DNA from: an uncultured Pseudomonadota bacterium
Lineage (GTDB): Bacteria; Myxococcota_A; UBA796; GCA-2862545
Length of the DNA stretch: 64,000 bases
Direction: 5' to 3'
Assembly (NCBI GenBank): GCA_913061235.1
Contig: CAJXTB010000006.1
Location: 186,001 to 250,000, forward strand
Shown: positions 1-64,000 of the stretch, in pieces
Position numbering within the stretch: position 1 is the stretch's first letter
Layout of the letters: each line of letters opens with the position of its first letter
The notes under the pieces: generated by a model
Seen by the model: only the letters and a program-made list of their open reading frames with translations
Told to the model about the DNA's origin: nothing
Databases searched by the model: none
Program-made: the position numbers and the translations under genes

Positions 1-99
1 CAGGTCATCATCGACGACTTTGAGCGCACGAATAGTCGCGGGTACGACGCGCTTGCGGACGAAGGGCTCGGAGACCGCCTTGCCCAGCTTGTGGAGTAG
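1..99 (+). CDS. C-terminal end of an unidentified protein (partial)
   Basis: An open frame enters the window at base 1 and ends in TAG at 97-99, giving 32 residues with high GC at third positions, as in the neighbouring real genes. The visible tail is acidic and helix-like, ending in the residues RLAQLVE. It has no recognisable motif, so no function can be assigned. It converges on the ankyrin gene, whose stop lies 7 bases downstream on the other strand. The fragment could be a chance open frame, but codon use and the tight convergent spacing favour a real gene that starts outside the window. Confidence 0.5.
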   Translation, partial: QVIIDDFERTNSRGYDALADEGLGDRLAQLVE

Positions 100-105
100 G
101 GCGGC

Positions 106-1363
106 TTAAGGTGGCTCTAACGCCGCTAATTCCTCAATCACTGGTGCCAGCGCTGGAGCCCGCTTCTGCACCCAGTCAGCCACACTTTGCCCATCTTCGT
201 ATGTCTCGGTTGCCGACACGCCAGCCTTGTGAAGCCCGCGAACGACGGCTTCACTGCCACCAATTGCGGCAAGAACTAGAGCGTTGATGCCGGACTTGAA
301 GCTGCGCACGCCAATCAGTGCCTGGCGGAATGTATCGCCGCCTTCGTTCCATAAGAGCTCACACAGCTCACCCTCTTTCTGCACAAGCCGGCTGACGTAG
401 TTGTTTCCACTCATGATTTCGTAGCATTGTTCAAGTGGGAATCCGGCTTTGACTAGTGCAAGCACGCTGCGCGTGCGGGGTGTCGGTCAGCATTGCGTAG
501 GTGAGCAGGTCAATGTGCTCTTTGCCGTTGACGTGAATCGTCTCAGTGACGTCCGGGCCTGCCTCGCACAGCATCTGTACGACTTCATCGGGACACCCCC
601 ACTTGCTGGACACGGCGAACAACAGGGGTGAGGCGCCGTCTGACCCCAAGCGAATCGTTGCGTCAGCGCCGTGGTCGAGCAGGACGCGGAGCGTTGCGGG
701 TACGAATTCGCGGGCGATGTTGGCGCTGCCGTCGTCGTACTCTTGGTCGCGCTTAAAAGCGGAGCGCATCGCTAGCATCAGTGCGATGGTGGGGGTTTGC
801 TCGTCGTAGATGCTGTTTGGGTCGGCACCAGCCTGCAGGAGGGCTTCCACGACATCGGTTGCCGGACGGTCAATGGCGACATGCAACGGGCTCGGCTGTC
901 TGTGTCCCTCCGGATTTGCGCCGTGAGCAATCAAGAGGCGGACAATCGCGGCCGCGCGCGCACCGCCGGAGTTGATAGAGGCTGCCCAGCCCAGCGGACT
1001 CTGACCCTCGATAGGTTTGTCAACGTCTGCACCGCCTTCCACCAGTGCCTCGATGGCCGAGATGTCGTCGCTGCGGCCGAAGAATATCGCCTCTTGCAGC
1101 GCGCTCGAGACCGGCTCGGCACCCTTGTCCAACAGATACGCAACACCGCCGCCGAACTCCTCACGGGCCACCCAGACCACAAGGCGCCTGTTGCAGCACA
1201 CGTAGTGGTCGACCGGCTTTTCTAGTGCGTCCACGGCTTTGCGGAAGGCTGGAAGGTCTTGTTTGTTGAGCGCATCAATGACGGAGTCTGGGGTTTCGAG
1301 CAAGAGTTCTCCCGAGGACATGAGGACGGATGTAGTGCCGCCGAGTTTGAAGGGGGGCATCAT
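106..1363 (-). pseudogene. Ankyrin-repeat protein, interrupted by a frameshift
   Basis: Two overlapping minus-strand frames (1363-431 and 465-106) together read as one ankyrin-repeat protein of about 415 residues. The first part carries several ankyrin units with the usual helix-turn pattern, such as SPLHVAIDR followed by VVEALLQAGADPN and later VLLDHGADAT. It then runs into a stop at 431-433 just after the helix LLTYAMLTD. The second frame resumes the ankyrin pattern at once with VLALVKAGFPLEQ. Reading the run of four G at 477-480 as three G joins the two frames without a stop. There is no signal peptide or membrane segment, so the product would be a cytoplasmic protein-binding scaffold. The start is uncertain (tandem ATGs at 1363 and 1360, or ATG at 1321); none has a clear Shine-Dalgarno. 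A sequencing error, a true mutation, or two overlapping genes are all possible; I favour one gene with a one-base insertion. Confidence 0.7.
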
Positions 1364-1555
1364 GGCACGATGGCTATCTGCTGTAGACGCAGCAGTCGTC
1401 TAGGAGGGGCACCGACAGCGGGTCGCGTTGTCTGGAGGTACCGTCAAGAGGTCGGCTTACGGCAAGCGACCCTGACACGCCTATAGCTCCCGGCTTTCGC
1501 AGGCGGCCGTATCGAGGTATGTCAGCGTTCATTCGATTGATTGGGTGGGTTTTTA

Positions 1556-3436
1556 ATGGTTCGTCGCCTGTTTTTTGCCTCTGCTGTCGGCCTGGTGCCG
1601 CTCGTCGCCAGTGCCCAAGAAGAGCTGGCGCTCGCATTCCCAGACGCGTCTGTCACCGAGTACTACGCGACTGCTACGGGTACCGATTCGTACAACATCA
1701 CCCCGCTGGTCGACATCGCGGTGACCTCGCTTTGCTACTACGACCGTAACGGCGACGGCATGACCCAAGACCATCAGGTGGCCCTGTACGACGGTACAAC
1801 CGGCGAACAGATGGCTCTGACGCTGGTGACCAATGCCTCCCCGCTGTTCGACAACTTCCGCTGTGAACCCATCGAGCCGGTCGTCTTCCTCGCCGGTCAG
1901 CCCTACCAAATGGGTGGCTACACGCTCGTAGATAGCGTTCTGGACTGGGCCTACGCTGTGCAAGACCTGGGGGTCTCGCCCTCCATCACGTACGACGGCT
2001 ACGTCAACGAGTACAACGAAGATGGCGCCGTGAAGTTCGTGGTTGCCTCACCCATCGACATCTTCTTCTTTGGGCCCAACTTCATCATCACCACCGAGAT
2101 TCCGGTTCCCTGCGAAGGCGACACCAGCACCGGAGACTCCGACGAAGACGGCATCTGCGACAGCGACGACGAATGCGAGGGAGACGACGCGTTCCCAGAC
2201 ACCGATGACGATGGCATCTGCGAAGACATCGACGAATGCGAGGGAGACGATGCGTCCCCGGACACCGATGACGACGGCATCTGCGAAGACATCGACCCGT
2301 GTATCGGCCTAGACAACGACAACGACTCAGACGATGACGGGATCTGCGACGACCTCGATGACTGCATTGGCACCGACATCACCGGAGACACCGACGGCGA
2401 CGGCGTGTGTGACAGCGATGATGTGTGTGACGGCGATGACTCTTCGGGCGACACCGACAGCGACGGCGTCTGCGAGGACATCGACCCGTGTATCGGCGCA
2501 GACAACGGCAACGATGCCGATGCTGACGGTGTTTGCGATGACGCAGACCTGTGCGAGGGCGACGACGCTTCGGGCGACTCCGACGCGGATGGCCACTGCG
2601 ATGACCTGGACTGCGGCATCGACAACGTCGACCGCTTCCCAGGCGCCGACGAGCTGTGCAACGGCCTGGACGACGACTGCGATGGGGTCCTTCCGGCCGG
2701 AGAAGTCGACGGTGATGGCGACCTCGTCCTCATCTGCGGCGGCGACTGTGATGACGGCGCCTCGACCGTCTACATCGACGCTCCCGAGCTGTGCGACGAC
2801 CTCGACAACGACTGCGACGACGCCATCGACGAAGACTTCCAGGACACCGACAACAACGGCGTTCTAGACTGTGCCGAGGTCGACACGGACGGCGACGGCA
2901 TGCTGCCCTTCGAGGGAGACTGCGACAACTCAAACGCGGCCGTGTTCGACGGTGCCATTGAGCTGTGTGACGGCATCGACAACGACTGCGACGGCATCAT
3001 CCCAGACGAAGAACGCGACGGTGACGGCGACCTGCTCAGCGAGTGCGAAGGCGACTGCGACGACGCCACGGCTACCACGTTTAACGGCGCTCCCGAGCTG
3101 TGCGACGAGGTCGACAACGACTGTGATGGGGCCGTCGACGAGGACTTTGAAGACAGCAACGACGATGGCGTACTCGACTGCCTGGAGGTCGACGCGGACG
3201 GCGATGGCCTGACCCCATCCCAAGGCGACTGCAACGACGACGACCCCACCGTGTTCACTGGAAACACCGAGTCCAACGATGGCATCGACAACAACTGCGA
3301 CCAGCTACTGTTGGCCGACGAGCTGTATATCGCCGGTGGCTGCGGCTGCTTCACCCCAGGACCCGCACCCCTAGTGCCGCTACTGCCGGGCGTGTTGGGT
3401 CTGTTGGTCGTGAGTCGTCGTAGGCGTGCGTACTAG
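1556..3436 (+). CDS. Secreted MopE/thrombospondin-3 repeat protein with MYXO-CTERM-like anchor
   Basis: The protein of about 626 residues starts with a signal peptide (MVRRLFFASAVGLVPLVASA). The ATG at 1556 is preferred over the in-frame TTG at 1541 because it begins directly with the basic signal region. Residues 20-185 form a beta-rich domain I do not recognise. Residues about 206-352 are seven tandem 21-residue units of the D-x-D-x-DG-x-C type, as in calcium-binding thrombospondin type-3 repeats. Residues about 353-600 hold five MopE-type putative metal-binding motifs of the form C-D-x-x-DNDCDG-x-x-DE. The C-terminus has CGC, a hydrophobic stretch and RRRR, matching the layout of MYXO-CTERM sorting signals. 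It is probably exported and displayed on the outer surface, with strong divalent-cation binding. Its role (adhesion, matrix or metal capture) is not shown by the sequence. Confidence 0.85.
   Translation: MVRRLFFASAVGLVPLVASAQEELALAFPDASVTEYYATATGTDSYNITPLVDIAVTSLCYYDRNGDGMTQDHQVALYDGTTGEQMALTLVTNASPLFDNFRCEPIEPVVFLAGQPYQMGGYTLVDSVLDWAYAVQDLGVSPSITYDGYVNEYNEDGAVKFVVASPIDIFFFGPNFIITTEIPVPCEGDTSTGDSDEDGICDSDDECEGDDAFPDTDDDGICEDIDECEGDDASPDTDDDGICEDIDPCIGLDNDNDSDDDGICDDLDDCIGTDITGDTDGDGVCDSDDVCDGDDSSGDTDSDGVCEDIDPCIGADNGNDADADGVCDDADLCEGDDASGDSDADGHCDDLDCGIDNVDRFPGADELCNGLDDDCDGVLPAGEVDGDGDLVLICGGDCDDGASTVYIDAPELCDDLDNDCDDAIDEDFQDTDNNGVLDCAEVDTDGDGMLPFEGDCDNSNAAVFDGAIELCDGIDNDCDGIIPDEERDGDGDLLSECEGDCDDATATTFNGAPELCDEVDNDCDGAVDEDFEDSNDDGVLDCLEVDADGDGLTPSQGDCNDDDPTVFTGNTESNDGIDNNCDQLLLADELYIAGGCGCFTPGPAPLVPLLPGVLGLLVVSRRRRAY
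2171..2611 (+). repeat. Seven tandem 63-bp (21-codon) acidic Ca-binding repeats
   Basis: Seven consecutive 63-base units encode the pattern x-C-x-G-D-D-x-x-x-D-(T/S)-D-x-DG-(I/V)-C-x-D-x-D. The first two units (2171 and 2234) are nearly identical at DNA level, which points to recent duplication; the later ones have diverged. They lie within the MopE/TSP3 protein. Confidence 0.85.
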
Positions 3437-3515
3437 ACCGTCCGCTCTCCCTAAAATGGGCAGGCCTGAGGAGTCTCGCGCACGTTCGTGGTTGGCTGTG
3501 GACAACGGGCTCGGA

Positions 3516-3845
3516 CTACGACTGGCGAAGCTCGCGCACTAGGGCGTCGGTCTCTTCATCAATGGAAAAGTCACGGTCACCCCAAGACATCACGGGAACG
3601 GGAGTGCGTGCTGGAGCGACACGTCGCAACATCGGTGTGTCCATTGTCGTCAAATCCACCCAGGACTCGGCACGCATGATCCCTGACAATGCGCGGGGGT
3701 CGGTGCGCAGACCGGGGATCGCAGCAAACGCAGGCTGGCGGTTGTCGCCGTCAATATGCCAAAGAAATCGCAAGGTTCCCGTTACGGCAAAACCGTTGAT
3801 CAATGCGGCGAAAACGGTGAGGATGACAACGGCGGTGAGGGTCAT
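3516..3845 (-). CDS. Small single-pass membrane protein of unknown function
   Basis: The product is 109 residues. The ATG at 3845 is chosen because AGGAG stands 5-6 bases before it; the in-frame ATG at 3866 and GTG further upstream lack such a site. Residues 3-30 form one hydrophobic segment (LTAVVILTVFAALINGFAV). The rest is soluble, with a C-terminal part rich in Arg, Asp and Glu. No known family is evident. It is divergent from the PLP-lyase operon, with about 130 bases between the starts, so the two may share a regulatory region. The hydrophobic N-terminus, Shine-Dalgarno and placement support a real gene. Confidence 0.6.
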   Translation of the reverse strand: MTLTAVVILTVFAALINGFAVTGTLRFLWHIDGDNRQPAFAAIPGLRTDPRALSGIMRAESWVDLTTMDTPMLRRVAPARTPVPVMSWGDRDFSIDEETDALVRELRQS

Positions 3846-3976
3846 GTGTGCTCCTGCTTGACTCATGGTCGTTACCAAAATGATCACCTTGAGGCGTTTT
3901 TCGCCCATGCCGAACGCCTGCTCGACACTGACAGCGTCTTCGGCTATCCAATCGTTCGATTAAATTGGGGACTTCC

Positions 3977-5427
<1,451 letters not shown>

Positions 5428-5431
<4 letters not shown>

Positions 5432-6951
5432 GCACCAAACGCATTGGTCTGGTTCGAATTGCCCAAGAGAGCAACGCGTTCTCGCCGCTGGCGTCCGAGC
5501 TCGACGACTTCGACCGCACCCACTTCTTTGAGGGTGCCGAGCTGCAGGCAATCTTGGAGCCGAACGGAACCGAGGTCGAAGGCTTTCTGAAGAATGCTGA
5601 GCTGTCCGGTGCGCTCAAGGCCATCCGCGAACACGGCGACGACTCTATCGAGGTGGTTCCGCTGTTCAGCTCGTGGGCCATGCCTGGAGGGCCGCTGTCG
5701 CCGGCTGCACTCGCAGGGTTGAACGACCGCTTGCGTGATGCCTTGCGTGCCGCTGGACCCCTGGATGGACTCCTGTTCTCCATGCACGGCGCCATGGTTG
5801 CCGAAGAAACCGATGACCCCGAAGCGTTCTTCATGCAGACCGTGCGTGCAGAGTGTGGAGACGACCTCACCGTCGCTGTTTCGCTGGACCTGCACGGTCA
5901 GATGACCAAGGCGTTCATCGACCAGATCGACATTCTCGCCGCCTACCGTACCAATCCGCACCGTGACCACGCCAAGACCGGCTACCGAGCGGGTTCGATG
6001 CTTGTGCGTGCGCTGTTGGGTCAGATCACACCCGTCCTGGCCTGGCGAACCCTGCCCATGGTTCTGGGCGGCGGTACGACCATGGACTTTCTGCCGACGA
6101 TGCGGCCGATCTACAAGCACCTCAACCGCATTGAGCGTGACGACAAGGTGCTCGACGCCAGCGTCTTCAATTGCCACCTGTGGGCGCGGCATGCGGACAT
6201 GGGCTGGAGCACAGTCGTCATGGTCGACGGTGACGCATCCCTCGCTGAGTCGCTTGCTGACGACGTCGCAGACCGTTTATGGGGCGTTCGTCACAAGCAA
6301 CCGCCTATTTTTCCCGAGGCCGCTGAGGCGATCGAGCAGGTGCGTGCAAGTCGCCTACGACGCAAGCTCGGTACGGTCTGCATGTGCGACGCGTCGGATA
6401 TCGTTGGCACCGGCACGGTCGGCGAGAACACGCGACTGTTGCGTGCGCTGGTGGAAGACGCCGCAGACCTCATCTCGTATGTGCCGATTCGAGACGCTGG
6501 CGTCATTGAAGAGCTTGCTGAGACGGTCGTTGGCTCGACCGTCACGGTCGAGTTGGGTGGACGGCTAGACCCAGAGAACCCCGTTTTCACAGTGACGGGC
6601 CGCTTGGCCATGCGCACCGAACACGACACGTTTGGCCGCATGGTCGTGCTGACGGTCGGCAACACGTCCATTGTTGTGACCGAGCGTGCCTGTCTTGTGA
6701 TGAAGCCGCAGTTCTACTCGGAGCTGGGCTTGTCGACCTGGCGAGCCGATGTCGTCGTCGTCAAGAGTATGTTCCCGTTCCGCCTGTACTTCTTGCTGCA
6801 GAACCGTCGGACCATCTACGTCAAGACACGTGGCGCTTCAGACCTGGACCGGGTGAAAGAGCTCACCTTCAATGCGCCGGTACATCCGCTGCATCCTGTG
6901 GACCACTGGCGTCCGGAAGATGCGCGAAGGCGTGGTGGACTGCCGGTCTGA
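5428..6951 (+). CDS. M81 family metallopeptidase (MlrC-like)
   Basis: The 507-residue product matches the MlrC/M81 family, named after a zinc enzyme of microcystin-LR degradation. Family features visible are the N-terminal RIGLVRIAQESNAFSP, the MHGAMVAEETDDPE block, LDLHGQMT, and NPHRDHAKTG, which together supply the histidine and acidic metal ligands. The C-terminal domain follows the MlrC C-terminal pattern (CDASDIVGTGTVGEN). There is no signal peptide. Most M81 members have unknown substrates; they are thought to hydrolyse small linear peptides or amide compounds. The start ATG overlaps the stop of the PLP lyase (ATGA), so the two are translated together. A shared pathway, such as turnover of an amide-linked lipid, is inference only. 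The gene ends just before a strong hairpin. Confidence 0.85.
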
Positions 6952-6954
6952 GTG

Positions 6955-6988
6955 CTTGGGAGGTCAGCATCTAGCGTGACCTCCCAAG
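6955..6988. terminator. Bidirectional hairpin terminator between convergent genes
   Basis: A perfect 12-bp inverted repeat (CTTGGGAGGTCA at 6955-6966, TGACCTCCCAAG at 6977-6988) with a 10-base loop begins three bases after the M81 stop codon and lies 17 bases beyond the end of the convergent minus-strand gene. There is no long T-run. Position and stem strength support a shared transcription terminator. Confidence 0.75.
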
Positions 6989-7005
6989 TGTTCAGGGCGT
7001 GTGGG

Positions 7006-8727
7006 CTACAGGCGCGTGATTGTGATGGTGCCTTCACCGGTGTTTGCACCGGCGGTCTTCACAAGGTCAGTGGCCTCGGGTGCAGTGAAGGAACCCCCAC
7101 CGCCGCCATACGTATTCGAAGACGCCCACGCGCCTGTACTTCCACCGCCAGAGTACCCGCCGCCACCGCCAGCTGATGCCAGTTGACCGGAGCCGCCGCC
7201 GCCGAAGCCGCCATGTGCGGCTGGAGTGCTGTAGCACCCTTGGTAGAGGCCTCCGACTCCGCCGTTTACGAACGCAGCTCCTCCTGCCGCCGGACCACAG
7301 TGAGACCCGCCATTTTGCCCTGCGGAGAGCAAGCCTCCTCCGGCCGCTCCGTTGTGGCTACCGCTCGCCAGGCCGCCTAGTCCCCCGCTGCCTCCCGGGC
7401 CCGTGTACGAGGCGTTGCAATAAACAGTCACCCCGCTGGTGCCGGTCTGTCCGTGGCCAATGCTTGCGGTGCGGCCGGTACAGTTGGTGCCTGCGTAGCC
7501 ACCGGCTCCTCCCGCACCGCCGGCGATGACGAGTGGCGTGTTGTCCGCAGCGACTACGAAGCTTCCGCCGCCGCCGCCGTTCTCATTCGCGTGGTTCGTG
7601 GTGTTTGCACCACCCTTCTGGCCAACGAGAATCTGGATGACGTCACCCTGATTCAGCTGAAGTGTCGCTTCGATCTGAGCGCCGTACGCCGGTGCGCTAG
7701 AATTGCTGGCGCGTCCACCTGCAGCTCCGAGGGCCACGATGCGGTATTGCCCGGTCGATGGTACCGTCCAGCGCTGAATGCCATTCGTAGTCATGGCCAA
7801 CGCATCTGTGTCATCCCATGTGGTTGAGTACGAGGCACGACAGGTGCTCAAAGCAGGCCCCGTGCGACCCGTTGTCCCACACGTGGTGAATGTGTGGCTG
7901 GAGAACGGGTAGAGCTGTGGTGACTCCACGACCACTCCGGCACGAACCTCGGTCCCGGCAGCGACGGTGGCTCCATTACCAATGACGGCGGCCCCACGGA
8001 TTGTGACATTGTCTTGGAGGGTAACGTCATTTTCAATGACGACATCACGCCCGATACGTACGTTCTGACCGATGGTTACGTGATCACCAATGGTGGTGCG
8101 TTTACGGATTCGGACGGTGGCATCCAGGGTCGTATCCACGCCCACGGAGACGTCGGGGCCAATGGTGCCGCCAATGGTGCTGTGTTGCGACGCGTCGGAT
8201 GCGTCGGCAAACTGAGCCCCGCGAGCAATCACCGTGTTGGTCAGGACTGCGGTGTGGTCGCCGACTGTGACCAGAGAGCCCATGTACACGCCTTGGCTGA
8301 GCAACACGTCGTCGCCAATGTCGCCGCCGTACCCCACCTGAACATCGTCACCGACCTCCAGCCGAGCTCCGGTCGTGGTTGTTCGGCCAATGATTGAATC
8401 GGCGCCGATTTGGCTGTCGGCACCCAGGGTTACGCTTCGCCCGATGATGGTGTTTTGTCCGATTGTTGCTGCGCCAGGCTGCCCAACCCGGCCCGTCACG
8501 ACACTGCGCGCTCCGATGAATGCATCTTGGCCGAGCGTCACATCTGGACCGATGTCGGCGTGGCTATTTACCATTGCGTCGATCCCGACGGACAATCCAC
8601 TGGTGGTCGATGCGTCCACCGACACACAAGCACCGTTTGCGTCAAAGAACGAATCGACGCAGCCATCGTCATTTGAATCGGCGGCACCGGCAACATTTAC
8701 GACCAGAACGAGTAGTGACAGAATCAT
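7006..8727 (-). CDS. Secreted hexapeptide beta-helix protein with glycine-rich C-terminal domain
   Basis: The 573-residue protein starts at ATG 8727, which has GGGGAGG before it; upstream in-frame starts have none. Residues 1-15 are a signal peptide (MILSLLVLVVNVAGA). A short Asp-rich segment ends in GACVSVDA, followed by about 230 residues of hexapeptide repeats ([IV]-G-x-x-x-x), predicted to fold as a left-handed beta-helix. Within these are TVIARGA and, 35 residues later, VRIRKRTTIG; both elements recur in three other proteins of this window. The C-terminal 280 residues are glycine-rich (GGGGGSF, VIAGGAGGAGG) and resemble the glycine-rich domain found in ALK-type receptors and many bacterial surface proteins. 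Hexapeptide folds usually occur in cytoplasmic acyltransferases, but the signal peptide and tip domain make a structural surface role more likely here. Confidence 0.8.
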   Translation of the reverse strand: MILSLLVLVVNVAGAADSNDDGCVDSFFDANGACVSVDASTTSGLSVGIDAMVNSHADIGPDVTLGQDAFIGARSVVTGRVGQPGAATIGQNTIIGRSVTLGADSQIGADSIIGRTTTTGARLEVGDDVQVGYGGDIGDDVLLSQGVYMGSLVTVGDHTAVLTNTVIARGAQFADASDASQHSTIGGTIGPDVSVGVDTTLDATVRIRKRTTIGDHVTIGQNVRIGRDVVIENDVTLQDNVTIRGAAVIGNGATVAAGTEVRAGVVVESPQLYPFSSHTFTTCGTTGRTGPALSTCRASYSTTWDDTDALAMTTNGIQRWTVPSTGQYRIVALGAAGGRASNSSAPAYGAQIEATLQLNQGDVIQILVGQKGGANTTNHANENGGGGGSFVVAADNTPLVIAGGAGGAGGYAGTNCTGRTASIGHGQTGTSGVTVYCNASYTGPGGSGGLGGLASGSHNGAAGGGLLSAGQNGGSHCGPAAGGAAFVNGGVGGLYQGCYSTPAAHGGFGGGGSGQLASAGGGGGYSGGGSTGAWASSNTYGGGGGSFTAPEATDLVKTAGANTGEGTITITRL

Positions 8728-8745
8728 TGGACCTCCCCAGGTGGC

Positions 8746-8778
8746 ATTGTAGACATAGGGGCTACGCTTGCACAAGCG
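8746..8778 (-). promoter_or_regulatory. Candidate promoter with overlapping palindrome
   Basis: On the minus strand a -10-like TACAAT (8751-8746) lies 18 bases before the start codon of the glycine-rich hexapeptide gene. An 18-base spacer separates it from a weak -35 (TTGTGC, 8775-8770). The -35 sits inside a perfect palindrome, CGCTTG-CA-CAAGCG (8765-8778), which could be an operator. No experimental support is available. Confidence 0.35.
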
Positions 8779-8901
8779 CAATGGGGGCGGTGAAATACCG
8801 ATTTCCGAACTCGGAACCGCGCTACTCGGTCACGTGAGCGCCACATCCTTCGATTCGACATCTGCCCTGCGACGCGAGTCAGAGCCGAGTGCGCAGTACC
8901 C

Positions 8902-10263
8902 TCAGTCTTCTCGCCCCAGGGGTGCCCGCAGGTCGCTGATGGTGAGACCGGTACCCAGTCCACCCAGGGCCGCGCCAGTGACGAGCATGCCGATACCCAC
9001 GCCTCGCTGGGTGGTGGCCCGGGTGCCGAGGTCTCCTGGACAGCCACGGTTTGGAGGCGGGCAGAACTTGTTGATGGAGTGGTTCGCGCCTCCCCACATG
9101 CCGCCGCCTACACCCATCAAGGCGGCTGCACCGATGCTGACTGCCAGGGTGGACGCCTTGATTCCGCCACGGGTGGGTTGGCGTGGAGCTTCCGTCACAA
9201 TGGGGCGCGTGAACGGGGCTGGCCATGAGGGGATAGCGTCGCCCGGTCGAACCAAGGCGCCAAGGGTGGCTTGGCCATTCTCGACGTGCTGGAGCACCCA
9301 GGGCCGGTTTGTCGGAGCGGTGTGAGTCGGCATTCCATTGACCAGCAACATGCCGCGTGACGGGGCAAGTTGTGCGTCATCCACGGGCTCGCCCATTGTG
9401 TCGGTGACCGCTACGGAGAGTGGATGGGTGGGTAGCAAGATGCTGCTCGGGAACTGATAGCGAGGCTGAATCGCGCGTGCTGCGGCAAACCATGGGTCCG
9501 CGAGCGTGCGCTGCTCCGGCCCCGCGACCCACTGCACCACGCCATGCAGCCGCAGCAGATGAGCGGCTTCGATCGACGACAGTGGGTCGGACATGCACTC
9601 GAGTGTGCCTTCGGCGGTGCTGACGTGTTGGGCCAAACCATCGCGGTCAAAGGACGACAGGGCGTCTTGGGCGGCGGTGAGGTGCTCGGCGAACAGGCGC
9701 CGGGATGACAAGGTATCGCACGCGACAGACAGCGGAACGGGGTCGCCGGCGTCTAGCCACACCGTTCCGATGATGGTCTGTCCATCGATGCGCTGGGTCA
9801 CGGACGGGCGGTCTAGCTGTGGGCTTGCCTGCGGCACGCCGTCGACGAGCCAGGGGCCAGGAGTGGGGGGTAGGGGTGCGGTGGCCTCGGCCTGCCGGTA
9901 GGCTTCGATAGCCTCGGGACCACCAACAGTTCGGGCGGGAGCGGGCACCTCTGGCTCGATACTCTTTGCGGCGCTGAATAAGCGCTCGCCGCGCTCCAAG
10001 TCGCCGCCAAGAACTGCTGCCAGACCCATGATTCGATGCACGCGGGCGGCATCTGGTGGGGTGAGTGGAGCCGGTGCACAGGCCACGGCGTTGCGCACGA
10101 CCTCTGCCATGCCCATGGCACCGTCTGCCTCACCGGCCCAGACGCGGTCTACGCGCTCCAGCGTGATGCGAAGCTCGGTCGCAGCCTGGTATTCGGGTGG
10201 ACACGACGCGCTGGCGCTGGCCGAAGCCATGACAAGGGCAGCAATGACTACTGAGCGTGGCAC
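8902..10263 (-). CDS. Secreted TPR-like protein with C-terminal membrane segments, kinase partner
   Basis: The protein is 453 residues, with a signal peptide (MPRSVVIAALVMASASASA). Residues 25-270 are helical and Ala-rich with a repeating spacing typical of degenerate TPRs (for example VHRIMGLAAVLGGDLERGERLF and LLRLHGVVQWVAG). A middle region follows a beta-rich PEGA-like layout (VNGMPTHTAPTNRPWVLQHVENGQATLGA). Near the C-terminus there are two glycine-rich hydrophobic segments (STLAVSIGAAALMGVGGGMW and GVGIGMLVTGAALGGLGTGL), probably membrane-spanning or amphipathic. The start overlaps the end of the Ser/Thr kinase gene by 16 bases, so the two form an operon. Pairs of a Hanks kinase and a secreted repeat protein are common in myxobacteria. 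The protein could sense or bind envelope material; this is inferred from context. Confidence 0.7.
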   Translation of the reverse strand: MPRSVVIAALVMASASASASCPPEYQAATELRITLERVDRVWAGEADGAMGMAEVVRNAVACAPAPLTPPDAARVHRIMGLAAVLGGDLERGERLFSAAKSIEPEVPAPARTVGGPEAIEAYRQAEATAPLPPTPGPWLVDGVPQASPQLDRPSVTQRIDGQTIIGTVWLDAGDPVPLSVACDTLSSRRLFAEHLTAAQDALSSFDRDGLAQHVSTAEGTLECMSDPLSSIEAAHLLRLHGVVQWVAGPEQRTLADPWFAAARAIQPRYQFPSSILLPTHPLSVAVTDTMGEPVDDAQLAPSRGMLLVNGMPTHTAPTNRPWVLQHVENGQATLGALVRPGDAIPSWPAPFTRPIVTEAPRQPTRGGIKASTLAVSIGAAALMGVGGGMWGGANHSINKFCPPPNRGCPGDLGTRATTQRGVGIGMLVTGAALGGLGTGLTISDLRAPLGRED

Positions 10264-11813
10264 GCGAGGAACCCTCCATCGCAGACTAGGCGAACGGTCT
10301 GTCCCGCTGAGACGGTGACGGACCCTGCATCTACCACGGATGCCGAACCCGGGAAGGTTGCGCGCACGGTGTAGCTGTCTGGCGGTACGGTACCTGGGTC
10401 ATATGTCCCGGTGGCAGAGACGAGCTGGACTGCCAAGGCTTCCCCGGACACCCTGACAGTGCCGTGCTGCGAGGTGGGACCAGGGGCTTGATGGGGTTCA
10501 ACGGCCGCCGGTTCGGGTGGCGGGACGATGCTTCGGGGCACGGGCGCGGCGTCGGGTTGCACGCGCGGGGCGGGAGCAGGTTCAACCGGTGTCGGCGCGA
10601 CCGGTGTTGGCGCGACCGTTTCTGGACTGACGGTCTGGACAACCGGCTCTGGCTGGACGTTCACCACGGTGTCAACGGGGGCTACAGGCGCCTGTTCCGC
10701 GTATGAATTTACTTGTTGGGTAAGCAGTACACCGAGTGCAAACACCATCACCAGGACGCCCGTGCCCGCCATGCCCATGAGGGGTAGGAGGTACCACTTT
10801 CGCTGTGTCGGTTGCGCGGACTGTGCGTGGTCTTCGGTCAAGAGTGAGTCTGTGGGGTCGTCCAGTGCGGCCGGGTCGAACGTTCCCGAGTTGTCGTTGT
10901 GGGGCATGCTGCGGTGAGAGGCTGCATGTTGGTCCAAGCCCTGGAGCACCTTGGAACCCCATGGGCCCGAGCCTTGTGCACTCGGAACACCGCTAAACCA
11001 TGTCTGTAGTAGAGTTTCGCAGTCCGGGATGCGTTCGTCAGCCTCTGCCTTGAGAGCGCCCTCGATAGCGGCTCGCATGCGGGGAGGTAGGTCTGGAGCT
11101 GCGGTCTGCAGCGGGTCGAAGCTCGCCTGCATGACGCGGTGGAAGATGCTGGGCAGGTGTTCCCCTTCGAACGCTCGACGGCCGGTAGCCATCTCATACA
11201 GAATCGCGCCGAGAGCCCACACATCTACCTTCGCGCCCACGTTCTTTGCGTCGATGGCTTGCTCGGGTGCCATGTAGTAGGGCGTGCCCATTGCCTGTCC
11301 ACTTCGGGTCAGGCTGCCGCCACCGTCTGTCTCTCCGAGTGCCTTGGCCAGTCCGAAGTCGGCGATCTTAGGGATGGGGCCTTGCGGTCCGCGCGCCAGC
11401 AAGATGTTGGCTGGCTTTAAGTCGCGATGCACCATTCCCATCGCGTGCGCGGCAGCCACACCGCGAATCATGCCCTCTACCAGGGCGTCTAGCTGGGCGT
11501 GATTCGGCCGATGCATTGTTAAGAATTGTTCCAGCGTGGGACCGTCCACGTACTCCATCACCAGTCCAGGGTCTCCGTCCAACATCACGATGTCGGTCAC
11601 CGTCACAATGTTGGGATGGCGGAGTGATGCCTGCAGCTGACCTTCGCGTCGGAGGCGCTGTTTGACTGCCGGGGACGTGACGTGCAGCAGCTTCATCGCA
11701 TGCAGTGAGCCGAGCTCGGTGTGTCGCACGCGGTAGACCGTGGCCATACCACCGCTACCCAGCTTGCCTTCAATGGCGTAGCGATCCACGATAGCGCCTG
11801 TAGAAAGCGACAC
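10248..11813 (-). CDS. Hanks-type transmembrane Ser/Thr protein kinase
   Basis: The 521-residue product has a complete eukaryote-like kinase domain at residues 11-275: glycine loop GSGGMA, catalytic lysine K41 in AMKLL, the HRDLKPANIL loop with D131, DFG at 152-154, and MAPEQ. After an Asp-rich juxtamembrane linker comes one membrane helix (about 341-365). A proline-rich stalk (about 375-445) and a C-terminal beta-domain (HGTVRVSGEALAVQLVSATG) follow, which would lie outside the cytoplasmic membrane. The layout is that of a receptor kinase. The GTG start at 11813 has TGAGGG 4 bases upstream. The gene is co-transcribed with the secreted repeat protein downstream and is divergent from the YadA-head-like lipoprotein gene. 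All catalytic residues are present, so it is expected to be active. Confidence 0.92.
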   Translation of the reverse strand: MSLSTGAIVDRYAIEGKLGSGGMATVYRVRHTELGSLHAMKLLHVTSPAVKQRLRREGQLQASLRHPNIVTVTDIVMLDGDPGLVMEYVDGPTLEQFLTMHRPNHAQLDALVEGMIRGVAAAHAMGMVHRDLKPANILLARGPQGPIPKIADFGLAKALGETDGGGSLTRSGQAMGTPYYMAPEQAIDAKNVGAKVDVWALGAILYEMATGRRAFEGEHLPSIFHRVMQASFDPLQTAAPDLPPRMRAAIEGALKAEADERIPDCETLLQTWFSGVPSAQGSGPWGSKVLQGLDQHAASHRSMPHNDNSGTFDPAALDDPTDSLLTEDHAQSAQPTQRKWYLLPLMGMAGTGVLVMVFALGVLLTQQVNSYAEQAPVAPVDTVVNVQPEPVVQTVSPETVAPTPVAPTPVEPAPAPRVQPDAAPVPRSIVPPPEPAAVEPHQAPGPTSQHGTVRVSGEALAVQLVSATGTYDPGTVPPDSYTVRATFPGSASVVDAGSVTVSAGQTVRLVCDGGFLACHAQ

Positions 11814-11933
11814 AGTCCCTCAATCTTCTCAGCGGGGAATACCGCGATCTGCGTTGAGGGTAGCATGGTGCTGATGCTTGCGCGGTCGCAAAGGTTGCGC
11901 GAGTCGAGTACCGTGCGCGTCATGGAGGCTCCG

Positions 11934-12812
11934 ATGAAGTGTCATGTTGCGTGCATGTTGGGTTTGAGTGCGATGCTTGTCGGGTGTCCGCAGCCTGACC
12001 CCACCTTCTCGGTGGACGCCGAACAGCTTCGGACAGACCTGCAAGCCATTGGCTCGAGGCTTCAGGCGCTCGAGTCGAGTGTTGAGACGCTTCAGAGTGC
12101 TCAGGTATCCTTGGAGGCGTCGGTACAAGCACTCCAGGCCACTGTCGGGCCGGGTGAGGACGGCGCGGACCCGTTGACCACCACAGTCGGTGAAAACACG
12201 GCGGCCTTGGCGCCTCTTCTAGACTTTGCCGACGGTGAGCTGGCCGACATCGTCGACTATGTCGGCATTCTGGAAGACTACTTGGAGGTCGACGAGACCC
12301 TTGATGAACTCCACATTGAAGGGGCCAACCTGCGCTTGACCAGTGAAGGGGATTCGCCCAACACCGGCAACCTATTTGTGGGCGCTCAGTCGGCGACTGA
12401 CATCACTGGCGAGCACTCCATCTACGTGGGCTTCGGGCACGTAAGCTCTGCGGATGACTCGCTCATCCTTGGCACCACTCACACAGCCAGCGGGGAAGGC
12501 GTGTTCATCGCCGGAGACGGCCACGATGTCTCAGGCGACTTTGGGGTTGCCTTGGGTGGTGAGAGCAACGCTGTGACCGGGATTGGGAGCGTGGCGATTG
12601 GCGGTACCCAGCACGACGTCAGCGGCTTGCGTTCGGTGGCTATCGGCGGAGATACGCTCAGCCCGGCAGCCGGAACGACGAACACCGTGTTGATTGGCGG
12701 AACCAGCAACACTGTGGCCGTTCGTAACAACTGCATAATGGTAGGTTCGGCCAACCGTTTGGGATGTCCCGAAGACAACACCGCGGTGTTGGGGACACCG
12801 CCAGGTTTGTAG
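11934..12812 (+). CDS. Lipoprotein with coiled coil and YadA-like head repeats
   Basis: The protein is 292 residues. ATG 11934 is chosen because GGAGG stands five bases before it and it opens a lipoprotein signal (MKCHVACMLGLSAMLVGC, lipobox LVGC). Residues about 28-70 are a heptad-like coiled coil (LRTDLQAIGSRLQALESSVE). Residues about 140-285 repeat a 14-16 residue motif such as GIGSVAIGGTQHDVSG and GLRSVAIGG, the pattern of the left-handed beta-roll head of YadA-type trimeric adhesins. The usual C-terminal outer-membrane anchor is missing; the N-terminal lipid would hold the protein instead, with the coiled coil next to the membrane and the head at the tip. A trimeric adhesin-like spike is the likely form. 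It is transcribed divergently from the kinase. Confidence 0.75.
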   Translation: MKCHVACMLGLSAMLVGCPQPDPTFSVDAEQLRTDLQAIGSRLQALESSVETLQSAQVSLEASVQALQATVGPGEDGADPLTTTVGENTAALAPLLDFADGELADIVDYVGILEDYLEVDETLDELHIEGANLRLTSEGDSPNTGNLFVGAQSATDITGEHSIYVGFGHVSSADDSLILGTTHTASGEGVFIAGDGHDVSGDFGVALGGESNAVTGIGSVAIGGTQHDVSGLRSVAIGGDTLSPAAGTTNTVLIGGTSNTVAVRNNCIMVGSANRLGCPEDNTAVLGTPPGL

Positions 12813-12896
12813 TAGGGAAGGGGTCGCTGGACGAGCCCTACACTGCCGTCGCATGAACCAACGGCACGGGCTCTCGCCTGCACATTGTATTGCGCG

Positions 12897-12924
12897 TTGA
12901 ATCTCACGCATCCTCGACTAGTAT
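12897..12924 (+). promoter_or_regulatory. Candidate sigma-70-like promoter for the EGF/TSP1 hexapeptide gene
   Basis: TTGAAT (12897-12902) and TAGTAT (12919-12924) are separated by 16 bases and end 21 bases before the ATG at 12946. Each box matches four of six consensus bases. A TTGAAA/TAGAGT pair with the same 16-base spacing stands before the related gene at 59633. Confidence 0.3.
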
Positions 12925-12945
12925 CGCCACACGTTGGAGGGTGGG

Positions 12946-14943
12946 ATGTTTCGTTGGGTGGTGGTTGGGTGTCTGTTGGCAGGGTCCACAGCGCTCGCTC
13001 AAGACAGTGACGGTGACGGGTGCGATGATGCCCGATTGCTGTCGTCTGGGTCGTGTGTTCACCCCCTTGCAGTTGTCGCGCTTGACGTCGTCCTAGGTGC
13101 AGACGTTGTCATTGGCCAGGGTGCGCAAATTGGTTCCGGCACAGTCATTGGCGACAATGCAACGATTGCTGACTTTGCCAACGTTGCCGGCCGCAGCATG
13201 GCCGGTGAGTCCAGCGTGATTGGGGCACGTTCGATTGTGGGGCGTCGCTCACAGCTTGGCTCGGGCGCCGTTCTTGGCTCTGACGTCATTGTGGGTCGGT
13301 CTGTCTCCGCAGGAACCAACCTACAGGTCGGCGCGGGCGTGTGGATTGGCGTTGGAAGTGTCCTTGAAGACGACGTTGAGCTGGGCGCAGGTGCGGTGGT
13401 CGGCAACTTGTCGTCCATTGGCTCGTTGTCTACCCTTGGACCCAACTCGGTCGTTGCACGCGGTGTCGTGGTTGGTGCTGGCCTGACCGAAGACAGCCGA
13501 ACGGTGATCAACGGGGTGGTGGGTCCAGAGGCACGAATCGGTGCCTCCGCGTTCGTCGCTCAGACGGCTCGTGTTCGTAAGCAGGCGGTCATTGGTCAGG
13601 GGGCTCGAATCCTCGGCAACGCTCGCGTGGGTCGGGCTGTGGAGATTGGACCGCGCGCGACGATACCGGAGTCCGCAGTGATCCGTGGCGGCGCCAGCAT
13701 CTGCAATGACACCATGGTACCCAATGACGCATATATTCGGCGAAATGCCAGCTACCCTGCGGAGGGGTGCCCGTGTGAGCCCGGATATTCGGGGCTGCCT
13801 GGCGCGTGTGACGACGTGGACGAGTGTGCGCTCGACCTCGATAATTGCGGTGCCTTCACGGACTGCGCGAACACGGCGGGCTCCTTTGAGTGCGACTGCC
13901 AGCTTGGCTACATGGCGGACATTGATGGGGAGTGTGTGGCGGTCGACGCCGATATCAGTGGCAACTTCGGTGCAAACCTGGCCAATCAAGCACCGAATGC
14001 TGTCCTTGAATCGCCGGGGACCGTCGTTGTTGACGGCTTTGAGGGGGAGCTGGACGTTGACGTGCAGACAACAGGGTCGGGAACTGCCGCTGTTCTTCAG
14101 GCCTTTCGTGAAGGAGCCTGGCAGTCGGTCACATCGGTCGTAGCCGGAGATGAGCTGCGAATTGTAGTGGCGGCCCCTCCTGGCAATGGTCAGTCCCGCT
14201 CGGTCACCGTGACCTTGTTTGTGGGACCGACGAACGTGTGGGTGTCGTCTGCTTGGAGCGTGTCCACGTGGACCTACTCGGCTTCCGGCGTGTCGTATGG
14301 CTCGTGCAGTGCGCCATGTGGGGGCGGTAGTCAGTCACCCATTTTGTGGAGCTGCAGCCGGAGTGATGGCACCAGTGGTCACTCACAGAGCAACTGCTCG
14401 GGCGGTGGGGCGGTGTCGTGCAACACTGGTTTCTGTCCGTTCAATGCGCGGGCCAACGGGCAGATGGTCACGATTCGCGACCCGTATACCAATGCCGACC
14501 GCTACGATGTCACCTGTCGAAATGGGGGTAACGGTCCGGTCAGAGGTTCCGGTCCCAGTACCTACACTATCATGTCCCCATCGTCGGTCTCGGCCAACGC
14601 GTCCTCCAAGGAAATCACGGTGAATATTGGCAATCCAGGGGGGCGGCAGGGGTGGTACCGCATGCGCTTCGTCGGCAACAGCAGCTTGTCCGTGACGAGC
14701 TTCAACCCTGGGGCTTCAGGACGTCACCCGTATATGTGCAAAAACACGTCGACCAGCGTCTCTGCGTGTAGCAATCAGGGCGGAGTCGACCCGCAGAACT
14801 GCTCGTCGTACATCTTCTGTCGGGTGCGTGATCGGAACTCAGGTTCGTACATCTACACGTCGTCGGAGAGTGGAACCCGAGCCATCAACTGTGGCGCCAT
14901 CAGCAATCAAGACGTGGTCAACCTTCCGGTCAACGGCTGGTAG
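12946..14943 (+). CDS. Secreted hexapeptide beta-helix protein with EGF and thrombospondin-1-like domains
   Basis: The protein is 665 residues. ATG 12946 follows GGAGGGTGGG. Residues 1-19 are a signal peptide ending in ALA. DSDGDGCDD and GSCVHPLA precede hexapeptide repeats from about residue 45 to 265, with the family elements SVVARGV and, 35 residues later, ARVRKQAVIG. Residues about 275-325 form a calcium-binding EGF-like domain (DVDECALDLDNC, then AGSFECDC). A beta-sandwich-like region leads to a thrombospondin type-1-like repeat around 440-495 (YGSCSAPCGGGSQ, WSCSRSDG). The last 165 residues are Ser/Asn/Cys-rich and beta-predicted, with no family I recognise. The domain order suggests an extended extracellular stalk with protein- or glycan-binding modules at the tip. 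EGF and TSP1 modules are unusual in bacteria but recur in large myxobacterial surface proteins. The gene stops one base before the end of the convergent gene. Confidence 0.8.
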   Translation: MFRWVVVGCLLAGSTALAQDSDGDGCDDARLLSSGSCVHPLAVVALDVVLGADVVIGQGAQIGSGTVIGDNATIADFANVAGRSMAGESSVIGARSIVGRRSQLGSGAVLGSDVIVGRSVSAGTNLQVGAGVWIGVGSVLEDDVELGAGAVVGNLSSIGSLSTLGPNSVVARGVVVGAGLTEDSRTVINGVVGPEARIGASAFVAQTARVRKQAVIGQGARILGNARVGRAVEIGPRATIPESAVIRGGASICNDTMVPNDAYIRRNASYPAEGCPCEPGYSGLPGACDDVDECALDLDNCGAFTDCANTAGSFECDCQLGYMADIDGECVAVDADISGNFGANLANQAPNAVLESPGTVVVDGFEGELDVDVQTTGSGTAAVLQAFREGAWQSVTSVVAGDELRIVVAAPPGNGQSRSVTVTLFVGPTNVWVSSAWSVSTWTYSASGVSYGSCSAPCGGGSQSPILWSCSRSDGTSGHSQSNCSGGGAVSCNTGFCPFNARANGQMVTIRDPYTNADRYDVTCRNGGNGPVRGSGPSTYTIMSPSSVSANASSKEITVNIGNPGGRQGWYRMRFVGNSSLSVTSFNPGASGRHPYMCKNTSTSVSACSNQGGVDPQNCSSYIFCRVRDRNSGSYIYTSSESGTRAINCGAISNQDVVNLPVNGW

Positions 14944-14944
14944 C

Positions 14945-15430
14945 TCACGCCAGCTCGTACACTCGTGGTCCGAGTCCGAATCCGTCGAGCACGGCGCGTA
15001 CTTGGTCCATGGTGTCGGGGCCTACGGTCACGACAACATCCGGTGGGTCTTCGACCAGTTGAGCCGCTGATGCAGTTGGAAGCCCGGTGCCTGCCAAGAA
15101 GCCGGACTGGTCGGTAATCACACCGTCGATGGGTACGCCGCGGTTGATCAGGGCCAAGAAAGCGACGGCTCGCTCGGCAGGGCCCCACAGCCACACCTGT
15201 TGTCCGCGACGGTTCCAGGCGTCCAGACGGTCAATCCAGTCGTCGAGCGCTTCACCTAACGTCAGGTCCTCGCTCAGAGCATCGCGCACCGATCCAACGC
15301 TGGACATGGACGATGCTGTCGCCACTTCCAACGGCGCCTGCGTCACGCTGGTGGCGGCAGCCTGTGAATCACAGAGTGCCTGTTCAGGGAGGAGAATGAA
15401 GCCAGGTTCGGGCTCGCTAAGCTGGGTCAT
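14945..15430 (-). CDS. Small Rossmann-like protein resembling an isolated methyltransferase C-terminal domain
   Basis: The product is 161 residues. ATG 15430 is supported by AAAGGAGG five bases upstream, so the longer frame is not used. Residues about 65-155 have a single nucleotide-binding-like unit: a glycine turn in QQVWLWGPAERAVAFLALI, then PIDGVITDQSGFLAGTGLP and PPDVVVTVGPDTMDQVRAVL. This matches the C-terminal domain of C-methyltransferases and related sugar enzymes (Methyltransf_14-like), which also occurs alone. No SAM-binding methyltransferase core is present. It is divergent from a lipoprotein gene and not in an operon. The function is unknown; the assignment rests on pattern similarity only. 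Confidence 0.65.
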   Translation of the reverse strand: MTQLSEPEPGFILLPEQALCDSQAAATSVTQAPLEVATASSMSSVGSVRDALSEDLTLGEALDDWIDRLDAWNRRGQQVWLWGPAERAVAFLALINRGVPIDGVITDQSGFLAGTGLPTASAAQLVEDPPDVVVTVGPDTMDQVRAVLDGFGLGPRVYELA

Positions 15431-15521
15431 TGGACCTCCTTTGAGGTGGCTTGAGGTGCTGGGTGGGTCTGGTGTATTACAGTCGCGTTGCTCCGGGCGC
15501 TTCCGGACGTGGGAGACTGAT

Positions 15522-15875
15522 ATGATTCGTACAGCTTGGTGTTTGGGTGGGGCCGCAGTGTTGGCCATTTCGTTGGCCTGTGGCGGAGACGTCAACACCA
15601 CGAGCTTTGGCTCGGGAACCGCCACCGCCTCGGGCGTCTGTCCATCCAACGCTGTGACCGCAGCATCGTGGAGTGAAGGCACCCGCGTGACCCTCGTGGC
15701 ACTACACCCAGACGACGCGTATGCTGATGGCGAGTGGCTCAGCCGTATTCCCGTCACAGGAACCGTCACCGGTGGCGATATGACGCTCACCGATGGCTGC
15801 TGGATGGGAGGCCCGTTCGAGTCTGACAGTGGCGACAGCTACTACTTCTACAAGGCCGCTTTCACGATGCCTTAG
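15522..15875 (+). CDS. Small lipoprotein of unknown function
   Basis: This 117-residue protein starts at ATG 15522, preceded by GGGAG. It has a clear lipoprotein signal (MIRTAWCLGGAAVLAISLAC) with the lipobox cysteine at residue 20. The mature part is about 97 residues, beta-rich, with two cysteines (CPSNAV and DGCWMGG) that could form a disulphide, and many aromatic residues at the C-terminus (DSYYFYKAAF). It resembles no family I know. It converges on the 2OG oxygenase gene with nine bases between the stops. Confidence 0.75.
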   Translation: MIRTAWCLGGAAVLAISLACGGDVNTTSFGSGTATASGVCPSNAVTAASWSEGTRVTLVALHPDDAYADGEWLSRIPVTGTVTGGDMTLTDGCWMGGPFESDSGDSYYFYKAAFTMP

Positions 15876-15884
15876 GAAGTCGCT

Positions 15885-16988
15885 CTAGCTGTCTTCGCGC
15901 TCGCGAATGTCAGCTAGGCGGTCGTAGTGACGGTAGCCGAGCCGGTTGAGCTCGCTTGCCGGCGCTAGGCCAATGTCGATCAGCGTCTTGACGCCATAGG
16001 TGCCCGCGAGAACCGGTGGCCGGTATGCTTGGCAGGCCTGTTCCGTCCGGAACTTGCGTAGCGGGAACATGGGCTTCTTGGCGTTGACGTGGATGAAGTG
16101 CGCCATGGATACGCGCGTCCAGCCCGTCTCACGTGGAGCGGTGACAACGTGCGGTGTGGCCTGGAAGACGCCGCCGGTCATGATCTCAAGCTGCTGTCCA
16201 ACCTGGCTGACGATGCAGCCGGGTGGGGTGACGCCGCGAATGAGCTCCCCATCGGGATGCTCAGCTGTGGCGCGTGTGCGAATGAAGAGTCCGCCGGGCG
16301 TCTGTGGCGACGTGCCGGTCGACCCATCAGGCGCGTGTAGGCGTCCGCCTGGGAGCAGGGTCAGTAGGTTGAAGTCGGTGTGCTCTTCGCCCCACAAGAC
16401 CTTTGCGTCTACTTGCGACTGGTCTAGCGCCAAGTACTTGAGAACGCGGCTGACGTTGGCGGCACCACGAGTCAGCTGGCTGAAGGTGTCTGTGGGCAGC
16501 TCAAGGGCTTCCGCACAGGCTTCAAGCAGCTTCAGACCAACGTTGTGGATGTCTCCACCCAGGGTCAGCATTCCGTGGCGGAACCCCTCGGCATCGTCTG
16601 GCCAGACATTGTCTGTGTACAGCTCTGGGTAGAACAGCTTGCAGTCGGCGTCGAGCTCGGTAGTTGCGGCGAAATAGCACTCTTTGAAGTCCGGCTGACC
16701 GCCGGCGACAACGGCCTTTTCAGTGTTGGGCGGCGTCCACCCACGCTGGTACCAAATCTGCGGTCCGCCCCAGCTGGCCTTCTCGGCTTCTGGGCGTTCC
16801 AAGACGTTTAGGTAGTCGTCGTACAATGAATCCACGCGTTCTTTGCGCAGTCCATGTCCGGCGACGAACACCAGTCCATAGTCTCGGTAGCCTCTGACCA
16901 ACTCGGAGGCTGCGTGTTGACGCGTCTCCGAATTTTCGGAGGCTAGGTCTCTTAGATCAACGGTCGGAATCTCGGCAGCAACACTCAC
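15885..16988 (-). CDS. 2-oxoglutarate/Fe(II)-dependent oxygenase, isopenicillin N synthase family
   Basis: The 367-residue protein has the length and layout of the isopenicillin N synthase/2OG oxygenase superfamily. The iron ligands are H203 and D205 in EEHTDFN and H280 in ATPHVV; R292 in TRVSMAHF would bind the 2-oxoglutarate carboxylate. The N-terminal part (IPTVDLRDL, then GYRDYGLVFVAGHGL) is the typical DIOX_N beginning. It is cytoplasmic and could oxidise a small metabolite or amino acid; bacterial homologues have varied substrates and none can be named here. The GTG start at 16988 follows GAGGTG by five bases. It is divergent from the methyltransferase gene, with 78 bases between the starts. 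Confidence 0.88.
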   Translation of the reverse strand: MSVAAEIPTVDLRDLASENSETRQHAASELVRGYRDYGLVFVAGHGLRKERVDSLYDDYLNVLERPEAEKASWGGPQIWYQRGWTPPNTEKAVVAGGQPDFKECYFAATTELDADCKLFYPELYTDNVWPDDAEGFRHGMLTLGGDIHNVGLKLLEACAEALELPTDTFSQLTRGAANVSRVLKYLALDQSQVDAKVLWGEEHTDFNLLTLLPGGRLHAPDGSTGTSPQTPGGLFIRTRATAEHPDGELIRGVTPPGCIVSQVGQQLEIMTGGVFQATPHVVTAPRETGWTRVSMAHFIHVNAKKPMFPLRKFRTEQACQAYRPPVLAGTYGVKTLIDIGLAPASELNRLGYRHYDRLADIREREDS

Positions 16989-17066
16989 CGTGCACCTCGG
17001 GTCCTGCGGGGCGGTACGCTATCGCTTCACAGGCTACTCAGCACCCAATCCGAGGCTGCCTACCCC

Positions 17067-18422
17067 ATGTCCCTACTCGAAACCTACGCCGCGTTGCCGT
17101 ACGTGGCCCATGCCTACCCCCAGAGCGACCCGGCACGTTTTGGCGTTGTCGGCCACCTGGCAGGCATGTCGCTGAAGCCACCGTCGAAGGCTCGAATTTT
17201 AGAGATTGGATGTGCGGTGGGGGGAAATCTGGCCCCCCTCGCTGCGCGCTACCCAAACGCCGAGTGCGTTGGCATTGACCTGTCCCCAGAGCAGGTCGAC
17301 ATCGCCCGCGTTCGGGACAGTGCCGCGACATACTCGGCACGCGATCTGTGCACGCTCGCGTCTACGGATGGACCGTTCGACTACGTCATTGCCCACGGCG
17401 TGTACTCGTGGGTACCGAGTACTGTGCGCGAGGCCCTTTTCCAACGGATTCGTGAGGTTCTAGCTCCGAATGGCTTGGCGTATGTCAGCTACAATGTGCT
17501 TCCGGGTTGGTACGGTCGACTCGCCATTCGTGACGTCATGCTGGCCCGAACGGCGTCTGTCTCCGGTCCGCTTGAGAAGGTCCGCGCTGCACGTCAAATC
17601 CTTGGCTTGCTCGCCACCAATGCTACCGAAGGCCCCCACCGCGATGCGCTGCGTGAAGAAGCCGCACGGATTCGCGATGAGCCCGATGCCTGGCTGTTTC
17701 ACGACTACCTAGAGGTCTTCAACACGCCAGTGACCTATCGGCAGGTTGTGGAGCATGCCCGAGCGGACGGTTTGGCGACGCTTGGCGATGCCGCGCTGCA
17801 CACCTCCCAGCTGCGGTCGCTGGACGAGACCGCCGATACGCTGCTCAAGCAGTGGTCCGACGACGCCGTCACCTACGAGACCTACTTGGACACGTTGCGA
17901 AACCGGACCTTCCGACAGACCGTCTTCGCCCATGCCAACACGCCGCTGTCCAGCGATGTGGGGCCCAGTCATCTACACGGACTTCATCTTCGCACCCAGC
18001 TCCTGTCCGATGGTCAGGGGCGATTCACCGACGGGACGCGCTCCATCGCTGCCCAGGACCCAAGCATGACGACGCTGCTCGATCAGCTGGGCAGCGCGCA
18101 TCCGGGGTCCGCGGAGTTCACGGCGGATCAGCCCGATGACATCGCTGCTCGTGCGTTCTTCGGTATCTCCACGGGGGCGGTGACGGCGTCGTTGGAGCCT
18201 GTGCCTGCTGTGCGGCCTTCACGCACACCGCGACTGTGGCAGGGAGCGATGGACATGGCGAAGCGCGGTGAGACGGCCCTGACCAACTTGGCCCACGAGA
18301 CCATTGAGCTTCCCGAAGACGTTCTCCAGGTTGCCCGACGATTGGATGGGCGCAAGAAGCCGCGGTCTGGCTGGTCGAAGGCACTCGGCGTGCTCGCTGC
18401 GCATGCCTTCTTGGACGCATAG
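17067..18422 (+). CDS. Class I SAM methyltransferase with methyltransferase regulatory domain
   Basis: The protein has 451 residues. Residues about 45-160 are a SAM-binding domain: motif I ILEIGCAVGGNLAPLA, acidic residue in ECVGIDLSPEQ, and the later FDYVIAHGVYSWV. From about residue 215 the sequence follows the regulatory domain often attached to this methyltransferase family (FHDYLEVFNTPVTYRQVVEHA), and the C-terminal 100 residues are a variable tail. Substrates of this family are mostly unknown. The ATG at 17067 has only a weak ribosome-binding site. Its stop overlaps the GTG start of the next gene, so the two are coupled. Confidence 0.85.
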   Translation: MSLLETYAALPYVAHAYPQSDPARFGVVGHLAGMSLKPPSKARILEIGCAVGGNLAPLAARYPNAECVGIDLSPEQVDIARVRDSAATYSARDLCTLASTDGPFDYVIAHGVYSWVPSTVREALFQRIREVLAPNGLAYVSYNVLPGWYGRLAIRDVMLARTASVSGPLEKVRAARQILGLLATNATEGPHRDALREEAARIRDEPDAWLFHDYLEVFNTPVTYRQVVEHARADGLATLGDAALHTSQLRSLDETADTLLKQWSDDAVTYETYLDTLRNRTFRQTVFAHANTPLSSDVGPSHLHGLHLRTQLLSDGQGRFTDGTRSIAAQDPSMTTLLDQLGSAHPGSAEFTADQPDDIAARAFFGISTGAVTASLEPVPAVRPSRTPRLWQGAMDMAKRGETALTNLAHETIELPEDVLQVARRLDGRKKPRSGWSKALGVLAAHAFLDA

Positions 18423-19534
18423 TGCGCACCCTGTCTCGCGACGAAGCCCGCCAGTTCATGGTCGGTCACCACGGCCTTCGCGCCGTCATTCATCCACCAG
18501 GCGATGACGGGGTTCGGGCCATGCTCCAGCGGCGTCGGTGCATTCAGCTCGACCCGCTAGCGCCAATTGGAACGAACGCGGACCTCGTCGCCATGGCGCG
18601 GTTGGATGACGTGAGCGTGGGACAGGTCTACCAGGCGCTGCTTCCAGGTCACGCATTCGAGCACTACAGCAAAGAACTGTGTCTGATTCCGCAAGACCGG
18701 TTTGGCACGTGGCACGGCGGTGCTCAAGACAACCCAACGTGGCGAACGACCGCGCAAATGCGTCAGGTTCCGGCAGAGGTGTTGGATGCGATTGAGGCCG
18801 AAGTGCGCGCGCGTGGCCCCATCGCCGTTGCCGACCTTGCCCCACGCGGGCGCGTCACACCGACCGACTGGAGCGGTTGGAAAGGCACGTCGAAGATGGC
18901 CACGCTGGCGGTGAAAGTCCTGTGGCGCCAGTGTCGCCTTGTGGTCTGCGGGCGTCAGGGCAGGGGAAAGGTGGTGGACGTGCCCGACCGCGCGCTTCCG
19001 TCGTCACAAGCGCTGCCGTTCAATCAGACGGTGCTTGTGGACCGCGTCGTCGCAGCAGGGATGCTCTCAGAGGTCACCGGCCCGCACTGGTCCATGCTCT
19101 ACGACGTGCGAAAGAGCGCACTCGTAGACGAGCTCATTGCCGACGACGTGCTCCAGCGCGTTCGCATTGAGGGCGACCGGCGCAATTACCTGGTGACTAG
19201 CGGTGCCTTAGAGCAGTCGTTCCCAGATGACGACGGCCGTATGCGTATTCTCGGCCCACTGGACTCAATGCTGTGGGACCGAAAGCTTGTCTCGCATGTC
19301 TTCGGCTTTGAGTACGTGTGGGAAGTGTACAAGCCTGCGGCAAAGCGTCAGTATGGTTGGTACGTGGTTCCGCTACTGCACAACGGCCAGCTCGTAGGAC
19401 GCCTTGAAGCTCGTTTTGCAGATGGACAGTTACGCATCGATAATGTGTGGCCCGAAGCGGGTGGACTCGACGAGGCGGCGCTTAAGCGAGCCTTGGACCG
19501 CCATGAACGGCTACTGCAAGGTTCAGTTCACTAG
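18422..19534 (+). CDS. YcaQ/AlkZ-like winged-helix protein (possible DNA glycosylase)
   Basis: The 370-residue product matches the HTH_42 family that includes YcaQ and AlkZ, monofunctional glycosylases that unhook interstrand crosslinks or excise alkylated bases. Early in the protein RRRCIQLDPLAPI carries the QxD-type catalytic motif, followed by the family pattern of a helix with AMARL, HAFEHYSKELCLIP, and a C-terminal GPLDSMLWDRKLVSHVFGFEY. Three winged-helix units are expected. Catalytic residues appear intact. The GTG start at 18422 overlaps the methyltransferase stop. A role in self-protection against a DNA-damaging metabolite is known for AlkZ, but no such biosynthetic cluster is visible here, so general base-excision repair is as likely. 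Confidence 0.82.
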   Translation: MRTLSRDEARQFMVGHHGLRAVIHPPGDDGVRAMLQRRRCIQLDPLAPIGTNADLVAMARLDDVSVGQVYQALLPGHAFEHYSKELCLIPQDRFGTWHGGAQDNPTWRTTAQMRQVPAEVLDAIEAEVRARGPIAVADLAPRGRVTPTDWSGWKGTSKMATLAVKVLWRQCRLVVCGRQGRGKVVDVPDRALPSSQALPFNQTVLVDRVVAAGMLSEVTGPHWSMLYDVRKSALVDELIADDVLQRVRIEGDRRNYLVTSGALEQSFPDDDGRMRILGPLDSMLWDRKLVSHVFGFEYVWEVYKPAAKRQYGWYVVPLLHNGQLVGRLEARFADGQLRIDNVWPEAGGLDEAALKRALDRHERLLQGSVH

Positions 19535-20052
19535 ACGCCGTCGTTGTTGCGTCCACCCTCTGGGGTGTCCGGCCATCCGTCATGCGTCCCTAGGGAACGC
19601 TCTGGGTGGCCCTCCCACAGCCAATTCTTCTCTTGGCATTCCTTGTTCCGAGCGGGGTGCTTTGGATAGAAGATGCGGTTGCCCTTGATGGACTCACCTC
19701 CCACCAGCAGCCGGACGGTGTGCTCGGTATTGTTCAGGAAGGTGTGAGCGATTCCGGTACCAGCGGGGAAAGCGACCATGTCACCAGCCCTAAGGCGGTG
19801 CAAGTCCCCGTCGATCCATGCGTCTGGCTCACCTTCTAGAACGAAGACGAATTCCTCCTCCTTTTCCTCAGCATGTGGCCAGGATGTCCGGCGACCCGGT
19901 GGCAGCACCTCGATGTGCAGCCCAATTCGCGTCAGTCCGAGCTTGCGACCGACTGGAGCTCCGTAGGACAGTTTCTCGGTAGAACCTGGATATCTACAGT
20001 CGTCTTCATCCATGAGCTCGGTGTAGTGGGCGATGAAGTCGGGACGGGTCAA
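19531..20052 (-). CDS. Cupin-domain protein
   Basis: This 173-residue protein starts most plausibly at TTG 20052, which has GGAG six bases upstream and opens with LTRPDFIAHY, the usual beginning of close relatives. A longer frame to 20115 exists but lacks support. The cupin core is clear: PPGRRTSWPHAEEKEEEFVFVLEG for motif 1, with metal-ligand H and E, and GDMVAFPAGTGIAHTFLNN for motif 2. It is a single-domain cupin, probably binding a divalent metal; the substrate is unknown. Its stop codon and that of the convergent YcaQ-like gene share the palindrome CTAG at 19531-19534. Confidence 0.83.
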   Translation of the reverse strand: MTRPDFIAHYTELMDEDDCRYPGSTEKLSYGAPVGRKLGLTRIGLHIEVLPPGRRTSWPHAEEKEEEFVFVLEGEPDAWIDGDLHRLRAGDMVAFPAGTGIAHTFLNNTEHTVRLLVGGESIKGNRIFYPKHPARNKECQEKNWLWEGHPERSLGTHDGWPDTPEGGRNNDGV

Positions 20053-20222
20053 GCTGCGCTCCAGTGTTGTGGTGCGGTAACACCCGTCTCGCTTCGCGTG
20101 ACCCCAGGCGTGCACCGGCGGTCTTGCGGCGTTGTTCGCGCTGGACGCTGGAGTGGTGCTCCCAGTCCCGGGTGTCCCATTCCCCGTTTGATATGCTGGC
20201 AGGGTCGAACAAAGGACCTCAC

Positions 20223-21776
20223 ATGTACCGCATCCTTGTAGCCCTCGCGCTCTTCTCTGCTTCTACCGCCGTTGCCGCGCCCACGGTGGTCCAAGCGCGG
20301 CTCCTTTCCGCTACCGGTGAGCCGGTCGATGGGACCTCGCTTGTTGAAGTTCGCCTGTTCGATTCCGAGTCCGGCCCTACAGAGATCTGGTCGCACTTCT
20401 TCGGCAGCACGCCTGTTGAAGACGGCTACGTCTCGTTGTCCCTCGATGTGCCGGCATCCGCTTATGCGGGAACGATGTGGGTCGAGTTCGTCATCGACAA
20501 TGCCGCCCTGTCTCCACGGCAGGCGATTGCAAGCACCCCAAGATCGGTGACCACCGACGCTGTCGCGTCATGGTCATCGACGACCTCAGTTCCAGCGGGC
20601 GGCAGCACCATCACCGTGAACCACGCTGCTGTACCCACAGACCGCATCGTGACCTCGGTGTGGCGGGTAGTCGATGGCAACCGTCGAGAGGAAATCGGCA
20701 CGGTACGCCCGTTGGATGAGCGGTACGGCGACGGTCGAGACGGAGCTGTCACGCTCGGCGCCGGAACTCACGACCTCGCGGAGGTCATCCCTTCGTACGA
20801 CGGCTGGGGCCGCATCGCCCAGGTGAAGAGCCTGTCGCTGACGGACGGTGCAGTGCTCATTGTGCCAGCGTACGACGGCCAAGCCTTCGGCCGGGTGATG
20901 ATTCGGGCGCAGGAGAGCATCGAGATCTGCTCCACCTGCCGCATTGAAGTGACCGGGATGGGGTACGCAGGCGGGTGCATCAATCCCGTCAACAGCAGCG
21001 TTGCGGGGATTCCCGGACAAGGGCCTGGCGGTGGTCGGGCTCCAGATCGGGGCAACAGCTGCGGTCATGGCGGTGGCGGTGGCGGTGGCAGCTACGGAAG
21101 TGAAGGCGCCGACGGAACTCCCGACCTGGACCGCTGCAATCCCGCGGCTCAGGCGGCCAACACGGGGAGGTTCTTCGGCTCTCGTGGCGTGACGTATGGC
21201 GACTCCACAATTCGCACGGTGTTCATGGGCTCAGGAGGTGCGTCGGCCTCAGATGGGCACGACTACCTGACGAATGCCAGGGAGCCCGGCTGCGGCGGTA
21301 ACGGTGGAGGTGCGATTGCCCTGTGGGCACCGACGATCAGTAACGCCGGTCAGCTTGTCGCGGATGGAACCACTGGAACCCCCAACTCTTGGGGTTCAGC
21401 GGTGGGCAACCCCCAGGTCGCGTCGGGTGCTGGCGGCTCTGGCGGCTCCATTCGCTTGGAGGGGCAGGTCGTCGCAAACGGCACCATGAGCGCGCTGGGC
21501 GGTGCACGCGGCATCCCACAAGGATGGGGTTCGACCAACAACAGGACAAACGGTCAGCGTGGAGGAGCGGGTGGCATCGGGCGCATGTACGTGCGTCGCA
21601 GCAGTGGTGTGCACACGGGTGCAGGAGTCACGACGGACACCGTCGACGCAAGTGAGCTGGCGCCGGTGCGCGGATGCTCCCAGCAGAGCAACGTGGTCAA
21701 TACGACCAGCGTGGAGACGGTCGTTTCCTGCTCCGAGGCCGAGGATGTCTTGGTGGTGGTGACCGCGCTGCCCTAG
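20223..21776 (+). CDS. Secreted glycine-rich surface protein
   Basis: The protein has 517 residues from ATG 20223, which is preceded by AAAGGA; the longer upstream frame would place the signal peptide internally. Residues 1-18 are a signal peptide (MYRILVALALFSASTAVA). Residues 20-120 form a beta-domain of the type seen at the start of many exported fibre-like proteins (QARLLSATGEPVDGTSLVEV, ending in LSPRQAIASTPRS). The middle contains a dense glycine tract (GHGGGGGGGSYG around residue 283) and further GGNGGGA and GGSGGS clusters with scattered cysteines. The C-terminal region is again beta-rich. Its glycine-rich part is similar in character to the end of the hexapeptide protein at 7006-8727. 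It is probably secreted or surface-exposed; a structural or adhesive role is inferred. Confidence 0.72.
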   Translation: MYRILVALALFSASTAVAAPTVVQARLLSATGEPVDGTSLVEVRLFDSESGPTEIWSHFFGSTPVEDGYVSLSLDVPASAYAGTMWVEFVIDNAALSPRQAIASTPRSVTTDAVASWSSTTSVPAGGSTITVNHAAVPTDRIVTSVWRVVDGNRREEIGTVRPLDERYGDGRDGAVTLGAGTHDLAEVIPSYDGWGRIAQVKSLSLTDGAVLIVPAYDGQAFGRVMIRAQESIEICSTCRIEVTGMGYAGGCINPVNSSVAGIPGQGPGGGRAPDRGNSCGHGGGGGGGSYGSEGADGTPDLDRCNPAAQAANTGRFFGSRGVTYGDSTIRTVFMGSGGASASDGHDYLTNAREPGCGGNGGGAIALWAPTISNAGQLVADGTTGTPNSWGSAVGNPQVASGAGGSGGSIRLEGQVVANGTMSALGGARGIPQGWGSTNNRTNGQRGGAGGIGRMYVRRSSGVHTGAGVTTDTVDASELAPVRGCSQQSNVVNTTSVETVVSCSEAEDVLVVVTALP

Positions 21777-22000
21777 GCATTGCTGAGGGAGTGCCCAGGG
21801 CAGGGCATATGAGGTCAACAGTTGCTGAGCGTGGAGAACGAGGTCGGCGTGGCTTTTCCACCCATGAGTCGTCTGACTTATCCGCGAAATTCAGCCCGAA
21901 GTCCGCCTGTCATCCGCCTCTATGCCGTGTAGGGTGCCCATAATCGATGGGCTAGACTGTGCTGCGTTCAGTGGCCATGGGGTCGGCGGATGGAGAGATT

Positions 22001-23899
22001 GTGAAACCGAGTCGGCTCATCGAACGCATCGCGACTGCCTTTGGCGGCGCACCTGCGCGTCCTGGACTGCCTCCGTTTGATCAGTGGGACCTGCCCACTC
22101 TCGCCAGGCATCGCCGTGAGCTTGAAACGGGCGATGCGCTAGCGTTGGCGTACGTCTTGCCCGCAGCGATGATGGCGCAGCTTCGCCACATGGCTGAGCC
22201 CGATGGGAACCATTTCCTCCATCTGTTCACGGGCATTTTGTGCTCGTTGAGCGCAAACCACCCCATGGTCCTGCGTACGTGGGCCCAGGAGCGATTGGCC
22301 TGGCTTGGCGTCGAGCAACGCGGCGTCATCGCCGATTTCTGTGAGGTCGCCCTCCCGACCGAGGCGCCGAGCTGGGTGCGCGTTGTGGCGCTTGACGCAA
22401 GCGACGTTGACACCGATTGGTTCGACGTGTTCTGGCCGCCACGCGTCCGACGACACCCAGAAGAGTTGCTGGCCACCTGCCTCGCGGCCTTCCCGACCGC
22501 GTCCGACACCCCATACGAGGACGCCGAAGCCCGACCGTCTTTCGAGCGCTATCTGCCGTTCGCGCCAGACGAGGTTTTGTGGCGGCGCCTGCCCGCATCC
22601 CTCGTGTTCTTGGCGCGATACCCAGATGACCCGCGGTCGACGGCCGTGCTGGAGGAAGTCCTAGAGGTGTTGAGGCCTGTCGCGCGTAAGGACGGCGGCC
22701 CGCCACTGCGGCGTCGGTTGGGACGATTGACCGTCGAGCAGCGGCGCGCGGTGTCTGCCTGCATCGACACCTGGTGCGACGAGGACCGAATCCGCGACGT
22801 GTGGCATGAGGCGGCGTCTGTTGCGACAGTGGACTGGATGGAGCACCTGTCCGCCGTCACAGACGACACCGAGTACAAACGCCGCTGGTGGCAAGAAGCC
22901 GTCTACAAGGCCAGCCAGTTATCCAATGATGAACCTGTTGATCTGCCCGAGCCGGCCGACTTGCGACGGGACCGGTCGGAGGTGGCTCGCTTGATCGACG
23001 CTGCGTTTGACGGCGTCCCCCAACCCGTTGAGCGAACCCTGATCGACGCGGAAGAGGCCGACAATCTCAGCGGCAAACCCCTGGGTCTGCCCGAGGCGCA
23101 TCGCGGATGTTGGCAGGACGTTCCGCTGTCCGAGCTTCACGCGTGCGGGAGTGCGTTCGCTCACCTGTACTCAGAGGGGGTGCACTACTACCTACCCGCG
23201 CTCTTCCGAGCCTTTTTGTGGTGGGAGGAGGACTGGAAAAACCGTGAGCTGCCCATGATCTGCGACGGCATCCCGTTCCGTATCTCCAGCTCGTATGGCT
23301 CGTCTTTGCGCACGCATCAGCGAGACCGCATGTCCCGCTTCTCCCGTGAGCAGCGCGCCGCCATTGCGGCATTCCTACGGTCCCGAGACCCGGACACCGA
23401 GTCCGCTCAAACGTGGTCCCGGGTGGTCGCGCACGATGCTTCCGGCGCGCCGGGCCATTGGCTCGACGTGTTCTGGCCTGACCGTCAGCGGCCCGACTCG
23501 GACGAGGTGTTGGCCGAGCTGGTGACTGCTTTTGCGCTTGGGAATCTGGATGCCGAAGCGCTTGCCGACGAAGCGTCCAGCCCTATTCCGTTGCTTGGAC
23601 TGGACCCCGAAGCCTTCTTGCGCGTGATTCCCCGGTACATGGCCTTCTTGCTCGTTTCACCGGATGCCCCCTGCTCATCCGACCTCCTCTCTCGGGTTGT
23701 CCGGGCCCTTCACCCGCGATGGGGCGCGCGCGACCAACCCTCGGTTCGCACCCGACTGGGGTCGCTGACCCGTCAGCAGAGGCGCGCGGTCTCTCGGTTC
23801 GCGGATGCGTGCATCGAACCCGAGTCGATGCGCGAGATTTGGAACCGGGCCGCTGCCCATGACGGCGATGACTGGTTTGAGTACTTGAGGCTGCCGTAG
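22001..23899 (+). CDS. Unknown protein made of a fourfold repeated unit (DUF6714-like)
   Basis: The product is about 632 residues. GTG 22001 is preferred because GGAG lies five bases upstream and the family-like start SRLIERIATAFGG follows at once; GTG 21959 and ATG 21977 are alternatives. The protein is an internal duplication of about 310 residues, and each half has two related sub-units. All four end with a similar signature: EQRGVIADF, EQRRAVSAC, EQRAAIAAF and QQRRAVSRF, each followed by a Trp-containing segment and a DW/HW block. Two copies share W-x-RVVA-x-DAS and DVFWP. Another recurring block is YxLPAxxxAxL, characteristic of DUF6714-like proteins. No signal peptide, membrane helix or catalytic motif is seen. 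The family has no known function; a cytoplasmic binding or immunity-type role would be guesswork. Confidence 0.72.
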   Translation: MKPSRLIERIATAFGGAPARPGLPPFDQWDLPTLARHRRELETGDALALAYVLPAAMMAQLRHMAEPDGNHFLHLFTGILCSLSANHPMVLRTWAQERLAWLGVEQRGVIADFCEVALPTEAPSWVRVVALDASDVDTDWFDVFWPPRVRRHPEELLATCLAAFPTASDTPYEDAEARPSFERYLPFAPDEVLWRRLPASLVFLARYPDDPRSTAVLEEVLEVLRPVARKDGGPPLRRRLGRLTVEQRRAVSACIDTWCDEDRIRDVWHEAASVATVDWMEHLSAVTDDTEYKRRWWQEAVYKASQLSNDEPVDLPEPADLRRDRSEVARLIDAAFDGVPQPVERTLIDAEEADNLSGKPLGLPEAHRGCWQDVPLSELHACGSAFAHLYSEGVHYYLPALFRAFLWWEEDWKNRELPMICDGIPFRISSSYGSSLRTHQRDRMSRFSREQRAAIAAFLRSRDPDTESAQTWSRVVAHDASGAPGHWLDVFWPDRQRPDSDEVLAELVTAFALGNLDAEALADEASSPIPLLGLDPEAFLRVIPRYMAFLLVSPDAPCSSDLLSRVVRALHPRWGARDQPSVRTRLGSLTRQQRRAVSRFADACIEPESMREIWNRAAAHDGDDWFEYLRLP

Positions 23900-24197
23900 G
23901 TCTGTCTGACCCGCTAGAGCAGCGCAATATGCTGCATACTCGTGATGTTGGACTTCTTGGTGCCCTTGCCGTTGGCGCTCACGCAGTACTGCACGCCCGG
24001 GCCGCCGCCGGCAACCTATTCGCGGCTCTTGCTACGCAAGTCGGCCGTCCGTGGTTCGGAGCGAAGGGCGTTGGAATCACCTATCCGTCCAATACAGCGA
24101 ACGGTCGACGCTGCCAGCGAGCCAAGGGCGAGTTCGCTGTGGGATGGGGGTGTCCACACTCTCGTTGCTGTAGCCGTCCACGGTGCGCCGCACTCTG
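23900..24197. other. Intergenic gap between convergent genes, no gene seen
   Basis: About 300 bases separate the stop of the fourfold-repeat gene from the stop of the convergent hexapeptide gene. Short open frames on both strands lack ribosome-binding sites and recognisable protein sequence. I see no RNA gene and no strong hairpin with a T-run. Confidence 0.5.
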
Positions 24198-26033
24198 CTA
24201 GTCCATTTCGAGAAAACTGTACCCGGTGAACGCGGTGTAGCTCTGGCCGGAAGATCCATTGAGGAGTCTGTTGGCCTGATACTGCGTGGCATTGAAGGTC
24301 AGCGTTTTGGACTGGGTTCCCCCCATGTCCTGATTGAACAGAGCTCGTGCGGATGACCCGTATTGAATGTACGCCAGTCTCCAGGACGACGAAATTCCGG
24401 CAAGGGGAAGTTGGTAGCCGTCGATCGATATCGTGCACACGTCCACGCCGGCGACGTACACGCGCTGGTCATTTCCAGAGTGCGCGATGTCGAAGGTTGC
24501 GGCGGAACAGAGGCCATTGGCGCAATGGAACCGCTCTGGAACGAATGGAGAGGTCGTGTCGGCGCCGGGTGCGAGCCGAGGGGAGTACATCGTTTCATAG
24601 CGAACGGCGCCAAAGTGTGGGTCGCCGTTGGTGTTTCGGAAGAAGTCCTCTGCGAGCTCCGATGTCGCCAAACACGATGTCACCACGTTGGGATTGGTGA
24701 ACACGTTGATGGTCCGGTCCGGTCCGGGTGTGTTGGGTGTGTTGTAGAGGACGCACAGATTGACGCGGGTGCCGTCCACGAGGTTGGCGTACGCAATCCA
24801 GTCGCCACCGCCTGAACACGTGAAGGTATAGTCGATGGTCACATCTACGGTCTCGGAACCCGTGTTTCCAGCGCCATCGGTCGCCTCAATCCCCAGCGTG
24901 GCACCCGTATCAAAATCGCTCGCCCCGACGGTCGTCAGCACAAGCAGTCCGGTATTGGAAATTTCGAAGTACGGCGTAGCGCCACCAGGGTCGCCCGATA
25001 CAATCGCGTAGTGAACGATGTCGTCGTTATTGTCGGTGGCGACGACTTGTCCCACCGTCGCTCCGCTGTCCGCGGGCAGGCTGATGCCGAAGCTCTGACC
25101 TTCGGAAATGGCGGGGGGGACGATGTCCAAAGGGTTGGCGTCGATCACGGTACCGCGGACAATCCATGTGTCATCGGGCACAATCCCTCTGGCACCCACA
25201 CGCACATGCGCGCCAAGGCGGGAATTGGCCCCGATGGACGCGTCATCATCGAGGGTGCTGCCGCGTCCAATGGCGGACTGTTCATCGACCGTAACTCCGC
25301 TGCCAAAGATCGCTTGCTTGCGGACCCGCACTTGCGTGGCAAGCGTGAGGTCGGGCCCGGCTGTAGTGTTTGGTCCGATAATGACGCCCTGTGCCAAGTT
25401 CGCGCGCTCGCCAAGCGTTGTAGACCGTGCCACCACTGTGCCCGCGCCTATGCGGCAGTCTGAACCCAGGGTCACCAGGTTTCCGAGGGTGACGAAGCTC
25501 CCATCAATGACGCACCGGTCGCCGAGGGAGGCGGCATAGCCGAGCGTGAGGTCGCCGAGCACTGCTGCGACGTCGCTACCCACCGAAGCCGACCGGCCAA
25601 TCACACTGTCGGGCCCGATGACGGTCCCGCTTCCAACCTGCGCATTGCGGCCGATGACTGTCGCTGTGCCAAGCTCACTGCCCGAGCCGACCTGTGCACC
25701 AGCCGCCAGGTATGCCATCGCGCCTAGCGTAGAATCGGCGCCAAGATGGGCGCGGGTATCGATGACCGCTCCGTCGCCAATGACCACGCCAGCATCGTAG
25801 GTTCCCAGAACGGTGGCAGTGGGGTGGACGCAGGTCTTGGCGCCCTCTGGATGCGGTAGACCGATGTCGTCGAAGCCGACGGGGCAAGTCTCCAGCGTTG
25901 CCTCCAGCCGTAGAGCGCCGGTGTCGCTGGCACGGGCGAAGGAGGCGTCAGGGCCTTCTTCACCCGCGCCGGGTGCCTGCCAGCCGGCCTCACACCCTAT
26001 TAACGACGCATAGACCACGAACAGACCTCTCAT
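24198..26033 (-). CDS. Hexapeptide beta-helix lipoprotein with cadherin-like domain
   Basis: The 611-residue protein starts at ATG 26033, preceded by GGGGAGGG. The N-terminus MRGLFVVYASLIGCEAG is a lipoprotein signal with the lipidated cysteine at 14. After a low-complexity linker, KTCVHPTA introduces hexapeptide repeats (about residues 70-300), including TVVARST and, 31 residues later, VRVRKQAIFG, as in the other family members. Residues about 305-400 resemble a cadherin repeat: VVATDNNDDIVHYAI, TPYFEISNTGLLVLTT, and FDTGATLGIEATDGAGN, with the DxNDN-like and DxD calcium positions. The last 210 residues are beta-rich with several cysteines and unassigned. It would be anchored to a membrane by lipid and project outward. 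It is divergent from the double-winged-helix regulator. Confidence 0.8.
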   Translation of the reverse strand: MRGLFVVYASLIGCEAGWQAPGAGEEGPDASFARASDTGALRLEATLETCPVGFDDIGLPHPEGAKTCVHPTATVLGTYDAGVVIGDGAVIDTRAHLGADSTLGAMAYLAAGAQVGSGSELGTATVIGRNAQVGSGTVIGPDSVIGRSASVGSDVAAVLGDLTLGYAASLGDRCVIDGSFVTLGNLVTLGSDCRIGAGTVVARSTTLGERANLAQGVIIGPNTTAGPDLTLATQVRVRKQAIFGSGVTVDEQSAIGRGSTLDDDASIGANSRLGAHVRVGARGIVPDDTWIVRGTVIDANPLDIVPPAISEGQSFGISLPADSGATVGQVVATDNNDDIVHYAIVSGDPGGATPYFEISNTGLLVLTTVGASDFDTGATLGIEATDGAGNTGSETVDVTIDYTFTCSGGGDWIAYANLVDGTRVNLCVLYNTPNTPGPDRTINVFTNPNVVTSCLATSELAEDFFRNTNGDPHFGAVRYETMYSPRLAPGADTTSPFVPERFHCANGLCSAATFDIAHSGNDQRVYVAGVDVCTISIDGYQLPLAGISSSWRLAYIQYGSSARALFNQDMGGTQSKTLTFNATQYQANRLLNGSSGQSYTAFTGYSFLEMD

Positions 26034-26072
26034 GGACCCTCCCCGGTCCCGAACCTAGTGGCGCTGTTCGCT

Positions 26073-26148
26073 GTTTCCTAGCCACAATGGCGTGGGCACA
26101 CAATCCACACACAGTGTGCGTAGTGAGCCGGAATGCCGTCTAGGAAAC
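26073..26148. promoter_or_regulatory. Divergent control region with identical outward-facing 9-bp boxes
   Basis: GTTTCCTAG (26073-26081) and CTAGGAAAC (26140-26148) form a perfect separated inverted repeat. Read outward, each gives CTAGGAAAC; its GGAAAC part lies 39 bases before the ATG at 26033 and 37 bases before the GTG at 26186. A second inverted repeat, GCACAC (26096-26101) and GTGTGC (26114-26119), lies near the centre. The boxes could be regulator operators, or -35 elements of the ECF GGAAC type driving both genes. Confidence 0.5.
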
Positions 26149-26185
26149 AAGTGAATTACAGCGAATCTATGGCACCGGAGGAGTT

Positions 26186-28957
26186 GTGACGCCTACGCCC
26201 CATGACATGCAGATTCATGCGGACCCCGACTTGTGGTGGCGTGCGCCTCGAACGGTCGTAGGGCAGGGGGGGCTGCAGGTGTTGCTGTCCGAACGTGAAG
26301 CCCGCATCCTGGGTGCCTTGGTGATGGCGGTTGGCAGTCCGGTGTCGCGCGAAGTCCTGGCTTCTCTGATCAATCCGGACAACCCGCGTGCTGTTGACTA
26401 CGCGGTGCGACGGATCCGGACCAAGGTTGAGCCCAACCCGCTGGACCCGGTGGTCATTCAATCGGTTCAGGGCATTGGCTACCGAATCGCTACGGTGGGG
26501 GGTTCTGCGTTCTCGGAGTCCTACGACCCTGACCAGCGATTAGTCTTGGCAGATCGATGGGTGGACTTGAGCTCCGGCGTTGTACGCGGCCACAGCGGTG
26601 AGCAGTCGCTCACGCCGCTTCAGCGGGCTCTGCTTCAGCGTCTGTTGGAGGCGGACGGCACGACATTGTCCCGGCTGACACTGTTGCAAGACGTCTGGGG
26701 TAGTGTCGCCTCCTCGCAACGCCGCTTGGTCGATACGGTGGTTCGCCAGCTTCGCGCTGTTTTAGAGGTTGATTCAGCGCGGCCTGCCCACCTGCTCTCG
26801 GCCCGAGGTGTTGGGTACCGATTGGTCGTCCCCCATCGGTTGTCGAACCTTACGCCGCCGCTGTGGGACGGAATTGGTCGGTCTGAGACGACGACACTGT
26901 GCGACTTGACCGACAGCCATCGATGGGTATCGATTGTCGGGCCTCCCGGATGCGGAAAGTCTTGGCTGGCGCGTCAGGTTGCGCTGCGGAAACGCACGAC
27001 GCTACCTGGCGGAGTCTGGTGGGTAGATGTCGCGCATTGTGCAAGTATCGACGACGTTGTCCGACGATTATGTGACGTGCTGCACGTTCCCAGCCAGTCG
27101 GTGTCGAGTGATGGCGCCCACCTGCGAGCGGCGATGGCGGTCCGCCCCGAGCGGTTGCTGGTGTTGGACGGCCTACCCTCAGACCTAAATGCCAATGCAC
27201 TGCTCCGCAGTCTTGCCACCCATGACCGAATGCGGCTGTTGGTCACCACTGTTCAGTCCCCCAACACCACCGACAGCTGGCTGTTTCAGGTGCCCGAACT
27301 CAGCGCAGACACAGCACGCAGGCTATTCGTTGCAACCTTTCAGGCGGGTGGCGGTCGCTCAACCTTGGACTCAGCGGCAATCGATTCCGTGTGCGAGGCG
27401 GTTCGCTTCAACCCGAAGGCGATTGAGTTGGCGGCACAGCGCGCGGTCCATGAGGGCGTGACCTCGACCACAGCCTTGATCGACACCAATGCCCTGCAGT
27501 ACATGCTTGCGGAGAGCTTGCGTGGCGCACCCGAGGCCTCCCGTCACGCGCTGACCCAGCTCGGTGTATTCAAGGGCGCGTTCACGTCAGATGACGCCGT
27601 CCACGTGGCGAATGTCGATGCGTCGGTTGTTGCCACGCTGGTCGAGCGTCAGCTGCTGACACGACCCCGTCCGGGATGGCTTCAAGTCTATGGCCTCGCC
27701 GCAGACGCCCTACCGGAACCGGATTTCGCAGCGGAACGGCGTCATGCGACCCACGTTCGTGGTCTGTTTGTCCGCGCTCACCAACAGTTTCGAACCCGAC
27801 ATGGCCGCGCCGCGCGTCGCGAGTGTCAGCGTCGCGTGGCAGATGGCCTCGCTGCGTGTCGGTGGTGGCTGACGAGCGACACCCCAACGTTGGGTGTGGA
27901 TGTGTTGCTGGCCGTGCTCGATTGCTTGGGAGATGCGGCACCTGACGGATTCGACCTGCTGCAAAAAGCGCTTGAGGGCCCGGCGTTTGAGGGGCGTGAC
28001 CGTCTGTGGCTGGCCTACGCGCAGAGTCGTCGCGTCGACGTGCGGACCGCGAACGCCGCACTCCTCGCCGCTCGGAATGAAGGTGCTGACACCACTTGCT
28101 ACGCCTATCGGTATGCGCAGCTGTTGGTCCGCGACCGACAACCTACCCTGCCACCCGTCGACATTGGACCGGAACCGCAGACACATCCCGAGCAGATCGA
28201 CTGGCTGATTGCTCGGACCCGAACGCTCGCACGGGGTGACGTGGAGCAGGCCATCGGCTGCCATGCGCGGGCCCGCGCGGTCGCCAAGACCCATGGGGAT
28301 GACTTGGGATTGTTGCAAGCCGACTATGCTTTGGCCCATGTCTGGCAAGCGTCGATGCGTGCACCTGAAACCGCTGCGAATCATTTTGCTCGCCTTCGGC
28401 CTCGGTTTTTAGCGGAGGGGCGTGAGCAGGGGGCGGTGGCCTGCGCCTTCTTGGCGGCGGACATGTGGCTGGAAGTAGGCGAGGTGCAGGCGGCGTTGGA
28501 GACTCTGCTGTGGGTCGACGAGATGGCGGTTCACCTGCCTGTTGTGGGGGCGATGGCCTACCCGGAGCTCGTTCGACTGCGGGCGCTTGTCGACACGCTC
28601 GACCCGACTGAGCTCATTGAGCGAACAACCGCTGCGGCTACAGCCCAGATTGAGCGCGGTGAGTTGTGGTTTGCGGCAAACTTTCAGATTCTCACGCGCA
28701 TTGCGTGGGCGCGCCTTGGGAATGTTGCGGCGGCGACAGCGGCACCCGATTGGCCATCCGGGCACGTCGACATTGACATGGTCTTTGACGCGCTGTGCAG
28801 CGCTGTCGATTCAACGAGAGGTGTCCCAGAGCCGCGACCGATTCGTTGGTCTGTCGCACACGCGCTCGTGGCCGCAGTCCGTGATGGCCACCACACCGGT
28901 ACGCCGACTGTTGCGGCAATCGCTGGCATCTCTCTCGCGTATCGCTTGGTCGATTGA
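26186..28957 (+). CDS. STAND-type transcriptional regulator with two OmpR-like winged helices
   Basis: The protein is 923 residues; GTG 26186 follows GGAGGAG. Residues about 30-103 and 120-215 are two OmpR/PhoB-type winged-helix DNA-binding domains: each has the recognition-helix pattern (VDYAVRRIRTK and VDTVVRQLRAVLE) and the terminal GVGYR-type beta hairpin (IQSVQGIGYR and LSARGVGYRL). A P-loop ATPase follows, with Walker A GPPGCGKS at 252-259 and Walker B LLVLDG at 324-329, as in NB-ARC/STAND switches. The remaining 500 residues are helical, Ala/Leu-rich and TPR-like. Such proteins usually hold an inactive ADP form and change on ligand binding. Two DNA-binding domains in one chain are rare and would let a monomer bind a repeated site. 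There is no receiver domain, so no phosphorelay input is apparent. The gene is divergent from the cadherin-type hexapeptide lipoprotein. Confidence 0.87.
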   Translation: MTPTPHDMQIHADPDLWWRAPRTVVGQGGLQVLLSEREARILGALVMAVGSPVSREVLASLINPDNPRAVDYAVRRIRTKVEPNPLDPVVIQSVQGIGYRIATVGGSAFSESYDPDQRLVLADRWVDLSSGVVRGHSGEQSLTPLQRALLQRLLEADGTTLSRLTLLQDVWGSVASSQRRLVDTVVRQLRAVLEVDSARPAHLLSARGVGYRLVVPHRLSNLTPPLWDGIGRSETTTLCDLTDSHRWVSIVGPPGCGKSWLARQVALRKRTTLPGGVWWVDVAHCASIDDVVRRLCDVLHVPSQSVSSDGAHLRAAMAVRPERLLVLDGLPSDLNANALLRSLATHDRMRLLVTTVQSPNTTDSWLFQVPELSADTARRLFVATFQAGGGRSTLDSAAIDSVCEAVRFNPKAIELAAQRAVHEGVTSTTALIDTNALQYMLAESLRGAPEASRHALTQLGVFKGAFTSDDAVHVANVDASVVATLVERQLLTRPRPGWLQVYGLAADALPEPDFAAERRHATHVRGLFVRAHQQFRTRHGRAARRECQRRVADGLAACRWWLTSDTPTLGVDVLLAVLDCLGDAAPDGFDLLQKALEGPAFEGRDRLWLAYAQSRRVDVRTANAALLAARNEGADTTCYAYRYAQLLVRDRQPTLPPVDIGPEPQTHPEQIDWLIARTRTLARGDVEQAIGCHARARAVAKTHGDDLGLLQADYALAHVWQASMRAPETAANHFARLRPRFLAEGREQGAVACAFLAADMWLEVGEVQAALETLLWVDEMAVHLPVVGAMAYPELVRLRALVDTLDPTELIERTTAAATAQIERGELWFAANFQILTRIAWARLGNVAAATAAPDWPSGHVDIDMVFDALCSAVDSTRGVPEPRPIRWSVAHALVAAVRDGHHTGTPTVAAIAGISLAYRLVD

Positions 28958-29385
28958 CGGTCGGGCATTGGCCTTCCAAGCCCTGAGGAATCCGATGCCC
29001 CCAACGGACGCCTCATCATCGTTGGCGCCAACTGTGCACATTTTTGTGGAGTCGCGAGGGTCCGCTCGACGAATATCGGGCGGCGAAGATGCTGCGGGGC
29101 TTCGGTTGCCGGTGGTCCATGCCTGCTCGGCGTTGTGGTCTGTTGGCCAGGCTACTCCTGGCTGGTGTGCCGGTCGATGCCACCTGTGGTCCTCGGTCTA
29201 GCCGTTGCAGAGCGCTTCGGTGGTCTGACCGAGGACGGCCCGGTCTTCTCAGCGCAACAGGTCCCCGCATGTTTGATCTGTGAAGGGTGACACACCCTCT
29301 CTTACGCTCCATTCTTGGTTCATCTGTTCGGTTCGCTGGGTTCAATCCAGAGTCGCCAGTTCCAGGTGTTGGAAGAGAGGGCCAC
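28958..29385. other. Non-coding gap, possibly holding degraded coding sequence
   Basis: No convincing gene occupies these 428 bases. Several plus-strand frames are open for 60-110 codons, but none has a ribosome-binding site. Fragments in different frames (LDEYRAAKMLRGFG near 29065, then PVVHA near 29111) loosely recall ATP-grasp acyl-CoA ligases, which might mean a decayed gene. The first 100 bases of the open frame of the giant gene (29287-29385) have low third-position GC and belong to this gap. Confidence 0.3.
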
Positions 29386-32300
29386 TTGCACAATTTCACC
29401 GTCAAGCCGCCGCCCATTACGGAGGACCCCGACACCCAGCCGCCGGCATCGGATGCGGACACCAAGCCCCTAAAAGACTCGTTGACGGACAATCTACAGT
29501 CCGGCAACCAGGTCGCGGCCGCACCCTCTCCAAATACACCCGACACGCCCGACGACGCGCTCATCAAGGCCTACCGCACGCTCCGAAAGGACGAAGACGC
29601 CGTTGCGGCACACCAGAACAGCGCGATCAAGCCCGTTGAGGACGCCGCCGAGCGCGAGACGGCAGAGGCAGAGGCAGACCAGCAACACGCCACAATCGAT
29701 GCCATCGCACACGACAATTCCAGTGGCCTGTTCAAGAAGAAGCGTGCGGAACGCGACACGAAGACCGCAACCCGACTGGGCCTGTTCGACGATCAAGCCG
29801 CGCCGCGCCTGACGGCAGCTGGCGTTGGGGCGCTTGGGGACGCAAATCCAGGCGACCGCGCAGTCATTCTGGCGCGAGTGGATGCATGGGCGAACCGTCG
29901 GATGTTCCAAGAAGGACAGCCGGTCACTGAGCTCGCGGTCAAAGCGATTACCTCCGACCTGACCGCCCGCTTCCTGACAGGTCGTGCCCTTCAAGCTTGG
30001 CTGATGCGCTTGGGTACCTACTGGGCGCACTTCCAGGTGGACCGCCTGCCGCGCAAGGAACGCAAGGCGCTCAAGCAGCAGGATGCCGACGCCCACGACA
30101 CCTACCGGGCCGACCGCAAGCTGACGCGGCGCGGGCGGTTTGATGACTCTGGAGCCGGAGAGGCGCTGCACAAGCTACAAAATGCGTTTCGGGCCAAAGA
30201 CAAAAAGCAGGATGCCGGCCCTTCCGTCGACACGATTGCGACGCTGTCGGGGATGGGGTCCGCTGCAGACAGACTTGAACGTCCAATCCTGCGTCAGGTA
30301 GCGGGCGCGCAGTCCCGCGAGGCCCCGGTTCTGGTGGGTTCTGGCATCGATTCCGTCAAGACCGTCGACAGCGCCACTACAGCCATCTCACCAGCACTGC
30401 TCGATATTGGCCTTTCAACACTCCCATCCGTTGATGCCGCACCCGTTCCAGCAGACGTCGCTCAAGGGGCCGATGAGGTCGTGCAGTCCGACAACGTCGC
30501 GGCAGCTACCGAAGCACCAACCGACCTCGAGCCGTCCCAGTACGTCACCGCGGCCTTCCCAGGTCTCATTGAGCTCACGCTTGGAATTCACGCCGAGGCC
30601 TCCCACACAAGTGCTCGACTACGAGATGTTCGGCTGGGTGACCGGGTCGGAATCACAACCGAAACGCAGACAATAGACGGACGTCTGTGGGTGCAGGCGC
30701 TGATCGAAATCCCAGAGGAGCCCGACCGCCTCGGCTGGCTCGACGCTGGCTTCACTGACTTCAGCGATCAAGAGACGTCCGAGGTACCGAAGGCCGACGC
30801 GGCCCCAGCGGGACTCACGGTGAAGGGGTGGCTGCGTGCCCTCGACCCGCAGGCGGCGCTGCCGTGCTTCATGGGTGTGTACGACGAGCAGACTCGCACC
30901 CCCATCACCACCGTGGCGGGGGGCTCCGACTGGCGTACGCTGTTGGCCGTGCACCCGATGACCGGAGACACCGACCCGGACTTCCACGAGATGTTGGTGG
31001 ACGGTCGACCGCGCTACGCCCCCAGGAACAAGCTGAGGGAGGCCACCCAAGAGGAGCGATGGGTTCACGAGGACCAGCTCACTGCAAAGCAAATCGGCCA
31101 GGTGCGTCAGTTTGCCGTCACGCAGCCCGAGCATCTGCGAGCTGCCTTTTTCGAGCGACTCGCTCAACTCCCGGCCGAGCACGCTGCGGCAGAGTCAACC
31201 GCCGCGCGCAAGGACGCCCACAGCACCCTGAGTACGTTGGCCGGCGCATTTGAGCTGCTCGGCTTCCCACAGCCCTACGTGCAAGCCAAGTCGTACGCCG
31301 ACGCACTCGAGCTCGTGCGTCTTGAACTGGGTATCGAGGCCATCGTCGACAGCAGTCAGGTGGCGAGCCTTGTGACCGCATTCGGGGTTGGCAACGACAC
31401 TGTGGACACCGGGGAGGCCATGCCCGCACTCCGCAGCGGCAATGCGGTGGTCGCTTGGCATGATGGCGCGCTCATCCGCCTCGTCGGTCAAGAGGGTACA
31501 ACACTGCGAATCGAGGACGCCAAAGGACGAAGAGACGTCCCCAGTGCAGACCTTGAGCAAACGTCCTGGTTGGCGCTACAGCTCGCAGCAGACGTCGACG
31601 CCGGCACGGCCGAACGAACCCGCGTTGCCATCGACGGCGATGAGGTGATGGAAGCCTACAAGACCTCTGTGTACGCCATCTCATCAGATGCCGAACAGGA
31701 CTGGTACCTTGCCCAGTCCGCCTCGGTACACGCCGCTCAGTCCAAGGACCTCAAGTCCTGGCTTCCGAGCGGTGCTGATGCCGCGGCCATGCCTGATGCC
31801 GCTCAAGACAAGGCACTGCGCGACTGGAATAAGCGAAACGGCACGGGCACCATCGCTGCCATCGTGAAGACGAAGACGCAGTTCGTTGACCCGCTCAAGG
31901 CAGCGGGTGGAAGCCGAGCGACCGCGATGGAGACAACACTCAAGGCAATGGCGCGCGTCGTGCTCGACGGCCACATGCACCACGCCCCTGGCGACGATGC
32001 GCACAGCAACGCCATTGCAGCTATCGCCTTGGCCACCGAGTCCGGGCTTATCGACGCGACGCTATCGGCCAAGTACACCACTTGGGCGGAGGACCTGGTC
32101 CCCGTGCCAACCGGACCAACAGCCTCGGACTTCGACCAACTCTTCCAAAACTCTGCCTCGAAACAGGCCACGCCAGGTGCCGTGAACAGCGTGACCGTCG
32201 CCGGCGCATTGACCTTGACCGACAAAAGCGGGGCCGCGACGGACGGCACAGGCAACGCAAGCGCATCGCGTGAGGTGAGCGGTGCATGGGGCAACGTCGA

Positions 32301-35300
32301 AAACACAGTCAACGCGTCGAATTGGAATACCAAGGCCAATGACAAGAACGGCAAGAAGCAGTCCTACAAGATGCGCGGCTGGGCCACCCAGACCAATCAA
32401 ACCAAGATTGATGGCGACAAGCTTGACCAGGGAACGCTCGACGAAGGCTCGCTGATGGCGCTTGGTATGGACCCCACCAGTGCGCGAATCGCACAGGTGC
32501 GTTCGCTCATGGAACCCGGCTCACCCATCAATGCCTACGACGGCCAATACGTGTCGATGGCCTTCAATCAACTCACCTTCACCGACAGCGGCAACGGCAG
32601 CAACGCGATGGAGATGATCGGTCGCGTGCTGTACTCGTCCGGCACGACGATTCGGCCCGAGTGCCAGGACCTCGTCGACGCCCTCGGCAGCCAGGGGATG
32701 ACCGTCGTCGAGATGGGGAAGGGCTACTCCTTCTCGCTGATCGACCCCGACCTGGGGACTATCGGCGCGAGCGACGGCTGGACCCGCTCGGACTTGCAGA
32801 CGCTTCACAAGGCCGGCCGGTTCATCTTCCCCGAGGGGCAAACCGTAGAACAAGCCATGGATGCGAATGAAGCGGTCCTCGCTGGCAAGGTCAAAGACGG
32901 CGTGCACCTGAACAACCGCGCCGAGCTGGCGCTCCGCTACGACCCGGGCAAGCTCATCGCATTGTCCGCCATCTTCGCCGATCCGCGAATGCAGGCCGGC
33001 GCAGGTATCAACTACAAGGTCGAGTACATCGACCGCGCCGCACAGATCAACGTGCTCGGGAATCGCTTGGTGGACTACCCCATCAACGAAAAAGTACTCG
33101 GGTTTGCGACCAAGCTCGCCAACAGCGCTCCTGCAAGCGCAAACGCTCTGGTCCCGCAGACCTTCTTTCGCGCAGCAGCGCTAGACGACGCCATTCTGGA
33201 CCCCACAGGATGGTCGGGGAAAGAGGCCTTGTTCAACGAGCGATTGTTGATGGTCATCTCGGGTCGAGGCCTCAGTGGGACCGCACCCGCCAGCATGGAC
33301 CCCAAGAAGGCGGCGGCCGCCAAGGCGGCGTGGTCGGGTGCTGCCGGAGCGACGAAGATCGGTGGTACAGCGATCAGCACCCTGCCAATCGACGACGATA
33401 ACCAGCAACTGTTGGGAGGCCTGCACAACGAAGACAGCTCCACCTTCTCCGGGTCCGTCAAGGGCTTCTTCAGTGACGCGGGCTTGCTCAGCGACGGCAA
33501 GCCCAGGAGCTGGACGAACAAGGAAACCCGGTACAACAACGAACTTCGACACGAACTGTCGTCGCGGGCATCGCAGGCATGGCAAGACGAGCAGCGTGCC
33601 GCCATGAAGGCCGGCGGAACGTGGACGTCGAGCATTTCGGACAAACCTTTGTTCGGTAGCCCGATGAGCAAGTACGGATTCGACGAGGCAACGCAGAGTG
33701 TCATCGCCGGCCTCGCCACTGCGAACGCGGACTTCTTCAACCGAATGGTCGAACAGGCGCTCATCTTCTCTACAGCGCCGCGCACTGCCGACAAGTGGTC
33801 CGCCGCCTCGACGAAGAAGCGGCAATCGTACAACACCTCTCTTCGGAGCAAACTCAATAACGGCGGAGTCACCGCGGGATACGACCGCCAACAGGGCCGC
33901 GCCCAGGACTGGCTCGACGTTGCCCGCGAAGCCGAAGCTCAAGGCGTGGTCTTTGCTGACAAAGTGCAGTGGACCAAGGGCGGCTCCTTCGACAAGGTTG
34001 GCGACATCCAGGGCGCACTCGATGCTCCGGAAGCGTCCGCATCCGTCGGGCCAAAGGTGAACAAGGCCCCGGTGTCCATGCCCATGAACACCCTCATTGC
34101 GTTGGGACACGACCTCGAACAACCCGATACTGCAGCACTTGTCGAGGCCGTCTACAAGTCGGATGCGGGACGACTCGCACTCGGTACTTACCTAGCGCCC
34201 ATCGCGAAAGAGCTGGCCCTGTTGGCCATCGAAGACGGCCTGGACCTCGGTGCGATGGTCGATGGCAAGGGCTTCGCTGAAACGCTCTTGGTGTTCGGTG
34301 CGCAAGCCCTCCGGTACGAACGCCGCGACCTGCTGGACCAACTGGGACTGGCCACACAGGTCGCCATCGCGGTGGGGCAGCGCTACCCCGACCTCGTGAG
34401 CAGCGCTGGGCACGCAGCGTCACACGGCTCCGATGACACACATGACGACCATCCCGCATCGTATACAGCCAACAACAACACCGGTTCGAATATCGATGCC
34501 ATCGTTGCTGCCAATGCCGCATCCAAGGTGGGAGACTTCGACCCAAGCGCGGTAGCCGACCCCAAGGCATTCCTTTCGGTCACACCCGACAACTACATTC
34601 AGGGCAAAGAAGGCCACCGTGGCAAAGGTGAGTCCACGAATACGATGGACCTGTACGGCCACAAGGGGACCGATGGCACGCTCGGACGCACGTCCAACGG
34701 CAAGATCATCAAGACGGACTTCAAGTCCGACGAAGAGTACTACGCCGCTCTCGACGCCTTCTACGGGACCCGGGACGGCAAAGCGGCAACCGCTAGGACG
34801 GACAAACAGAAGGACCTGCTCGAGATCGCGCGCAAGGCCGCCCGGGACGACGGGTTCTTCCTACAAGTCAGAAACAACAGCCCCAAGGCCCAGGCTGCAA
34901 CACTCGATTTGTCGGGTGCCATGAGCAAGAATGAACACTTCACATTCCATCCAGAGCTTCGGAAGCGGGCGGAGCGCTTTCACATCTTCAACGTGGCGGT
35001 CGGCCTCTACAGCAAATCGCATCTGGCTATTGGCGAAGACGGCGCACTGCGCAGTCAGCTGGTAGCGCACCGCTGGGCAGTGGAACACGTGGTCGCAAAG
35101 AGCAGTTCCGGCAAGAAGAACATCTGGAAAAAGGTCCTGGCCGGCGCGAAAGCCGGCACGCACATCAAGGGGGCGGACATCGTCGATGCCCATGGTTTTG
35201 TTTGGGGCCATACCAAACACTTCGTCAACGCGGAGGGGGAGACGGTCTCCCCCAATGACCCAACGCTCGATGAAGCGAAGAGTAAGAGCGGCATCATCTC

Positions 35301-35592
35301 GTACATCGACAGCTTGAACCTGCGCAGCAACAAGAAGAAGAGCGCGGCGGAGGGCTGGGCAGATGACGAGGTGAAGCGTTGGCCAAACGAAAAGAAGGGT
35401 TGGCCGTACAGAAGCCCCCATATCGTCGGCGATGCTATCGACTGGAATAGTCACGCCTTCATCAACCGCGATGACGCTATCATCGACTACGTAGCCATGG
35501 AGTTCGGCCTCGTGCGACGCGCCGGCGGCGAACAGTGGCACTTCGAGCGAACAGGGCGCCCGGTCGGCGAAGCGCCAATGAATGAGGACTAG
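29386..35592 (+). CDS. Giant multidomain protein with C-terminal M15 peptidase domain
   Basis: The frame is open from GTG 29287. TTG 29386 is preferred because GAGAGG lies five bases before it and third-position GC rises sharply there, giving about 2068 residues. There is no signal peptide or membrane helix. The first 130 residues are disordered and Pro/Asp/Thr-rich. Helical segments follow, with an SH3-like module near residues 385-455 (LTLGIHAEAS, LGDRVGI, GRLWVQALIE). The middle 1300 residues are unassigned and Ala/Asp/Lys-rich. The end is an M15 (VanY/DD-carboxypeptidase-type) domain: SPHIVGDAID around residue 2010 supplies H and D zinc ligands, and GGEQWHFE around 2049 supplies the catalytic Glu and the third ligand. 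The substrate would be peptidoglycan peptide stems. Size, lack of a Sec signal and disordered N-terminus suggest export by a specialised route or release on lysis; this is inference, since no secretion genes are nearby. Confidence 0.78.
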   Translation: MHNFTVKPPPITEDPDTQPPASDADTKPLKDSLTDNLQSGNQVAAAPSPNTPDTPDDALIKAYRTLRKDEDAVAAHQNSAIKPVEDAAERETAEAEADQQHATIDAIAHDNSSGLFKKKRAERDTKTATRLGLFDDQAAPRLTAAGVGALGDANPGDRAVILARVDAWANRRMFQEGQPVTELAVKAITSDLTARFLTGRALQAWLMRLGTYWAHFQVDRLPRKERKALKQQDADAHDTYRADRKLTRRGRFDDSGAGEALHKLQNAFRAKDKKQDAGPSVDTIATLSGMGSAADRLERPILRQVAGAQSREAPVLVGSGIDSVKTVDSATTAISPALLDIGLSTLPSVDAAPVPADVAQGADEVVQSDNVAAATEAPTDLEPSQYVTAAFPGLIELTLGIHAEASHTSARLRDVRLGDRVGITTETQTIDGRLWVQALIEIPEEPDRLGWLDAGFTDFSDQETSEVPKADAAPAGLTVKGWLRALDPQAALPCFMGVYDEQTRTPITTVAGGSDWRTLLAVHPMTGDTDPDFHEMLVDGRPRYAPRNKLREATQEERWVHEDQLTAKQIGQVRQFAVTQPEHLRAAFFERLAQLPAEHAAAESTAARKDAHSTLSTLAGAFELLGFPQPYVQAKSYADALELVRLELGIEAIVDSSQVASLVTAFGVGNDTVDTGEAMPALRSGNAVVAWHDGALIRLVGQEGTTLRIEDAKGRRDVPSADLEQTSWLALQLAADVDAGTAERTRVAIDGDEVMEAYKTSVYAISSDAEQDWYLAQSASVHAAQSKDLKSWLPSGADAAAMPDAAQDKALRDWNKRNGTGTIAAIVKTKTQFVDPLKAAGGSRATAMETTLKAMARVVLDGHMHHAPGDDAHSNAIAAIALATESGLIDATLSAKYTTWAEDLVPVPTGPTASDFDQLFQNSASKQATPGAVNSVTVAGALTLTDKSGAATDGTGNASASREVSGAWGNVENTVNASNWNTKANDKNGKKQSYKMRGWATQTNQTKIDGDKLDQGTLDEGSLMALGMDPTSARIAQVRSLMEPGSPINAYDGQYVSMAFNQLTFTDSGNGSNAMEMIGRVLYSSGTTIRPECQDLVDALGSQGMTVVEMGKGYSFSLIDPDLGTIGASDGWTRSDLQTLHKAGRFIFPEGQTVEQAMDANEAVLAGKVKDGVHLNNRAELALRYDPGKLIALSAIFADPRMQAGAGINYKVEYIDRAAQINVLGNRLVDYPINEKVLGFATKLANSAPASANALVPQTFFRAAALDDAILDPTGWSGKEALFNERLLMVISGRGLSGTAPASMDPKKAAAAKAAWSGAAGATKIGGTAISTLPIDDDNQQLLGGLHNEDSSTFSGSVKGFFSDAGLLSDGKPRSWTNKETRYNNELRHELSSRASQAWQDEQRAAMKAGGTWTSSISDKPLFGSPMSKYGFDEATQSVIAGLATANADFFNRMVEQALIFSTAPRTADKWSAASTKKRQSYNTSLRSKLNNGGVTAGYDRQQGRAQDWLDVAREAEAQGVVFADKVQWTKGGSFDKVGDIQGALDAPEASASVGPKVNKAPVSMPMNTLIALGHDLEQPDTAALVEAVYKSDAGRLALGTYLAPIAKELALLAIEDGLDLGAMVDGKGFAETLLVFGAQALRYERRDLLDQLGLATQVAIAVGQRYPDLVSSAGHAASHGSDDTHDDHPASYTANNNTGSNIDAIVAANAASKVGDFDPSAVADPKAFLSVTPDNYIQGKEGHRGKGESTNTMDLYGHKGTDGTLGRTSNGKIIKTDFKSDEEYYAALDAFYGTRDGKAATARTDKQKDLLEIARKAARDDGFFLQVRNNSPKAQAATLDLSGAMSKNEHFTFHPELRKRAERFHIFNVAVGLYSKSHLAIGEDGALRSQLVAHRWAVEHVVAKSSSGKKNIWKKVLAGAKAGTHIKGADIVDAHGFVWGHTKHFVNAEGETVSPNDPTLDEAKSKSGIISYIDSLNLRSNKKKSAAEGWADDEVKRWPNEKKGWPYRSPHIVGDAIDWNSHAFINRDDAIIDYVAMEFGLVRRAGGEQWHFERTGRPVGEAPMNED

Positions 35593-35768
35593 CCAACCGT
35601 TGGTCCTCGGCGGTCTCAGGCTGCAGCAACCAAGGGTTCACGGTTGGGGAGAGAACCCCGATACCGCCTGTGTCAATCGATGGGCTCCCTGCGGCAAATT
35701 GCCACGTCACATGTGGGGTGCAGGCGGTTTGTAGGTGCGTACTTCTTGGGTGCACCCCAGGAGATTTC

Positions 35769-36434
35769 ATGAGACGTTTGACGCTCGCCGCCCTGTCCCT
35801 GTCGATGATTGCCGGTTGTTCAGAAAGCACCGATGGGATCACCCAAGCTCAGCTCGATGCGGCCATTGGCAACATGGTGACCTTCGACGATATGGATGAC
35901 CACATTCTTGTCCCTGACGCCCACCACGCGCAGGTGTCGGACGCCAGCGCGCTGATTACGGGTACACTCGACTCTGACCGGTTGCCCCTCGATGTGGTGC
36001 TCACCGATGAGCTGGATGAGGCCCTCGACCTCCTTCCAGGCGGTGGGCCAAGCGGAGCGGTCGGCTACCAAAACACGGCCTTCACTTCGACGCTGATACC
36101 CGACACCCAGGTGGCGGTGGAGCTCGCGCGAATCACGGTAGATCCGTCGTCATCTGCAGACATCGCCCTGATGGGGCATGCCTACATCGAACGTATTGGC
36201 GACAGCAGTGGTCGCGTTCAGCTGTTGGTCAAGCGTGACGACTGTAGCGGCGACGTACTCGGTCTAGCAATGTGGCGCGCTGGAGCGACCACGAGTAGCT
36301 ATGTCGCGGATACGATAGTTGTGACTGGCTTTGTCGCCGATATCGATGCCTCGACTGACATCGTACTGTGCGGAGAGGCGTTCGATTCGGTTGCGTCGTC
36401 GGCCTACGTGCGCGGCCTCGTCGCGCACTGGTAG
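35769..36434 (+). CDS. Lipoprotein of unknown function
   Basis: The protein is 221 residues from ATG 35769, with AGGAG six bases upstream. MRRLTLAALSLSMIAGC is a lipoprotein signal with cysteine 17. Next come a short acidic region (ITQAQLDAAIGNMVTFDDMDDHI) and a segment with ASALITGTLDSDRLP, a phrase often seen in fibre or tail-like proteins before a beta-structured domain. The C-terminal 120 residues look like a beta-sandwich with two cysteines (DDCSGD and VLCGEAF). No enzymatic motif is present. It lies 176 bases after the giant peptidase gene on the same strand and may be co-transcribed, though the gap is long enough for its own promoter. Confidence 0.75.
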   Translation: MRRLTLAALSLSMIAGCSESTDGITQAQLDAAIGNMVTFDDMDDHILVPDAHHAQVSDASALITGTLDSDRLPLDVVLTDELDEALDLLPGGGPSGAVGYQNTAFTSTLIPDTQVAVELARITVDPSSSADIALMGHAYIERIGDSSGRVQLLVKRDDCSGDVLGLAMWRAGATTSSYVADTIVVTGFVADIDASTDIVLCGEAFDSVASSAYVRGLVAHW

Positions 36435-36441
36435 CGAAGGG

Positions 36442-36460
36442 GCGTACGTCGGAAGTACGC
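36442..36460 (+). terminator. Weak hairpin after the lipoprotein gene
   Basis: GCGTAC (36442-36447) and GTACGC (36455-36460) form a 6-bp stem with a 7-base loop eight bases after the stop codon. There is no T-run, so the terminator role is tentative. Confidence 0.3.
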
Positions 36461-36563
36461 GGTCGGCTCTGAGCTCCCCACACCAGGATTGCTCGGGCCG
36501 ATGGCGTCCTACATCCCTCCAGGCCGCCTGAGTGAACGCGGCGACCGGGCAAGCCTGGCCTAT

Positions 36564-37814
36564 CTAGCCATCCTTCGCGAGTCGGAAGCCCTTGAACTGC
36601 CAGCGGTCAGCCGGGTAGAAGAAGTTCCGATACGTGGTTCGTAGGTGTGACAGCGGCGTGGCACAAGACCCACCCTTGAGCACCAGCTGACTGGCCATGA
36701 ACTTGCTGTTGTACTCGCCAAAGGCGCCTTCTGGCGCGCGGTAGCCGGGGTAGGGCGCGTATGAGGACTGAGTCCACTCCCACACATCGCCAATCGCTTG
36801 GGTCAGCCCGGTTCCACTGGCCACGCGAGGGGCGTAGCGCTTGTTCTCCACCAGGTTGTGCTTGGCGGTGATGGGCCGGTCACCGAAGGCGATTTCCCAC
36901 TCGGGCTCGGTTGGAAGTCTGGCGCCGCTCCACAAGGCGAAGGCCATCGCTTCGTACCAGCTCACGTGGCAGACGGGCTCGTTGGGGTCCAGGTTGCGCA
37001 GACCACCCAGGGTGAACTGTGCGTAGCCGCCGGCACCATCGGGCCGCCAATACAGCGGGTGTGCAATGCCTTCCTTCTTCACCCAGTGCCAGCCGTCGTA
37101 CATCCACCAACGGAAGTCGGTGTAGCCGCCGGCGTTAATGAACTCGAGGAACTCACCGTTGGTGATGAGGCGACTGGACAGCGAGAACGGGCGGACCAAG
37201 ACGTCATGGCGCGGCGTCTCGTTGTCGAAGGCGAAGCGGTCAGCGGACAAGCCAGGACCGTCGTGGCCAATCTGCTGGATACCGCCGTCAAAGTCGTGCC
37301 AGGTCATGTCGGGTGCGGCGTGCTCAGAGGGTGGCGCTAGCGGTCCGTAGGCAGGGTCCATCACGTTGACCGCGAAGTTTGCGAGGGTGTCCGTCAGAAT
37401 CAGCTCTTGGTGCTGCTGTTCGTGGTTGCAGCCCAAGGCCACAATGTTGGCAATCTCCGGCGTAGATGCCGTCGTCAACAGCTCGCTGACGGCGTCAGTG
37501 ACGTGCTTTCTGTAGGCCAGGACATCACGCAGGAGCGGGCGTGACAGGTCGCCGCGCTTGGCTCGGTCCTGCCGCTTGCCGACCATCTCGTAGTAGCTGT
37601 TGAAGACGAAGCTGAACTTTGGATGGAACACGGTGTAGTTGGGTACTTTGGGGCCGAGCAGGAACGCCTCGAAGAACCACGATGTGTGTCCTAGATGCCA
37701 CTTAGGCGGGCTTGCGTGCATGGCGACCTGAAGCCCTGTGTCTTCTGGCTCTAATGGAGCCACCAGAGCTTCGGTCTGCTCACGTACGGCTCGAAACGCG
37801 CTCACTGGGTCCAT
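36564..37814 (-). CDS. egtB: EgtB-like iron-dependent sulfoxide synthase (DinB plus FGE-sulfatase)
   Basis: The protein has 416 residues from ATG 37814, preceded by GGAGG at five bases; the longer frame to 37952 has no such site. The N-terminal DinB-like domain provides the iron histidines in WHLGHTSWFFE (H40/H43) and NHEQQHQELILTD (H131, H135), matching the EgtB signature. The C-terminal domain is of the formylglycine-generating-enzyme type (VCHVSWYEAMAFALWSGARL, LPTEPEWE, LKGGSCATP, RTTYRNFFYP). In ergothioneine synthesis EgtB joins cysteine or glutamyl-cysteine to trimethyl-histidine with oxygen. No EgtD-type histidine methyltransferase is in the window, so the partner is elsewhere or the substrate differs. 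It is the last gene of a four-gene minus-strand operon, 22 bases after the MFS gene. Confidence 0.88.
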   Translation of the reverse strand: MDPVSAFRAVREQTEALVAPLEPEDTGLQVAMHASPPKWHLGHTSWFFEAFLLGPKVPNYTVFHPKFSFVFNSYYEMVGKRQDRAKRGDLSRPLLRDVLAYRKHVTDAVSELLTTASTPEIANIVALGCNHEQQHQELILTDTLANFAVNVMDPAYGPLAPPSEHAAPDMTWHDFDGGIQQIGHDGPGLSADRFAFDNETPRHDVLVRPFSLSSRLITNGEFLEFINAGGYTDFRWWMYDGWHWVKKEGIAHPLYWRPDGAGGYAQFTLGGLRNLDPNEPVCHVSWYEAMAFALWSGARLPTEPEWEIAFGDRPITAKHNLVENKRYAPRVASGTGLTQAIGDVWEWTQSSYAPYPGYRAPEGAFGEYNSKFMASQLVLKGGSCATPLSHLRTTYRNFFYPADRWQFKGFRLAKDG

Positions 37815-37836
37815 GTCTGCCTCCGGGACCTGTCGC

Positions 37837-38982
37837 TTAGCCGACTGCGGTGTGACGTGACCGCCGCAAGGCGACCGGGGCGAGAACGAGTGCCGCGAGA
37901 GCCGAAGCCATGCCACCGGCGTAATACAAGGAAGCAGGGGTGTGATCGGCAAGAATCACCCAGGCAATCGGCACCGCCAACAGAGGACCGATTCCAAAGG
38001 CTGTCGCCGTCAACACTGCCTGTGCAGACCGCGCGACAGACGGACTGGAGTGACGTGCGAAGGCCGGCACAGCGGCAACCCAGAACAGGCCAAAGGACAG
38101 GCCGTGGAGCGACTGAAGGGCAATGAGCAGCGTGGCGTCTGTGACCGCTGCGGTTCCGAGCCAGCGGGGGACGGAGGCCAAGAACGCAAACAGCAATAGT
38201 CGAGAGGGCCGCACGCGGTCGAGCAACCACGGAGACATGGCCATTACCGCGACTTCTGTACCCACGCCGACCACAACAACGGTTCCCATGACGCTGCTCG
38301 GCAGGCCAATCGTCTCAATGTGGCGGGCCATGAAGTTGTTGTAGAACGTGAGCGAGAGTCCGTGAAGAATGCACGCAACTGTGAGCAGCGCGCTTGTGCC
38401 CCGGGCGAAGACGGCGACGAGCTCGGACAGCTTGGGTTTGGGCACGCGCTTGTTGGTGTGCGGCAGCATGCGGCTGCTGATGATGGTGCCGCTGAGCAGG
38501 ACAGCGCCGATGACGATGGGACCGACACCCCAGACGGTGCGCACCCAGCCGGCTGCATAGGCGACGACGAGGAAGGCCACGGACCCCCACAGTCGAACGC
38601 GTCCGTAGTCGCGGCCACCGTTGCCAAGGCTGCGCAGTGCGAGGGCGTCGACAATGGGGGTTTGAGGCGCCCGTGAGATGGCGTACACCGCGAGGCCAGC
38701 CACGAGGAAGAGCGGATGAACGCTTGCAGCGAGCAGGCCCAAGCCAGCTGTGGTTCCGACGGTGGTGACGGTGAGCAGTGTGCGTGCGGTGCCGTGACGG
38801 TCGGCAAACCACGACCATGCCGGTGCGGCGAACAGCGCTGCGAGGGGTAGCAGCGCCATGTACAGCGCGATGTTCTGGTCGCTGACCCCCTTGTCGGCCA
38901 ACACTGCGGATAGGTAGGGAATCGCGCCGAGCGCACCGACTGCACTGACGTACCAGAGCACCAAGCGAGCACGCGTACTCAC
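37837..38982 (-). CDS. MFS transporter, MFS_1-like (HcaT/NupG-type) subgroup
   Basis: This 381-residue integral membrane protein has 12 predicted hydrophobic segments. The N-terminus LVLWYVSAVGALGAIPYLSA and the loop SWFADRHGTAR after the second helix fit the short MFS_1-like subgroup that includes the HcaT and nucleoside/H+ symporters. The RAPQTPIVDALALRS motif in helix 4-5 and GRVRLWGSVAF are also typical of it. Substrate is unknown. The GTG start overlaps the stop of lnt by four bases (GTGA), so translation is coupled. Sharing an operon with EgtB raises export or import of a small thiol or betaine, which the sequence does not test. Confidence 0.85.
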   Translation of the reverse strand: MSTRARLVLWYVSAVGALGAIPYLSAVLADKGVSDQNIALYMALLPLAALFAAPAWSWFADRHGTARTLLTVTTVGTTAGLGLLAASVHPLFLVAGLAVYAISRAPQTPIVDALALRSLGNGGRDYGRVRLWGSVAFLVVAYAAGWVRTVWGVGPIVIGAVLLSGTIISSRMLPHTNKRVPKPKLSELVAVFARGTSALLTVACILHGLSLTFYNNFMARHIETIGLPSSVMGTVVVVGVGTEVAVMAMSPWLLDRVRPSRLLLFAFLASVPRWLGTAAVTDATLLIALQSLHGLSFGLFWVAAVPAFARHSSPSVARSAQAVLTATAFGIGPLLAVPIAWVILADHTPASLYYAGGMASALAALVLAPVALRRSRHTAVG

Positions 38983-40367
38983 CGCTTACGACCCACGATG
39001 ACGAGGGTGCTCAGACCGACCAGCAGCGAAATCCAGGTGCCGAGCGCTGCGGGATTCCACGGCAGCCGGCGCTTTCGCACGGAGACGACGGCGGAGCCAG
39101 GGGTATCGAGCCTTGCTGCAACGCGGCCTGTGGGTGTCAAAACCACCGAGTGACCGGTGGGTGTGGCTCGCACGGCCCAGCGCCCGGTCGTGACAGCGGC
39201 AAAGCGCGCCGCATCGAGGTGGTGGGCTTGTCCCATTGGGCCCAGCCAGACGTCACTCGACGGCAGAGCGAGTACGTCTGTTGACGCGGAAACGGTGGAG
39301 ATAGCAAGGGGCAAAACGTCTTCCCAGCACACCAGAACCGAGATGCGCGTGCCCGAAACGAACACGTCACGGCTGTTGGAGCCGGCCGCATAGCGCCCTG
39401 GCATGCCCAACGCTTCACCTTCAGCGAATGGAATCAAGAAGTGCTTATCCACGCGCTCAGTGACCTGTCCGTCTTCGATGAGGGCAACGCTATTGTAGAC
39501 GGTTCCGCCGTCGGTATTGCCGCCCAACAGCACAGGCGGATGGCCTGCCCAGGCATCTAAGAATGCAGTGCGGCCTCTGTCGGTGCGGCCAAGCGCCCAC
39601 GGCCATGCCCCTTCTGGCGTGAGCACCCAGTCGGCGGGGAGATGGGTCGCTTCGAGCAAGAATGCCGCGCGGTCCTCAGCGGTTGAGGGCCGTCGCGCGT
39701 CGAATCCATCAACACCCGTCTGTACTAGGCCCACGGTCACAACGTCACCTGACCAGTGAACGAAGACGCGGACGGTGAGCAGCCAGAGCAGTGCGGTCAG
39801 CGTCCAGCTTCGGCGGTCGCGTCCGCTGCCAAGAATGGCTCCGACAAGCCCTGCGAGCAGCGGTCGTCCTGCAATGCCAGCGGGTCCAAGGATGGGCCAG
39901 GCCTGGGCGAGACCGGAAGTAAAACCAAGTGGAATCGGCAGTACGCGACAACTTGCCTCACCGAGCAGCATCCCGATGCCTAGGGCGACTGCTGGATGGA
40001 CCTCTCGTCGTCGCAACACCCCGTTGACCCCAAGCGCCACAGCACCCGGCAGAGCGTGAACGAGGCTCACGAACAGCCACGCGCCCAGACCGCCATCGCC
40101 GGCGTAGCCAGCCCATGCAGCGGGTATCCAGCGTAGGGAGACCGCTGCGGCCAGACTGGTGATGATGCCGCCACGCAGCACATCTCCGCGCCACGTTGAC
40201 CCCTGAGCCTGCGTCAAACACACCAACCCGGCGATTGTGAAGACGGGAATGGCCCATGAGGGCGACCCAATGCCGAGCAGCAGACCCGACGCGAGGGTCA
40301 GCCCCCACAACCGAAGGAGGGGCTGGTCACTCGGGTGCGGGGGGACAGTCTCCACACTCGCTTGCAC
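38979..40367 (-). CDS. lnt: Apolipoprotein N-acyltransferase
   Basis: The protein of 462 residues transfers an acyl chain from phospholipid to the N-terminal cysteine of lipoproteins in the inner membrane, the last step of lipoprotein maturation. It has an N-terminal group of membrane helices, a nitrilase-like periplasmic domain (about 210-435) and a final membrane helix (LGTWISLLVGLSTLVIVG). The Glu-Lys-Cys triad is intact: E252 in TPEGAWPW, K308 in DKHFLIPFAEGE, C347 in VLVCWED. The many lipoproteins in this window would be substrates. GTG 40367 overlaps the upstream gene by 41 bases; shorter starts are possible because the first 18 residues are not conserved-looking. Whether this is the only Lnt of the cell is unknown. 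Confidence 0.88.
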   Translation of the reverse strand: MQASVETVPPHPSDQPLLRLWGLTLASGLLLGIGSPSWAIPVFTIAGLVCLTQAQGSTWRGDVLRGGIITSLAAAVSLRWIPAAWAGYAGDGGLGAWLFVSLVHALPGAVALGVNGVLRRREVHPAVALGIGMLLGEASCRVLPIPLGFTSGLAQAWPILGPAGIAGRPLLAGLVGAILGSGRDRRSWTLTALLWLLTVRVFVHWSGDVVTVGLVQTGVDGFDARRPSTAEDRAAFLLEATHLPADWVLTPEGAWPWALGRTDRGRTAFLDAWAGHPPVLLGGNTDGGTVYNSVALIEDGQVTERVDKHFLIPFAEGEALGMPGRYAAGSNSRDVFVSGTRISVLVCWEDVLPLAISTVSASTDVLALPSSDVWLGPMGQAHHLDAARFAAVTTGRWAVRATPTGHSVVLTPTGRVAARLDTPGSAVVSVRKRRLPWNPAALGTWISLLVGLSTLVIVGRKR

Positions 40368-42657
40368 AATCGCTCCACAGGGTCTTGGACACGTCGCTTA
40401 GTTCGGAGAGCACGGGGTTGCCCTGTTGGAGCAACGTCACGCACATACTGAAGCGCCCGATGGACAGCGCCTGTTCGGCGGCAATGTGTGCGGCACGCGG
40501 TGTGAGTTGCCCGCTAGTAGCCAGGTCTTGAGCCACTTCGACGGCGCGCTCTGCAGAGACATGCATGGCCGCGTCAACAGCGAGTGCGGAGGTGCGCGCA
40601 ATATCGGGGAGTGCCGCTGCACCCTGAAGATACGTCAGCACCGCTTCTTCAGGACGCCCCCACGTGAGCATCAGCTCGCCGCGAACCCAGTAATAGTTGG
40701 GGTTGAGGCGACTGTGTTCGGCACACGCATCGAGCCACTCTTCGGCACCGCGCGGGTCTCCAATAGCGTTGAGGGCCTGGGCGCGGTCGGGTACCCAGTG
40801 GTAGTTCTCGTCCAGCGTAGCAGCGAGCTCGTAGGCCAGTACTGACGAGCTGTCGTCGCCTCGACTGTGCAGGAGCTGACCGAGTGCGGCGAGCCATGGC
40901 GCGCGGGCTTCGCCCAGGGCATCCACCCAAAACAACCCGACCGGGTAGGCATCGTAGCCTTCGGCGAGAGGCGCGCCGTAGTGACGGCCCCAGGGCCAGC
41001 GAACGATGGCATCTGCCCAGGCTTGGGCGCTGGCTTGTGGGTCTGTCTGACGTTGGGCTCGTGCGAGCAATGCCCAGGCTCGGTAGTCACCAACGTCGCG
41101 CTGGGTAGCGCGTTGTAGGGCAGCAATGGCGTCTTCGGGTTCACCCACAGTCAGCAGCAAGGCGCCGGAACGTCTCAGGGTTGCAGCGTCATCCGGGAAT
41201 CGCATGATCAGGTGACGTGCCCGGTCAGCCCGCTCGTCGCCGTCTGCCAACCATGCCAACGTGATGTCGGCTTCAGGACGCCAAGGGGCAAATGTGGCCA
41301 CGCGATTCGCAGCGCGGCGTGCCACTTCTGGCTGTTCTTCGTAGGTCAGGGTCTGCGGGAGGGCGTGGTCGACCACCGCCCCTCGGATTCGCCAGCCCAC
41401 CGCAGCCACTTGAACAATGAGCAGCGCAATGAGCCACCGACGCACGGCGGGCGGGCGAGTCTTGGACGACTGTCCGAAGCCGCCGCGATGCACACCAATC
41501 GCCGCGGCAAACACCACCAACATCCCTGGAATGTGGGGTGCAAAGTCGACGAAGGCGTGAATACTGGCCGCGAGAATACCCAGACCCCACCACGCGGCAC
41601 GGTTGCTGGGCTGCACGCGCGGAAGCAGCCACCAGGCGAGTGCAGCGGCGGCAATGCCCACAATTCCGGTCTCGACCATCCACTGCAAGGGCTCGCTGTG
41701 TGCGTGCGTAAACTCTTGGAAGGTCAGAAGGGTTCGGTAGGGCTTGTAGGCGGTTGCGTAGGTGCCAGCGCCTGAGCCGAATAGCCAGAACTGCGACAGC
41801 ACGGTGGGTTGGTCTACGTACTGTGCGATTCGTGGGTCAAACGATGACTCTCGCCAAGACGTCTCCACTTGCGTGACCCAAAAAACGGCAGCAGAGCCGA
41901 GTCCGACCACCCCTGCTGTCATGCCGGCCGCGAGTCCTGGGCGGTCGCGAACCATGCGAGCGGCGATGTACAGACCGACCAACAACACCGCCAAGACCGC
42001 ACCCCCGGAAGCGAGTCCGGCGAACAAGAGGCCGCCTGCAATGGTGACGACGCCTGCGAACAGACCGTAGCTTTCTTCACGGTGTTGTACGGCTTCACCC
42101 AGGGTTACCGGAAGCAGGAGCAACAGTACAGAAGCGAGGTGGTTGGGGTTGACCAGGGGGGCAAAGAAGCGCGCCGGAGGATGGGTGAGGGGAATCACGC
42201 CGAACAGCGTCTGGAGTCCCAGCGCAACGTGAAGGGTGGCGACTCCACAAACCACGGCAACGCCGATGACGGCTGCAAACGCAGAACCACTTCGTCCGCC
42301 ACGCTGGGCAGACCACAGACCCGTTGTTGTGGCGATGGTGAGCGCTAGTGACCCGGTCAACAGAGCGGCGAAGGTTCGTTCGGGAGACAGCGACAGCGAC
42401 GACCACCGGGCATCGGGGAAGGCGTCATGCACGCCAGGAGAGACCCACTGGAGCACCGCACTGGGCATGGGCAACAGTCCAATGGCCGCAGCACCCAGCA
42501 TCACCGTTCCGGCGAAGAACAGTTGCTGCATTGCGCCCGCACGTCTCAGGCTCTTGTCCGGCAAGCGAATGGCCATGACGAGAGCAACCGCAGCGAGTGC
42601 ATGGGCGATGGCAAGTTGCCAGCTGTGCACGGAGCCCAACAACAGCAGTGTCGTCAA
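40327..42657 (-). CDS. O-antigen ligase/polymerase-like membrane protein with TPR tail
   Basis: The protein is about 776 residues. Residues 1-440 contain about 12 membrane segments with the Wzy_C (O-antigen ligase) signatures VNPNHLASVLLLLLP and, in the large periplasmic loop, FTHAHSEPLQWMVETG. Residues 450-760 are soluble and TPR-like (for example LRRSGALLLTVGEPEDAIAAL). WaaL/Wzy-type proteins with TPR tails link or polymerise surface glycans or modify pilin. TTG 42657 has no Shine-Dalgarno. The frame stays open upstream with a basic leader (GTRKRRKWLGRA); CTG 42711 sits after GGAGGGAGAGGG and may be the true start, adding 18 residues. It heads the operon with lnt, the MFS gene and egtB and is divergent from the Wzc-like gene. 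Confidence 0.82.
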   Translation of the reverse strand: MTTLLLLGSVHSWQLAIAHALAAVALVMAIRLPDKSLRRAGAMQQLFFAGTVMLGAAAIGLLPMPSAVLQWVSPGVHDAFPDARWSSLSLSPERTFAALLTGSLALTIATTTGLWSAQRGGRSGSAFAAVIGVAVVCGVATLHVALGLQTLFGVIPLTHPPARFFAPLVNPNHLASVLLLLLPVTLGEAVQHREESYGLFAGVVTIAGGLLFAGLASGGAVLAVLLVGLYIAARMVRDRPGLAAGMTAGVVGLGSAAVFWVTQVETSWRESSFDPRIAQYVDQPTVLSQFWLFGSGAGTYATAYKPYRTLLTFQEFTHAHSEPLQWMVETGIVGIAAAALAWWLLPRVQPSNRAAWWGLGILAASIHAFVDFAPHIPGMLVVFAAAIGVHRGGFGQSSKTRPPAVRRWLIALLIVQVAAVGWRIRGAVVDHALPQTLTYEEQPEVARRAANRVATFAPWRPEADITLAWLADGDERADRARHLIMRFPDDAATLRRSGALLLTVGEPEDAIAALQRATQRDVGDYRAWALLARAQRQTDPQASAQAWADAIVRWPWGRHYGAPLAEGYDAYPVGLFWVDALGEARAPWLAALGQLLHSRGDDSSSVLAYELAATLDENYHWVPDRAQALNAIGDPRGAEEWLDACAEHSRLNPNYYWVRGELMLTWGRPEEAVLTYLQGAAALPDIARTSALAVDAAMHVSAERAVEVAQDLATSGQLTPRAAHIAAEQALSIGRFSMCVTLLQQGNPVLSELSDVSKTLWSDCASECGDCPPAPE

Positions 42658-42888
42658 TACCGCAGCAGCAATGGCCCGTCCGAGCCACTTTCTACGTTTA
42701 CGCGTTCCCAGACCCTCTCCCTCCGGCGCTACTCTACCGGTTGTTGTTGCGGATTGTTGTGTGTCGAGTCCTCATGATCCTTGGCGCGAAGATTCCTTGC
42801 CGATTTTAGTGAAGGCTTGCGAGTCAGCGAACACGTAGTGCCGGACCCATCTGCATTCGGTTACGCGCGCAATGGACGGGAGCTCCTT

Positions 42889-45009
42889 TTGGCAAATGAC
42901 AGTGATAATTCCATATTGTCCAGATTCTCCCTGGCCGAAATCATTCCGATTCTTCGGGCGAATCGCTGGTTGATTGTGCTGTGCACGCTCGGTGCGTTCT
43001 CCATGGCGTTCGTCGGTACGCTGATGACGACCAAGCAGTACCAAGCCACCTCGATTCTGCAGTTGAACCCGTCCAATGCCAAAGAAGTCAAGGTAGACGA
43101 CGTTGTCGACTTTGACATCCGTGGCATCTACGAGACTGAGCGCTTTTACCGGACTGAGCTGGCGCTCATGCGTACTCGGACGACCGCCCTTGAGGTGATT
43201 CGTCGCTACAACGACCTTCAGTACGACGACCTGACCATCGAGAAGGGCGTGCCTCGGTTGCTCGGCATGCTCACAGTGTTCCCACGTGAACGCAGCAGCT
43301 TGATTGAGATCTCGATCACAAGCCCAGACCCGCACAAAGCGGCTCTGCTCTCCACGTTGTACGCCCAGGCGTACGTGGACTTGAACCTCGAGTCTCGTCG
43401 TTCAGCGAGTCGTGAAGCCAAGGTGTGGCTTGAGACCAAGATTGAAGAGTACGAGCTGAAGGTTGCTGCTTCCGCCGCTGAGCTCATTGAGTTCAAGCGC
43501 CAACATGACGTTGTAGACCTTGAAGACACCGTCACGGCTGTGTCCGAGCGCATGGACGAGATTGACGAGCGCTACGGCCGCGTCAGTACCGACCGCCTGC
43601 TGCTCACCACCAAGATGGCCAGCTACGACGAACTGCTCGCTCAGAACAAGGTGGCCGAGCTGGCCGAGGTTCTGGGAACGCCTACGCTGTTGGCGTTGTC
43701 TCGCATCTATGCCGAGGCCCGCACCGACCACGCAACGGTGGGGGCACGTTACGGCGAGCGTCACAGCCGCTACCAAGAGTCGGCCGCTACGTTGACCCGG
43801 ATTCGTGAAGAGCTGCGTCGTGAGGTGAGCTCCGCCGTTGAGGCCGAGCGCGCTCGGTTGTCGTTGTTTCAGGCAGAAGAGACCAGCTTGCTCGACGAGA
43901 TCGATGCGGTGCAGGAGTCTTTGCTCACCCGTCAGGGGTTCCAAGCTGAGTTCGACCAGAAGCGCTTGGCCTACGAGCGCAGCGAAGCGTTCTTGCGGCG
44001 TCTGTCCCTGCGCAGTGATGAGCTGTCGTTGTCGTCGCGCACACAGCTCAACAATGCACTGCTGCGTGAGCCGGCCCGGGTTCCAACAGGACCCATCTCG
44101 CCAAACCTCTTCCTCAACTTGCTTGTAGGTCTGTTTGCCGGTGCCGGTGCCGGGTTTGGTCTGGCCTTCTTGCGCCACTCCATTGACGACAGCATCTCGT
44201 CGCCAGAAGACGTCACCAACTTCTTGGAAGTTCCGTTCCTGGCCATGGTTCCCAAGGTGCAAGCACCGCCGGGCGTCAACCCCGACCTCATCACCTACAC
44301 GGACCGTCGCGGCTTGGCTGCCGAGTCCGTACGTGGCCTGCGGGCCTTGTTGGAGATGAACCCGAATGGCCGAAAGGTTCAGCGCCTGTTGGTCACCAGT
44401 GCCGTGGCCTCAGAGGGCAAGACGAGCATGTGTGTTCGCCTTGGCATTGCGTACGCCGAGTTCGGCCGTCGCGTTCTTCTGATCGACGCCGACCACCATC
44501 GTCCGCGCGCTCACAAGGTGTTCAAGATGGAGAACAACCTGGGCGCTCTCGACATCATGCGCGGTCAGTGCTCCATTACAGACGCCGTCATGCCCACCGA
44601 GATTCCCCACGTGGACTTGTTGTCGCTCGGCGCCCGCGGTGCAGATGCTGCACGACTGTTCGCCTCGGACGACTTCATTACGCTCGCTGACGAGCTGCAA
44701 GAGCTCTACGACTTGGTCATCATTGACACGCCGCCGTCGGCAACGTTGTCTGAAGCCATCCAGCTGTCGCCGCTTGCGGACGGAGTCATCTTCGTGGTCC
44801 GTGCCGGCAAGGTGTCTCGTCGCGTTGTGCGTCACACCGTCGACCGCTTCAAGAAGGTGGACGCGCGCATCTTGGGCGTGGTCATCAATGATGTCGAACC
44901 TGTTGCTACCGGTGCCTACGGGTACTTGTACGGCTACAAGTATGGCTATGGTCCATACGGCGCGCCGAGCGACGACGACGATGCCGAGGACCAGCAGGTC
45001 GCTGGATGA
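42889..45009 (+). CDS. Wzc-like polysaccharide co-polymerase and tyrosine autokinase
   Basis: The protein is about 706 residues. TTG 42889 is chosen because GGGAG lies six bases upstream; the frame extends to 42781 without a ribosome-binding site. The first membrane helix (LIVLCTLGAFSMAFVGTLM) follows a short N-terminus, then a Wzz chain-length domain with a long periplasmic coiled coil. The second helix (LFLNLLVGLFAGAGAGFGLAFL) leads to the cytoplasmic BY-kinase: Walker A ASEGKTS, Walker A' LLIDADHHRP, and Walker B DLVIIDTPP. The C-terminal tyrosine cluster (YGYLYGYKYGYGPYG) is the usual autophosphorylation site. It controls chain length and export of the polysaccharide together with the Wza-like protein. 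Its last codons overlap the next gene (ATGA). Confidence 0.92.
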   Translation: MANDSDNSILSRFSLAEIIPILRANRWLIVLCTLGAFSMAFVGTLMTTKQYQATSILQLNPSNAKEVKVDDVVDFDIRGIYETERFYRTELALMRTRTTALEVIRRYNDLQYDDLTIEKGVPRLLGMLTVFPRERSSLIEISITSPDPHKAALLSTLYAQAYVDLNLESRRSASREAKVWLETKIEEYELKVAASAAELIEFKRQHDVVDLEDTVTAVSERMDEIDERYGRVSTDRLLLTTKMASYDELLAQNKVAELAEVLGTPTLLALSRIYAEARTDHATVGARYGERHSRYQESAATLTRIREELRREVSSAVEAERARLSLFQAEETSLLDEIDAVQESLLTRQGFQAEFDQKRLAYERSEAFLRRLSLRSDELSLSSRTQLNNALLREPARVPTGPISPNLFLNLLVGLFAGAGAGFGLAFLRHSIDDSISSPEDVTNFLEVPFLAMVPKVQAPPGVNPDLITYTDRRGLAAESVRGLRALLEMNPNGRKVQRLLVTSAVASEGKTSMCVRLGIAYAEFGRRVLLIDADHHRPRAHKVFKMENNLGALDIMRGQCSITDAVMPTEIPHVDLLSLGARGADAARLFASDDFITLADELQELYDLVIIDTPPSATLSEAIQLSPLADGVIFVVRAGKVSRRVVRHTVDRFKKVDARILGVVINDVEPVATGAYGYLYGYKYGYGPYGAPSDDDDAEDQQVAG

Positions 45010-46418
45010 CCTTCGTCGACCGCATCTTTGGACGCCTAGACCACACTCGCTTTGCGATTATGGCGCTTGGCATCGGGGCACTCATCGGCGCACTTGCGGT
45101 GATGGACCCCCGTCTGCCCATCTTGCTGCTGGCGCTCGCTGTCGGCGGGTATGTGGCGCTGTCGCGACCAGAGATTCTGGTTCCGCTGCTGTTTTTAGGC
45201 ATCATGATGGAGGCGAGCGGTAAGACGGGACTTGCGATTGCCGGCCTTCCACTCACTTTATCCAAGATTGCAGTTCTCGGGATGGTGTCTGTTTGGGCCA
45301 TTCGCTCTGCTGTGGAGAGGCGGCCGTTCTTGAAGCCGCTTCCGTTCACCGGGGGTATGGTGGTCGTTGCCATGTCCATGGTGATTGGCGTGGGCATTGT
45401 GGGCTCTGCCGGGCCGGGTCAGATCCAGACGGTGTTGAGCTTCGTGATGGTGTGTGTGATGGCGCACTTGATCGAGCGGATGATCCCTATCAATCGGCTT
45501 TCCTGGCTTATCCGAGTGATGGGAATCACGACGATCGGCATCATGTTGACGCAGTTCTCAAAGAGTCCGGTCGAGTCCGCACTGGACGACCGGTACTCGG
45601 GCGCATTCCTAGACGCGAACAACTGGGCCATGATTCTGCTGTTGATTGCGCCCCTCATTCTCGCTGTGTACGCGGAAGAGAAGAACCGACTTTGGGCCAT
45701 TCCAATGGCGCTGTTCGTCGTGCTTCTCGGTGCCAACATTCTTCAGTCGTTGTCGCGCTCTGGTCTCATCACCTCGTTGCTGGTGCTGCCGGTCATCCTG
45801 ACAATCTCGTGGCGCCGCTCGTGGATATTCCTTGTGGCGCTAGGGCTGTTGCCCTTCGTTATTGGCGCGTTCGTCTCGATGGACGCCATGTATGACCGCT
45901 ACATCACCCTGGTTGACCAGACCTACGGTGAAGCCGACGGCAGTATGTTGCAGCGGGCTGAGCTGGCGCGTACGGCGTGGCTATTGTTCCGCGAGAACAT
46001 GGTGTTTGGCGTGGGTCAAGGGCACTTTATCGACAGTGCCATGGCCAGAACGAACGGCAACGCCCACCTCATCGCTCACAATACCTACCTGAACATTGCG
46101 GCGGAGCTTGGGCTTGTGGGCCTCGCTGCTCACGCCTTTCTGTTCTTTGTGGTGGTGCGACAAGGCGTGCAAGCGGTCTTCCGGGCCAAGACGCGTCGTC
46201 TCCAGCGGCTAGTGCTCGGCTACGCGGCGGGTATGCTCTCGTTTGCGCTCATGAGTGCCACACTCAACAACATTGCATTCCCTATGGGATACTTTGTTCT
46301 TGGCCTTGGCGCTGTCATATGCCGCGCAACGTACATGAGTAAGGAGGAGCTGGAAGCGGTCGATTTGGGTGACCCCACGACCGACAAGCCAGGCTCTCTA
46401 CTTGCGCAGGCCGCATAG
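45006..46418 (+). CDS. Wzy/O-antigen ligase-like polysaccharide polymerase
   Basis: The 470-residue membrane protein has about 12 hydrophobic helices. It carries the Wzy_C domain, with SLSRSGLITSLLVL and the large-loop end AHNTYLNIAAELGLVGLAA, whose histidine and arginine residues are typical of polymerases and ligases that act on undecaprenyl-linked glycans. It is translationally coupled to the Wzc-like gene (ATGA at 45006-45009). In this place it is most likely the Wzy polymerase of the exopolysaccharide. Ligase activity cannot be excluded by sequence. It is the second Wzy_C protein of the window; the first, at 40327-42657, has a TPR tail. Confidence 0.87.
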   Translation: MTFVDRIFGRLDHTRFAIMALGIGALIGALAVMDPRLPILLLALAVGGYVALSRPEILVPLLFLGIMMEASGKTGLAIAGLPLTLSKIAVLGMVSVWAIRSAVERRPFLKPLPFTGGMVVVAMSMVIGVGIVGSAGPGQIQTVLSFVMVCVMAHLIERMIPINRLSWLIRVMGITTIGIMLTQFSKSPVESALDDRYSGAFLDANNWAMILLLIAPLILAVYAEEKNRLWAIPMALFVVLLGANILQSLSRSGLITSLLVLPVILTISWRRSWIFLVALGLLPFVIGAFVSMDAMYDRYITLVDQTYGEADGSMLQRAELARTAWLLFRENMVFGVGQGHFIDSAMARTNGNAHLIAHNTYLNIAAELGLVGLAAHAFLFFVVVRQGVQAVFRAKTRRLQRLVLGYAAGMLSFALMSATLNNIAFPMGYFVLGLGAVICRATYMSKEELEAVDLGDPTTDKPGSLLAQAA

Positions 46419-46559
46419 TGTTCAGTGTTCTACCAAGCCGGGTTGTTGTGCCCGGTCCGGTCCGAGAAACGGGCGAATCAGAAGCTACAGACGTGTATTC
46501 GTCATTGAATCGACCTTGGGGCTTCACGCTCGATGGTCGGGTCCGGTGGGTCGACTCAT

Positions 46560-47981
46560 ATGGTATTTAACTCGCTGACTTTCATTGTTTTCTTCGTAGT
46601 GATTCAGGGCGCCTACGCTCTGCTCCCTACGTGGAAGAGCCGCAAGATTCTGCTGTTACTGGCCAGCTACTTCTTCTACGCCGCGTGGAATCCGCCGTTC
46701 GTCCTGCTGATTATTCTGTCGACGGCGATTGACTTCGTTCTCGCTCGCAAGATTGCAAAGTCGACTGTGCAGAGGCACCGCCGCTTGCTGTTGATGGGGT
46801 CTCTCGCGGTGAATCTGGGACTGCTGTCCTACTTCAAGTACTCGCCGTTCGCGTTGGAGTCGCTTCAGCAAGCACTGGCCGTTGTAGGCATTGTCTGGGT
46901 GCCGCCAGAGTGGGGCATCATCCTGCCGGTTGGCATTTCGTTCTACACGTTTCAGACCCTCTCCTACACCATTGATGTGTACCGGGGACAGCTAGAGCCG
47001 AAAGAGTCGCTGCTCGACTTCGCGTTGTTCGTGACCTTCTTCCCACAGCTCGTCGCCGGCCCCATTGTGCGCGCCGTCGACTTCTTGCCGCAGCTCGCAG
47101 TGCCCCGGGTAGTCACCTCAAAACAGTTTGGCTGGGGATTATCCCTCGCAACGATTGGTCTGTTCAACAAGGTGGTGCTCGGAGACGGGCTCATGGCGCC
47201 GGTAGTCACGGCTACCTTTGACCGCTGGGCCTTGATCAGCGGAGGCGAAGCGGTCCTTGGAACGCTGGCATTCACTGCTCAAATCTTCTTCGACTTCTCG
47301 GGCTATTCGACAATCGCGATTGGCGTTGCGATGACCTTTGGCTTTGCACTGCCGGACAACTTTCACTTCCCCTATGGTGCGCGCGGGTTTAGTGATTTCT
47401 GGCGTAGATGGCACATTTCACTGTCATCATGGCTGCGAGATTACCTATACATCTCGCTAGGTGGCAACCGGCGTGGCGACACGCGAACCAACATCAACCT
47501 CATGACAACCATGCTGTTGGGTGGGCTGTGGCATGGCGCCAGCTTTCGGTTCCTTGTTTGGGGCGCACTTCACGGTGCCTACTTGTTTATTGAGCGGACC
47601 ATTGACGCGAAACTCGGTCATTTGTCCTGGTACCACACCACGGTTGGCCGCCTTGCTGGCTGGTCACTGACCTTGGGCGCCACCATGCTGGCATGGGTGT
47701 TCTTTCGGGCCCCGTCGGTTCAGGGTGCGTTCGGTATGTTGGTATCTATGGTCACATGGGCTCCTGGCTCGTTCGACGCCGTCAACTCGTTGACGTCGGT
47801 CATTGTGGTCCTTGTGTTCGGCCTGACGGTCTGCTGGCACTACCTTTTTCGAGATGTCCGTGTGGAGACGATGGCTCAGGCCGTTCCAGTTCCACTGCGT
47901 GCTGTGCTGCTCGGCGCCATGCTGTTCATCTGCATGATGGCGCCTGGAAATAGCACCGCCTTCATCTACTTCCAGTTCTAG
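46560..47981 (+). CDS. MBOAT family O-acyltransferase (AlgI-like)
   Basis: The protein is 473 residues; ATG 46560 opens with a membrane helix (MVFNSLTFIVFFVVIQGAYALL), which rules out the nine-residue longer form. The polytopic layout and motifs match AlgI: GISFYTFQTLSYTIDVYRG, FFPQLVAGPIVR, FSDFWRRWHISLSSWLRDYLYI, and GLWHGASFRFLVWGALHG with the catalytic histidine. It moves an acyl group, usually acetyl, from the cytoplasm to the periplasm for polysaccharide modification. The next gene encodes an SGNH-like protein nine bases downstream, the usual partner that completes transfer to the glycan. Together they make O-acetylation of the exopolysaccharide likely. Confidence 0.93.
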   Translation: MVFNSLTFIVFFVVIQGAYALLPTWKSRKILLLLASYFFYAAWNPPFVLLIILSTAIDFVLARKIAKSTVQRHRRLLLMGSLAVNLGLLSYFKYSPFALESLQQALAVVGIVWVPPEWGIILPVGISFYTFQTLSYTIDVYRGQLEPKESLLDFALFVTFFPQLVAGPIVRAVDFLPQLAVPRVVTSKQFGWGLSLATIGLFNKVVLGDGLMAPVVTATFDRWALISGGEAVLGTLAFTAQIFFDFSGYSTIAIGVAMTFGFALPDNFHFPYGARGFSDFWRRWHISLSSWLRDYLYISLGGNRRGDTRTNINLMTTMLLGGLWHGASFRFLVWGALHGAYLFIERTIDAKLGHLSWYHTTVGRLAGWSLTLGATMLAWVFFRAPSVQGAFGMLVSMVTWAPGSFDAVNSLTSVIVVLVFGLTVCWHYLFRDVRVETMAQAVPVPLRAVLLGAMLFICMMAPGNSTAFIYFQF

Positions 47982-47989
47982 GAGCTCTT

Positions 47990-48991
47990 GTGCCTCCATC
48001 ACTGACTAGTCCAAACAACCGCTTGCCTACTGGGCCTTGGGCGCGCACTGCCGTCCTCGGTATTCTCATTGGCGGACTGACCCTTGCGGCGGTCGAGCTG
48101 GGGTTGCGTCGCGTTGGGTATGAGGCGTCGGTCAATGACGATGCCCAGCTGTGGGCCTTGGAGTACCGCGACCGGCCGGATGACGCGTGGCTGACACTCG
48201 GCTCCTCGCGAATCGCTTGTGCGTTTGACCTGGACACCTTCGAGGAAGTCACCGGGGAGCCGGTTGTTCAGCTTGGCATCAGCTCGGGACAACCCATTGC
48301 CATCCTCACGTACTTGAATGAGCAGGGGTTTGATGGGAAGCTGATTGTTGAGGTTTCACCATATGTTTGGTTTACAGACAACCCGCTGATTGCTCAGCAG
48401 GCGGTGCTGACTCTTCAGACGCTGCACGACCAAGAACGCGCCCTGTTGGGGGGCCTAGAGCGACGTGCCACGCGTGTTCTTCAGTCTCAGCTGCGCATCT
48501 TGCACTCTGAGACCGATCTGTTTGACTTGGCCAAGGCCGTCGTCAAGCGGGCTCGGCCGGTCATCCGTCAGTCCGTTCGAGGGGACCGTCAGCGCTACTG
48601 CTGGCCGTCACGATACGCGTTGATGCCGGACATGCCCATGCCAGACGAGTCGTGGGCAGTGACGGAGCGGGCACCCAAGGATGAAGCGTCCTTTGATGAG
48701 GTCACAGTCGCTATTCAGGGCATCATGGCTCGTGGTGGCACCGTGTTGCTGTTTGCGGCTCCCGAAGCCGGAGACCCCCGAGATGTTCACCTGCTGTCCT
48801 ACCCCGAGTCGGTGTACGCCGAGGTCCTCGCGGAGCGAACCGGTGCGCCCTACGTCAACACCATGACCGACCCGACCATCGGTGCGCTTGCGGTTCCGGA
48901 CTACAGCCACATCGACGCGTCAGACGCTCCGCTGTTTACCGAGCGACTGGTCGAGCTGTACCGGGAAAAAGGGTACTTCCTACCGGATTAA
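47990..48991 (+). CDS. Membrane-anchored SGNH-like protein, partner of MBOAT
   Basis: The 333-residue protein begins at GTG 47990 after GGAG. One N-terminal membrane helix (ARTAVLGILIGGLTLAAVEL) places the rest in the periplasm. The soluble part has GSSRIACAF, fitting the nucleophile block of SGNH hydrolases, and near the end DYSHIDASDA, fitting the D-x-x-H block. Length and order match the AlgJ/AlgX-like proteins that transfer or remove acetyl groups on polysaccharides. Overall similarity is weak and only the key blocks support it. It lies directly after the MBOAT gene and converges on the flippase gene. Confidence 0.75.
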   Translation: MPPSLTSPNNRLPTGPWARTAVLGILIGGLTLAAVELGLRRVGYEASVNDDAQLWALEYRDRPDDAWLTLGSSRIACAFDLDTFEEVTGEPVVQLGISSGQPIAILTYLNEQGFDGKLIVEVSPYVWFTDNPLIAQQAVLTLQTLHDQERALLGGLERRATRVLQSQLRILHSETDLFDLAKAVVKRARPVIRQSVRGDRQRYCWPSRYALMPDMPMPDESWAVTERAPKDEASFDEVTVAIQGIMARGGTVLLFAAPEAGDPRDVHLLSYPESVYAEVLAERTGAPYVNTMTDPTIGALAVPDYSHIDASDAPLFTERLVELYREKGYFLPD

Positions 48992-48996
48992 GCGGC

Positions 48997-50421
48997 CTAT
49001 AGGCGAACGAGCCGCGCCAGGTCTGACCGCGTGACCAGCCGCATTGCCACAACGATGACCCCGTAGACCAGGCCACCTAGACCCACACGGATGAAGACGT
49101 GCAGCGAAGGGGTCGCGAGTACGACCGCAGTCATAGCGATTAGTGCAGGAATGAGCTTAATGACGGGCGTCACGTAGTCCACGCTTGTCGCGACTCTACG
49201 AACGGCCCAGGCCTGGAAGGCCACCAGGAAGATGTCTGCGGCGAGCGTTGTTGCAGCAGCGGCAGCGGCTCCGTACTTGGGGATAAGCACGATGTTGAGG
49301 GCCACGTTTCCAATGGCTGCGACTGCAAGCCCGCGAGCGCGTAGTGCCGGTAGGTCCAATGCATTCATGGTCATGCCGGTCGCGTTGCTCAAGAAACGCA
49401 GCGGAACCATGGGGAGCAGCCACAGCATGGGCAGGGCGGCTGAGGCGTAGCGGTCATCAATGGCGGCGACCACGAGCGGCTCGGCGACGAGCATGCCTCC
49501 GACAGCGAGCGGAAGACTCAGCACCAGGAGGACGTGGATGGCGAAGGTCAACTCCTCACCGGCCTTCTCGAGCTTTCCGTGGAGAGCGGCCATTCGAGGG
49601 TACAGACCGCGCAGCACAATGAACGACAGCACCGGTAGATGAACCACGGCGAGCGAGGCCACGCGGTACACAGCGACCTCTTCTTCACCGCGCAGGTACT
49701 CGAGCAGAATGACGTCGGCCAGCAGGTAGATGGAGCCAAAGAGTTGGACGCCTGCGAACGGAATGCCAGCCTTCATCAGGTCCGTCATGTCTGGTAGCGG
49801 CACGCGGTTGGGCCACGGGCCGACCTGTTTGCGTACGGCGACGAGTAGCATGCCCATTACAATGGCCAGTCCGAGGGCTTGGCCGCCGTATACCGAGACC
49901 ACCGAACCACCGAGCTCTACAGCGATGATGGTAGCGATGACCATTGTCAGGCGTCCAACAATCCACGCCGGTCCAATGGGGGCTAGGCGGGACAAGCCCT
50001 GTAGGACGGCGTCTGCAATGACCATCATGCCGTTGAAGAACAGCCCGAGCGACGCGACCAACGCCGCTACAATGACGATAGGACGGCCATCCTGTGCCGC
50101 GACCCACAGCGCCGACAGGATGAAGCCTAGCGGTGCCAGGGTAATCGTGATGGCCTGGCCACGGGCCATCCACGTGGAGGCACTGTCGGGGTCGCGAGCG
50201 ACATTCCGGGCGATGAGGGGCCCGACGCGCATCTGTACGATGAACGTAATCATGGCCAGGACAGAGCCAATGAAGGCGATGGTGCCGAACTCGCCCTTGG
50301 TGAAGGAACGGGCCAGGTAGATCTGAAGCCCCAGTCCGGCGAGAATCTGTGTTCCTTGCTGGACGGCGCTCGCAGTAATGTTGCTGGTGAGCAGCCGGCG
50401 GAAGCGACTCACCGCAGGCAC
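48997..50421 (-). CDS. Wzx-like polysaccharide flippase
   Basis: The protein is 474 residues, with 13-14 membrane helices typical of the polysaccharide transporter/MVF-like flippase family. The first helix contains ITASAVQQGTQILAGLGLQI, then YLARSFTKGEFGTIAFIGSV, a common flippase opening. It would move undecaprenyl-linked repeat units across the inner membrane. GTG 50421 is ten bases after galE, so wza-like, galE and this gene form a minus-strand operon. The substrate specificity is not visible. Confidence 0.9.
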   Translation of the reverse strand: MPAVSRFRRLLTSNITASAVQQGTQILAGLGLQIYLARSFTKGEFGTIAFIGSVLAMITFIVQMRVGPLIARNVARDPDSASTWMARGQAITITLAPLGFILSALWVAAQDGRPIVIVAALVASLGLFFNGMMVIADAVLQGLSRLAPIGPAWIVGRLTMVIATIIAVELGGSVVSVYGGQALGLAIVMGMLLVAVRKQVGPWPNRVPLPDMTDLMKAGIPFAGVQLFGSIYLLADVILLEYLRGEEEVAVYRVASLAVVHLPVLSFIVLRGLYPRMAALHGKLEKAGEELTFAIHVLLVLSLPLAVGGMLVAEPLVVAAIDDRYASAALPMLWLLPMVPLRFLSNATGMTMNALDLPALRARGLAVAAIGNVALNIVLIPKYGAAAAAATTLAADIFLVAFQAWAVRRVATSVDYVTPVIKLIPALIAMTAVVLATPSLHVFIRVGLGGLVYGVIVVAMRLVTRSDLARLVRL

Positions 50422-50431
50422 GTCGCGCTGA

Positions 50432-51442
50432 TCATGCCGGGGTCACTGCGCTGCGTTCGTTCCAAGCCAAGGCGGTCTGCACCATGCTGGCGACGTCATG
50501 GGCAGCAACCCAGCCAAGCTCGCCGGTAATGCGTGCCACGCCCGCTACGCTGACTCCGGGGTCGCCTTCGCGACGTGGACCATCGATGGCGTTGATGGGC
50601 GCACCAGCGGCGTCTTGTACGGCATGAATCAGGGCACGGACGGAGGTCCCAATGCCAGTGCCTACGTTGAACAGCCGCTTTCCGTCGATGCTGTCAATGT
50701 GCACGAGGGCCGCAACCAAGGCGGAGGCGATATCGCAGACATGCACGTAGTCGCGAATGCAGGTTCCATCGACGGTATCCCAGTCGGTACCAAAGATGGT
50801 GACGCTGTCGCGCTTGCCGTTGAGCTGGTCCATCAGGATGGGCAGTAGGTTCGTGGATTCGTCGCCAAACTCGCCAAGTTCAGCAGAGGGGTGCGCGCCG
50901 ACCACGTTGAAGAATCGCATGCAAGCCACGTGAGCGCTGGTTCGTCCGGCGAAATTTCCAAGGGAGTCTTCGCCGCCGAGCTTGGTGGATGCGTAAGGAT
51001 TGATCGGGTCTGTCGGGTCAGTCTCGTGGAACGCGTCGCAGGTGCGGTCGCCGTACACGCTGCCTGTCGAGGCGTACACAACACGGCTGACGCCAGCGCG
51101 CTCCATGGCGGTCGCTAGGCTGTCTGTTGCTTGGACGTTGTTGCGCTCGTAGCGCTCGGGATGGGCGACACTCTCACTGACCGACTTGTAGGCGGCAACG
51201 TGAATCACCGCGTAGGGGTCGACGGTCTTGAGGACGTCTGTCACCGCATCTGTGTCGCACAGGTCCACAACGTGAAGTGGAATGTCAACGCCGACAATAC
51301 GACCTGCTCGTTCAATCGCCTCGAGGCGTCCACGGCTGAGGTTGTCGAGGATGACGACGTCAAAGCCAGCGTCTACCAAGGCAACGGCCACGTGCGAGCC
51401 AATGTATCCGGCCCCACCTGTCAGAAGTACGCGTCTACCCAT
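50432..51442 (-). CDS. galE: UDP-glucose 4-epimerase
   Basis: The protein has 336 residues, the normal GalE length. The NAD-binding GGAGYIGSH lies at residues 9-17 and the catalytic YASTK, with STGSVYGD, follows at 124-154. The substrate-loop motifs (CMRFFNVVGAHP, GTCIRDYVHVCDIASA, FNVGTG) are intact. It interconverts UDP-glucose and UDP-galactose (or the N-acetyl forms), supplying galactose units for the polysaccharide. It sits between the export protein and the flippase in a tight operon with gaps of 10-12 bases. The exact substrate range (Glc/Gal, GlcNAc/GalNAc) cannot be read from the sequence. Confidence 0.93.
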   Translation of the reverse strand: MGRRVLLTGGAGYIGSHVAVALVDAGFDVVILDNLSRGRLEAIERAGRIVGVDIPLHVVDLCDTDAVTDVLKTVDPYAVIHVAAYKSVSESVAHPERYERNNVQATDSLATAMERAGVSRVVYASTGSVYGDRTCDAFHETDPTDPINPYASTKLGGEDSLGNFAGRTSAHVACMRFFNVVGAHPSAELGEFGDESTNLLPILMDQLNGKRDSVTIFGTDWDTVDGTCIRDYVHVCDIASALVAALVHIDSIDGKRLFNVGTGIGTSVRALIHAVQDAAGAPINAIDGPRREGDPGVSVAGVARITGELGWVAAHDVASMVQTALAWNERSAVTPA

Positions 51443-51454
51443 TGTGAAGACTCC

Positions 51455-52279
51455 TTAGAACACCGACTTACGTAGGTACATTTGGTCGCCGGGGCGCATG
51501 ACAATGTTGGCGTCTCGACCGTCGAGAATGCGCTTGAAGTTGATGACGATTCGTTCGCCATCACGAAGGATGTAGGCACCGCGCAGGCGTGCGAACTCCG
51601 ACGGGCCACCGACACGGGTCAAGGCCTGGGTGACAGTGAGGCTCTCGGCGAACAGCAACGCACCGGGGAGCTTGACTTCGCCACCCACGAAGACCTGCTG
51701 GCCTTCGGGAACTAGGACGACGTCTCCTGCTTGAAGGTACATGTCGCCGGTCGCGCTGCTGGCGAGGTCTGTGTAGTTGACCACAAGCTCGGTGCCGTCT
51801 TGCCGACGCACGCGGACCTCACCAATGCTCTTGTCGTTCTCAATGCCGCCAGCGCGGGACAGGAGCTGGAGCAACGAGGTCTGACCCTGCAGGTAGTATT
51901 CGCCGGGTTGTTCCACAGCGCCGGTCACGTCAACGCGCTGGGAGCGGTGTTCGACGACTTGCACGGTGACTTGGGGGCGGATCAGGAAGCCGTCTCGCAG
52001 GCGCTCTTCAAGGTGAGCTGCGAGCTGGTCCTTGGTGCGATTGCCTACGTCGATAACGCCGAGCTCGGGTAGTCGGAGCGTGGCTTCGTCGTTGATGACA
52101 AAGCGGCCGGACAGGGATGTCTCGCCAAAAACCGTGATTTCTACAATGTCGCGCGCGCCCAAGTTGTACTCGGTGGGCATGGGTACGCTTGCGTTGGCGA
52201 CCCACTCAGCGGCGGTGCCTGGCTGAGCGTTTGCCAAGGTGGCGACGGTGATGAGTGCGGCGATGAAGAGCGTTCGCAT
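51455..52279 (-). CDS. Wza-like polysaccharide export protein with SLBB domains
   Basis: The protein is 274 residues from ATG 52279, with GGAG upstream; the longer frame is discarded because it puts the signal peptide inside. A cleavable signal (MRTLFIAALITVATLANA) has no lipobox, unlike classical Wza. Residues about 35-120 are the poly-export domain (YNLGARDIVEITVFGE) and two SLBB-type domains follow (VDVTGAVEQPGEYYL and VFVGGEVKLPGALLF). The C-terminal amphipathic helix that forms the Wza outer-membrane pore is missing, so the protein may be periplasmic and need another outer-membrane partner. It works with the Wzc-like protein, which lies on the opposite strand 6 kb away. It starts the operon with galE and the flippase. 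Confidence 0.88.
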   Translation of the reverse strand: MRTLFIAALITVATLANAQPGTAAEWVANASVPMPTEYNLGARDIVEITVFGETSLSGRFVINDEATLRLPELGVIDVGNRTKDQLAAHLEERLRDGFLIRPQVTVQVVEHRSQRVDVTGAVEQPGEYYLQGQTSLLQLLSRAGGIENDKSIGEVRVRRQDGTELVVNYTDLASSATGDMYLQAGDVVLVPEGQQVFVGGEVKLPGALLFAESLTVTQALTRVGGPSEFARLRGAYILRDGERIVINFKRILDGRDANIVMRPGDQMYLRKSVF

Positions 52280-52473
52280 TCGGGAACTCCGATAAGTGAG
52301 TGGGTTGGTGTATCGAGCACACAAACCCTTCATGCGGAATCGTATATCTCGGTCCACTTTGTTTGATGGTTTCCCAACGGATCAACACCAACACCTCAAC
52401 TACGCCTGCACCGGGGTTTTGGATCTCTCACCAAGCTCCCACGGTGTTACGAGCGCGCAGTTGGAGGTCCTGT

Positions 52474-53244
52474 ATGCCCTTTGTCGTCCGTCGCGGAACC
52501 GGCCATATCGAGAAAGAAGCCTTTGGAAATATGGAAGACCGGTGGAGTGCGGACTGGGAAGCGTTCAAGGACAGTCCCGACCGTGAATTCGCCGACACCG
52601 AGCACTTCGAAGTCCTGCAATCTCGCGGAATGATGCCCAAGAAGGGTGGCCGCATTCTCGAAGGCGGCTGCGGCTACGCCCACTGGGTTCGCTCGCTTCA
52701 TGACATGGGCTACAGCGTTGTGGGTCTCGACTACGCACAGTCGGCGATTGACCTGTCGACTGAGCGTTGGCCCCACTTGGAGTTGGTCCAAGGGGACCTG
52801 CGCAAGATGCCCTTCAAAGATGACGAGTTCGATCTCATCATCAGCCTCGGCGCTATCGAGCATGACGTCAACGGCCCGGAAGCGGCGCTGGCCGAGCTTC
52901 ATCGTGTCCTCAAGCCGGACGGCATCATGCACTGCTCGGTTCCGTGTATCAGCGGCTACCGCCGACTCGGTGCGCTGCCCGTTCGGGAGTTCTTGGTGAA
53001 CAACCCGACGGTTCGTCGCCTCACCGGCCGGCATCCGACCACCGAGTTCTACGAATACAACTACACAATTCCCGAGTACAAAGCGCTGCTAGAAGCCAAC
53101 GGCTTTGAAGTCATCGAGATGGTGCCGCTGCACTACCACACCCGTCTGGCTCGTGGACCGCTCAAGCCAATCATCCACGCGGTTCATGACCTTCGACCAA
53201 GCTTCTTTGCCCACATGGTCACCGGTTTGGTACGCAAGAAGTAG
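52474..53244 (+). CDS. SAM-dependent methyltransferase (Methyltransf_11 type)
   Basis: The protein is 256 residues. ATG 52474 has GGAGG six bases before it; the extended frame to 52300 overlaps the promoter region of the Wza-like gene and is rejected. SAM-binding motifs are ILEGGCGYAHWVRSL (motif I; Glu-Gly-Gly in place of the usual Asp/Glu-x-Gly-x-Gly spacing), VVGLDYAQSAID, LVQGDLRKMPFKDDEFD, and the post-motif LHRVLKPDGI. The context suggests methylation of a sugar or lipid part of the polysaccharide. It begins the plus-strand run of six genes ending at 58024. Confidence 0.88.
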   Translation: MPFVVRRGTGHIEKEAFGNMEDRWSADWEAFKDSPDREFADTEHFEVLQSRGMMPKKGGRILEGGCGYAHWVRSLHDMGYSVVGLDYAQSAIDLSTERWPHLELVQGDLRKMPFKDDEFDLIISLGAIEHDVNGPEAALAELHRVLKPDGIMHCSVPCISGYRRLGALPVREFLVNNPTVRRLTGRHPTTEFYEYNYTIPEYKALLEANGFEVIEMVPLHYHTRLARGPLKPIIHAVHDLRPSFFAHMVTGLVRKK

Positions 53245-53309
53245 TCCGTCTGGCCCACGCCTGTTGTGTTGGGCATGCTGTCATCGGAATGTTGAAATTG
53301 GAGCCATGA

Positions 53310-53558
53310 ATGGCTGACGAAACGAGTCATCGCGCGGCAGTTCTCGCCGCGCTCATACAAGTCCGCGAGGACAAAGGTCTCACCGAGGCCGACCTAGCGG
53401 ACACCAAGCATCTGGGCGACGACCTGGGCCTGGACTCGCTGGACATGGCGACTGTCGTTGCGGACTTGGAGATTGAGCTCGACCTCGACCCATTCGTCAA
53501 CGACACAGGACCCATCTACACCGTGGGCGACCTCGTTCGCGTTTACGACGCGGCTTAG
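53310..53558 (+). CDS. Acyl carrier protein
   Basis: This 82-residue acidic protein contains LGLDSLDMATVV, with the serine that takes the 4'-phosphopantetheine arm (position 46) in the DSL motif. The helical layout is normal for ACP. ATG 53310 has GGAG six bases upstream. It stands immediately before an AMP-binding ligase and a ketoreductase, not in a fatty-acid synthase operon, so it is a dedicated carrier for this locus. It would present an acyl or amino-acyl group to the ligase and reductase. Confidence 0.9.
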   Translation: MADETSHRAAVLAALIQVREDKGLTEADLADTKHLGDDLGLDSLDMATVVADLEIELDLDPFVNDTGPIYTVGDLVRVYDAA

Positions 53559-53561
53559 AGC

Positions 53562-54857
53562 GTGACCGGACCGGCTCCAACGGTTCTCGCGCTCGCAGCC
53601 GACCAGCCGACAAGACCGCTGCTCGTTGTTGGTGAGCAGGTCGTGACCTGGGGCTCCGCGTGGGAGGCTGCACAGGCCGTGTCAAAGGCTCTGAGTGCGA
53701 CCGGTCACGCGCTGGGCGTTGTGGGTACACCCGATGTCTTGCTGACAGGCTTGCTGGCCGGCAGTGCATCGAGTGCCCGCGTTCTGCTGTTGCCGGACAG
53801 CCCAAGCGACGAGCGCATAGCCGAGCTGGGTCTGAGTGCTTTGCTGACCGACACTGGCCTGCGACAGGTCGGAGAGTCTCCCGGGCATGCTCCCGGTGTG
53901 GTCGTGTTTACGTCGGGCACCACTGGGGTTCCGAAGGCCGCTATCCACACTTGGCCGTCGTTGATGGCGCGCGTGCGGGTCCGCGATGAACTGGCGGGCA
54001 TTCCGTGGTTGGTCCCGTACAGCCTACGTGCCTACGCGGGCCTTCAGGTCTTGCTCCACGCCCTCGCGAACGGTGGAAGCGCGGTCGTCAGCACTGGCTC
54101 CCCTGGAGAGGCGGCGTCCGTGGCGGCTGAGCACGGTATTACCTACCTCACAGGCACCCCCACCTTCTTCCGCTTTCTGCTGGCGACGGCTCCGAGAGAG
54201 GCGATGGACGCGCTCAAGCCCGTGCAGATCACCCTCGGCGGCGAAGCAGTAGATCAGCCTCTTCTCGACCGTCTCACCGCCCGTTTTCCAGGGGCTCGTG
54301 TGGGGCATATCTATGCATCGACCGAGCTGGGAGCGTGCTTTAGTGTGCACGACGGCCGCGCCGGCTTTCCCGCAGCTTGGCTAGATGACACCACCCGCGC
54401 CATTGGCCTGACGTGTCGAGATGGCGAGCTGTACGTACGCTCGGAGCGCGGCATGCAGGGCTACCTGAGCAACGAGAGCGCTGCGGCGGAAGACGGCTGG
54501 TTCGCCACGGGTGACCACCTTGCGATTACCGGCGACCGTGCCGTCTTTGTGGGCCGGGCGAGCGAGCGAATCAACGTTGGCGGGGCCAAGGTGTACCCGG
54601 GCGAAGTGGAAGACGTGCTGCGCCAGGTTCCTGGTGTTGTCGCGGTGCGAGTGAGTGGCATCTCAAGCTCGCTCGCGGGTCAGCTCGTTCAGGCGGAGCT
54701 GGTGGCCGAATCAGGTGCGGACACACGAGCGCTTCGCCGTACCGTGCTCGGATATGCGCGTGAACACCTGCAACCTCATATGGTCCCGCGGCGACTGGTC
54801 TGGGTCGATACCCTCGAGCAGAACGCGTCGGGCAAGCTGAATCGGAGAACGTCATGA
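53562..54857 (+). CDS. Acyl-AMP ligase/acyl-CoA synthetase-like enzyme
   Basis: The protein is 431 residues, shorter than the usual 500-550. The adenylation signatures are VVFTSGTTGVPKA (about 114-126), IYASTELGACFSV, GWFATGDHLAI, and GRASERINVGGAKVYPGEVE, followed by ASGKLNR with the catalytic C-terminal lysine. It should activate a carboxylic acid as acyl-adenylate and load it on the adjacent ACP or CoA. The truncated N-terminal part suggests a minimal substrate lobe, which is seen in acyl-ligases of small cassettes. GTG 53562 lies three bases after the ACP stop, and the 3' end overlaps the SDR start (ATGA), so all three are co-translated. Confidence 0.87.
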   Translation: MTGPAPTVLALAADQPTRPLLVVGEQVVTWGSAWEAAQAVSKALSATGHALGVVGTPDVLLTGLLAGSASSARVLLLPDSPSDERIAELGLSALLTDTGLRQVGESPGHAPGVVVFTSGTTGVPKAAIHTWPSLMARVRVRDELAGIPWLVPYSLRAYAGLQVLLHALANGGSAVVSTGSPGEAASVAAEHGITYLTGTPTFFRFLLATAPREAMDALKPVQITLGGEAVDQPLLDRLTARFPGARVGHIYASTELGACFSVHDGRAGFPAAWLDDTTRAIGLTCRDGELYVRSERGMQGYLSNESAAAEDGWFATGDHLAITGDRAVFVGRASERINVGGAKVYPGEVEDVLRQVPGVVAVRVSGISSSLAGQLVQAELVAESGADTRALRRTVLGYAREHLQPHMVPRRLVWVDTLEQNASGKLNRRTS

Positions 54858-55582
54858 GTCGAGTTGTGGTTGTCAGCGGCGGAAGCCGCGGTCTCGGAGA
54901 GGCCATCGTTCGGCACTTGCTTAAGCAAGGAGACACCGTCTGCACGTTCAGCCGGAGTCGCACGCCTGCAATGGACGAGCTGGAAGCCGGCGAGAACGGA
55001 GAGCGGTTCCTCTTTGAGTCCGTGGACATTGCGGACTCAGACGCCGTTCGTGCCTACGTCAAGCAGGTGGTCAAGCGCTACGGCAAGGTCGATTGCCTGA
55101 TCAACAACGCGGGTATCGCTCGCGATGGCCTGCTCGCCATGCAGTCAGATGCCGAGATTGACCTACTGCTCGGCGTGAACCTCAAGGGCACGTTGAGCCT
55201 GTCCCGTGCGTGCATTCGTCCCATGCTTCGTGCCAAGAAGGGTCGGATTATCCAGATCTCCAGCATCATCGGTCAGCGTGGCTACCGGGGACTCGCCACC
55301 TACGCAGCCACGAAAGCGGCGATGGACGGACTGACCCGTTCGCTGGCACGTGAGCTTGGAGAGCGGAACATCACCGTCAACTCGATTGCTCCGGGCTACC
55401 TCGACACCGAGATGAGCCACGGCTTGGACGACAACCAGCGCGGCCAGATCATCCGGCGCACGCCGCTAGGCCGGTTGGGTACACCCGCCGATATCGTGGG
55501 TCTCATCGACTACTTACTGTCTCCAGCAGCCGACTTTGTCACCGGACAGACCGTCGTTGTCGACGGTGGCATCACGGTCTGA
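54854..55582 (+). CDS. FabG-like 3-oxoacyl-(ACP) reductase, SDR family
   Basis: The 242-residue protein is a classical short-chain dehydrogenase. It has the nucleotide site SGGSRGLGEA, NNAG (about 79-82), the catalytic serine in QISSIIGQRG, YAATK, and the PGYLDTEM loop. The C-terminal PADFVTGQTVVVDGGI is the standard FabG end. It probably reduces a 3-oxo group on the acyl chain carried by the adjacent ACP. Its start overlaps the ligase stop and its stop lies one base before the next gene. A sugar oxidoreductase role is the main alternative. Confidence 0.9.
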   Translation: MSRVVVVSGGSRGLGEAIVRHLLKQGDTVCTFSRSRTPAMDELEAGENGERFLFESVDIADSDAVRAYVKQVVKRYGKVDCLINNAGIARDGLLAMQSDAEIDLLLGVNLKGTLSLSRACIRPMLRAKKGRIIQISSIIGQRGYRGLATYAATKAAMDGLTRSLARELGERNITVNSIAPGYLDTEMSHGLDDNQRGQIIRRTPLGRLGTPADIVGLIDYLLSPAADFVTGQTVVVDGGITV

Positions 55583-55583
55583 C

Positions 55584-56624
55584 ATGGGACTTGTTCAAGG
55601 TGTCCTAGACGCCGACACGTTCGACGCTTTCGCGGACTTTGCCGGACAGACTTGGCCTGATCAGCCGACAGACCGCGACTGGCTGCGCTGGCGCTATCTA
55701 GATGCACCGGGTCAGGAGATGCGCATTGCTGTGCGTGACGGAGAGGTCGTTGCGTGTCTGGGTCTACGTCGCCGACAGTGGGTCTACGGCACGGAAGTTC
55801 GTGAGGCGGGTGAGACCTTTGCGTGGTTCTGTCGTCCAGATCTGCGCATGACGGGCTTGGGAATTCGGCTGATGAAGCGGGCAATGGCCGACGTCATTCC
55901 GCTGATTGCGGTGGGTGGCTCCGAAGATACGCAGACCCTGCTTCCGCGGCTTGGCTGGAACAAGACGGGTGAGGCTCCGACCTTCGTATTGCCCTTGCGT
56001 GGAGCGGCCATCGCGCGGCCGATTCAGGCGCGGACCGGCGTTCCTCCCATGCTGAGCACGCCGCTGTTCAACGCGGTTGGGCGTCATCTGCTGCGTCGAA
56101 CGGTGTCGGTGCCAGCAGGCGGGACTGTGGTGCCCATGGCGTCATTGGGCTCCGATGTCGCGGCTCTGTATGGACCGGGGCAAGGCACGGACCTGTGCGC
56201 GATTCCCGACCCCGACCAGAGTCGCTGGATGGGCGGGAATCCAGGTCAGGGCACCCATTTTGCGCTGTACTTCCGTGTCCATGGCACCTTGGTGGGCTGT
56301 GCCCAGATGCGTGTGTACAACATTCGCGGCGAGAGCAGTGCTGTCATCACCGAGATGTGGTCGCCGCAGTCAGACGCCGCCATCTGGCAGTGGATGGTAG
56401 GTACGGTCGTGTCGCATGTCCGCGGCTTTGGCGTGGACACCGTACGTGCGCGTGCGTGCCATGCTCCGCTTCAGGCCGCACTTCGACACTACCGATTTGT
56501 CGTGGCCGCTACGCAACCGCTGTGGATCTGGGCCGGTCGCAAACAGACACCGCCCGTTCATCACCCGCATGTGCAGTTCGACCTCGAAGACCACGCGCTG
56601 CTTCCTCTGGCGGAGCGGACATGA
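55584..56624 (+). CDS. GNAT-fold acyltransferase
   Basis: The protein has 346 residues; ATG 55584 lies one base after the SDR stop. The N-terminal half carries a GNAT core: WLRWRYLDAPGQEMRIAVRDG, VVACLGLRRRQWV and the acetyl-CoA-binding FCRPDLRMTGLGIRLMKRAM. The second half is another GNAT-like unit with weaker conservation (LVGCAQMRVY, AAIWQWMVGTVVSH), so it may be a double-GNAT or FemAB-like protein. It could transfer the acyl group made by the ACP/ligase/SDR genes to an amino sugar. The substrate is not visible. Its stop overlaps the next gene start. Confidence 0.8.
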   Translation: MGLVQGVLDADTFDAFADFAGQTWPDQPTDRDWLRWRYLDAPGQEMRIAVRDGEVVACLGLRRRQWVYGTEVREAGETFAWFCRPDLRMTGLGIRLMKRAMADVIPLIAVGGSEDTQTLLPRLGWNKTGEAPTFVLPLRGAAIARPIQARTGVPPMLSTPLFNAVGRHLLRRTVSVPAGGTVVPMASLGSDVAALYGPGQGTDLCAIPDPDQSRWMGGNPGQGTHFALYFRVHGTLVGCAQMRVYNIRGESSAVITEMWSPQSDAAIWQWMVGTVVSHVRGFGVDTVRARACHAPLQAALRHYRFVVAATQPLWIWAGRKQTPPVHHPHVQFDLEDHALLPLAERT

Positions 56625-58024
56625 CTGCGGTGACGGTTGTGGTGGGTGCACGCAGCCGTCCAGAGTGGGCCGTTCCTGCCGCACAAGCACTGCTGGATGC
56701 TGGCTACCGTGTGTTGTGGTGCGAAGTGCCAGAGGCGCTCCCTCGTTCGTTTGGCGCGGTTGCTGAGGCGTACCTGACCCGCGAAAACGTGGCCTTACCC
56801 CCCGCCGGCGTGACGCTGTGCGCGTTGAATCGCACTGTGGGTCCGCTGGTTTGGGGCAGCACGTCGCCGGCTCCGTTGGACAAGACGGTGTTCCGGGTAC
56901 GGCTGGCCGGGCAGTGTTGGCCGTCGTCTCTTGTGGGCTTGCCGGGCACAGCAGGTCGCTTGCGGAGCTGCCTATTGTCCGTGTCTCAGGGGGAGGCCGG
57001 GGTCGAGCGGCAGCATGCGTCGGGCACGGTTCGCGCAGACCCTCGCTCTCCGCTGCGCACACGGGCAGCCGCGGCCAGCAAGGTCGGAGCCCTCTTGGTT
57101 CAGGCACTGTCTTCCCCGTCGGAGGATGCGGTTGTGACGCAGCCGCGCTTGCGTACGCCTGGGGCCGTTGCCAGTGTAGGAAAGATTGGCGCGCGCTGGG
57201 CACTGGACCGCTGGCGTCTGCGTGGTCACGTGGACCAGTGGCAGATTGGCTTTCGCTTTGGTGAAGACCCGCTCAGCCCAGACGGATTCACCTGGCCCGA
57301 ACCTCCGTTGGACCGCTTCTGGGCCGACCCTGTGCCGCTGGTTCATGACGGCGCGTACTACGTGTTCTACGAAGAGCTTCTGTACAGCGACTGGATTGGC
57401 CGGTTGAATGTGGCCCGTGTCTACCCGGATGGGCGCTTTGAGCCCCTGGGTGTTGTTCTCGAGATGCCCACACACCTGTCCTTCCCCCAGGTCTTTCACG
57501 CAGACGGTGAGCTGTGGATGGTGCCGGAGACCTTGGCGCTGGGCGAGATTGCGCTGTACCGCTGCGTCGACTTTCCTCTGCGGTGGGAGCGGCACTGTCG
57601 GCTGGCCGAAGGGCGGTGGGTCGATACCGCTGTGTTTGAGACAGACGACGGCTGGGCCATGCTGACGTCGCGAACCGACGGTCCAGCAGAGAGCGGAAAT
57701 GACAACCTATATGCGGCGACAGCACCGTCACTTCAGGGACCGTGGACCGGCCTAAACCGGCCGGTGTGTGTCGATATCCACGGCGCGCGTATGGGGGGCG
57801 CACCAGCACGTGTGGACGGCAAATGGGTTCGGCCTGCGCAAGACTGTGCGGTTCGGTACGGCCACCAGCTTCGCCTGTCCACAGTGCACGCTGTGGGTGC
57901 CGACCACCTCGAAGAGACACCGCTAATGACGTGGTCTCCGCAGTCTGGTGAGCGCGCGCGACACAGCTGGGGAGTGGCCGGAGACCTGGTCGTCACCGAC
58001 CGACAAGTACGCCGGAAGCGCTAG
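56621..58024 (+). CDS. Protein with GINT1-like beta-propeller domain
   Basis: The protein is 467 residues, starting at ATG 56621 in an ATGA overlap with the acyltransferase gene. The N-terminal 170 residues are unassigned. Residues about 195-460 resemble the five-bladed propeller domain found in glucosamine inositolphosphorylceramide transferase (GINT1)-like and formyltransferase-linked proteins: DRFWADPVPLVHDGAYYVFYEE, LSFPQVFHADGELWMVPE, and RPAQDCAVRYGHQL. This fold is related to glycosidase family 43 propellers. It may bind or act on glycans at the polysaccharide locus. Active-site acidic residues of GH43 are not clear, so glycan binding is as likely as catalysis. It ends against the convergent GT4 gene. 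Confidence 0.68.
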   Translation: MTAVTVVVGARSRPEWAVPAAQALLDAGYRVLWCEVPEALPRSFGAVAEAYLTRENVALPPAGVTLCALNRTVGPLVWGSTSPAPLDKTVFRVRLAGQCWPSSLVGLPGTAGRLRSCLLSVSQGEAGVERQHASGTVRADPRSPLRTRAAAASKVGALLVQALSSPSEDAVVTQPRLRTPGAVASVGKIGARWALDRWRLRGHVDQWQIGFRFGEDPLSPDGFTWPEPPLDRFWADPVPLVHDGAYYVFYEELLYSDWIGRLNVARVYPDGRFEPLGVVLEMPTHLSFPQVFHADGELWMVPETLALGEIALYRCVDFPLRWERHCRLAEGRWVDTAVFETDDGWAMLTSRTDGPAESGNDNLYAATAPSLQGPWTGLNRPVCVDIHGARMGGAPARVDGKWVRPAQDCAVRYGHQLRLSTVHAVGADHLEETPLMTWSPQSGERARHSWGVAGDLVVTDRQVRRKR

Positions 58025-59160
58025 CGCCCGTGGGCCAGGGCTTCGTAGCGGTCGAGCTGAATCGCGGTCTGCCGGTGAAGGTCGAAGCGCTCGAGACCGC
58101 TCTTTTGGGCAGCAGTTGCGAGGCGCTTTCGCAGTGGCTTGTCGTTGGCCAGCTGCAACAGCGCTTGTGTGAGCGCCTCTACATCTTCGCTGGGGACCAA
58201 CAGGCCGGTCTCGCCGTGGGTGATGACCTCGGGAATGCCGCCAACGTTCGAGCCAATGCACGCGAGCTTGGAGCAGGCGGCCTCGGCAAGAGCCAAGCCT
58301 AGGCCCTCGTTGCGTGACGGCTGTACGTACAGGTCCGCCGCTCCGAGCAGGTCTGGAACATCGTCGCGGAAGCCGGCCCACAGCATGTCGTCGTCAACGC
58401 CGAGCTCGGTGGCCAGGGCGTGAAGCGCATCGGTGCGGTGCTGCTGAAGGTCGCCGCCAATCTGAAGCAAGAACAGCTCGGGTCGCTGTTCCTGGGCTTT
58501 GGCGAAGGCACGCAAGAGGATGTCGACCCCTTTGACGTCTCCGTGAAAGGCGGTACAGGCCACGACAATGCGCTTGCTGCCAATGCCCAGTGCTTTGCGA
58601 ACGGCGGCACGAGTCCGGGCAGCTTTCGGCGGCTCAATCCCCATGTAGTGCAGCACCATTCGCTCGTCTGCCAGGCCGCGGTCGGTGTACGCCCGGCGAG
58701 CGGCTAAGGAGACAGCCTCGGTGACGGTTGCCAGCTGAACGCGGGCTTTCGCCAGGGCCTTGGACCGTTTTCGCAGACGCCCGTAGGTCGGGTGTGCGTC
58801 GAGAATCTGGTGAATGGTCAGCAGGGACGGGCGACCGGTCAGCCGTGCCGCGAGCAGCCCCGAGGTCATCGCGGGTTGGTAGTGCGCATGAACGACATCT
58901 ACGCCAAGTTCACGGATGAGCTGGGTGATGTGGACGAGTGTCTTGAGGGGGCGTCCGGCGCTCTTGTAGACATGGGAGACAGCGCCCGCAGCGGCCAAGT
59001 CACGCACCACCGCATCGCTCGTTGGAGCGCCTTCCCACAAGATGTGCAGCTGGTGTCCACGCTCACGGGCCTGGCTTGCCAACGCCATGAAAGCACGCTC
59101 ACCACCGCCATACTTACGGGAGGTCAGTCCGGTCACTTCGAGAAAGGTCAGCCCGGACAT
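58021..59160 (-). CDS. GT4 family glycosyltransferase
   Basis: The protein of 379 residues has the two-domain GT-B layout. The N-terminal domain contains YGGGERAFMALASQ and DVVHAHYQPAMTSGLLAA. The C-terminal GT4 domain has CTAFHGDVKGVDILLRAF and the donor-site SRNEGLGLALAEAA (E-x7-E), then GGIPEVI and GETGLLV. It transfers a sugar from a nucleotide donor to a growing lipid-linked glycan. The donor is unknown. ATG 59160 starts the gene; its stop overlaps the end of the propeller gene at 58021-58024. It is the only clear glycosyltransferase of this locus, so others needed to build the repeat unit must lie elsewhere. Confidence 0.92.
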   Translation of the reverse strand: MSGLTFLEVTGLTSRKYGGGERAFMALASQARERGHQLHILWEGAPTSDAVVRDLAAAGAVSHVYKSAGRPLKTLVHITQLIRELGVDVVHAHYQPAMTSGLLAARLTGRPSLLTIHQILDAHPTYGRLRKRSKALAKARVQLATVTEAVSLAARRAYTDRGLADERMVLHYMGIEPPKAARTRAAVRKALGIGSKRIVVACTAFHGDVKGVDILLRAFAKAQEQRPELFLLQIGGDLQQHRTDALHALATELGVDDDMLWAGFRDDVPDLLGAADLYVQPSRNEGLGLALAEAACSKLACIGSNVGGIPEVITHGETGLLVPSEDVEALTQALLQLANDKPLRKRLATAAQKSGLERFDLHRQTAIQLDRYEALAHGR

Positions 59161-59632
59161 GTGGCTCCTAGCGAGCTGTGGAATGGCGGTGTCTTGGGTC
59201 GCACGCGAACGCCCACTACCCGCTCACTGCTCGTGTGTCTTGCTGGCGGTTTCCTTCACTTAGGGCGATGATTAGAATCGCTCCGTCGTCTCGGTGGCGT
59301 CGGCCCAAAACAAACACGCCCGCCACACCAAGGGTGCAGCGGAGGACTTGGTCTTCATGGACCGGCAGGTATGTCGGAAGCTGTGAGCGGTCGGGCTCTT
59401 GGAGAACGCCTCAGATGACGCTGTGAACGGGTTCGTAGGCGTCTGTCGCGTCATCATTTCCTGGTCTGCGCTCATGTTGACCGATTGGTAGGGATGGGCA
59501 GGGCCGCTGAAGTCGCTTCGATTCGCCTCGCTTATCCGCGTTGCATGGAACGAATCCGACTCTGCATCCAAACGATTGGTTGAAATTCTAGCGAGGCTAG
59601 GTAGAGTTTTCTCCTGTCGCCGGGGAGGGTGC
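59161..59632. other. Divergent intergenic region, no gene seen
   Basis: These 472 bases separate the GT4 gene (minus) from the largest hexapeptide gene (plus). Short open frames on both strands have no ribosome-binding site or recognisable product. The right end holds the candidate promoter at 59580-59607. The length leaves room for long regulatory sequence or an unrecognised small RNA. Confidence 0.5.
59580..59607 (+). promoter_or_regulatory. Candidate promoter of the large hexapeptide gene
   Basis: TTGAAA (59580-59585) and TAGAGT (59602-59607), 16 bases apart, match five and four of six consensus bases and end 26 bases before the ATG. CTAG occurs twice in the spacer (59588-59591 and 59597-59600), but the function of these copies is unknown. 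Confidence 0.35.
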
Positions 59633-62600
59633 ATGCGTGGTCTAGTCTTTATCGTCCTGATGGGGTGCGTTCCGGGTGACGACGTCGCCCTAGGAACCCC
59701 TTTCGGTGCCGCAGACCTAGGCCGTTCGGGTCCGTGGGACACGGCGGACAGTGGACTTGAACTCGTCCCAACCGCCGATGACTCTTGCCCGTCTGATCCT
59801 GCCAAGATGGAACCCGGCTTCTGCGGCTGCGGTTGGATTGACGTGGATGCGGATGGCGCGAACGGGCCCGACGCCTGCATCCATATGCATGCAGTCGTGG
59901 ATGTAAATGCCACAGTTGGAGTGGGAGCGAGCATTGCTGCGGGAGCGGTGATTGGCAATGCGGCGATTGGCGCTGGAGCGACCGTCGCGGAGGGAGCCGA
60001 GGTGGGCGATGGGTCCAACGTTGGTGCCGATTCCCTCCTGTCGCGCAACGCCACCTTGGGTACGAACTCGGACATTGGACCCGAGACCGTGCTGGGCCGG
60101 TCATCCCGAATCGGTCATGATGTGGACGCGAGCGTTGGCTTCTTGACGCTCGGCTACGACTCTGAAATTGGGGACGGCTCCGTGATTACGGGTCGCAATG
60201 TGGTGATCGGCAACCGGGTCACCATCGGCGACGATGTCACCCTGCACGAAGGCGTGGTGCTGGCGCGCATGGTTGTGGTGGAGAGCGGGGCCGAGATTGG
60301 CGCGTTCACTGTGGTGGGGCCGGACACCCAGATTGGTGCAGCTGCCTCGATTGGCGAGTCTGTGCGAATCCGAAAGCGGACTACGCTTGGCGGAAATACC
60401 GTGGTTGGCGACGGCACACGCATCGGCCGCGACGGGGTCATTGAGAGTGACGTCACCCTTCCCGCAGACGCCCGATTGGGCGCTCTGGTCTTTGTTGGTG
60501 CCAACAACACGCTGATGGGAGACATCGACTTGCCCCGTCGCGCGCGCATTGAGCCCATCGCCGGTGGCATCGATACGCCTCCAGAGGTCTTCATCACCGG
60601 CCCCAACCGTGGCGCCGATGTCTCAGGCGGCACCATTGTGCTGACCGGAACGGCGACCGACGACCGCGGCGTGGCCTCCTTGTCTGTTCGCTTCAACGAT
60701 GGCGCGGCCCTGATCCTCCCCATCGCAAGCGGCGCATTCTCCGAAACCATCGTGGTGCCGGACAACACGCAGACGATTCGCGTCACCGCAACCGATACAA
60801 TCGGACAAACCGGCAACGATATTGTGGTCGTCGACGACTGCACCCTGGATGTCATGCCGCCATTTGTGTGGACAGGCAGCGTCTCCGATGATTGGTCGAA
60901 CGGAAACAACTGGGTGGGCTCGGTCCCCCCAGATGACGAGAGCGATATCTTTGTCTGCGGCGCCGTCGTCCCTCAGCCCGCTCTCTCCAGCAGCCGTGAG
61001 GTGCGCGACCTGTCCATGAGTGGAACGGCGACCCTCGACACGAACGGTCGAACGCTGACTGCAAACGGCGATGTGGTGGCCGGCGTCATCAATGGCGGTG
61101 GCGTCTTGCTCATGTCCACGGACAACACCACGCTGCGCGGCGTGGTTCCACGTCTAGATGTTCGCGGCGAGATCGATCTGTCTGGCTACACCCTGGCAAC
61201 GGGCGCTGTGTCGGTCACGAGCAGCCATGAGCTGGACGTCAACAGCCGCACCTTCCATGCAGGGGCCACCTACAACCAAGACACCAACGCGAGCTCGGGC
61301 GGTCTGTACGTGGGCAGCGGAGGCGTGGCGATCTTCGAGGGTGAGGCCTCGTTCAACGGAACCCGTGACATGGGCGCCGGCAACATCGGGGACGGTACCC
61401 TGCGTTTCCGCGGGGGTCTGACGGTGCAGGACATCTCCACGCGCGTGTTCCGGCCATCCGACACACAGCCCACCATCTTCGAGGGCGCTGGCAATCAGAC
61501 CATCACCATGCGCAACAGTCGCAGCACGGGAAATCGGCTCGGAGATATCGTGATTGCGGGCCCCGGAAGCGTGTTTGTCGACGCCAGCACCGACCTGTTT
61601 GTCGATGGCACCACCAGCATCGCCGACGGTGCCACGCTGAGCGTGCCCAGTGCGGACTTCAACGGCGACATCGTCCTTGTGGGCACCGGTCAGCTCACCG
61701 GAAGCGTCGTAGACATGTACGCCAACCTCAGCATGGGGGATGCCTCAACGGTCAACTTGAACACGCTCAATACCCACACCCGGTTGCCCGTCCCACAGGG
61801 CACCTTCACGGTCGCGCACGTCGATGTTGTGGACGATGTGTCCCTGGAGGGCGACTGGGACAACACCATCGCCGACCTGCGGGTGTTGTCAGGTGCTTTT
61901 CTGCGCACCAACGGCCATGACCTGACGCTGACCGGCAACTACAGCCAAGAGATTGGCGACGGCGCCGAAGGGCTCATCTTGTCGACGGACGACACAGCAA
62001 CGTTCAACGGAGATGCGTACTTTGGCGGCACGCGGTTCATGAATGCGAGCAATCTGGCCAGCGGCACCCTGCGGTTCCGCGGCGACCTGTTGGTGCAAGA
62101 TATTGCAATTACCCTGTTCCTTCCATCGGAAACGCGGCCAGCCTACTTTGATGGCCCCGGGGATCAAACCCTCACGATGCGTGGCTCCAGCAGCACGCTG
62201 TCGCGCCTAGGGCCGGTCATCATTGGCGGTTCCGGGACGGTGTCCGTGGACGCCAGCACGGACCTGTACATCGGGGGAGAGACCACGATTGAGGACGGCG
62301 CTCGGTTCAGTGCACCCAGCGCCGAGATCCATGGCGATATCTCGATTCTTGGCACGGGCGAGCTCGCCGGAAGTGTGGTCGACATGCATGCAGGGTTAAG
62401 CATGGATGGCACCGCCACGGTGAACCTGAACACCCTGCGAACACACAATCGCTTGCCGTTCCCGGCAGGAACGTTCGCAGTGGGCACCGTCGATGTGGTG
62501 GGGGATGCCTTCCTGCAGAGCGACTGGGACTACGCCATTCCCGAGCTGCGCGTTCGGCCGGGCGCTACTCTGCAGACCGACGGCCACGACTTCACGCTCA

Positions 62601-63109
62601 GCGGCAACTACAGCCAAGAGATTGGCGGGGGGTTGCAGGGCCTCCGCATGACCGCCGGCGATGTCGCCACCTTCAATGGGGACGCCAGCTTTAGCGGCAC
62701 GCAGTTCATGTCCGGGAGCAATCTGACCGACGGTACGCTTCGCTTCCGCGGCGACCTGTTCGTGCAGGACATTTCCATCAACGTGTTCCACCCGAGCAAC
62801 AGCACGGTGGTGGTCGACGGCGCGGGCAACCAAACGCTCAACTTGGGTCGGGGTCTCAGCACGTTGGTCACCTTTGGATCCGTCTTTGTTGGCGGGTCGG
62901 GGACCAAGACCTTTGTCACCGCAGGAACGCAGGACATTGTGATGGCCGCACTCACCGTGGACAGTGGTCTGACGCTCGATCGAGACACCACCGTGCTTGG
63001 CGACCTGCTGGTTGCCAACACCGGCACCCTCGTCTTCGGAGCCAACGCGTTCAGCGTGAACGGCACCTGCACTGTCAACGGCACCGCACCCCCCACGACC
63101 TGCAACTAG
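59633..63109 (+). CDS. Large hexapeptide beta-helix lipoprotein with tandem 223-residue repeats
   Basis: The protein has 1158 residues. ATG 59633 follows GGGGAGGG, nearly the same leader as the lipoprotein at 26033. MRGLVFIVLMGC is a lipoprotein signal (lipidated Cys 12). A linker ends in DACIHMHA, the family Cys motif, followed by hexapeptide repeats (about residues 85-310) with VVLARMV and, 31 residues later, VRIRKRTTLG. Residues about 320-405 form an Ig-like domain (GGTIVLTGTATDDRGVASLS). A cysteine-containing region (FVCGAVVPQPALSS) then begins the last 700 residues, which are beta-helix-like and contain repeats of 223 residues, each with YxQ-x and TLRFRG. The whole would be a long surface filament attached by lipid. 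No autotransporter barrel is present. Carbohydrate or partner binding is possible but not shown. Confidence 0.82.
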   Translation: MRGLVFIVLMGCVPGDDVALGTPFGAADLGRSGPWDTADSGLELVPTADDSCPSDPAKMEPGFCGCGWIDVDADGANGPDACIHMHAVVDVNATVGVGASIAAGAVIGNAAIGAGATVAEGAEVGDGSNVGADSLLSRNATLGTNSDIGPETVLGRSSRIGHDVDASVGFLTLGYDSEIGDGSVITGRNVVIGNRVTIGDDVTLHEGVVLARMVVVESGAEIGAFTVVGPDTQIGAAASIGESVRIRKRTTLGGNTVVGDGTRIGRDGVIESDVTLPADARLGALVFVGANNTLMGDIDLPRRARIEPIAGGIDTPPEVFITGPNRGADVSGGTIVLTGTATDDRGVASLSVRFNDGAALILPIASGAFSETIVVPDNTQTIRVTATDTIGQTGNDIVVVDDCTLDVMPPFVWTGSVSDDWSNGNNWVGSVPPDDESDIFVCGAVVPQPALSSSREVRDLSMSGTATLDTNGRTLTANGDVVAGVINGGGVLLMSTDNTTLRGVVPRLDVRGEIDLSGYTLATGAVSVTSSHELDVNSRTFHAGATYNQDTNASSGGLYVGSGGVAIFEGEASFNGTRDMGAGNIGDGTLRFRGGLTVQDISTRVFRPSDTQPTIFEGAGNQTITMRNSRSTGNRLGDIVIAGPGSVFVDASTDLFVDGTTSIADGATLSVPSADFNGDIVLVGTGQLTGSVVDMYANLSMGDASTVNLNTLNTHTRLPVPQGTFTVAHVDVVDDVSLEGDWDNTIADLRVLSGAFLRTNGHDLTLTGNYSQEIGDGAEGLILSTDDTATFNGDAYFGGTRFMNASNLASGTLRFRGDLLVQDIAITLFLPSETRPAYFDGPGDQTLTMRGSSSTLSRLGPVIIGGSGTVSVDASTDLYIGGETTIEDGARFSAPSAEIHGDISILGTGELAGSVVDMHAGLSMDGTATVNLNTLRTHNRLPFPAGTFAVGTVDVVGDAFLQSDWDYAIPELRVRPGATLQTDGHDFTLSGNYSQEIGGGLQGLRMTAGDVATFNGDASFSGTQFMSGSNLTDGTLRFRGDLFVQDISINVFHPSNSTVVVDGAGNQTLNLGRGLSTLVTFGSVFVGGSGTKTFVTAGTQDIVMAALTVDSGLTLDRDTTVLGDLLVANTGTLVFGANAFSVNGTCTVNGTAPPTTCN
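61157..62940 (+). repeat. Tandem repeat of 669 bp (223 codons), two full copies and a partial third
   Basis: Equivalent positions recur exactly 669 bases apart: TAC of YxQ at 61271, 61940 and 62609, and GG(T/C)AC of GTLRFRG at 61394, 62063 and 62732. The copies are diverged in sequence but keep identical length, so no insertions have been tolerated. Outer limits are approximate. Confidence 0.85.
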
Positions 63110-63191
63110 CCCGTAGTTTAGCTAGTCGTACGACCCGTCTTCGCTCTACACTTCCGTCCAAATCGCCCGGCCCCTTGCATCAAGGAACTTC

Positions 63192-64000
63192 ATGCGCACC
63201 CTCTCTTTTCTGTCCGTTCTGGCTCTCGTTGGCTGCAAGAGCGACGTCAACATTCGTGAGAACGAACGAGATCTTGAAGATCCCGAGATCACCATCTTGT
63301 ACCCAACCGCGAACACCGAGGTCGCAGCCAACACGCCGTTCACCCTGGTGGCCCTTGCCCTTGACGAATACACGGTCAGCGAAGACCTCACCGTCGTATG
63401 GATCTCGGACCGAGACGGGTTGATTGAGGGTGTGTGGTCATGGGACGGAGCCGAGGTGTCGCTGGAGATGGACATCGGTCTGTCGTCTGGCCAGCACTCC
63501 CTCACCGCGAACGTAGCAGATGAGGATGGTGGTGAAGGCCAGGACACCGTTGTCATCAACGCTATCCCCAACGACGCTCCCATCGTTGCGTTCACCGCAC
63601 CTGCCACCATCGACCCAGCCGTCTTTCGCACCGAAGACAGCTACCGCATGACGCTCATCGCCACGGATGACCTTGACTCACCCGTTGACTTGGACGTGGA
63701 GTGGTCGGGCACGTTGGCAACTGCGTTCACATTGCCCCCACAGTTCAACCCGGACGGCACGCTTGGCGTCACCCTGTCCGAGCTCGATGCCGGTACGTAC
63801 ACCGTGGGCGTCACCGTACGTGACCGCTTCGGGGCAGAGGGCTTTGCCGAGGCCTTCCTCACCGTCGTCGTCGACTCAGACAATGACGGCGTGGTCGAAG
63901 AAGACGACTGCGACGACAACGACCCCAACAGCTTTCCCGGTGCCGAAGACATCTGCGACGGGATCGACAACGACTGCGACGGCATCATCGACAACGATGC
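63192..64000 (+). CDS. Lipoprotein with Ig-like domains and a MopE metal-binding motif (partial, 3' end beyond window)
   Basis: ATG 63192 opens a lipoprotein signal (MRTLSFLSVLALVGC, lipidated Cys 15). The frame stays open to the window edge, giving 269 residues. Residues about 30-120 and 121-225 look like two Ig-like/PKD-type beta-domains (ITILYPTANTEVAANTPFTL, then VDLDVEWSGTLA and GTYTVGVTVRDRFG). From about residue 230 comes an acidic run with EDDCDDNDPNSFPGAED and ICDGIDNDCDGIIDND, the MopE-type metal-binding pattern also found in the protein at 1556-3436. More copies probably follow outside the window. It is expected to be a membrane-anchored, calcium- or metal-binding surface protein. 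Confidence 0.82.
   Translation, partial: MRTLSFLSVLALVGCKSDVNIRENERDLEDPEITILYPTANTEVAANTPFTLVALALDEYTVSEDLTVVWISDRDGLIEGVWSWDGAEVSLEMDIGLSSGQHSLTANVADEDGGEGQDTVVINAIPNDAPIVAFTAPATIDPAVFRTEDSYRMTLIATDDLDSPVDLDVEWSGTLATAFTLPPQFNPDGTLGVTLSELDAGTYTVGVTVRDRFGAEGFAEAFLTVVVDSDNDGVVEEDDCDDNDPNSFPGAEDICDGIDNDCDGIIDND

Follow-up and report, generated by a model that had tools for sequence, protein, structure and literature searches.

The window considered here (the whole 64-kb stretch of DNA that was analyzed) carries the gene P0001, the parts and immediate surroundings of which are listed in Table 1. A first-pass annotation had described its product as a leaderless protein of roughly 2070 residues, and this description holds: the open reading frame was confirmed from 29287 or 29386 to 35592 on the forward strand, hydropathy analysis gave no Sec-type hydrophobic start, and no transmembrane segment was found (no 19-residue hydropathy value above 1.6). 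TTG29386 is the likelier start when compared with GTG29287, and GGAAGAGAGG lies just 5' of it. Full-length P0001 gave no significant match in Pfam, NCBIfam, PHROGs or the PDB sequences. The first 35 residues have a Kyte-Doolittle sum of -38.1, the lowest among the 35 window ORFs compared. One aromatic residue is found within the first eight, and the net charge of residues 6-21 is negative rather than positive.

Table 1. Positions of the P0001 gene, its recognizable parts and the two flanking genes within the window
Feature	Position	Strand	Residues, basis or remarks
Regulator with two Trans_reg_C matches and an NB-ARC NTPase, 5' of P0001	26186-28957	+	Domain matches
Whole gene P0001	29386-35592	+	2068 aa from TTG29386; alternative start GTG29287, 2101 aa
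N-terminus, hydrophilic, probably disordered, candidate loading signal	29386-29838	+	Hydropathy; EAT features in PMC11297309
Region weakly common to the G028 and G037 carriers	29839-30249	+	Sequence comparison
Two SH3-like repeats	30547-31011	+	Residues ~421-575; profile A5 against PDB, SH3_3 in G210 relative
SYADALE domain	31216-31656	+	Also in G210 and G265 proteins
Central NAYD domain, tentative lysozyme/GH46-like glycosidase	32338-33276	+	Residues ~1018-1330; common to G028 and G231
Conserved Glu, residue 1076	32512-32514	+	NAYD domain
Conserved Asp, residue 1085	32539-32541	+	NAYD domain
Last stretch common with the G028 carrier (RAQDWLDVAREAEAQG...)	33898-34059	+	Alignment
Divergent M15-like domain	34714-35589	+	~290 aa, residues ~1810-2101, C-terminal; family alignment and profile
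SPHIVGDAID, first M15 zinc motif (His and Asp)	35413-35442	+	Motif and alignment
GGEQWHFE, catalytic Glu and third zinc ligand His	35524-35547	+	Motif and alignment
Predicted lipoprotein (MRRLTLAALSLSMIAGC...), single copy, directly 3' of P0001	35769-36434	+	Sequence

The lipoprotein gene that follows P0001 was considered as a linked immunity gene. No relative of it occurs near the P0001-relative loci in any locus compared, and it is therefore a candidate immunity protein only; a search for such a gene, proposed in the first-pass annotation, thus produced a single-copy candidate which is not conserved beside the relatives. On the 5' side, the Trans_reg_C/NB-ARC protein possibly regulates P0001. 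It bears no significant similarity to a TPR-rich regulator-like protein elsewhere in the genome (L022, contig C46, 201-2507), the gene of which is located 54 bases 5' of one for an eCIS_core protein (2562-6767, same strand). Elsewhere in the window, a DinB_2 and FGE-sulfatase protein (36564-37952) has the architecture of EgtB/OvoA-like sulfoxide synthases, and polysaccharide genes at 40327-45009 include an O-antigen ligase/Wzy_C gene with TPRs (-) beside a Wzz/ParA-type chain-length protein gene (+).

Relatives of P0001 are kept at the protein level, and the different regions of the protein were found to have different sets of them. No relatives were found in phages (with the C-terminal query), plasmids or viral contigs. 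The last ~280 residues have relatives in six of the 379 genomes of the phylum (G235, G014, G242, G192, G117 and G165), with E-values down to 2.7e-10 and with G165 as the weakest counted (0.001); weak matches in G232 and G280 were left out of the family count. These sequences lie at the C-terminal ends of proteins of 610-842 aa that have no leader, save for that of G165, a 316-aa fragment, and SH3-like parts are visible by eye in several of the proteins. An alignment of the seven sequences shows no variation at any M15 motif residue or at an Arg and a His farther upstream, while identity to P0001 is 23-28%. The pattern S.H..G.A.D...E.WH.E arose in none of 2000 shuffles of P0001, and across 1.56 million residues of translated frames it is restricted to this family. 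The M15 zinc and catalytic residues reported in the first-pass annotation, within SPHIVGDAID and GGEQWHFE, are therefore genuine. A search of viral contigs for the pattern H..GDAIDW gave 8 loci, mostly unrelated, two of which are distantly M15-type.

No curated M15 model scored above its cut-off in any of the seven family members. The last 201 aa of P0001 gave a sub-threshold match to Peptidase_M15_4 (E=0.036, 15.1 bits against a cut-off of 25). With the family profile the best matches among solved structures were three M15 D-Ala-D-Ala carboxypeptidases (5hnm, 6a6a and 5zhf), aligned locally and in register, yet with weak E-values of 0.065-0.11. P0001 shares with these enzymes the upstream Arg and the order of S.H..G.A.D followed by E.WH. 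It differs from them in that its Arg/His motif and first zinc motif stand ~90 residues farther apart, that it scores below every library cut-off, and that the domain is placed at the end of a 2068-aa chain. A single-sequence AlphaFold2 model of the domain was discarded (pLDDT 33). Because the library matches are below cut-off and the structure-profile E-values reach just 0.065-0.11, we call the domain divergent M15-like, and by its motifs it is a putative peptidase.

Upstream of this domain P0001 resembles a different group of proteins. A scan of genome contigs for relatives returned G028 only (also record CAJXRZ010000010.1), which encodes a leaderless protein of 1988 aa that aligns to P0001 residues ~424-1590 (E 3e-62, 27% identity), with a weaker common stretch before. 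The N-terminus of this protein is not especially hydrophilic, unlike that of P0001, and its C-terminus is unrelated; the motifs DCVGFAW and SDSHIIVIYD, read by eye and with no Pfam match, suggest an NlpC/P60-type cysteine peptidase at this end. The third carrier, in G037, ends at a contig edge, leaving two complete carriers, and within the order the carrier part was found in 3 of 63 genomes. Smaller portions recur separately. Profile A5 matches the bacterial SH3 domains 2krs (4.4e-5) and 2kq8 (0.002) across the second SH3-like repeat, and the G210 relative has an SH3_3 match. The G210 and G265 proteins, 443-536 aa in length, have only SH3 repeats and the SYADALE domain. A 2407-aa protein of G231 (L047:4145-11368) has just the NAYD domain in common with P0001 and combines it with PG_binding_1; by eye it also holds a cysteine-peptidase-like part and two similar 'LLTHG...LFACN' segments. 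Because the G028, G231, G210 and G265 relatives share different parts, P0001 is best described, on sequence comparison, as a module chain in which a carrier bears an exchangeable C-terminal end. Of the ~1300 residues that the first-pass annotation left as unknown sequence, part can now be recognized through the relatives (the SH3-like repeats, the SYADALE domain and the tentative glycosidase).

P0001, G028 and G231 all retain the Glu, Asp, Ser and Thr of the NAYD motif. In the G028 version (EDGEGSDVNAYDKVYASFGLNQNT) the spacing E0-D11-S16-G18-Q21-T23 equals that within the GH46 domain of L118 (EGGGYASIQTKDVGVVSYGKHQAT), an eCIS_core protein; this GH46 domain is firmly assigned (Pfam 3.5e-13, with chitosanases as PDB matches). 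In P0001 the distance between Glu and Asp is two residues shorter than in either of these. Direct comparison of the NAYD and GH46 profiles was weak (hhalign 2.7%), and an AlphaFold2 model of the domain from two sequences was discarded (pLDDT 38). We tentatively propose, as a hypothesis, that this domain with its E-D-Q-T motif may be a lysozyme/GH46-like glycosidase.

The first-pass annotation stated that no secretion genes lie in the window. This stands for eCIS genes, none of which occur within the 64 kb, the nearest eCIS_core being ~58 kb away; the genome nevertheless encodes an eCIS elsewhere. P0001 is located on contig C6, while an eCIS operon with a GPD hub, a CIS_tube protein with LysM, a gp19 tube protein and two sheaths is located on C1, and additional sheath matches are found on C17 and C22. 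The search outside the window thus found an eCIS operon and no sheath of the type VI secretion system (VipB/TssC), for which an E. coli control was positive. Between the gp19 tube and CIS_tube/LysM genes of the operon lies a gene for an Arg/Ser/Ala-rich protein of 1430 aa with no Pfam match (L139:2972-7264, C1:132972-137264), possibly a tape-measure protein or a cargo. eCIS_core has nine matches on eight contigs of this genome, most of them encoded away from the operon, and two of the proteins have wall-type enzyme parts. One (L024:4361-5875, C19) is leaderless, with 504 aa, eCIS_core, two PG_binding_1 and NlpC/P60. In the other (L018:4073-12091, C5; 2672 aa) two eCIS_core domains flank an M15-like part, SWHKTGRAFD...EWWHYE, which is below the Pfam cut-off, and the C-terminus is calpain.

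P0001 itself has no eCIS_core (DUF4157). None of its domains was fused directly to eCIS_core in 74 eCIS_core ORFs, which come mostly from the genome of P0001 and those of its relatives. The connection that sequence comparison does suggest is indirect and takes two steps, from an M15 relative through a common domain to an eCIS_core protein. The M15 relative L067 shares 170 residues with L118 (phmmer 2e-20), and weaker similarity to L118 is seen in pieces of L070 and L068. L118 (L118:5660-10363, C35 of G235; 1568 aa) contains two eCIS_core domains, PG-binding, GH46 chitosanase-like and SH3-like parts and a possible cysteine-peptidase part. Of the 12 carrier genomes 11 have sheath genes, compared with 69 of 142 genomes across the phylum (Fisher 0.0015); outside the class the figures are 7 of 8 carriers and 41 of 113 (0.006). 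Some carriers are part of the 142-genome sample, the genomes are akin to one another, and sheaths were present in each of the 29 close relatives examined in the order sample; for these reasons the enrichment is only suggestive of a link to eCIS. The M15 gene of G235 lies ~6 kb from an eCIS_core gene; since a genome has ~ten eCIS_core genes and the carriers are several, this proximity may be chance and we set it aside.

Our preferred reading, in which we place somewhat less than even confidence, is that P0001 is a leaderless, modular antibacterial effector that cuts peptidoglycan and travels as an orphan cargo of the eCIS. It would probably be loaded in the cytoplasm into the producer's own eCIS, freed by lysis of the producer, and injected into the envelope of a target. 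There the SH3 repeats may hold the target wall, while the M15 domain at the C-terminus would cleave peptide portions of peptidoglycan and the central domain possibly its glycan. The substrate, enzymatic activity, tube loading and target in this account are inferred, whereas the gene, its missing leader, the M15 residues, the exchangeable end, the eCIS operon, the absence of a T6SS sheath and the two-step domain link are observations. This reading draws on the M15 motifs invariant in seven proteins and their weak profile fit to M15 carboxypeptidases, on the swapped C-terminus of the G028 carrier, on the eCIS operon and nine eCIS_core matches (two with wall-type enzymes) in the same genome, on the domain common to L067 and L118 together with the sheath enrichment, and on an N-terminus that is the most hydrophilic of those compared in the window, with EAT10 as a precedent. 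Against it, 2068 aa is very large for a tube cargo; there is no eCIS_core, no fusion among the 74 ORFs and no eCIS gene in the window; the sheath enrichment is confounded by kinship, and no immunity gene is conserved; and the N-terminus of the G028 protein is not especially hydrophilic, while residues 6-21 of P0001 are net negative. The contractile delivery suggested in the first-pass annotation has thereby gained an operon in the genome, a two-step domain link and a sheath enrichment, but neither a fusion, a place in the operon nor a proven loading signal.

Published eCIS-associated toxins (EATs) provide the nearest comparison. A hydrophilic N-terminus has been reported for them (PMC11297309), and EAT10, a verified EAT, is a leaderless peptidoglycan hydrolase without DUF4157 (PMC8213781). 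Antibacterial eCIS toxins often have no immunity gene, and release of eCIS requires lysis (PMC8213781). Like the EATs, which may or may not carry eCIS_core/DUF4157 (PMC8213781, PMC11297309), P0001 is leaderless, with a hydrophilic N-terminus, long linkers and a C-terminal enzyme, and it shares with them a genome that has eCIS, a domain link (here in two steps) to eCIS_core proteins and the frequent absence of an immunity gene. It differs in having no eCIS_core, in its distance from the eCIS operon and in an M15-like domain which no library names. P0001 and the G028 protein resemble polymorphic toxins (PMC3482391) in having a common carrier with differing C-termini (M15-like in one, cysteine-peptidase-like by eye in the other); P0001 differs in that no trafficking or pre-toxin domain was recognized and no immunity gene is conserved, and the complete carriers number two.

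Other explanations share some of this evidence. Fairly unlikely, in our estimate, is that P0001 is a bacteriocin-like wall-lytic weapon or predation protein freed by producer lysis alone, with no injection machine. The missing leader and eCIS_core, the lack of a nearby machine, and the combination of wall-type domains, SH3 repeats and swapped C-termini would all agree with this. However, the protein would have to cross the outer membrane of a Gram-negative prey unaided, no receptor-binding or translocation domain was recognized in it with Pfam, NCBIfam and PHROGs, and both the sheath enrichment and the eCIS_core domain link would be coincidence. We judge it less probable again that the C-terminal domain has no activity or a substrate other than peptidoglycan, in which case it might serve for binding or as a self-processing peptidase. 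Its similarity to M15 is distant, no library names it above cut-off and its structure model is unusable, yet the zinc ligands and the catalytic Glu are all invariant at such low identity, which speaks against this reading.

P0001 could also act on its own producer, from the cytoplasm or the envelope, either by contributing to lysis (perhaps so that eCIS particles escape) or by remodeling the producer's wall; we consider such a self-directed role decidedly improbable. The requirement of lysis for eCIS release and the lack of a conserved immunity gene would suit such a role, but no holin-like or export partner is seen beside the gene, the protein is rare in the phylum (the 3 of 63 order genomes with the carrier part) whereas sheaths are common, and exchangeable C-termini are better suited to a weapon. 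In the last reading P0001 is an effector of a type VI secretion system; such systems are known to use large wall-lytic effectors with several domains. VipB/TssC is nevertheless absent from the genome of P0001, from G028 and G037, and from the other carriers except G242 and G117; with the genome 99% complete and the control positive, this reading is largely refuted for the genome of P0001, and we give it hardly any weight.

If P0001 is indeed an orphan eCIS cargo, it could further represent a class of cargo without eCIS_core and encoded away from the operon, in which a chain of ~2000 aa with a central glycosidase and an exchangeable peptidase would let a single injected molecule cut both glycan and peptide; we regard this broader proposal as unlikely. 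High expression of eCIS has been reported for uncultured marine Myxococcota (PMC11937823). Were P0001 an eCIS cargo, the usual markers, eCIS_core and proximity to the operon, would miss effectors in large environmental genomes, and the M15-like module would serve as a tag for finding such effectors. P0001 would then offer a specific example of what eCIS, for instance those of the marine Myxococcota, may deliver against other bacteria.

Follow-up and report, generated by a model that had tools for sequence, protein, structure and literature searches.

The genes for an acyl carrier protein (ACP), an AMP-forming acyl ligase and a FabG/NodG-like SDR constitute a conserved, portable three-gene unit, and in an exopolysaccharide locus within the 64,000-nucleotide stretch of DNA analyzed here (the window) this unit is followed by the gene for a tandem-GNAT acyltransferase. 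We tentatively favor reading the arrangement as a supply line, dedicated to acyl-ACP, that feeds an N-acyltransferase for sugars of the exopolysaccharide. All four genes lie on the forward strand, in the order ACP (53310..53558, 82 residues with a GLDSLD phosphopantetheine site), ligase of the ANL superfamily (53562..54857, 431 residues, GTG start), SDR (54854..55582, 242 residues) and GNAT (55584..56624, 346 residues, ATG start). Their spacing of +3, -4 and +1 bases bears out the tight packing, with gaps of at most three bases or overlaps, claimed in the original prediction, which had also placed the block correctly, the end of the GNAT included; the ORF list opens the GNAT gene with TTG at 55536, and the ATG at 55584, one base past the SDR stop, is likelier. 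The GNAT stop overlaps by 4 bases a fifth gene (56621..58024, forward strand, ATG at 56621). On the other side, the ACP start lies 65 bases downstream of a SAM methyltransferase gene (52531..53244, forward strand; ORF from 52300, with the start at 52531 inferred), which is possibly part of the same transcription unit.

The exopolysaccharide setting also holds as predicted, since around the block are genes for a Wzy_C polymerase/ligase (45006..46418, forward), an MBOAT O-acyltransferase (46533..47981, forward), a Wzx-like flippase (48997..50421, reverse), a GalE-like protein, a Wza-like polysaccharide export protein (51455..52357, reverse) and a GT4 glycosyltransferase (58021..59160, reverse). 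Fatty-acid synthase partners, said to be lacking, were indeed not seen: Pfam scans of the flanking genes detected no ketosynthase, malonyl transferase or dehydratase, and a KAS III profile gave zero matches within 9 kb of the ligase.

The predicted short ligase is a member of the ANL superfamily, with PF00501 (91.8 bits) and AMP-binding_C (PF13193, 44.0 bits) both above cut-off, an ATP motif and the C-terminal catalytic lysine. Its N-terminal part is short or diverged, with the ATP-site motif and the C-terminal lysine retained; the lysine is found in 29 of 32 alignment rows, the remaining three being gapped at this position. The family motif reads YASTE, compared with YGxTE in most relatives. 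At these positions of the substrate pocket, YASTE hints at a small pocket, a hint too weak to be used for naming the acid. The ACP scored 20.4 bits against PF00550, just below the 20.8 cut-off, and shares 45% identity with the ACP of one relative; the 4'-phosphopantetheine serine is invariant in all 26 rows of the ACP family, and the protein is probably the dedicated acyl carrier of the block. The SDR is FabG-like, with 3-oxoacyl-ACP reductases as its best matches, an intact YxxxK motif, an Arg after beta-2, and the Tyr and Lys conserved in 32 of 32 rows. Its scores of 239.1 bits against PRK05653.1-1 (equivalog cut-off 332) and 238.2 bits against TIGR01830 (cut-off 297.75) leave it outside the FabG equivalogs, and only the subfamily model PRK12826.1-2 is exceeded (224.2 versus 222).

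Among 31 relatives the ACP gene adjoins the ligase in 25 and the SDR gene follows the ligase in all 31 (37 loci were found initially, and L072-L077, at 27-28% identity, were dropped), while such an ACP occurs at 0 of 28 other ligase loci. An evenly drawn Pseudomonadota sample gave an adjoining ACP at 19 of 19 loci and an adjacent SDR at 18, the exception being L129. Because the same order recurs in other phyla, the three-gene core is not a product of chance. The fourth gene does not share this constancy, and the block as a four-gene unit, as originally proposed, has to be reduced to three conserved genes and a variable partner: two Myxococcota genomes without a ligase match (G115 and G351) have kin of the GNAT in their exopolysaccharide loci, and the GNAT family therefore does not require the triad.

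The GNAT matches PF00583 above cut-off (27.6 bits). Its predicted structure (pLDDT 70) has two lobes and aligns over residues 1-336 with tandem GNATs at Z of 16.6-18.5, the matches including a glucosamine N-acetyltransferase region (4zm6); the modeled product of 55584..56624 is a tandem-GNAT fold. An earlier model built from two sequences was poor (pLDDT 43) and was not used. Acetyltransf_6/FemAB gave no match in the window GNAT at E<=0.001, and no HfsK- or FemX-type chain is among the 50 structure matches listed, an absence that is uninformative. In G005, a genome of the same family as the host, the triad occurs together with this GNAT (34% identity) and a CE4 deacetylase gene lies between GNAT and ACP. 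Pairs of CE4 and GNAT genes are present in G005, L042, L047 and L087; the two-lobed GNATs of L042 and L047 were considered as homologues of the window GNAT and set aside at an hhalign probability of only 42%. These CE4 genes also prompted us to consider a logic like that of the rhizobial NodA/NodB/NodF/NodG system, in which an ACP, a reductase, a deacetylase and an amine acyltransferase act, and it was rejected since the window locus has no CE4; ketosynthase is likewise missing there, NodA had no match in the family scan of the locus, and CE4 was matched only once in the host genome, on contig C3, with the window on C6. The CE4 and GNAT pairs resemble Caulobacter holdfast HfsH/HfsK, in which a CE4 deacetylase and a tandem GNAT modify an exopolysaccharide (PMC5362036); the accessible part of that account does not mention an ACP or a ligase, and the window locus differs in lacking a CE4 gene and, for its GNAT, an Acetyltransf_6 match.

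Under the favored reading, the triad's ACP is probably charged with a small acid that is then reduced, as the protein families suggest, and the two-lobed GNAT probably attaches the acyl group to a sugar. The short ligase would adenylate a free acid of small size, for which a short 3-oxo acid such as acetoacetate is the likeliest candidate, and load it onto the partner ACP. The FabG-like SDR would use NADPH to give the 3-hydroxyacyl-ACP, and the tandem GNAT would transfer the acyl moiety to a free amino group on an exopolysaccharide sugar nucleotide or lipid-linked sugar before export, yielding an N-(3-hydroxyacyl) amino sugar. The original prediction had a small acyl group, for example a hydroxy acid, activated and then reduced; its ACP, ligase and SDR do form one conserved unit, but reducing a hydroxy acid after activation is chemically odd, and we favor a 3-oxo acid because it is a better fit to a FabG-like SDR. 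The direct basis of the scheme is the gene order, the families, the active-site residues, the conservation of the core, the GNAT fold and the setting, while the identity of the acid, the direction of the reductase, ACP rather than CoA as the donor and an amine as the acceptor are what we infer. In favor of the supply line are the position of the GNAT one base past the SDR and the linkage of triad and GNAT in G005, where no MBOAT was detected at E<=1e-40, together with the PseH-type neighbors and the vio and wfp precedents described below; against it count the GNAT kin in genomes lacking the ligase, the RxxGxG-type loop of the GNAT, the sub-cut-off ACP, a non-glycan ligase clade, and the aminotransferase and CE4 genes, neither of which was seen in the window locus.

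Elsewhere the unit adjoins unrelated acyltransferases, namely PseH, a two-lobed GNAT with CE4, hexapeptide transferases, and an MBOAT with an SGNH-like partner. PseH is the N-acyltransferase of a 4-amino sugar, and a GNAT of this type has its gene no more than 400 bp from that of the ligase at 8 of the 31 loci, on the opposite strand at five of these eight; TIGR03585 (PseH) is above cut-off in L062 and below it in L065. Two other Myxococcota genomes carry, on one strand, the orders MBOAT, SGNH-like, polytopic gene, ACP, ligase, SDR (L094) and MBOAT, SGNH-like, ACP, ligase, SDR, GT87 (L095). Transfer to a sugar amine, as first predicted, is supported by the PseH-type GNATs near relatives and the tandem GNAT here, but the junction of the block with MBOAT and SGNH-like genes in these two genomes makes O-acylation a live alternative. 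The acyl-ACP would then feed the MBOAT and its SGNH-like partner (47990..48991, forward; GSS and DxxH motifs by eye, zero Pfam matches) for periplasmic O-acylation in the manner of Dlt, with the ligase in the role of DltA and the ACP in that of DltC, which we consider unlikely. Like Dlt (DltA, DltC, DltB, DltD) and PatAB, the window locus contains a ligase with a carrier as well as an MBOAT with an SGNH-like neighbor, and the window MBOAT matches DltB alone among solved proteins; the donor from which DltB receives D-Ala is a carrier protein, according to the accessible text of PMC12148441. The window MBOAT differs in its fused C-terminal shuttle motif (FIYFQF, of the form FXYXXF), characteristic of PatA-type, acyl-CoA-using enzymes, and its 146.2 bits against the DltB equivalog (cut-off 375) place it well outside that equivalog; an SDR is added, the MBOAT lies approximately 5.3 kb from the block, and three opposite-strand genes separate the MBOAT pair from it. 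An MBOAT is present in 302 of 377 genomes of the phylum, so that its presence in the window proves little. Its closest homologues among the matches listed (~48-53% identity) belong to genomes without a ligase match, except for G279, where the MBOAT (48%) and the ligase are on different contigs, and G005 retains triad and GNAT with no MBOAT at E<=1e-40. A more general formulation, possible though doubtful, is that the unit is a plug-in acyl-ACP module that has been combined, in surface-glycan loci, with no fewer than four unrelated kinds of acyltransferase: PseH, tandem GNATs with or without CE4, hexapeptide transferases and, as a Dlt/PatAB hybrid in Myxococcota, an MBOAT-SGNH pair; if so, the MBOAT-SGNH branch would export a hydroxyacyl group from the carrier protein via the shuttle-bearing MBOAT.

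The GNAT could instead act independently, using acetyl-CoA on a sugar amine, with the product of the triad going elsewhere, for example to the fifth-gene product. The ligase-less GNAT kin, the overlap between the fifth gene and the GNAT, and the RxxGxG-type loop retained in the N-lobe, which fits acyl-CoA donors, all point in this direction. We regard this as rather improbable, as the GNAT gene follows closely on the triad here and is linked to it in G005. Only the C-terminal half of the fifth-gene product is assigned, to PF24793 (GINT1_N), a family present in 11 of 356 genomes of the phylum and not found in G005, for which no link to the triad was seen in other genomes; the fifth-gene product had zero sequence matches among solved structures.

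Association with glycan genes elsewhere, expected if the block serves a glycan, was seen at many loci but not throughout. At 13 of 19 sampled Pseudomonadota loci the unit lies beside fatty-acyl or amino-acid metabolism genes, encoding a long-chain acyl-CoA synthetase, a TPP enzyme, a branched-chain aminotransferase, or an acyl-CoA dehydrogenase with a tRNA-synthetase-like gene. Such neighbors would suit a triad whose product is a small acyl lipid or another metabolite and which does not serve the glycan despite its locus. That reading is nonetheless quite improbable for the window, as the 13 lipid-type loci form one clade of the ligase tree (support 100/100) with the window ligase outside it, and glycan settings prevail at its sister and across most of the remaining branches, by labels that we assigned from neighborhood scans, with 12 rows labeled unknown (six of them Nitrospirillum-type loci without ACP). 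The tree places of L131, L146 and L147 are unsure because these sequences are long or oddly composed. A further reading, in which a sugar or sugar nucleotide is the substrate of the SDR and the acid is loaded and transferred unreduced, is very improbable: SDR enzymes are functionally broad and this one is below the FabG equivalog cut-offs, but it stays beside ACP and ligase in glycan and non-glycan settings and best matches 3-oxoacyl-ACP reductases.

Comparable units are found in glycan clusters across several phyla, and ACP, reductase and AMP-synthetase sets in glycosylation islands are already published; the block is a variation on a known theme rather than a new kind of system. A literature search that covered few subscription papers yielded no study in which the function of an ACP-ligase-SDR set from a glycan locus was addressed. 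The accessible parts of two papers describe flagellin glycosylation islands of Aeromonas group II and Enterobacteriaceae with an ACP, a 3-oxoacyl-ACP reductase, an AMP-dependent synthetase/CaiC, LuxE and LuxC, for which a 'liposugar component' is merely suggested (PMC7874193, PMC4875605). These islands are alike in having the three protein types, matched by type only, in glycan loci with pse genes, and differ in having LuxC and LuxE, which were not seen in the window, and in serving flagellin rather than an exopolysaccharide. In the viosamine island of P. syringae (vioB, vioS, vioR, acp), deletion of the reductase gene vioR removes N-(3-hydroxybutyryl)viosamine from flagellin (PMC3927599, accessible part); a dedicated ACP, a FabG-like reductase and a sugar acyltransferase are shared, whereas that island has a KAS III (vioS), no AMP ligase among the seven genes described and VioB in place of a tandem GNAT. 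Similarly, from the accessible text of PMC6519341, an O-polysaccharide locus of F. psychrophilum (wfpCDEFG) places a 3,5-dihydroxyhexanoyl group on an amino sugar, the N-acyl group being established by NMR, with an O-polysaccharide-specific ACP, a 3-ketoacyl-ACP reductase and an acyltransferase, but with two ketosynthases instead of a ligase and a PglD-type acyltransferase. Like vio and wfp, the window block places an ACP of its own and a ketoreductase within a glycan locus, and because it has no ketosynthase match we did not file it with them. In Azospirillum brasilense Sp7 (NZ_CP033315.1) the ACP, ligase and SDR genes follow one another as in the window, but in a nonulosonic acid context, with the arrangement pseI, ACP, ligase, SDR, KAS III, flagellin; that locus differs in the KAS III, an extra abhydrolase and one more small gene.

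Many bacterial glycans carry rare N- or O-acyl groups for which no genes are known. A small, recognizable unit in which a free-acid ligase takes the place of a ketosynthase would permit such decorations to be predicted from genomes of Myxococcota, Acidobacteriota, Actinomycetota, Planctomycetota and Pseudomonadota, and since it is paired with differing acyltransferases, one can test directly which enzyme accepts the acyl-ACP.

The setting further includes a Wzc-like chain-length/tyrosine kinase gene (42781..45009, forward), assigned by reading the sequence rather than by family scan; homologues of it are present at L086 and L088, both of them exopolysaccharide loci.

The four adjacent cassette genes of the original prediction proved to be real and tightly packed, with the ACP gene (53310-53558) followed by the ligase (53562-54857), the SDR ketoreductase (54854-55582) and the GNAT acyltransferase (55584-56624) in the window (C6:186001-250000 of a 7.18-Mb genome). 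A fifth gene starts at 56621, within the GNAT stop; upstream, 65 bases separate the ACP gene from the end of a methyltransferase gene. Wzy_C, MBOAT, Wzx, GalE-like, Wza and GT4 genes surround the cassette, and the gene at 42781 is named Wzc-like from its own sequence and its homology to genes of two exopolysaccharide loci (L086, L088). The fifth gene (56621-58024) has a PF24793 (GINT1_N) match in its C-terminal half, a domain that few genomes of the phylum carry (11 of 356), and an N-terminal half with no family assigned; the two Wzy_C proteins (40327-42657 and 45006-46418), one with TPR repeats, are encoded on opposite strands of the same locus. Two long proteins carry many hexapeptide (left-handed beta-helix) repeats (24198-26033 and 59576-63109); the latter also has a Big_7 domain and an apparent lipoprotein-type signal, from which its repeats may be extracellular. 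A further protein (26186-28957) combines a transcriptional regulator C-terminal domain with an NB-ARC/NACHT-type ATPase domain.

To judge which genes form the conserved unit, we retained 31 loci with at least 36% identity from the 37 returned by a genome_contigs scan, leaving out six at 27-28%. The family SDR follows the ligase in all 31, at a gap of ~1 kb in locus L066, and the family ACP lies directly 5' of the ligase in 25, the other six being Nitrospirillum and Azospirillum sp. B4. Around other ligase matches in relatives (L011-L038, ~1.5 kb flanks), which served as a control, the family ACP occurred in 0 of 28 and the family SDR in 1 of 28. The 31 loci were chosen via two peptide patterns and are thus a biased sample, so 398 Pseudomonadota genomes were sampled separately; the ligase was present in 20 (E<=1e-80), of which one had been known before, and the remaining 19 loci showed an adjoining ACP in 19 cases and an adjoining SDR in 18. 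Among 377 Myxococcota genomes, six had a ligase match (E<=1e-50). The window's genome (G000), its family member G005, G272 and G313 hold the complete triad, a hexapeptide transferase, ACP and ligase are visible at a contig end in G133, and G279 is without the family ACP, its one SDR-family gene being incomplete and placed on the opposite flank. The conserved unit is therefore ACP-ligase-SDR, three genes rather than the four of the original prediction; the GNAT also occurs in genomes without a ligase match (G115, G351). The Nitrospirillum-type loci (L044, L048, L049, L054, L056, L057) retain ligase-SDR-KAS III without the family ACP and are adjoined by a prolyl oligopeptidase gene (Pfam scan: L048 only).

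The ligase has both PF00501 and the C-terminal domain; the PF00501 match starts at profile position 157, which indicates that the N-terminal part is short or diverged. Its best solved relatives are CoA ligases, 4-chlorobenzoyl-CoA ligase first. In the family alignment 29 of 32 rows keep the ligase C-terminal Lys and three have a gap at that position; the SDR Tyr and Lys are present in 32/32 and the ACP Ser in 26/26. The SDR is FabG/NodG-like, yet falls below the FabG equivalog cut-offs. All 32 SDR rows carry an Arg after beta-2, a residue typical of NADPH enzymes.

Among the 31 loci, NeuB lies within 9 kb in 15, and in eight a PseH-type GNAT is no more than 400 bp from the ligase, on the opposite strand in five of them; in A. 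brasilense Sp7 the triad is flanked by pseI and a flagellin gene, and KAS III is near the unit in many Azospirillaceae. Other neighbours are a PglD-type hexapeptide gene after the SDR (L058), a GNAT upstream of the ACP (L046), a hexapeptide transferase upstream of the ACP on Rhodobacterales plasmids (L083, L084), and a CE4 deacetylase with a two-lobed GNAT beside the unit (L041, L042, L047). Against a glycan role, 13 of the 19 Pseudomonadota loci adjoin genes for a long-chain acyl-CoA synthetase, for a TPP enzyme or for a branched-chain aminotransferase, or an acyl-CoA dehydrogenase gene accompanied by a tRNA-synthetase-like one, labels that come from scans of some of the genes at these loci and in several cases from shared clusters; four are glycan loci (L131, L134, L146, L147) and two ambiguous (L129, L130). 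In a 61-row ligase tree, however, these 13 rows form one clade (100/100), and glycan settings are scattered over the rest (7 changes versus 20.5 with shuffled labels). The window ligase is sister (99/88) to that of L041, the same stretch as G005 contig C199, from the window's own family; the tree tool assigns L041 to Myxococcota, and the window is accordingly treated as a member of that phylum. Residence mainly in unrelated metabolic operons, which was to count against the original prediction, thus describes a single clade, and the window lies outside it. Within that clade, L142:4469-6635, L144:10603-12841 and L145:1271-3521 hold acyl-CoA-dehydrogenase-like and class II tRNA-synthetase-like genes near the triad, possibly an amino acid:carrier protein ligase system.

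A GNAT model built from five sequences (pLDDT 70, pTM 0.69) shows two GNAT lobes and best matches N-myristoyltransferases (Z 18.5, rmsd 4.4, 284 residues) and bacterial tandem GNATs such as 7q3a (Z 17.1) and 2wpx (Z 17.0); 4zm6, annotated as a region of a glucosamine N-acetyltransferase, reaches Z 16.6. Likeness of fold is no proof of function for any of these matches. The window-type GNAT occurs in 4 of 377 phylum genomes, with the triad in G000 and G005 and without a ligase match in G115 and G351, where it lies near GT4 genes and, in part, more exopolysaccharide genes. The GNAT is therefore an exopolysaccharide-locus enzyme that also occurs independently of the triad, and on the most economical reading its donor is altered by the triad in the window and G005. 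In G115 the GNAT is adjoined by a CE4 gene. Locus L087:8290-9764, from a Myxococcota genome that gave no ligase match, holds a CE4 deacetylase gene next to this tandem GNAT. The pairing is reminiscent of HfsH/HfsK (PMC5362036).

The proposed small-acyl glycan decoration is partly supported by these data. The ligase would use ATP to put a small acid on the ACP, the SDR would reduce a 3-oxo group, and the GNAT would use the product to acylate an amine on the repeat unit as it grows. As precedents, P. syringae loses modified viosamine on vioR deletion (PMC3927599), and in F. psychrophilum an O-polysaccharide bearing 3,5-dihydroxyhexanoyl goes with ketosynthases, an ACP, a reductase and a gene of PglD-like type (PMC6519341); both routes use ketosynthases, where the window has a ligase instead. 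The same gene types are listed for Aeromonas and Enterobacteriaceae flagellin islands, for which the authors do no more than suggest a liposugar (PMC7874193, PMC4875605).

Alternatively, the acyl-ACP could feed an MBOAT and SGNH-like pair rather than the GNAT. DltB receives D-Ala from a carrier protein, and other MBOAT-SGNH systems have a C-terminal FXYXXF motif and work without a carrier (PMC12148441). In Myxococcota loci L094:562-7169 and L095:332-7019, which come from G272 and G313, an MBOAT, SGNH-like gene, ACP, ligase and SDR share one strand, the pair leading into the triad, with a polytopic gene preceding the triad in L094 and a GT87 gene following it in L095. The MBOATs of the window, L094 and L095 all end in FIYFQF. 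L094 and L095 thus join a ligase-ACP-SDR unit to an MBOAT of the fused-motif type, an unusual combination if it holds and possibly a hybrid of Dlt and PatAB acylation. In the window, however, the block and the pair lie apart, and a search of G005 at E<=1e-40 gave no MBOAT; we therefore prefer the GNAT as acceptor enzyme there. Homologues of the window MBOAT (46533-47981) at ~50-53% identity are scattered across several families of the phylum, a distribution that may reflect horizontal transfer.
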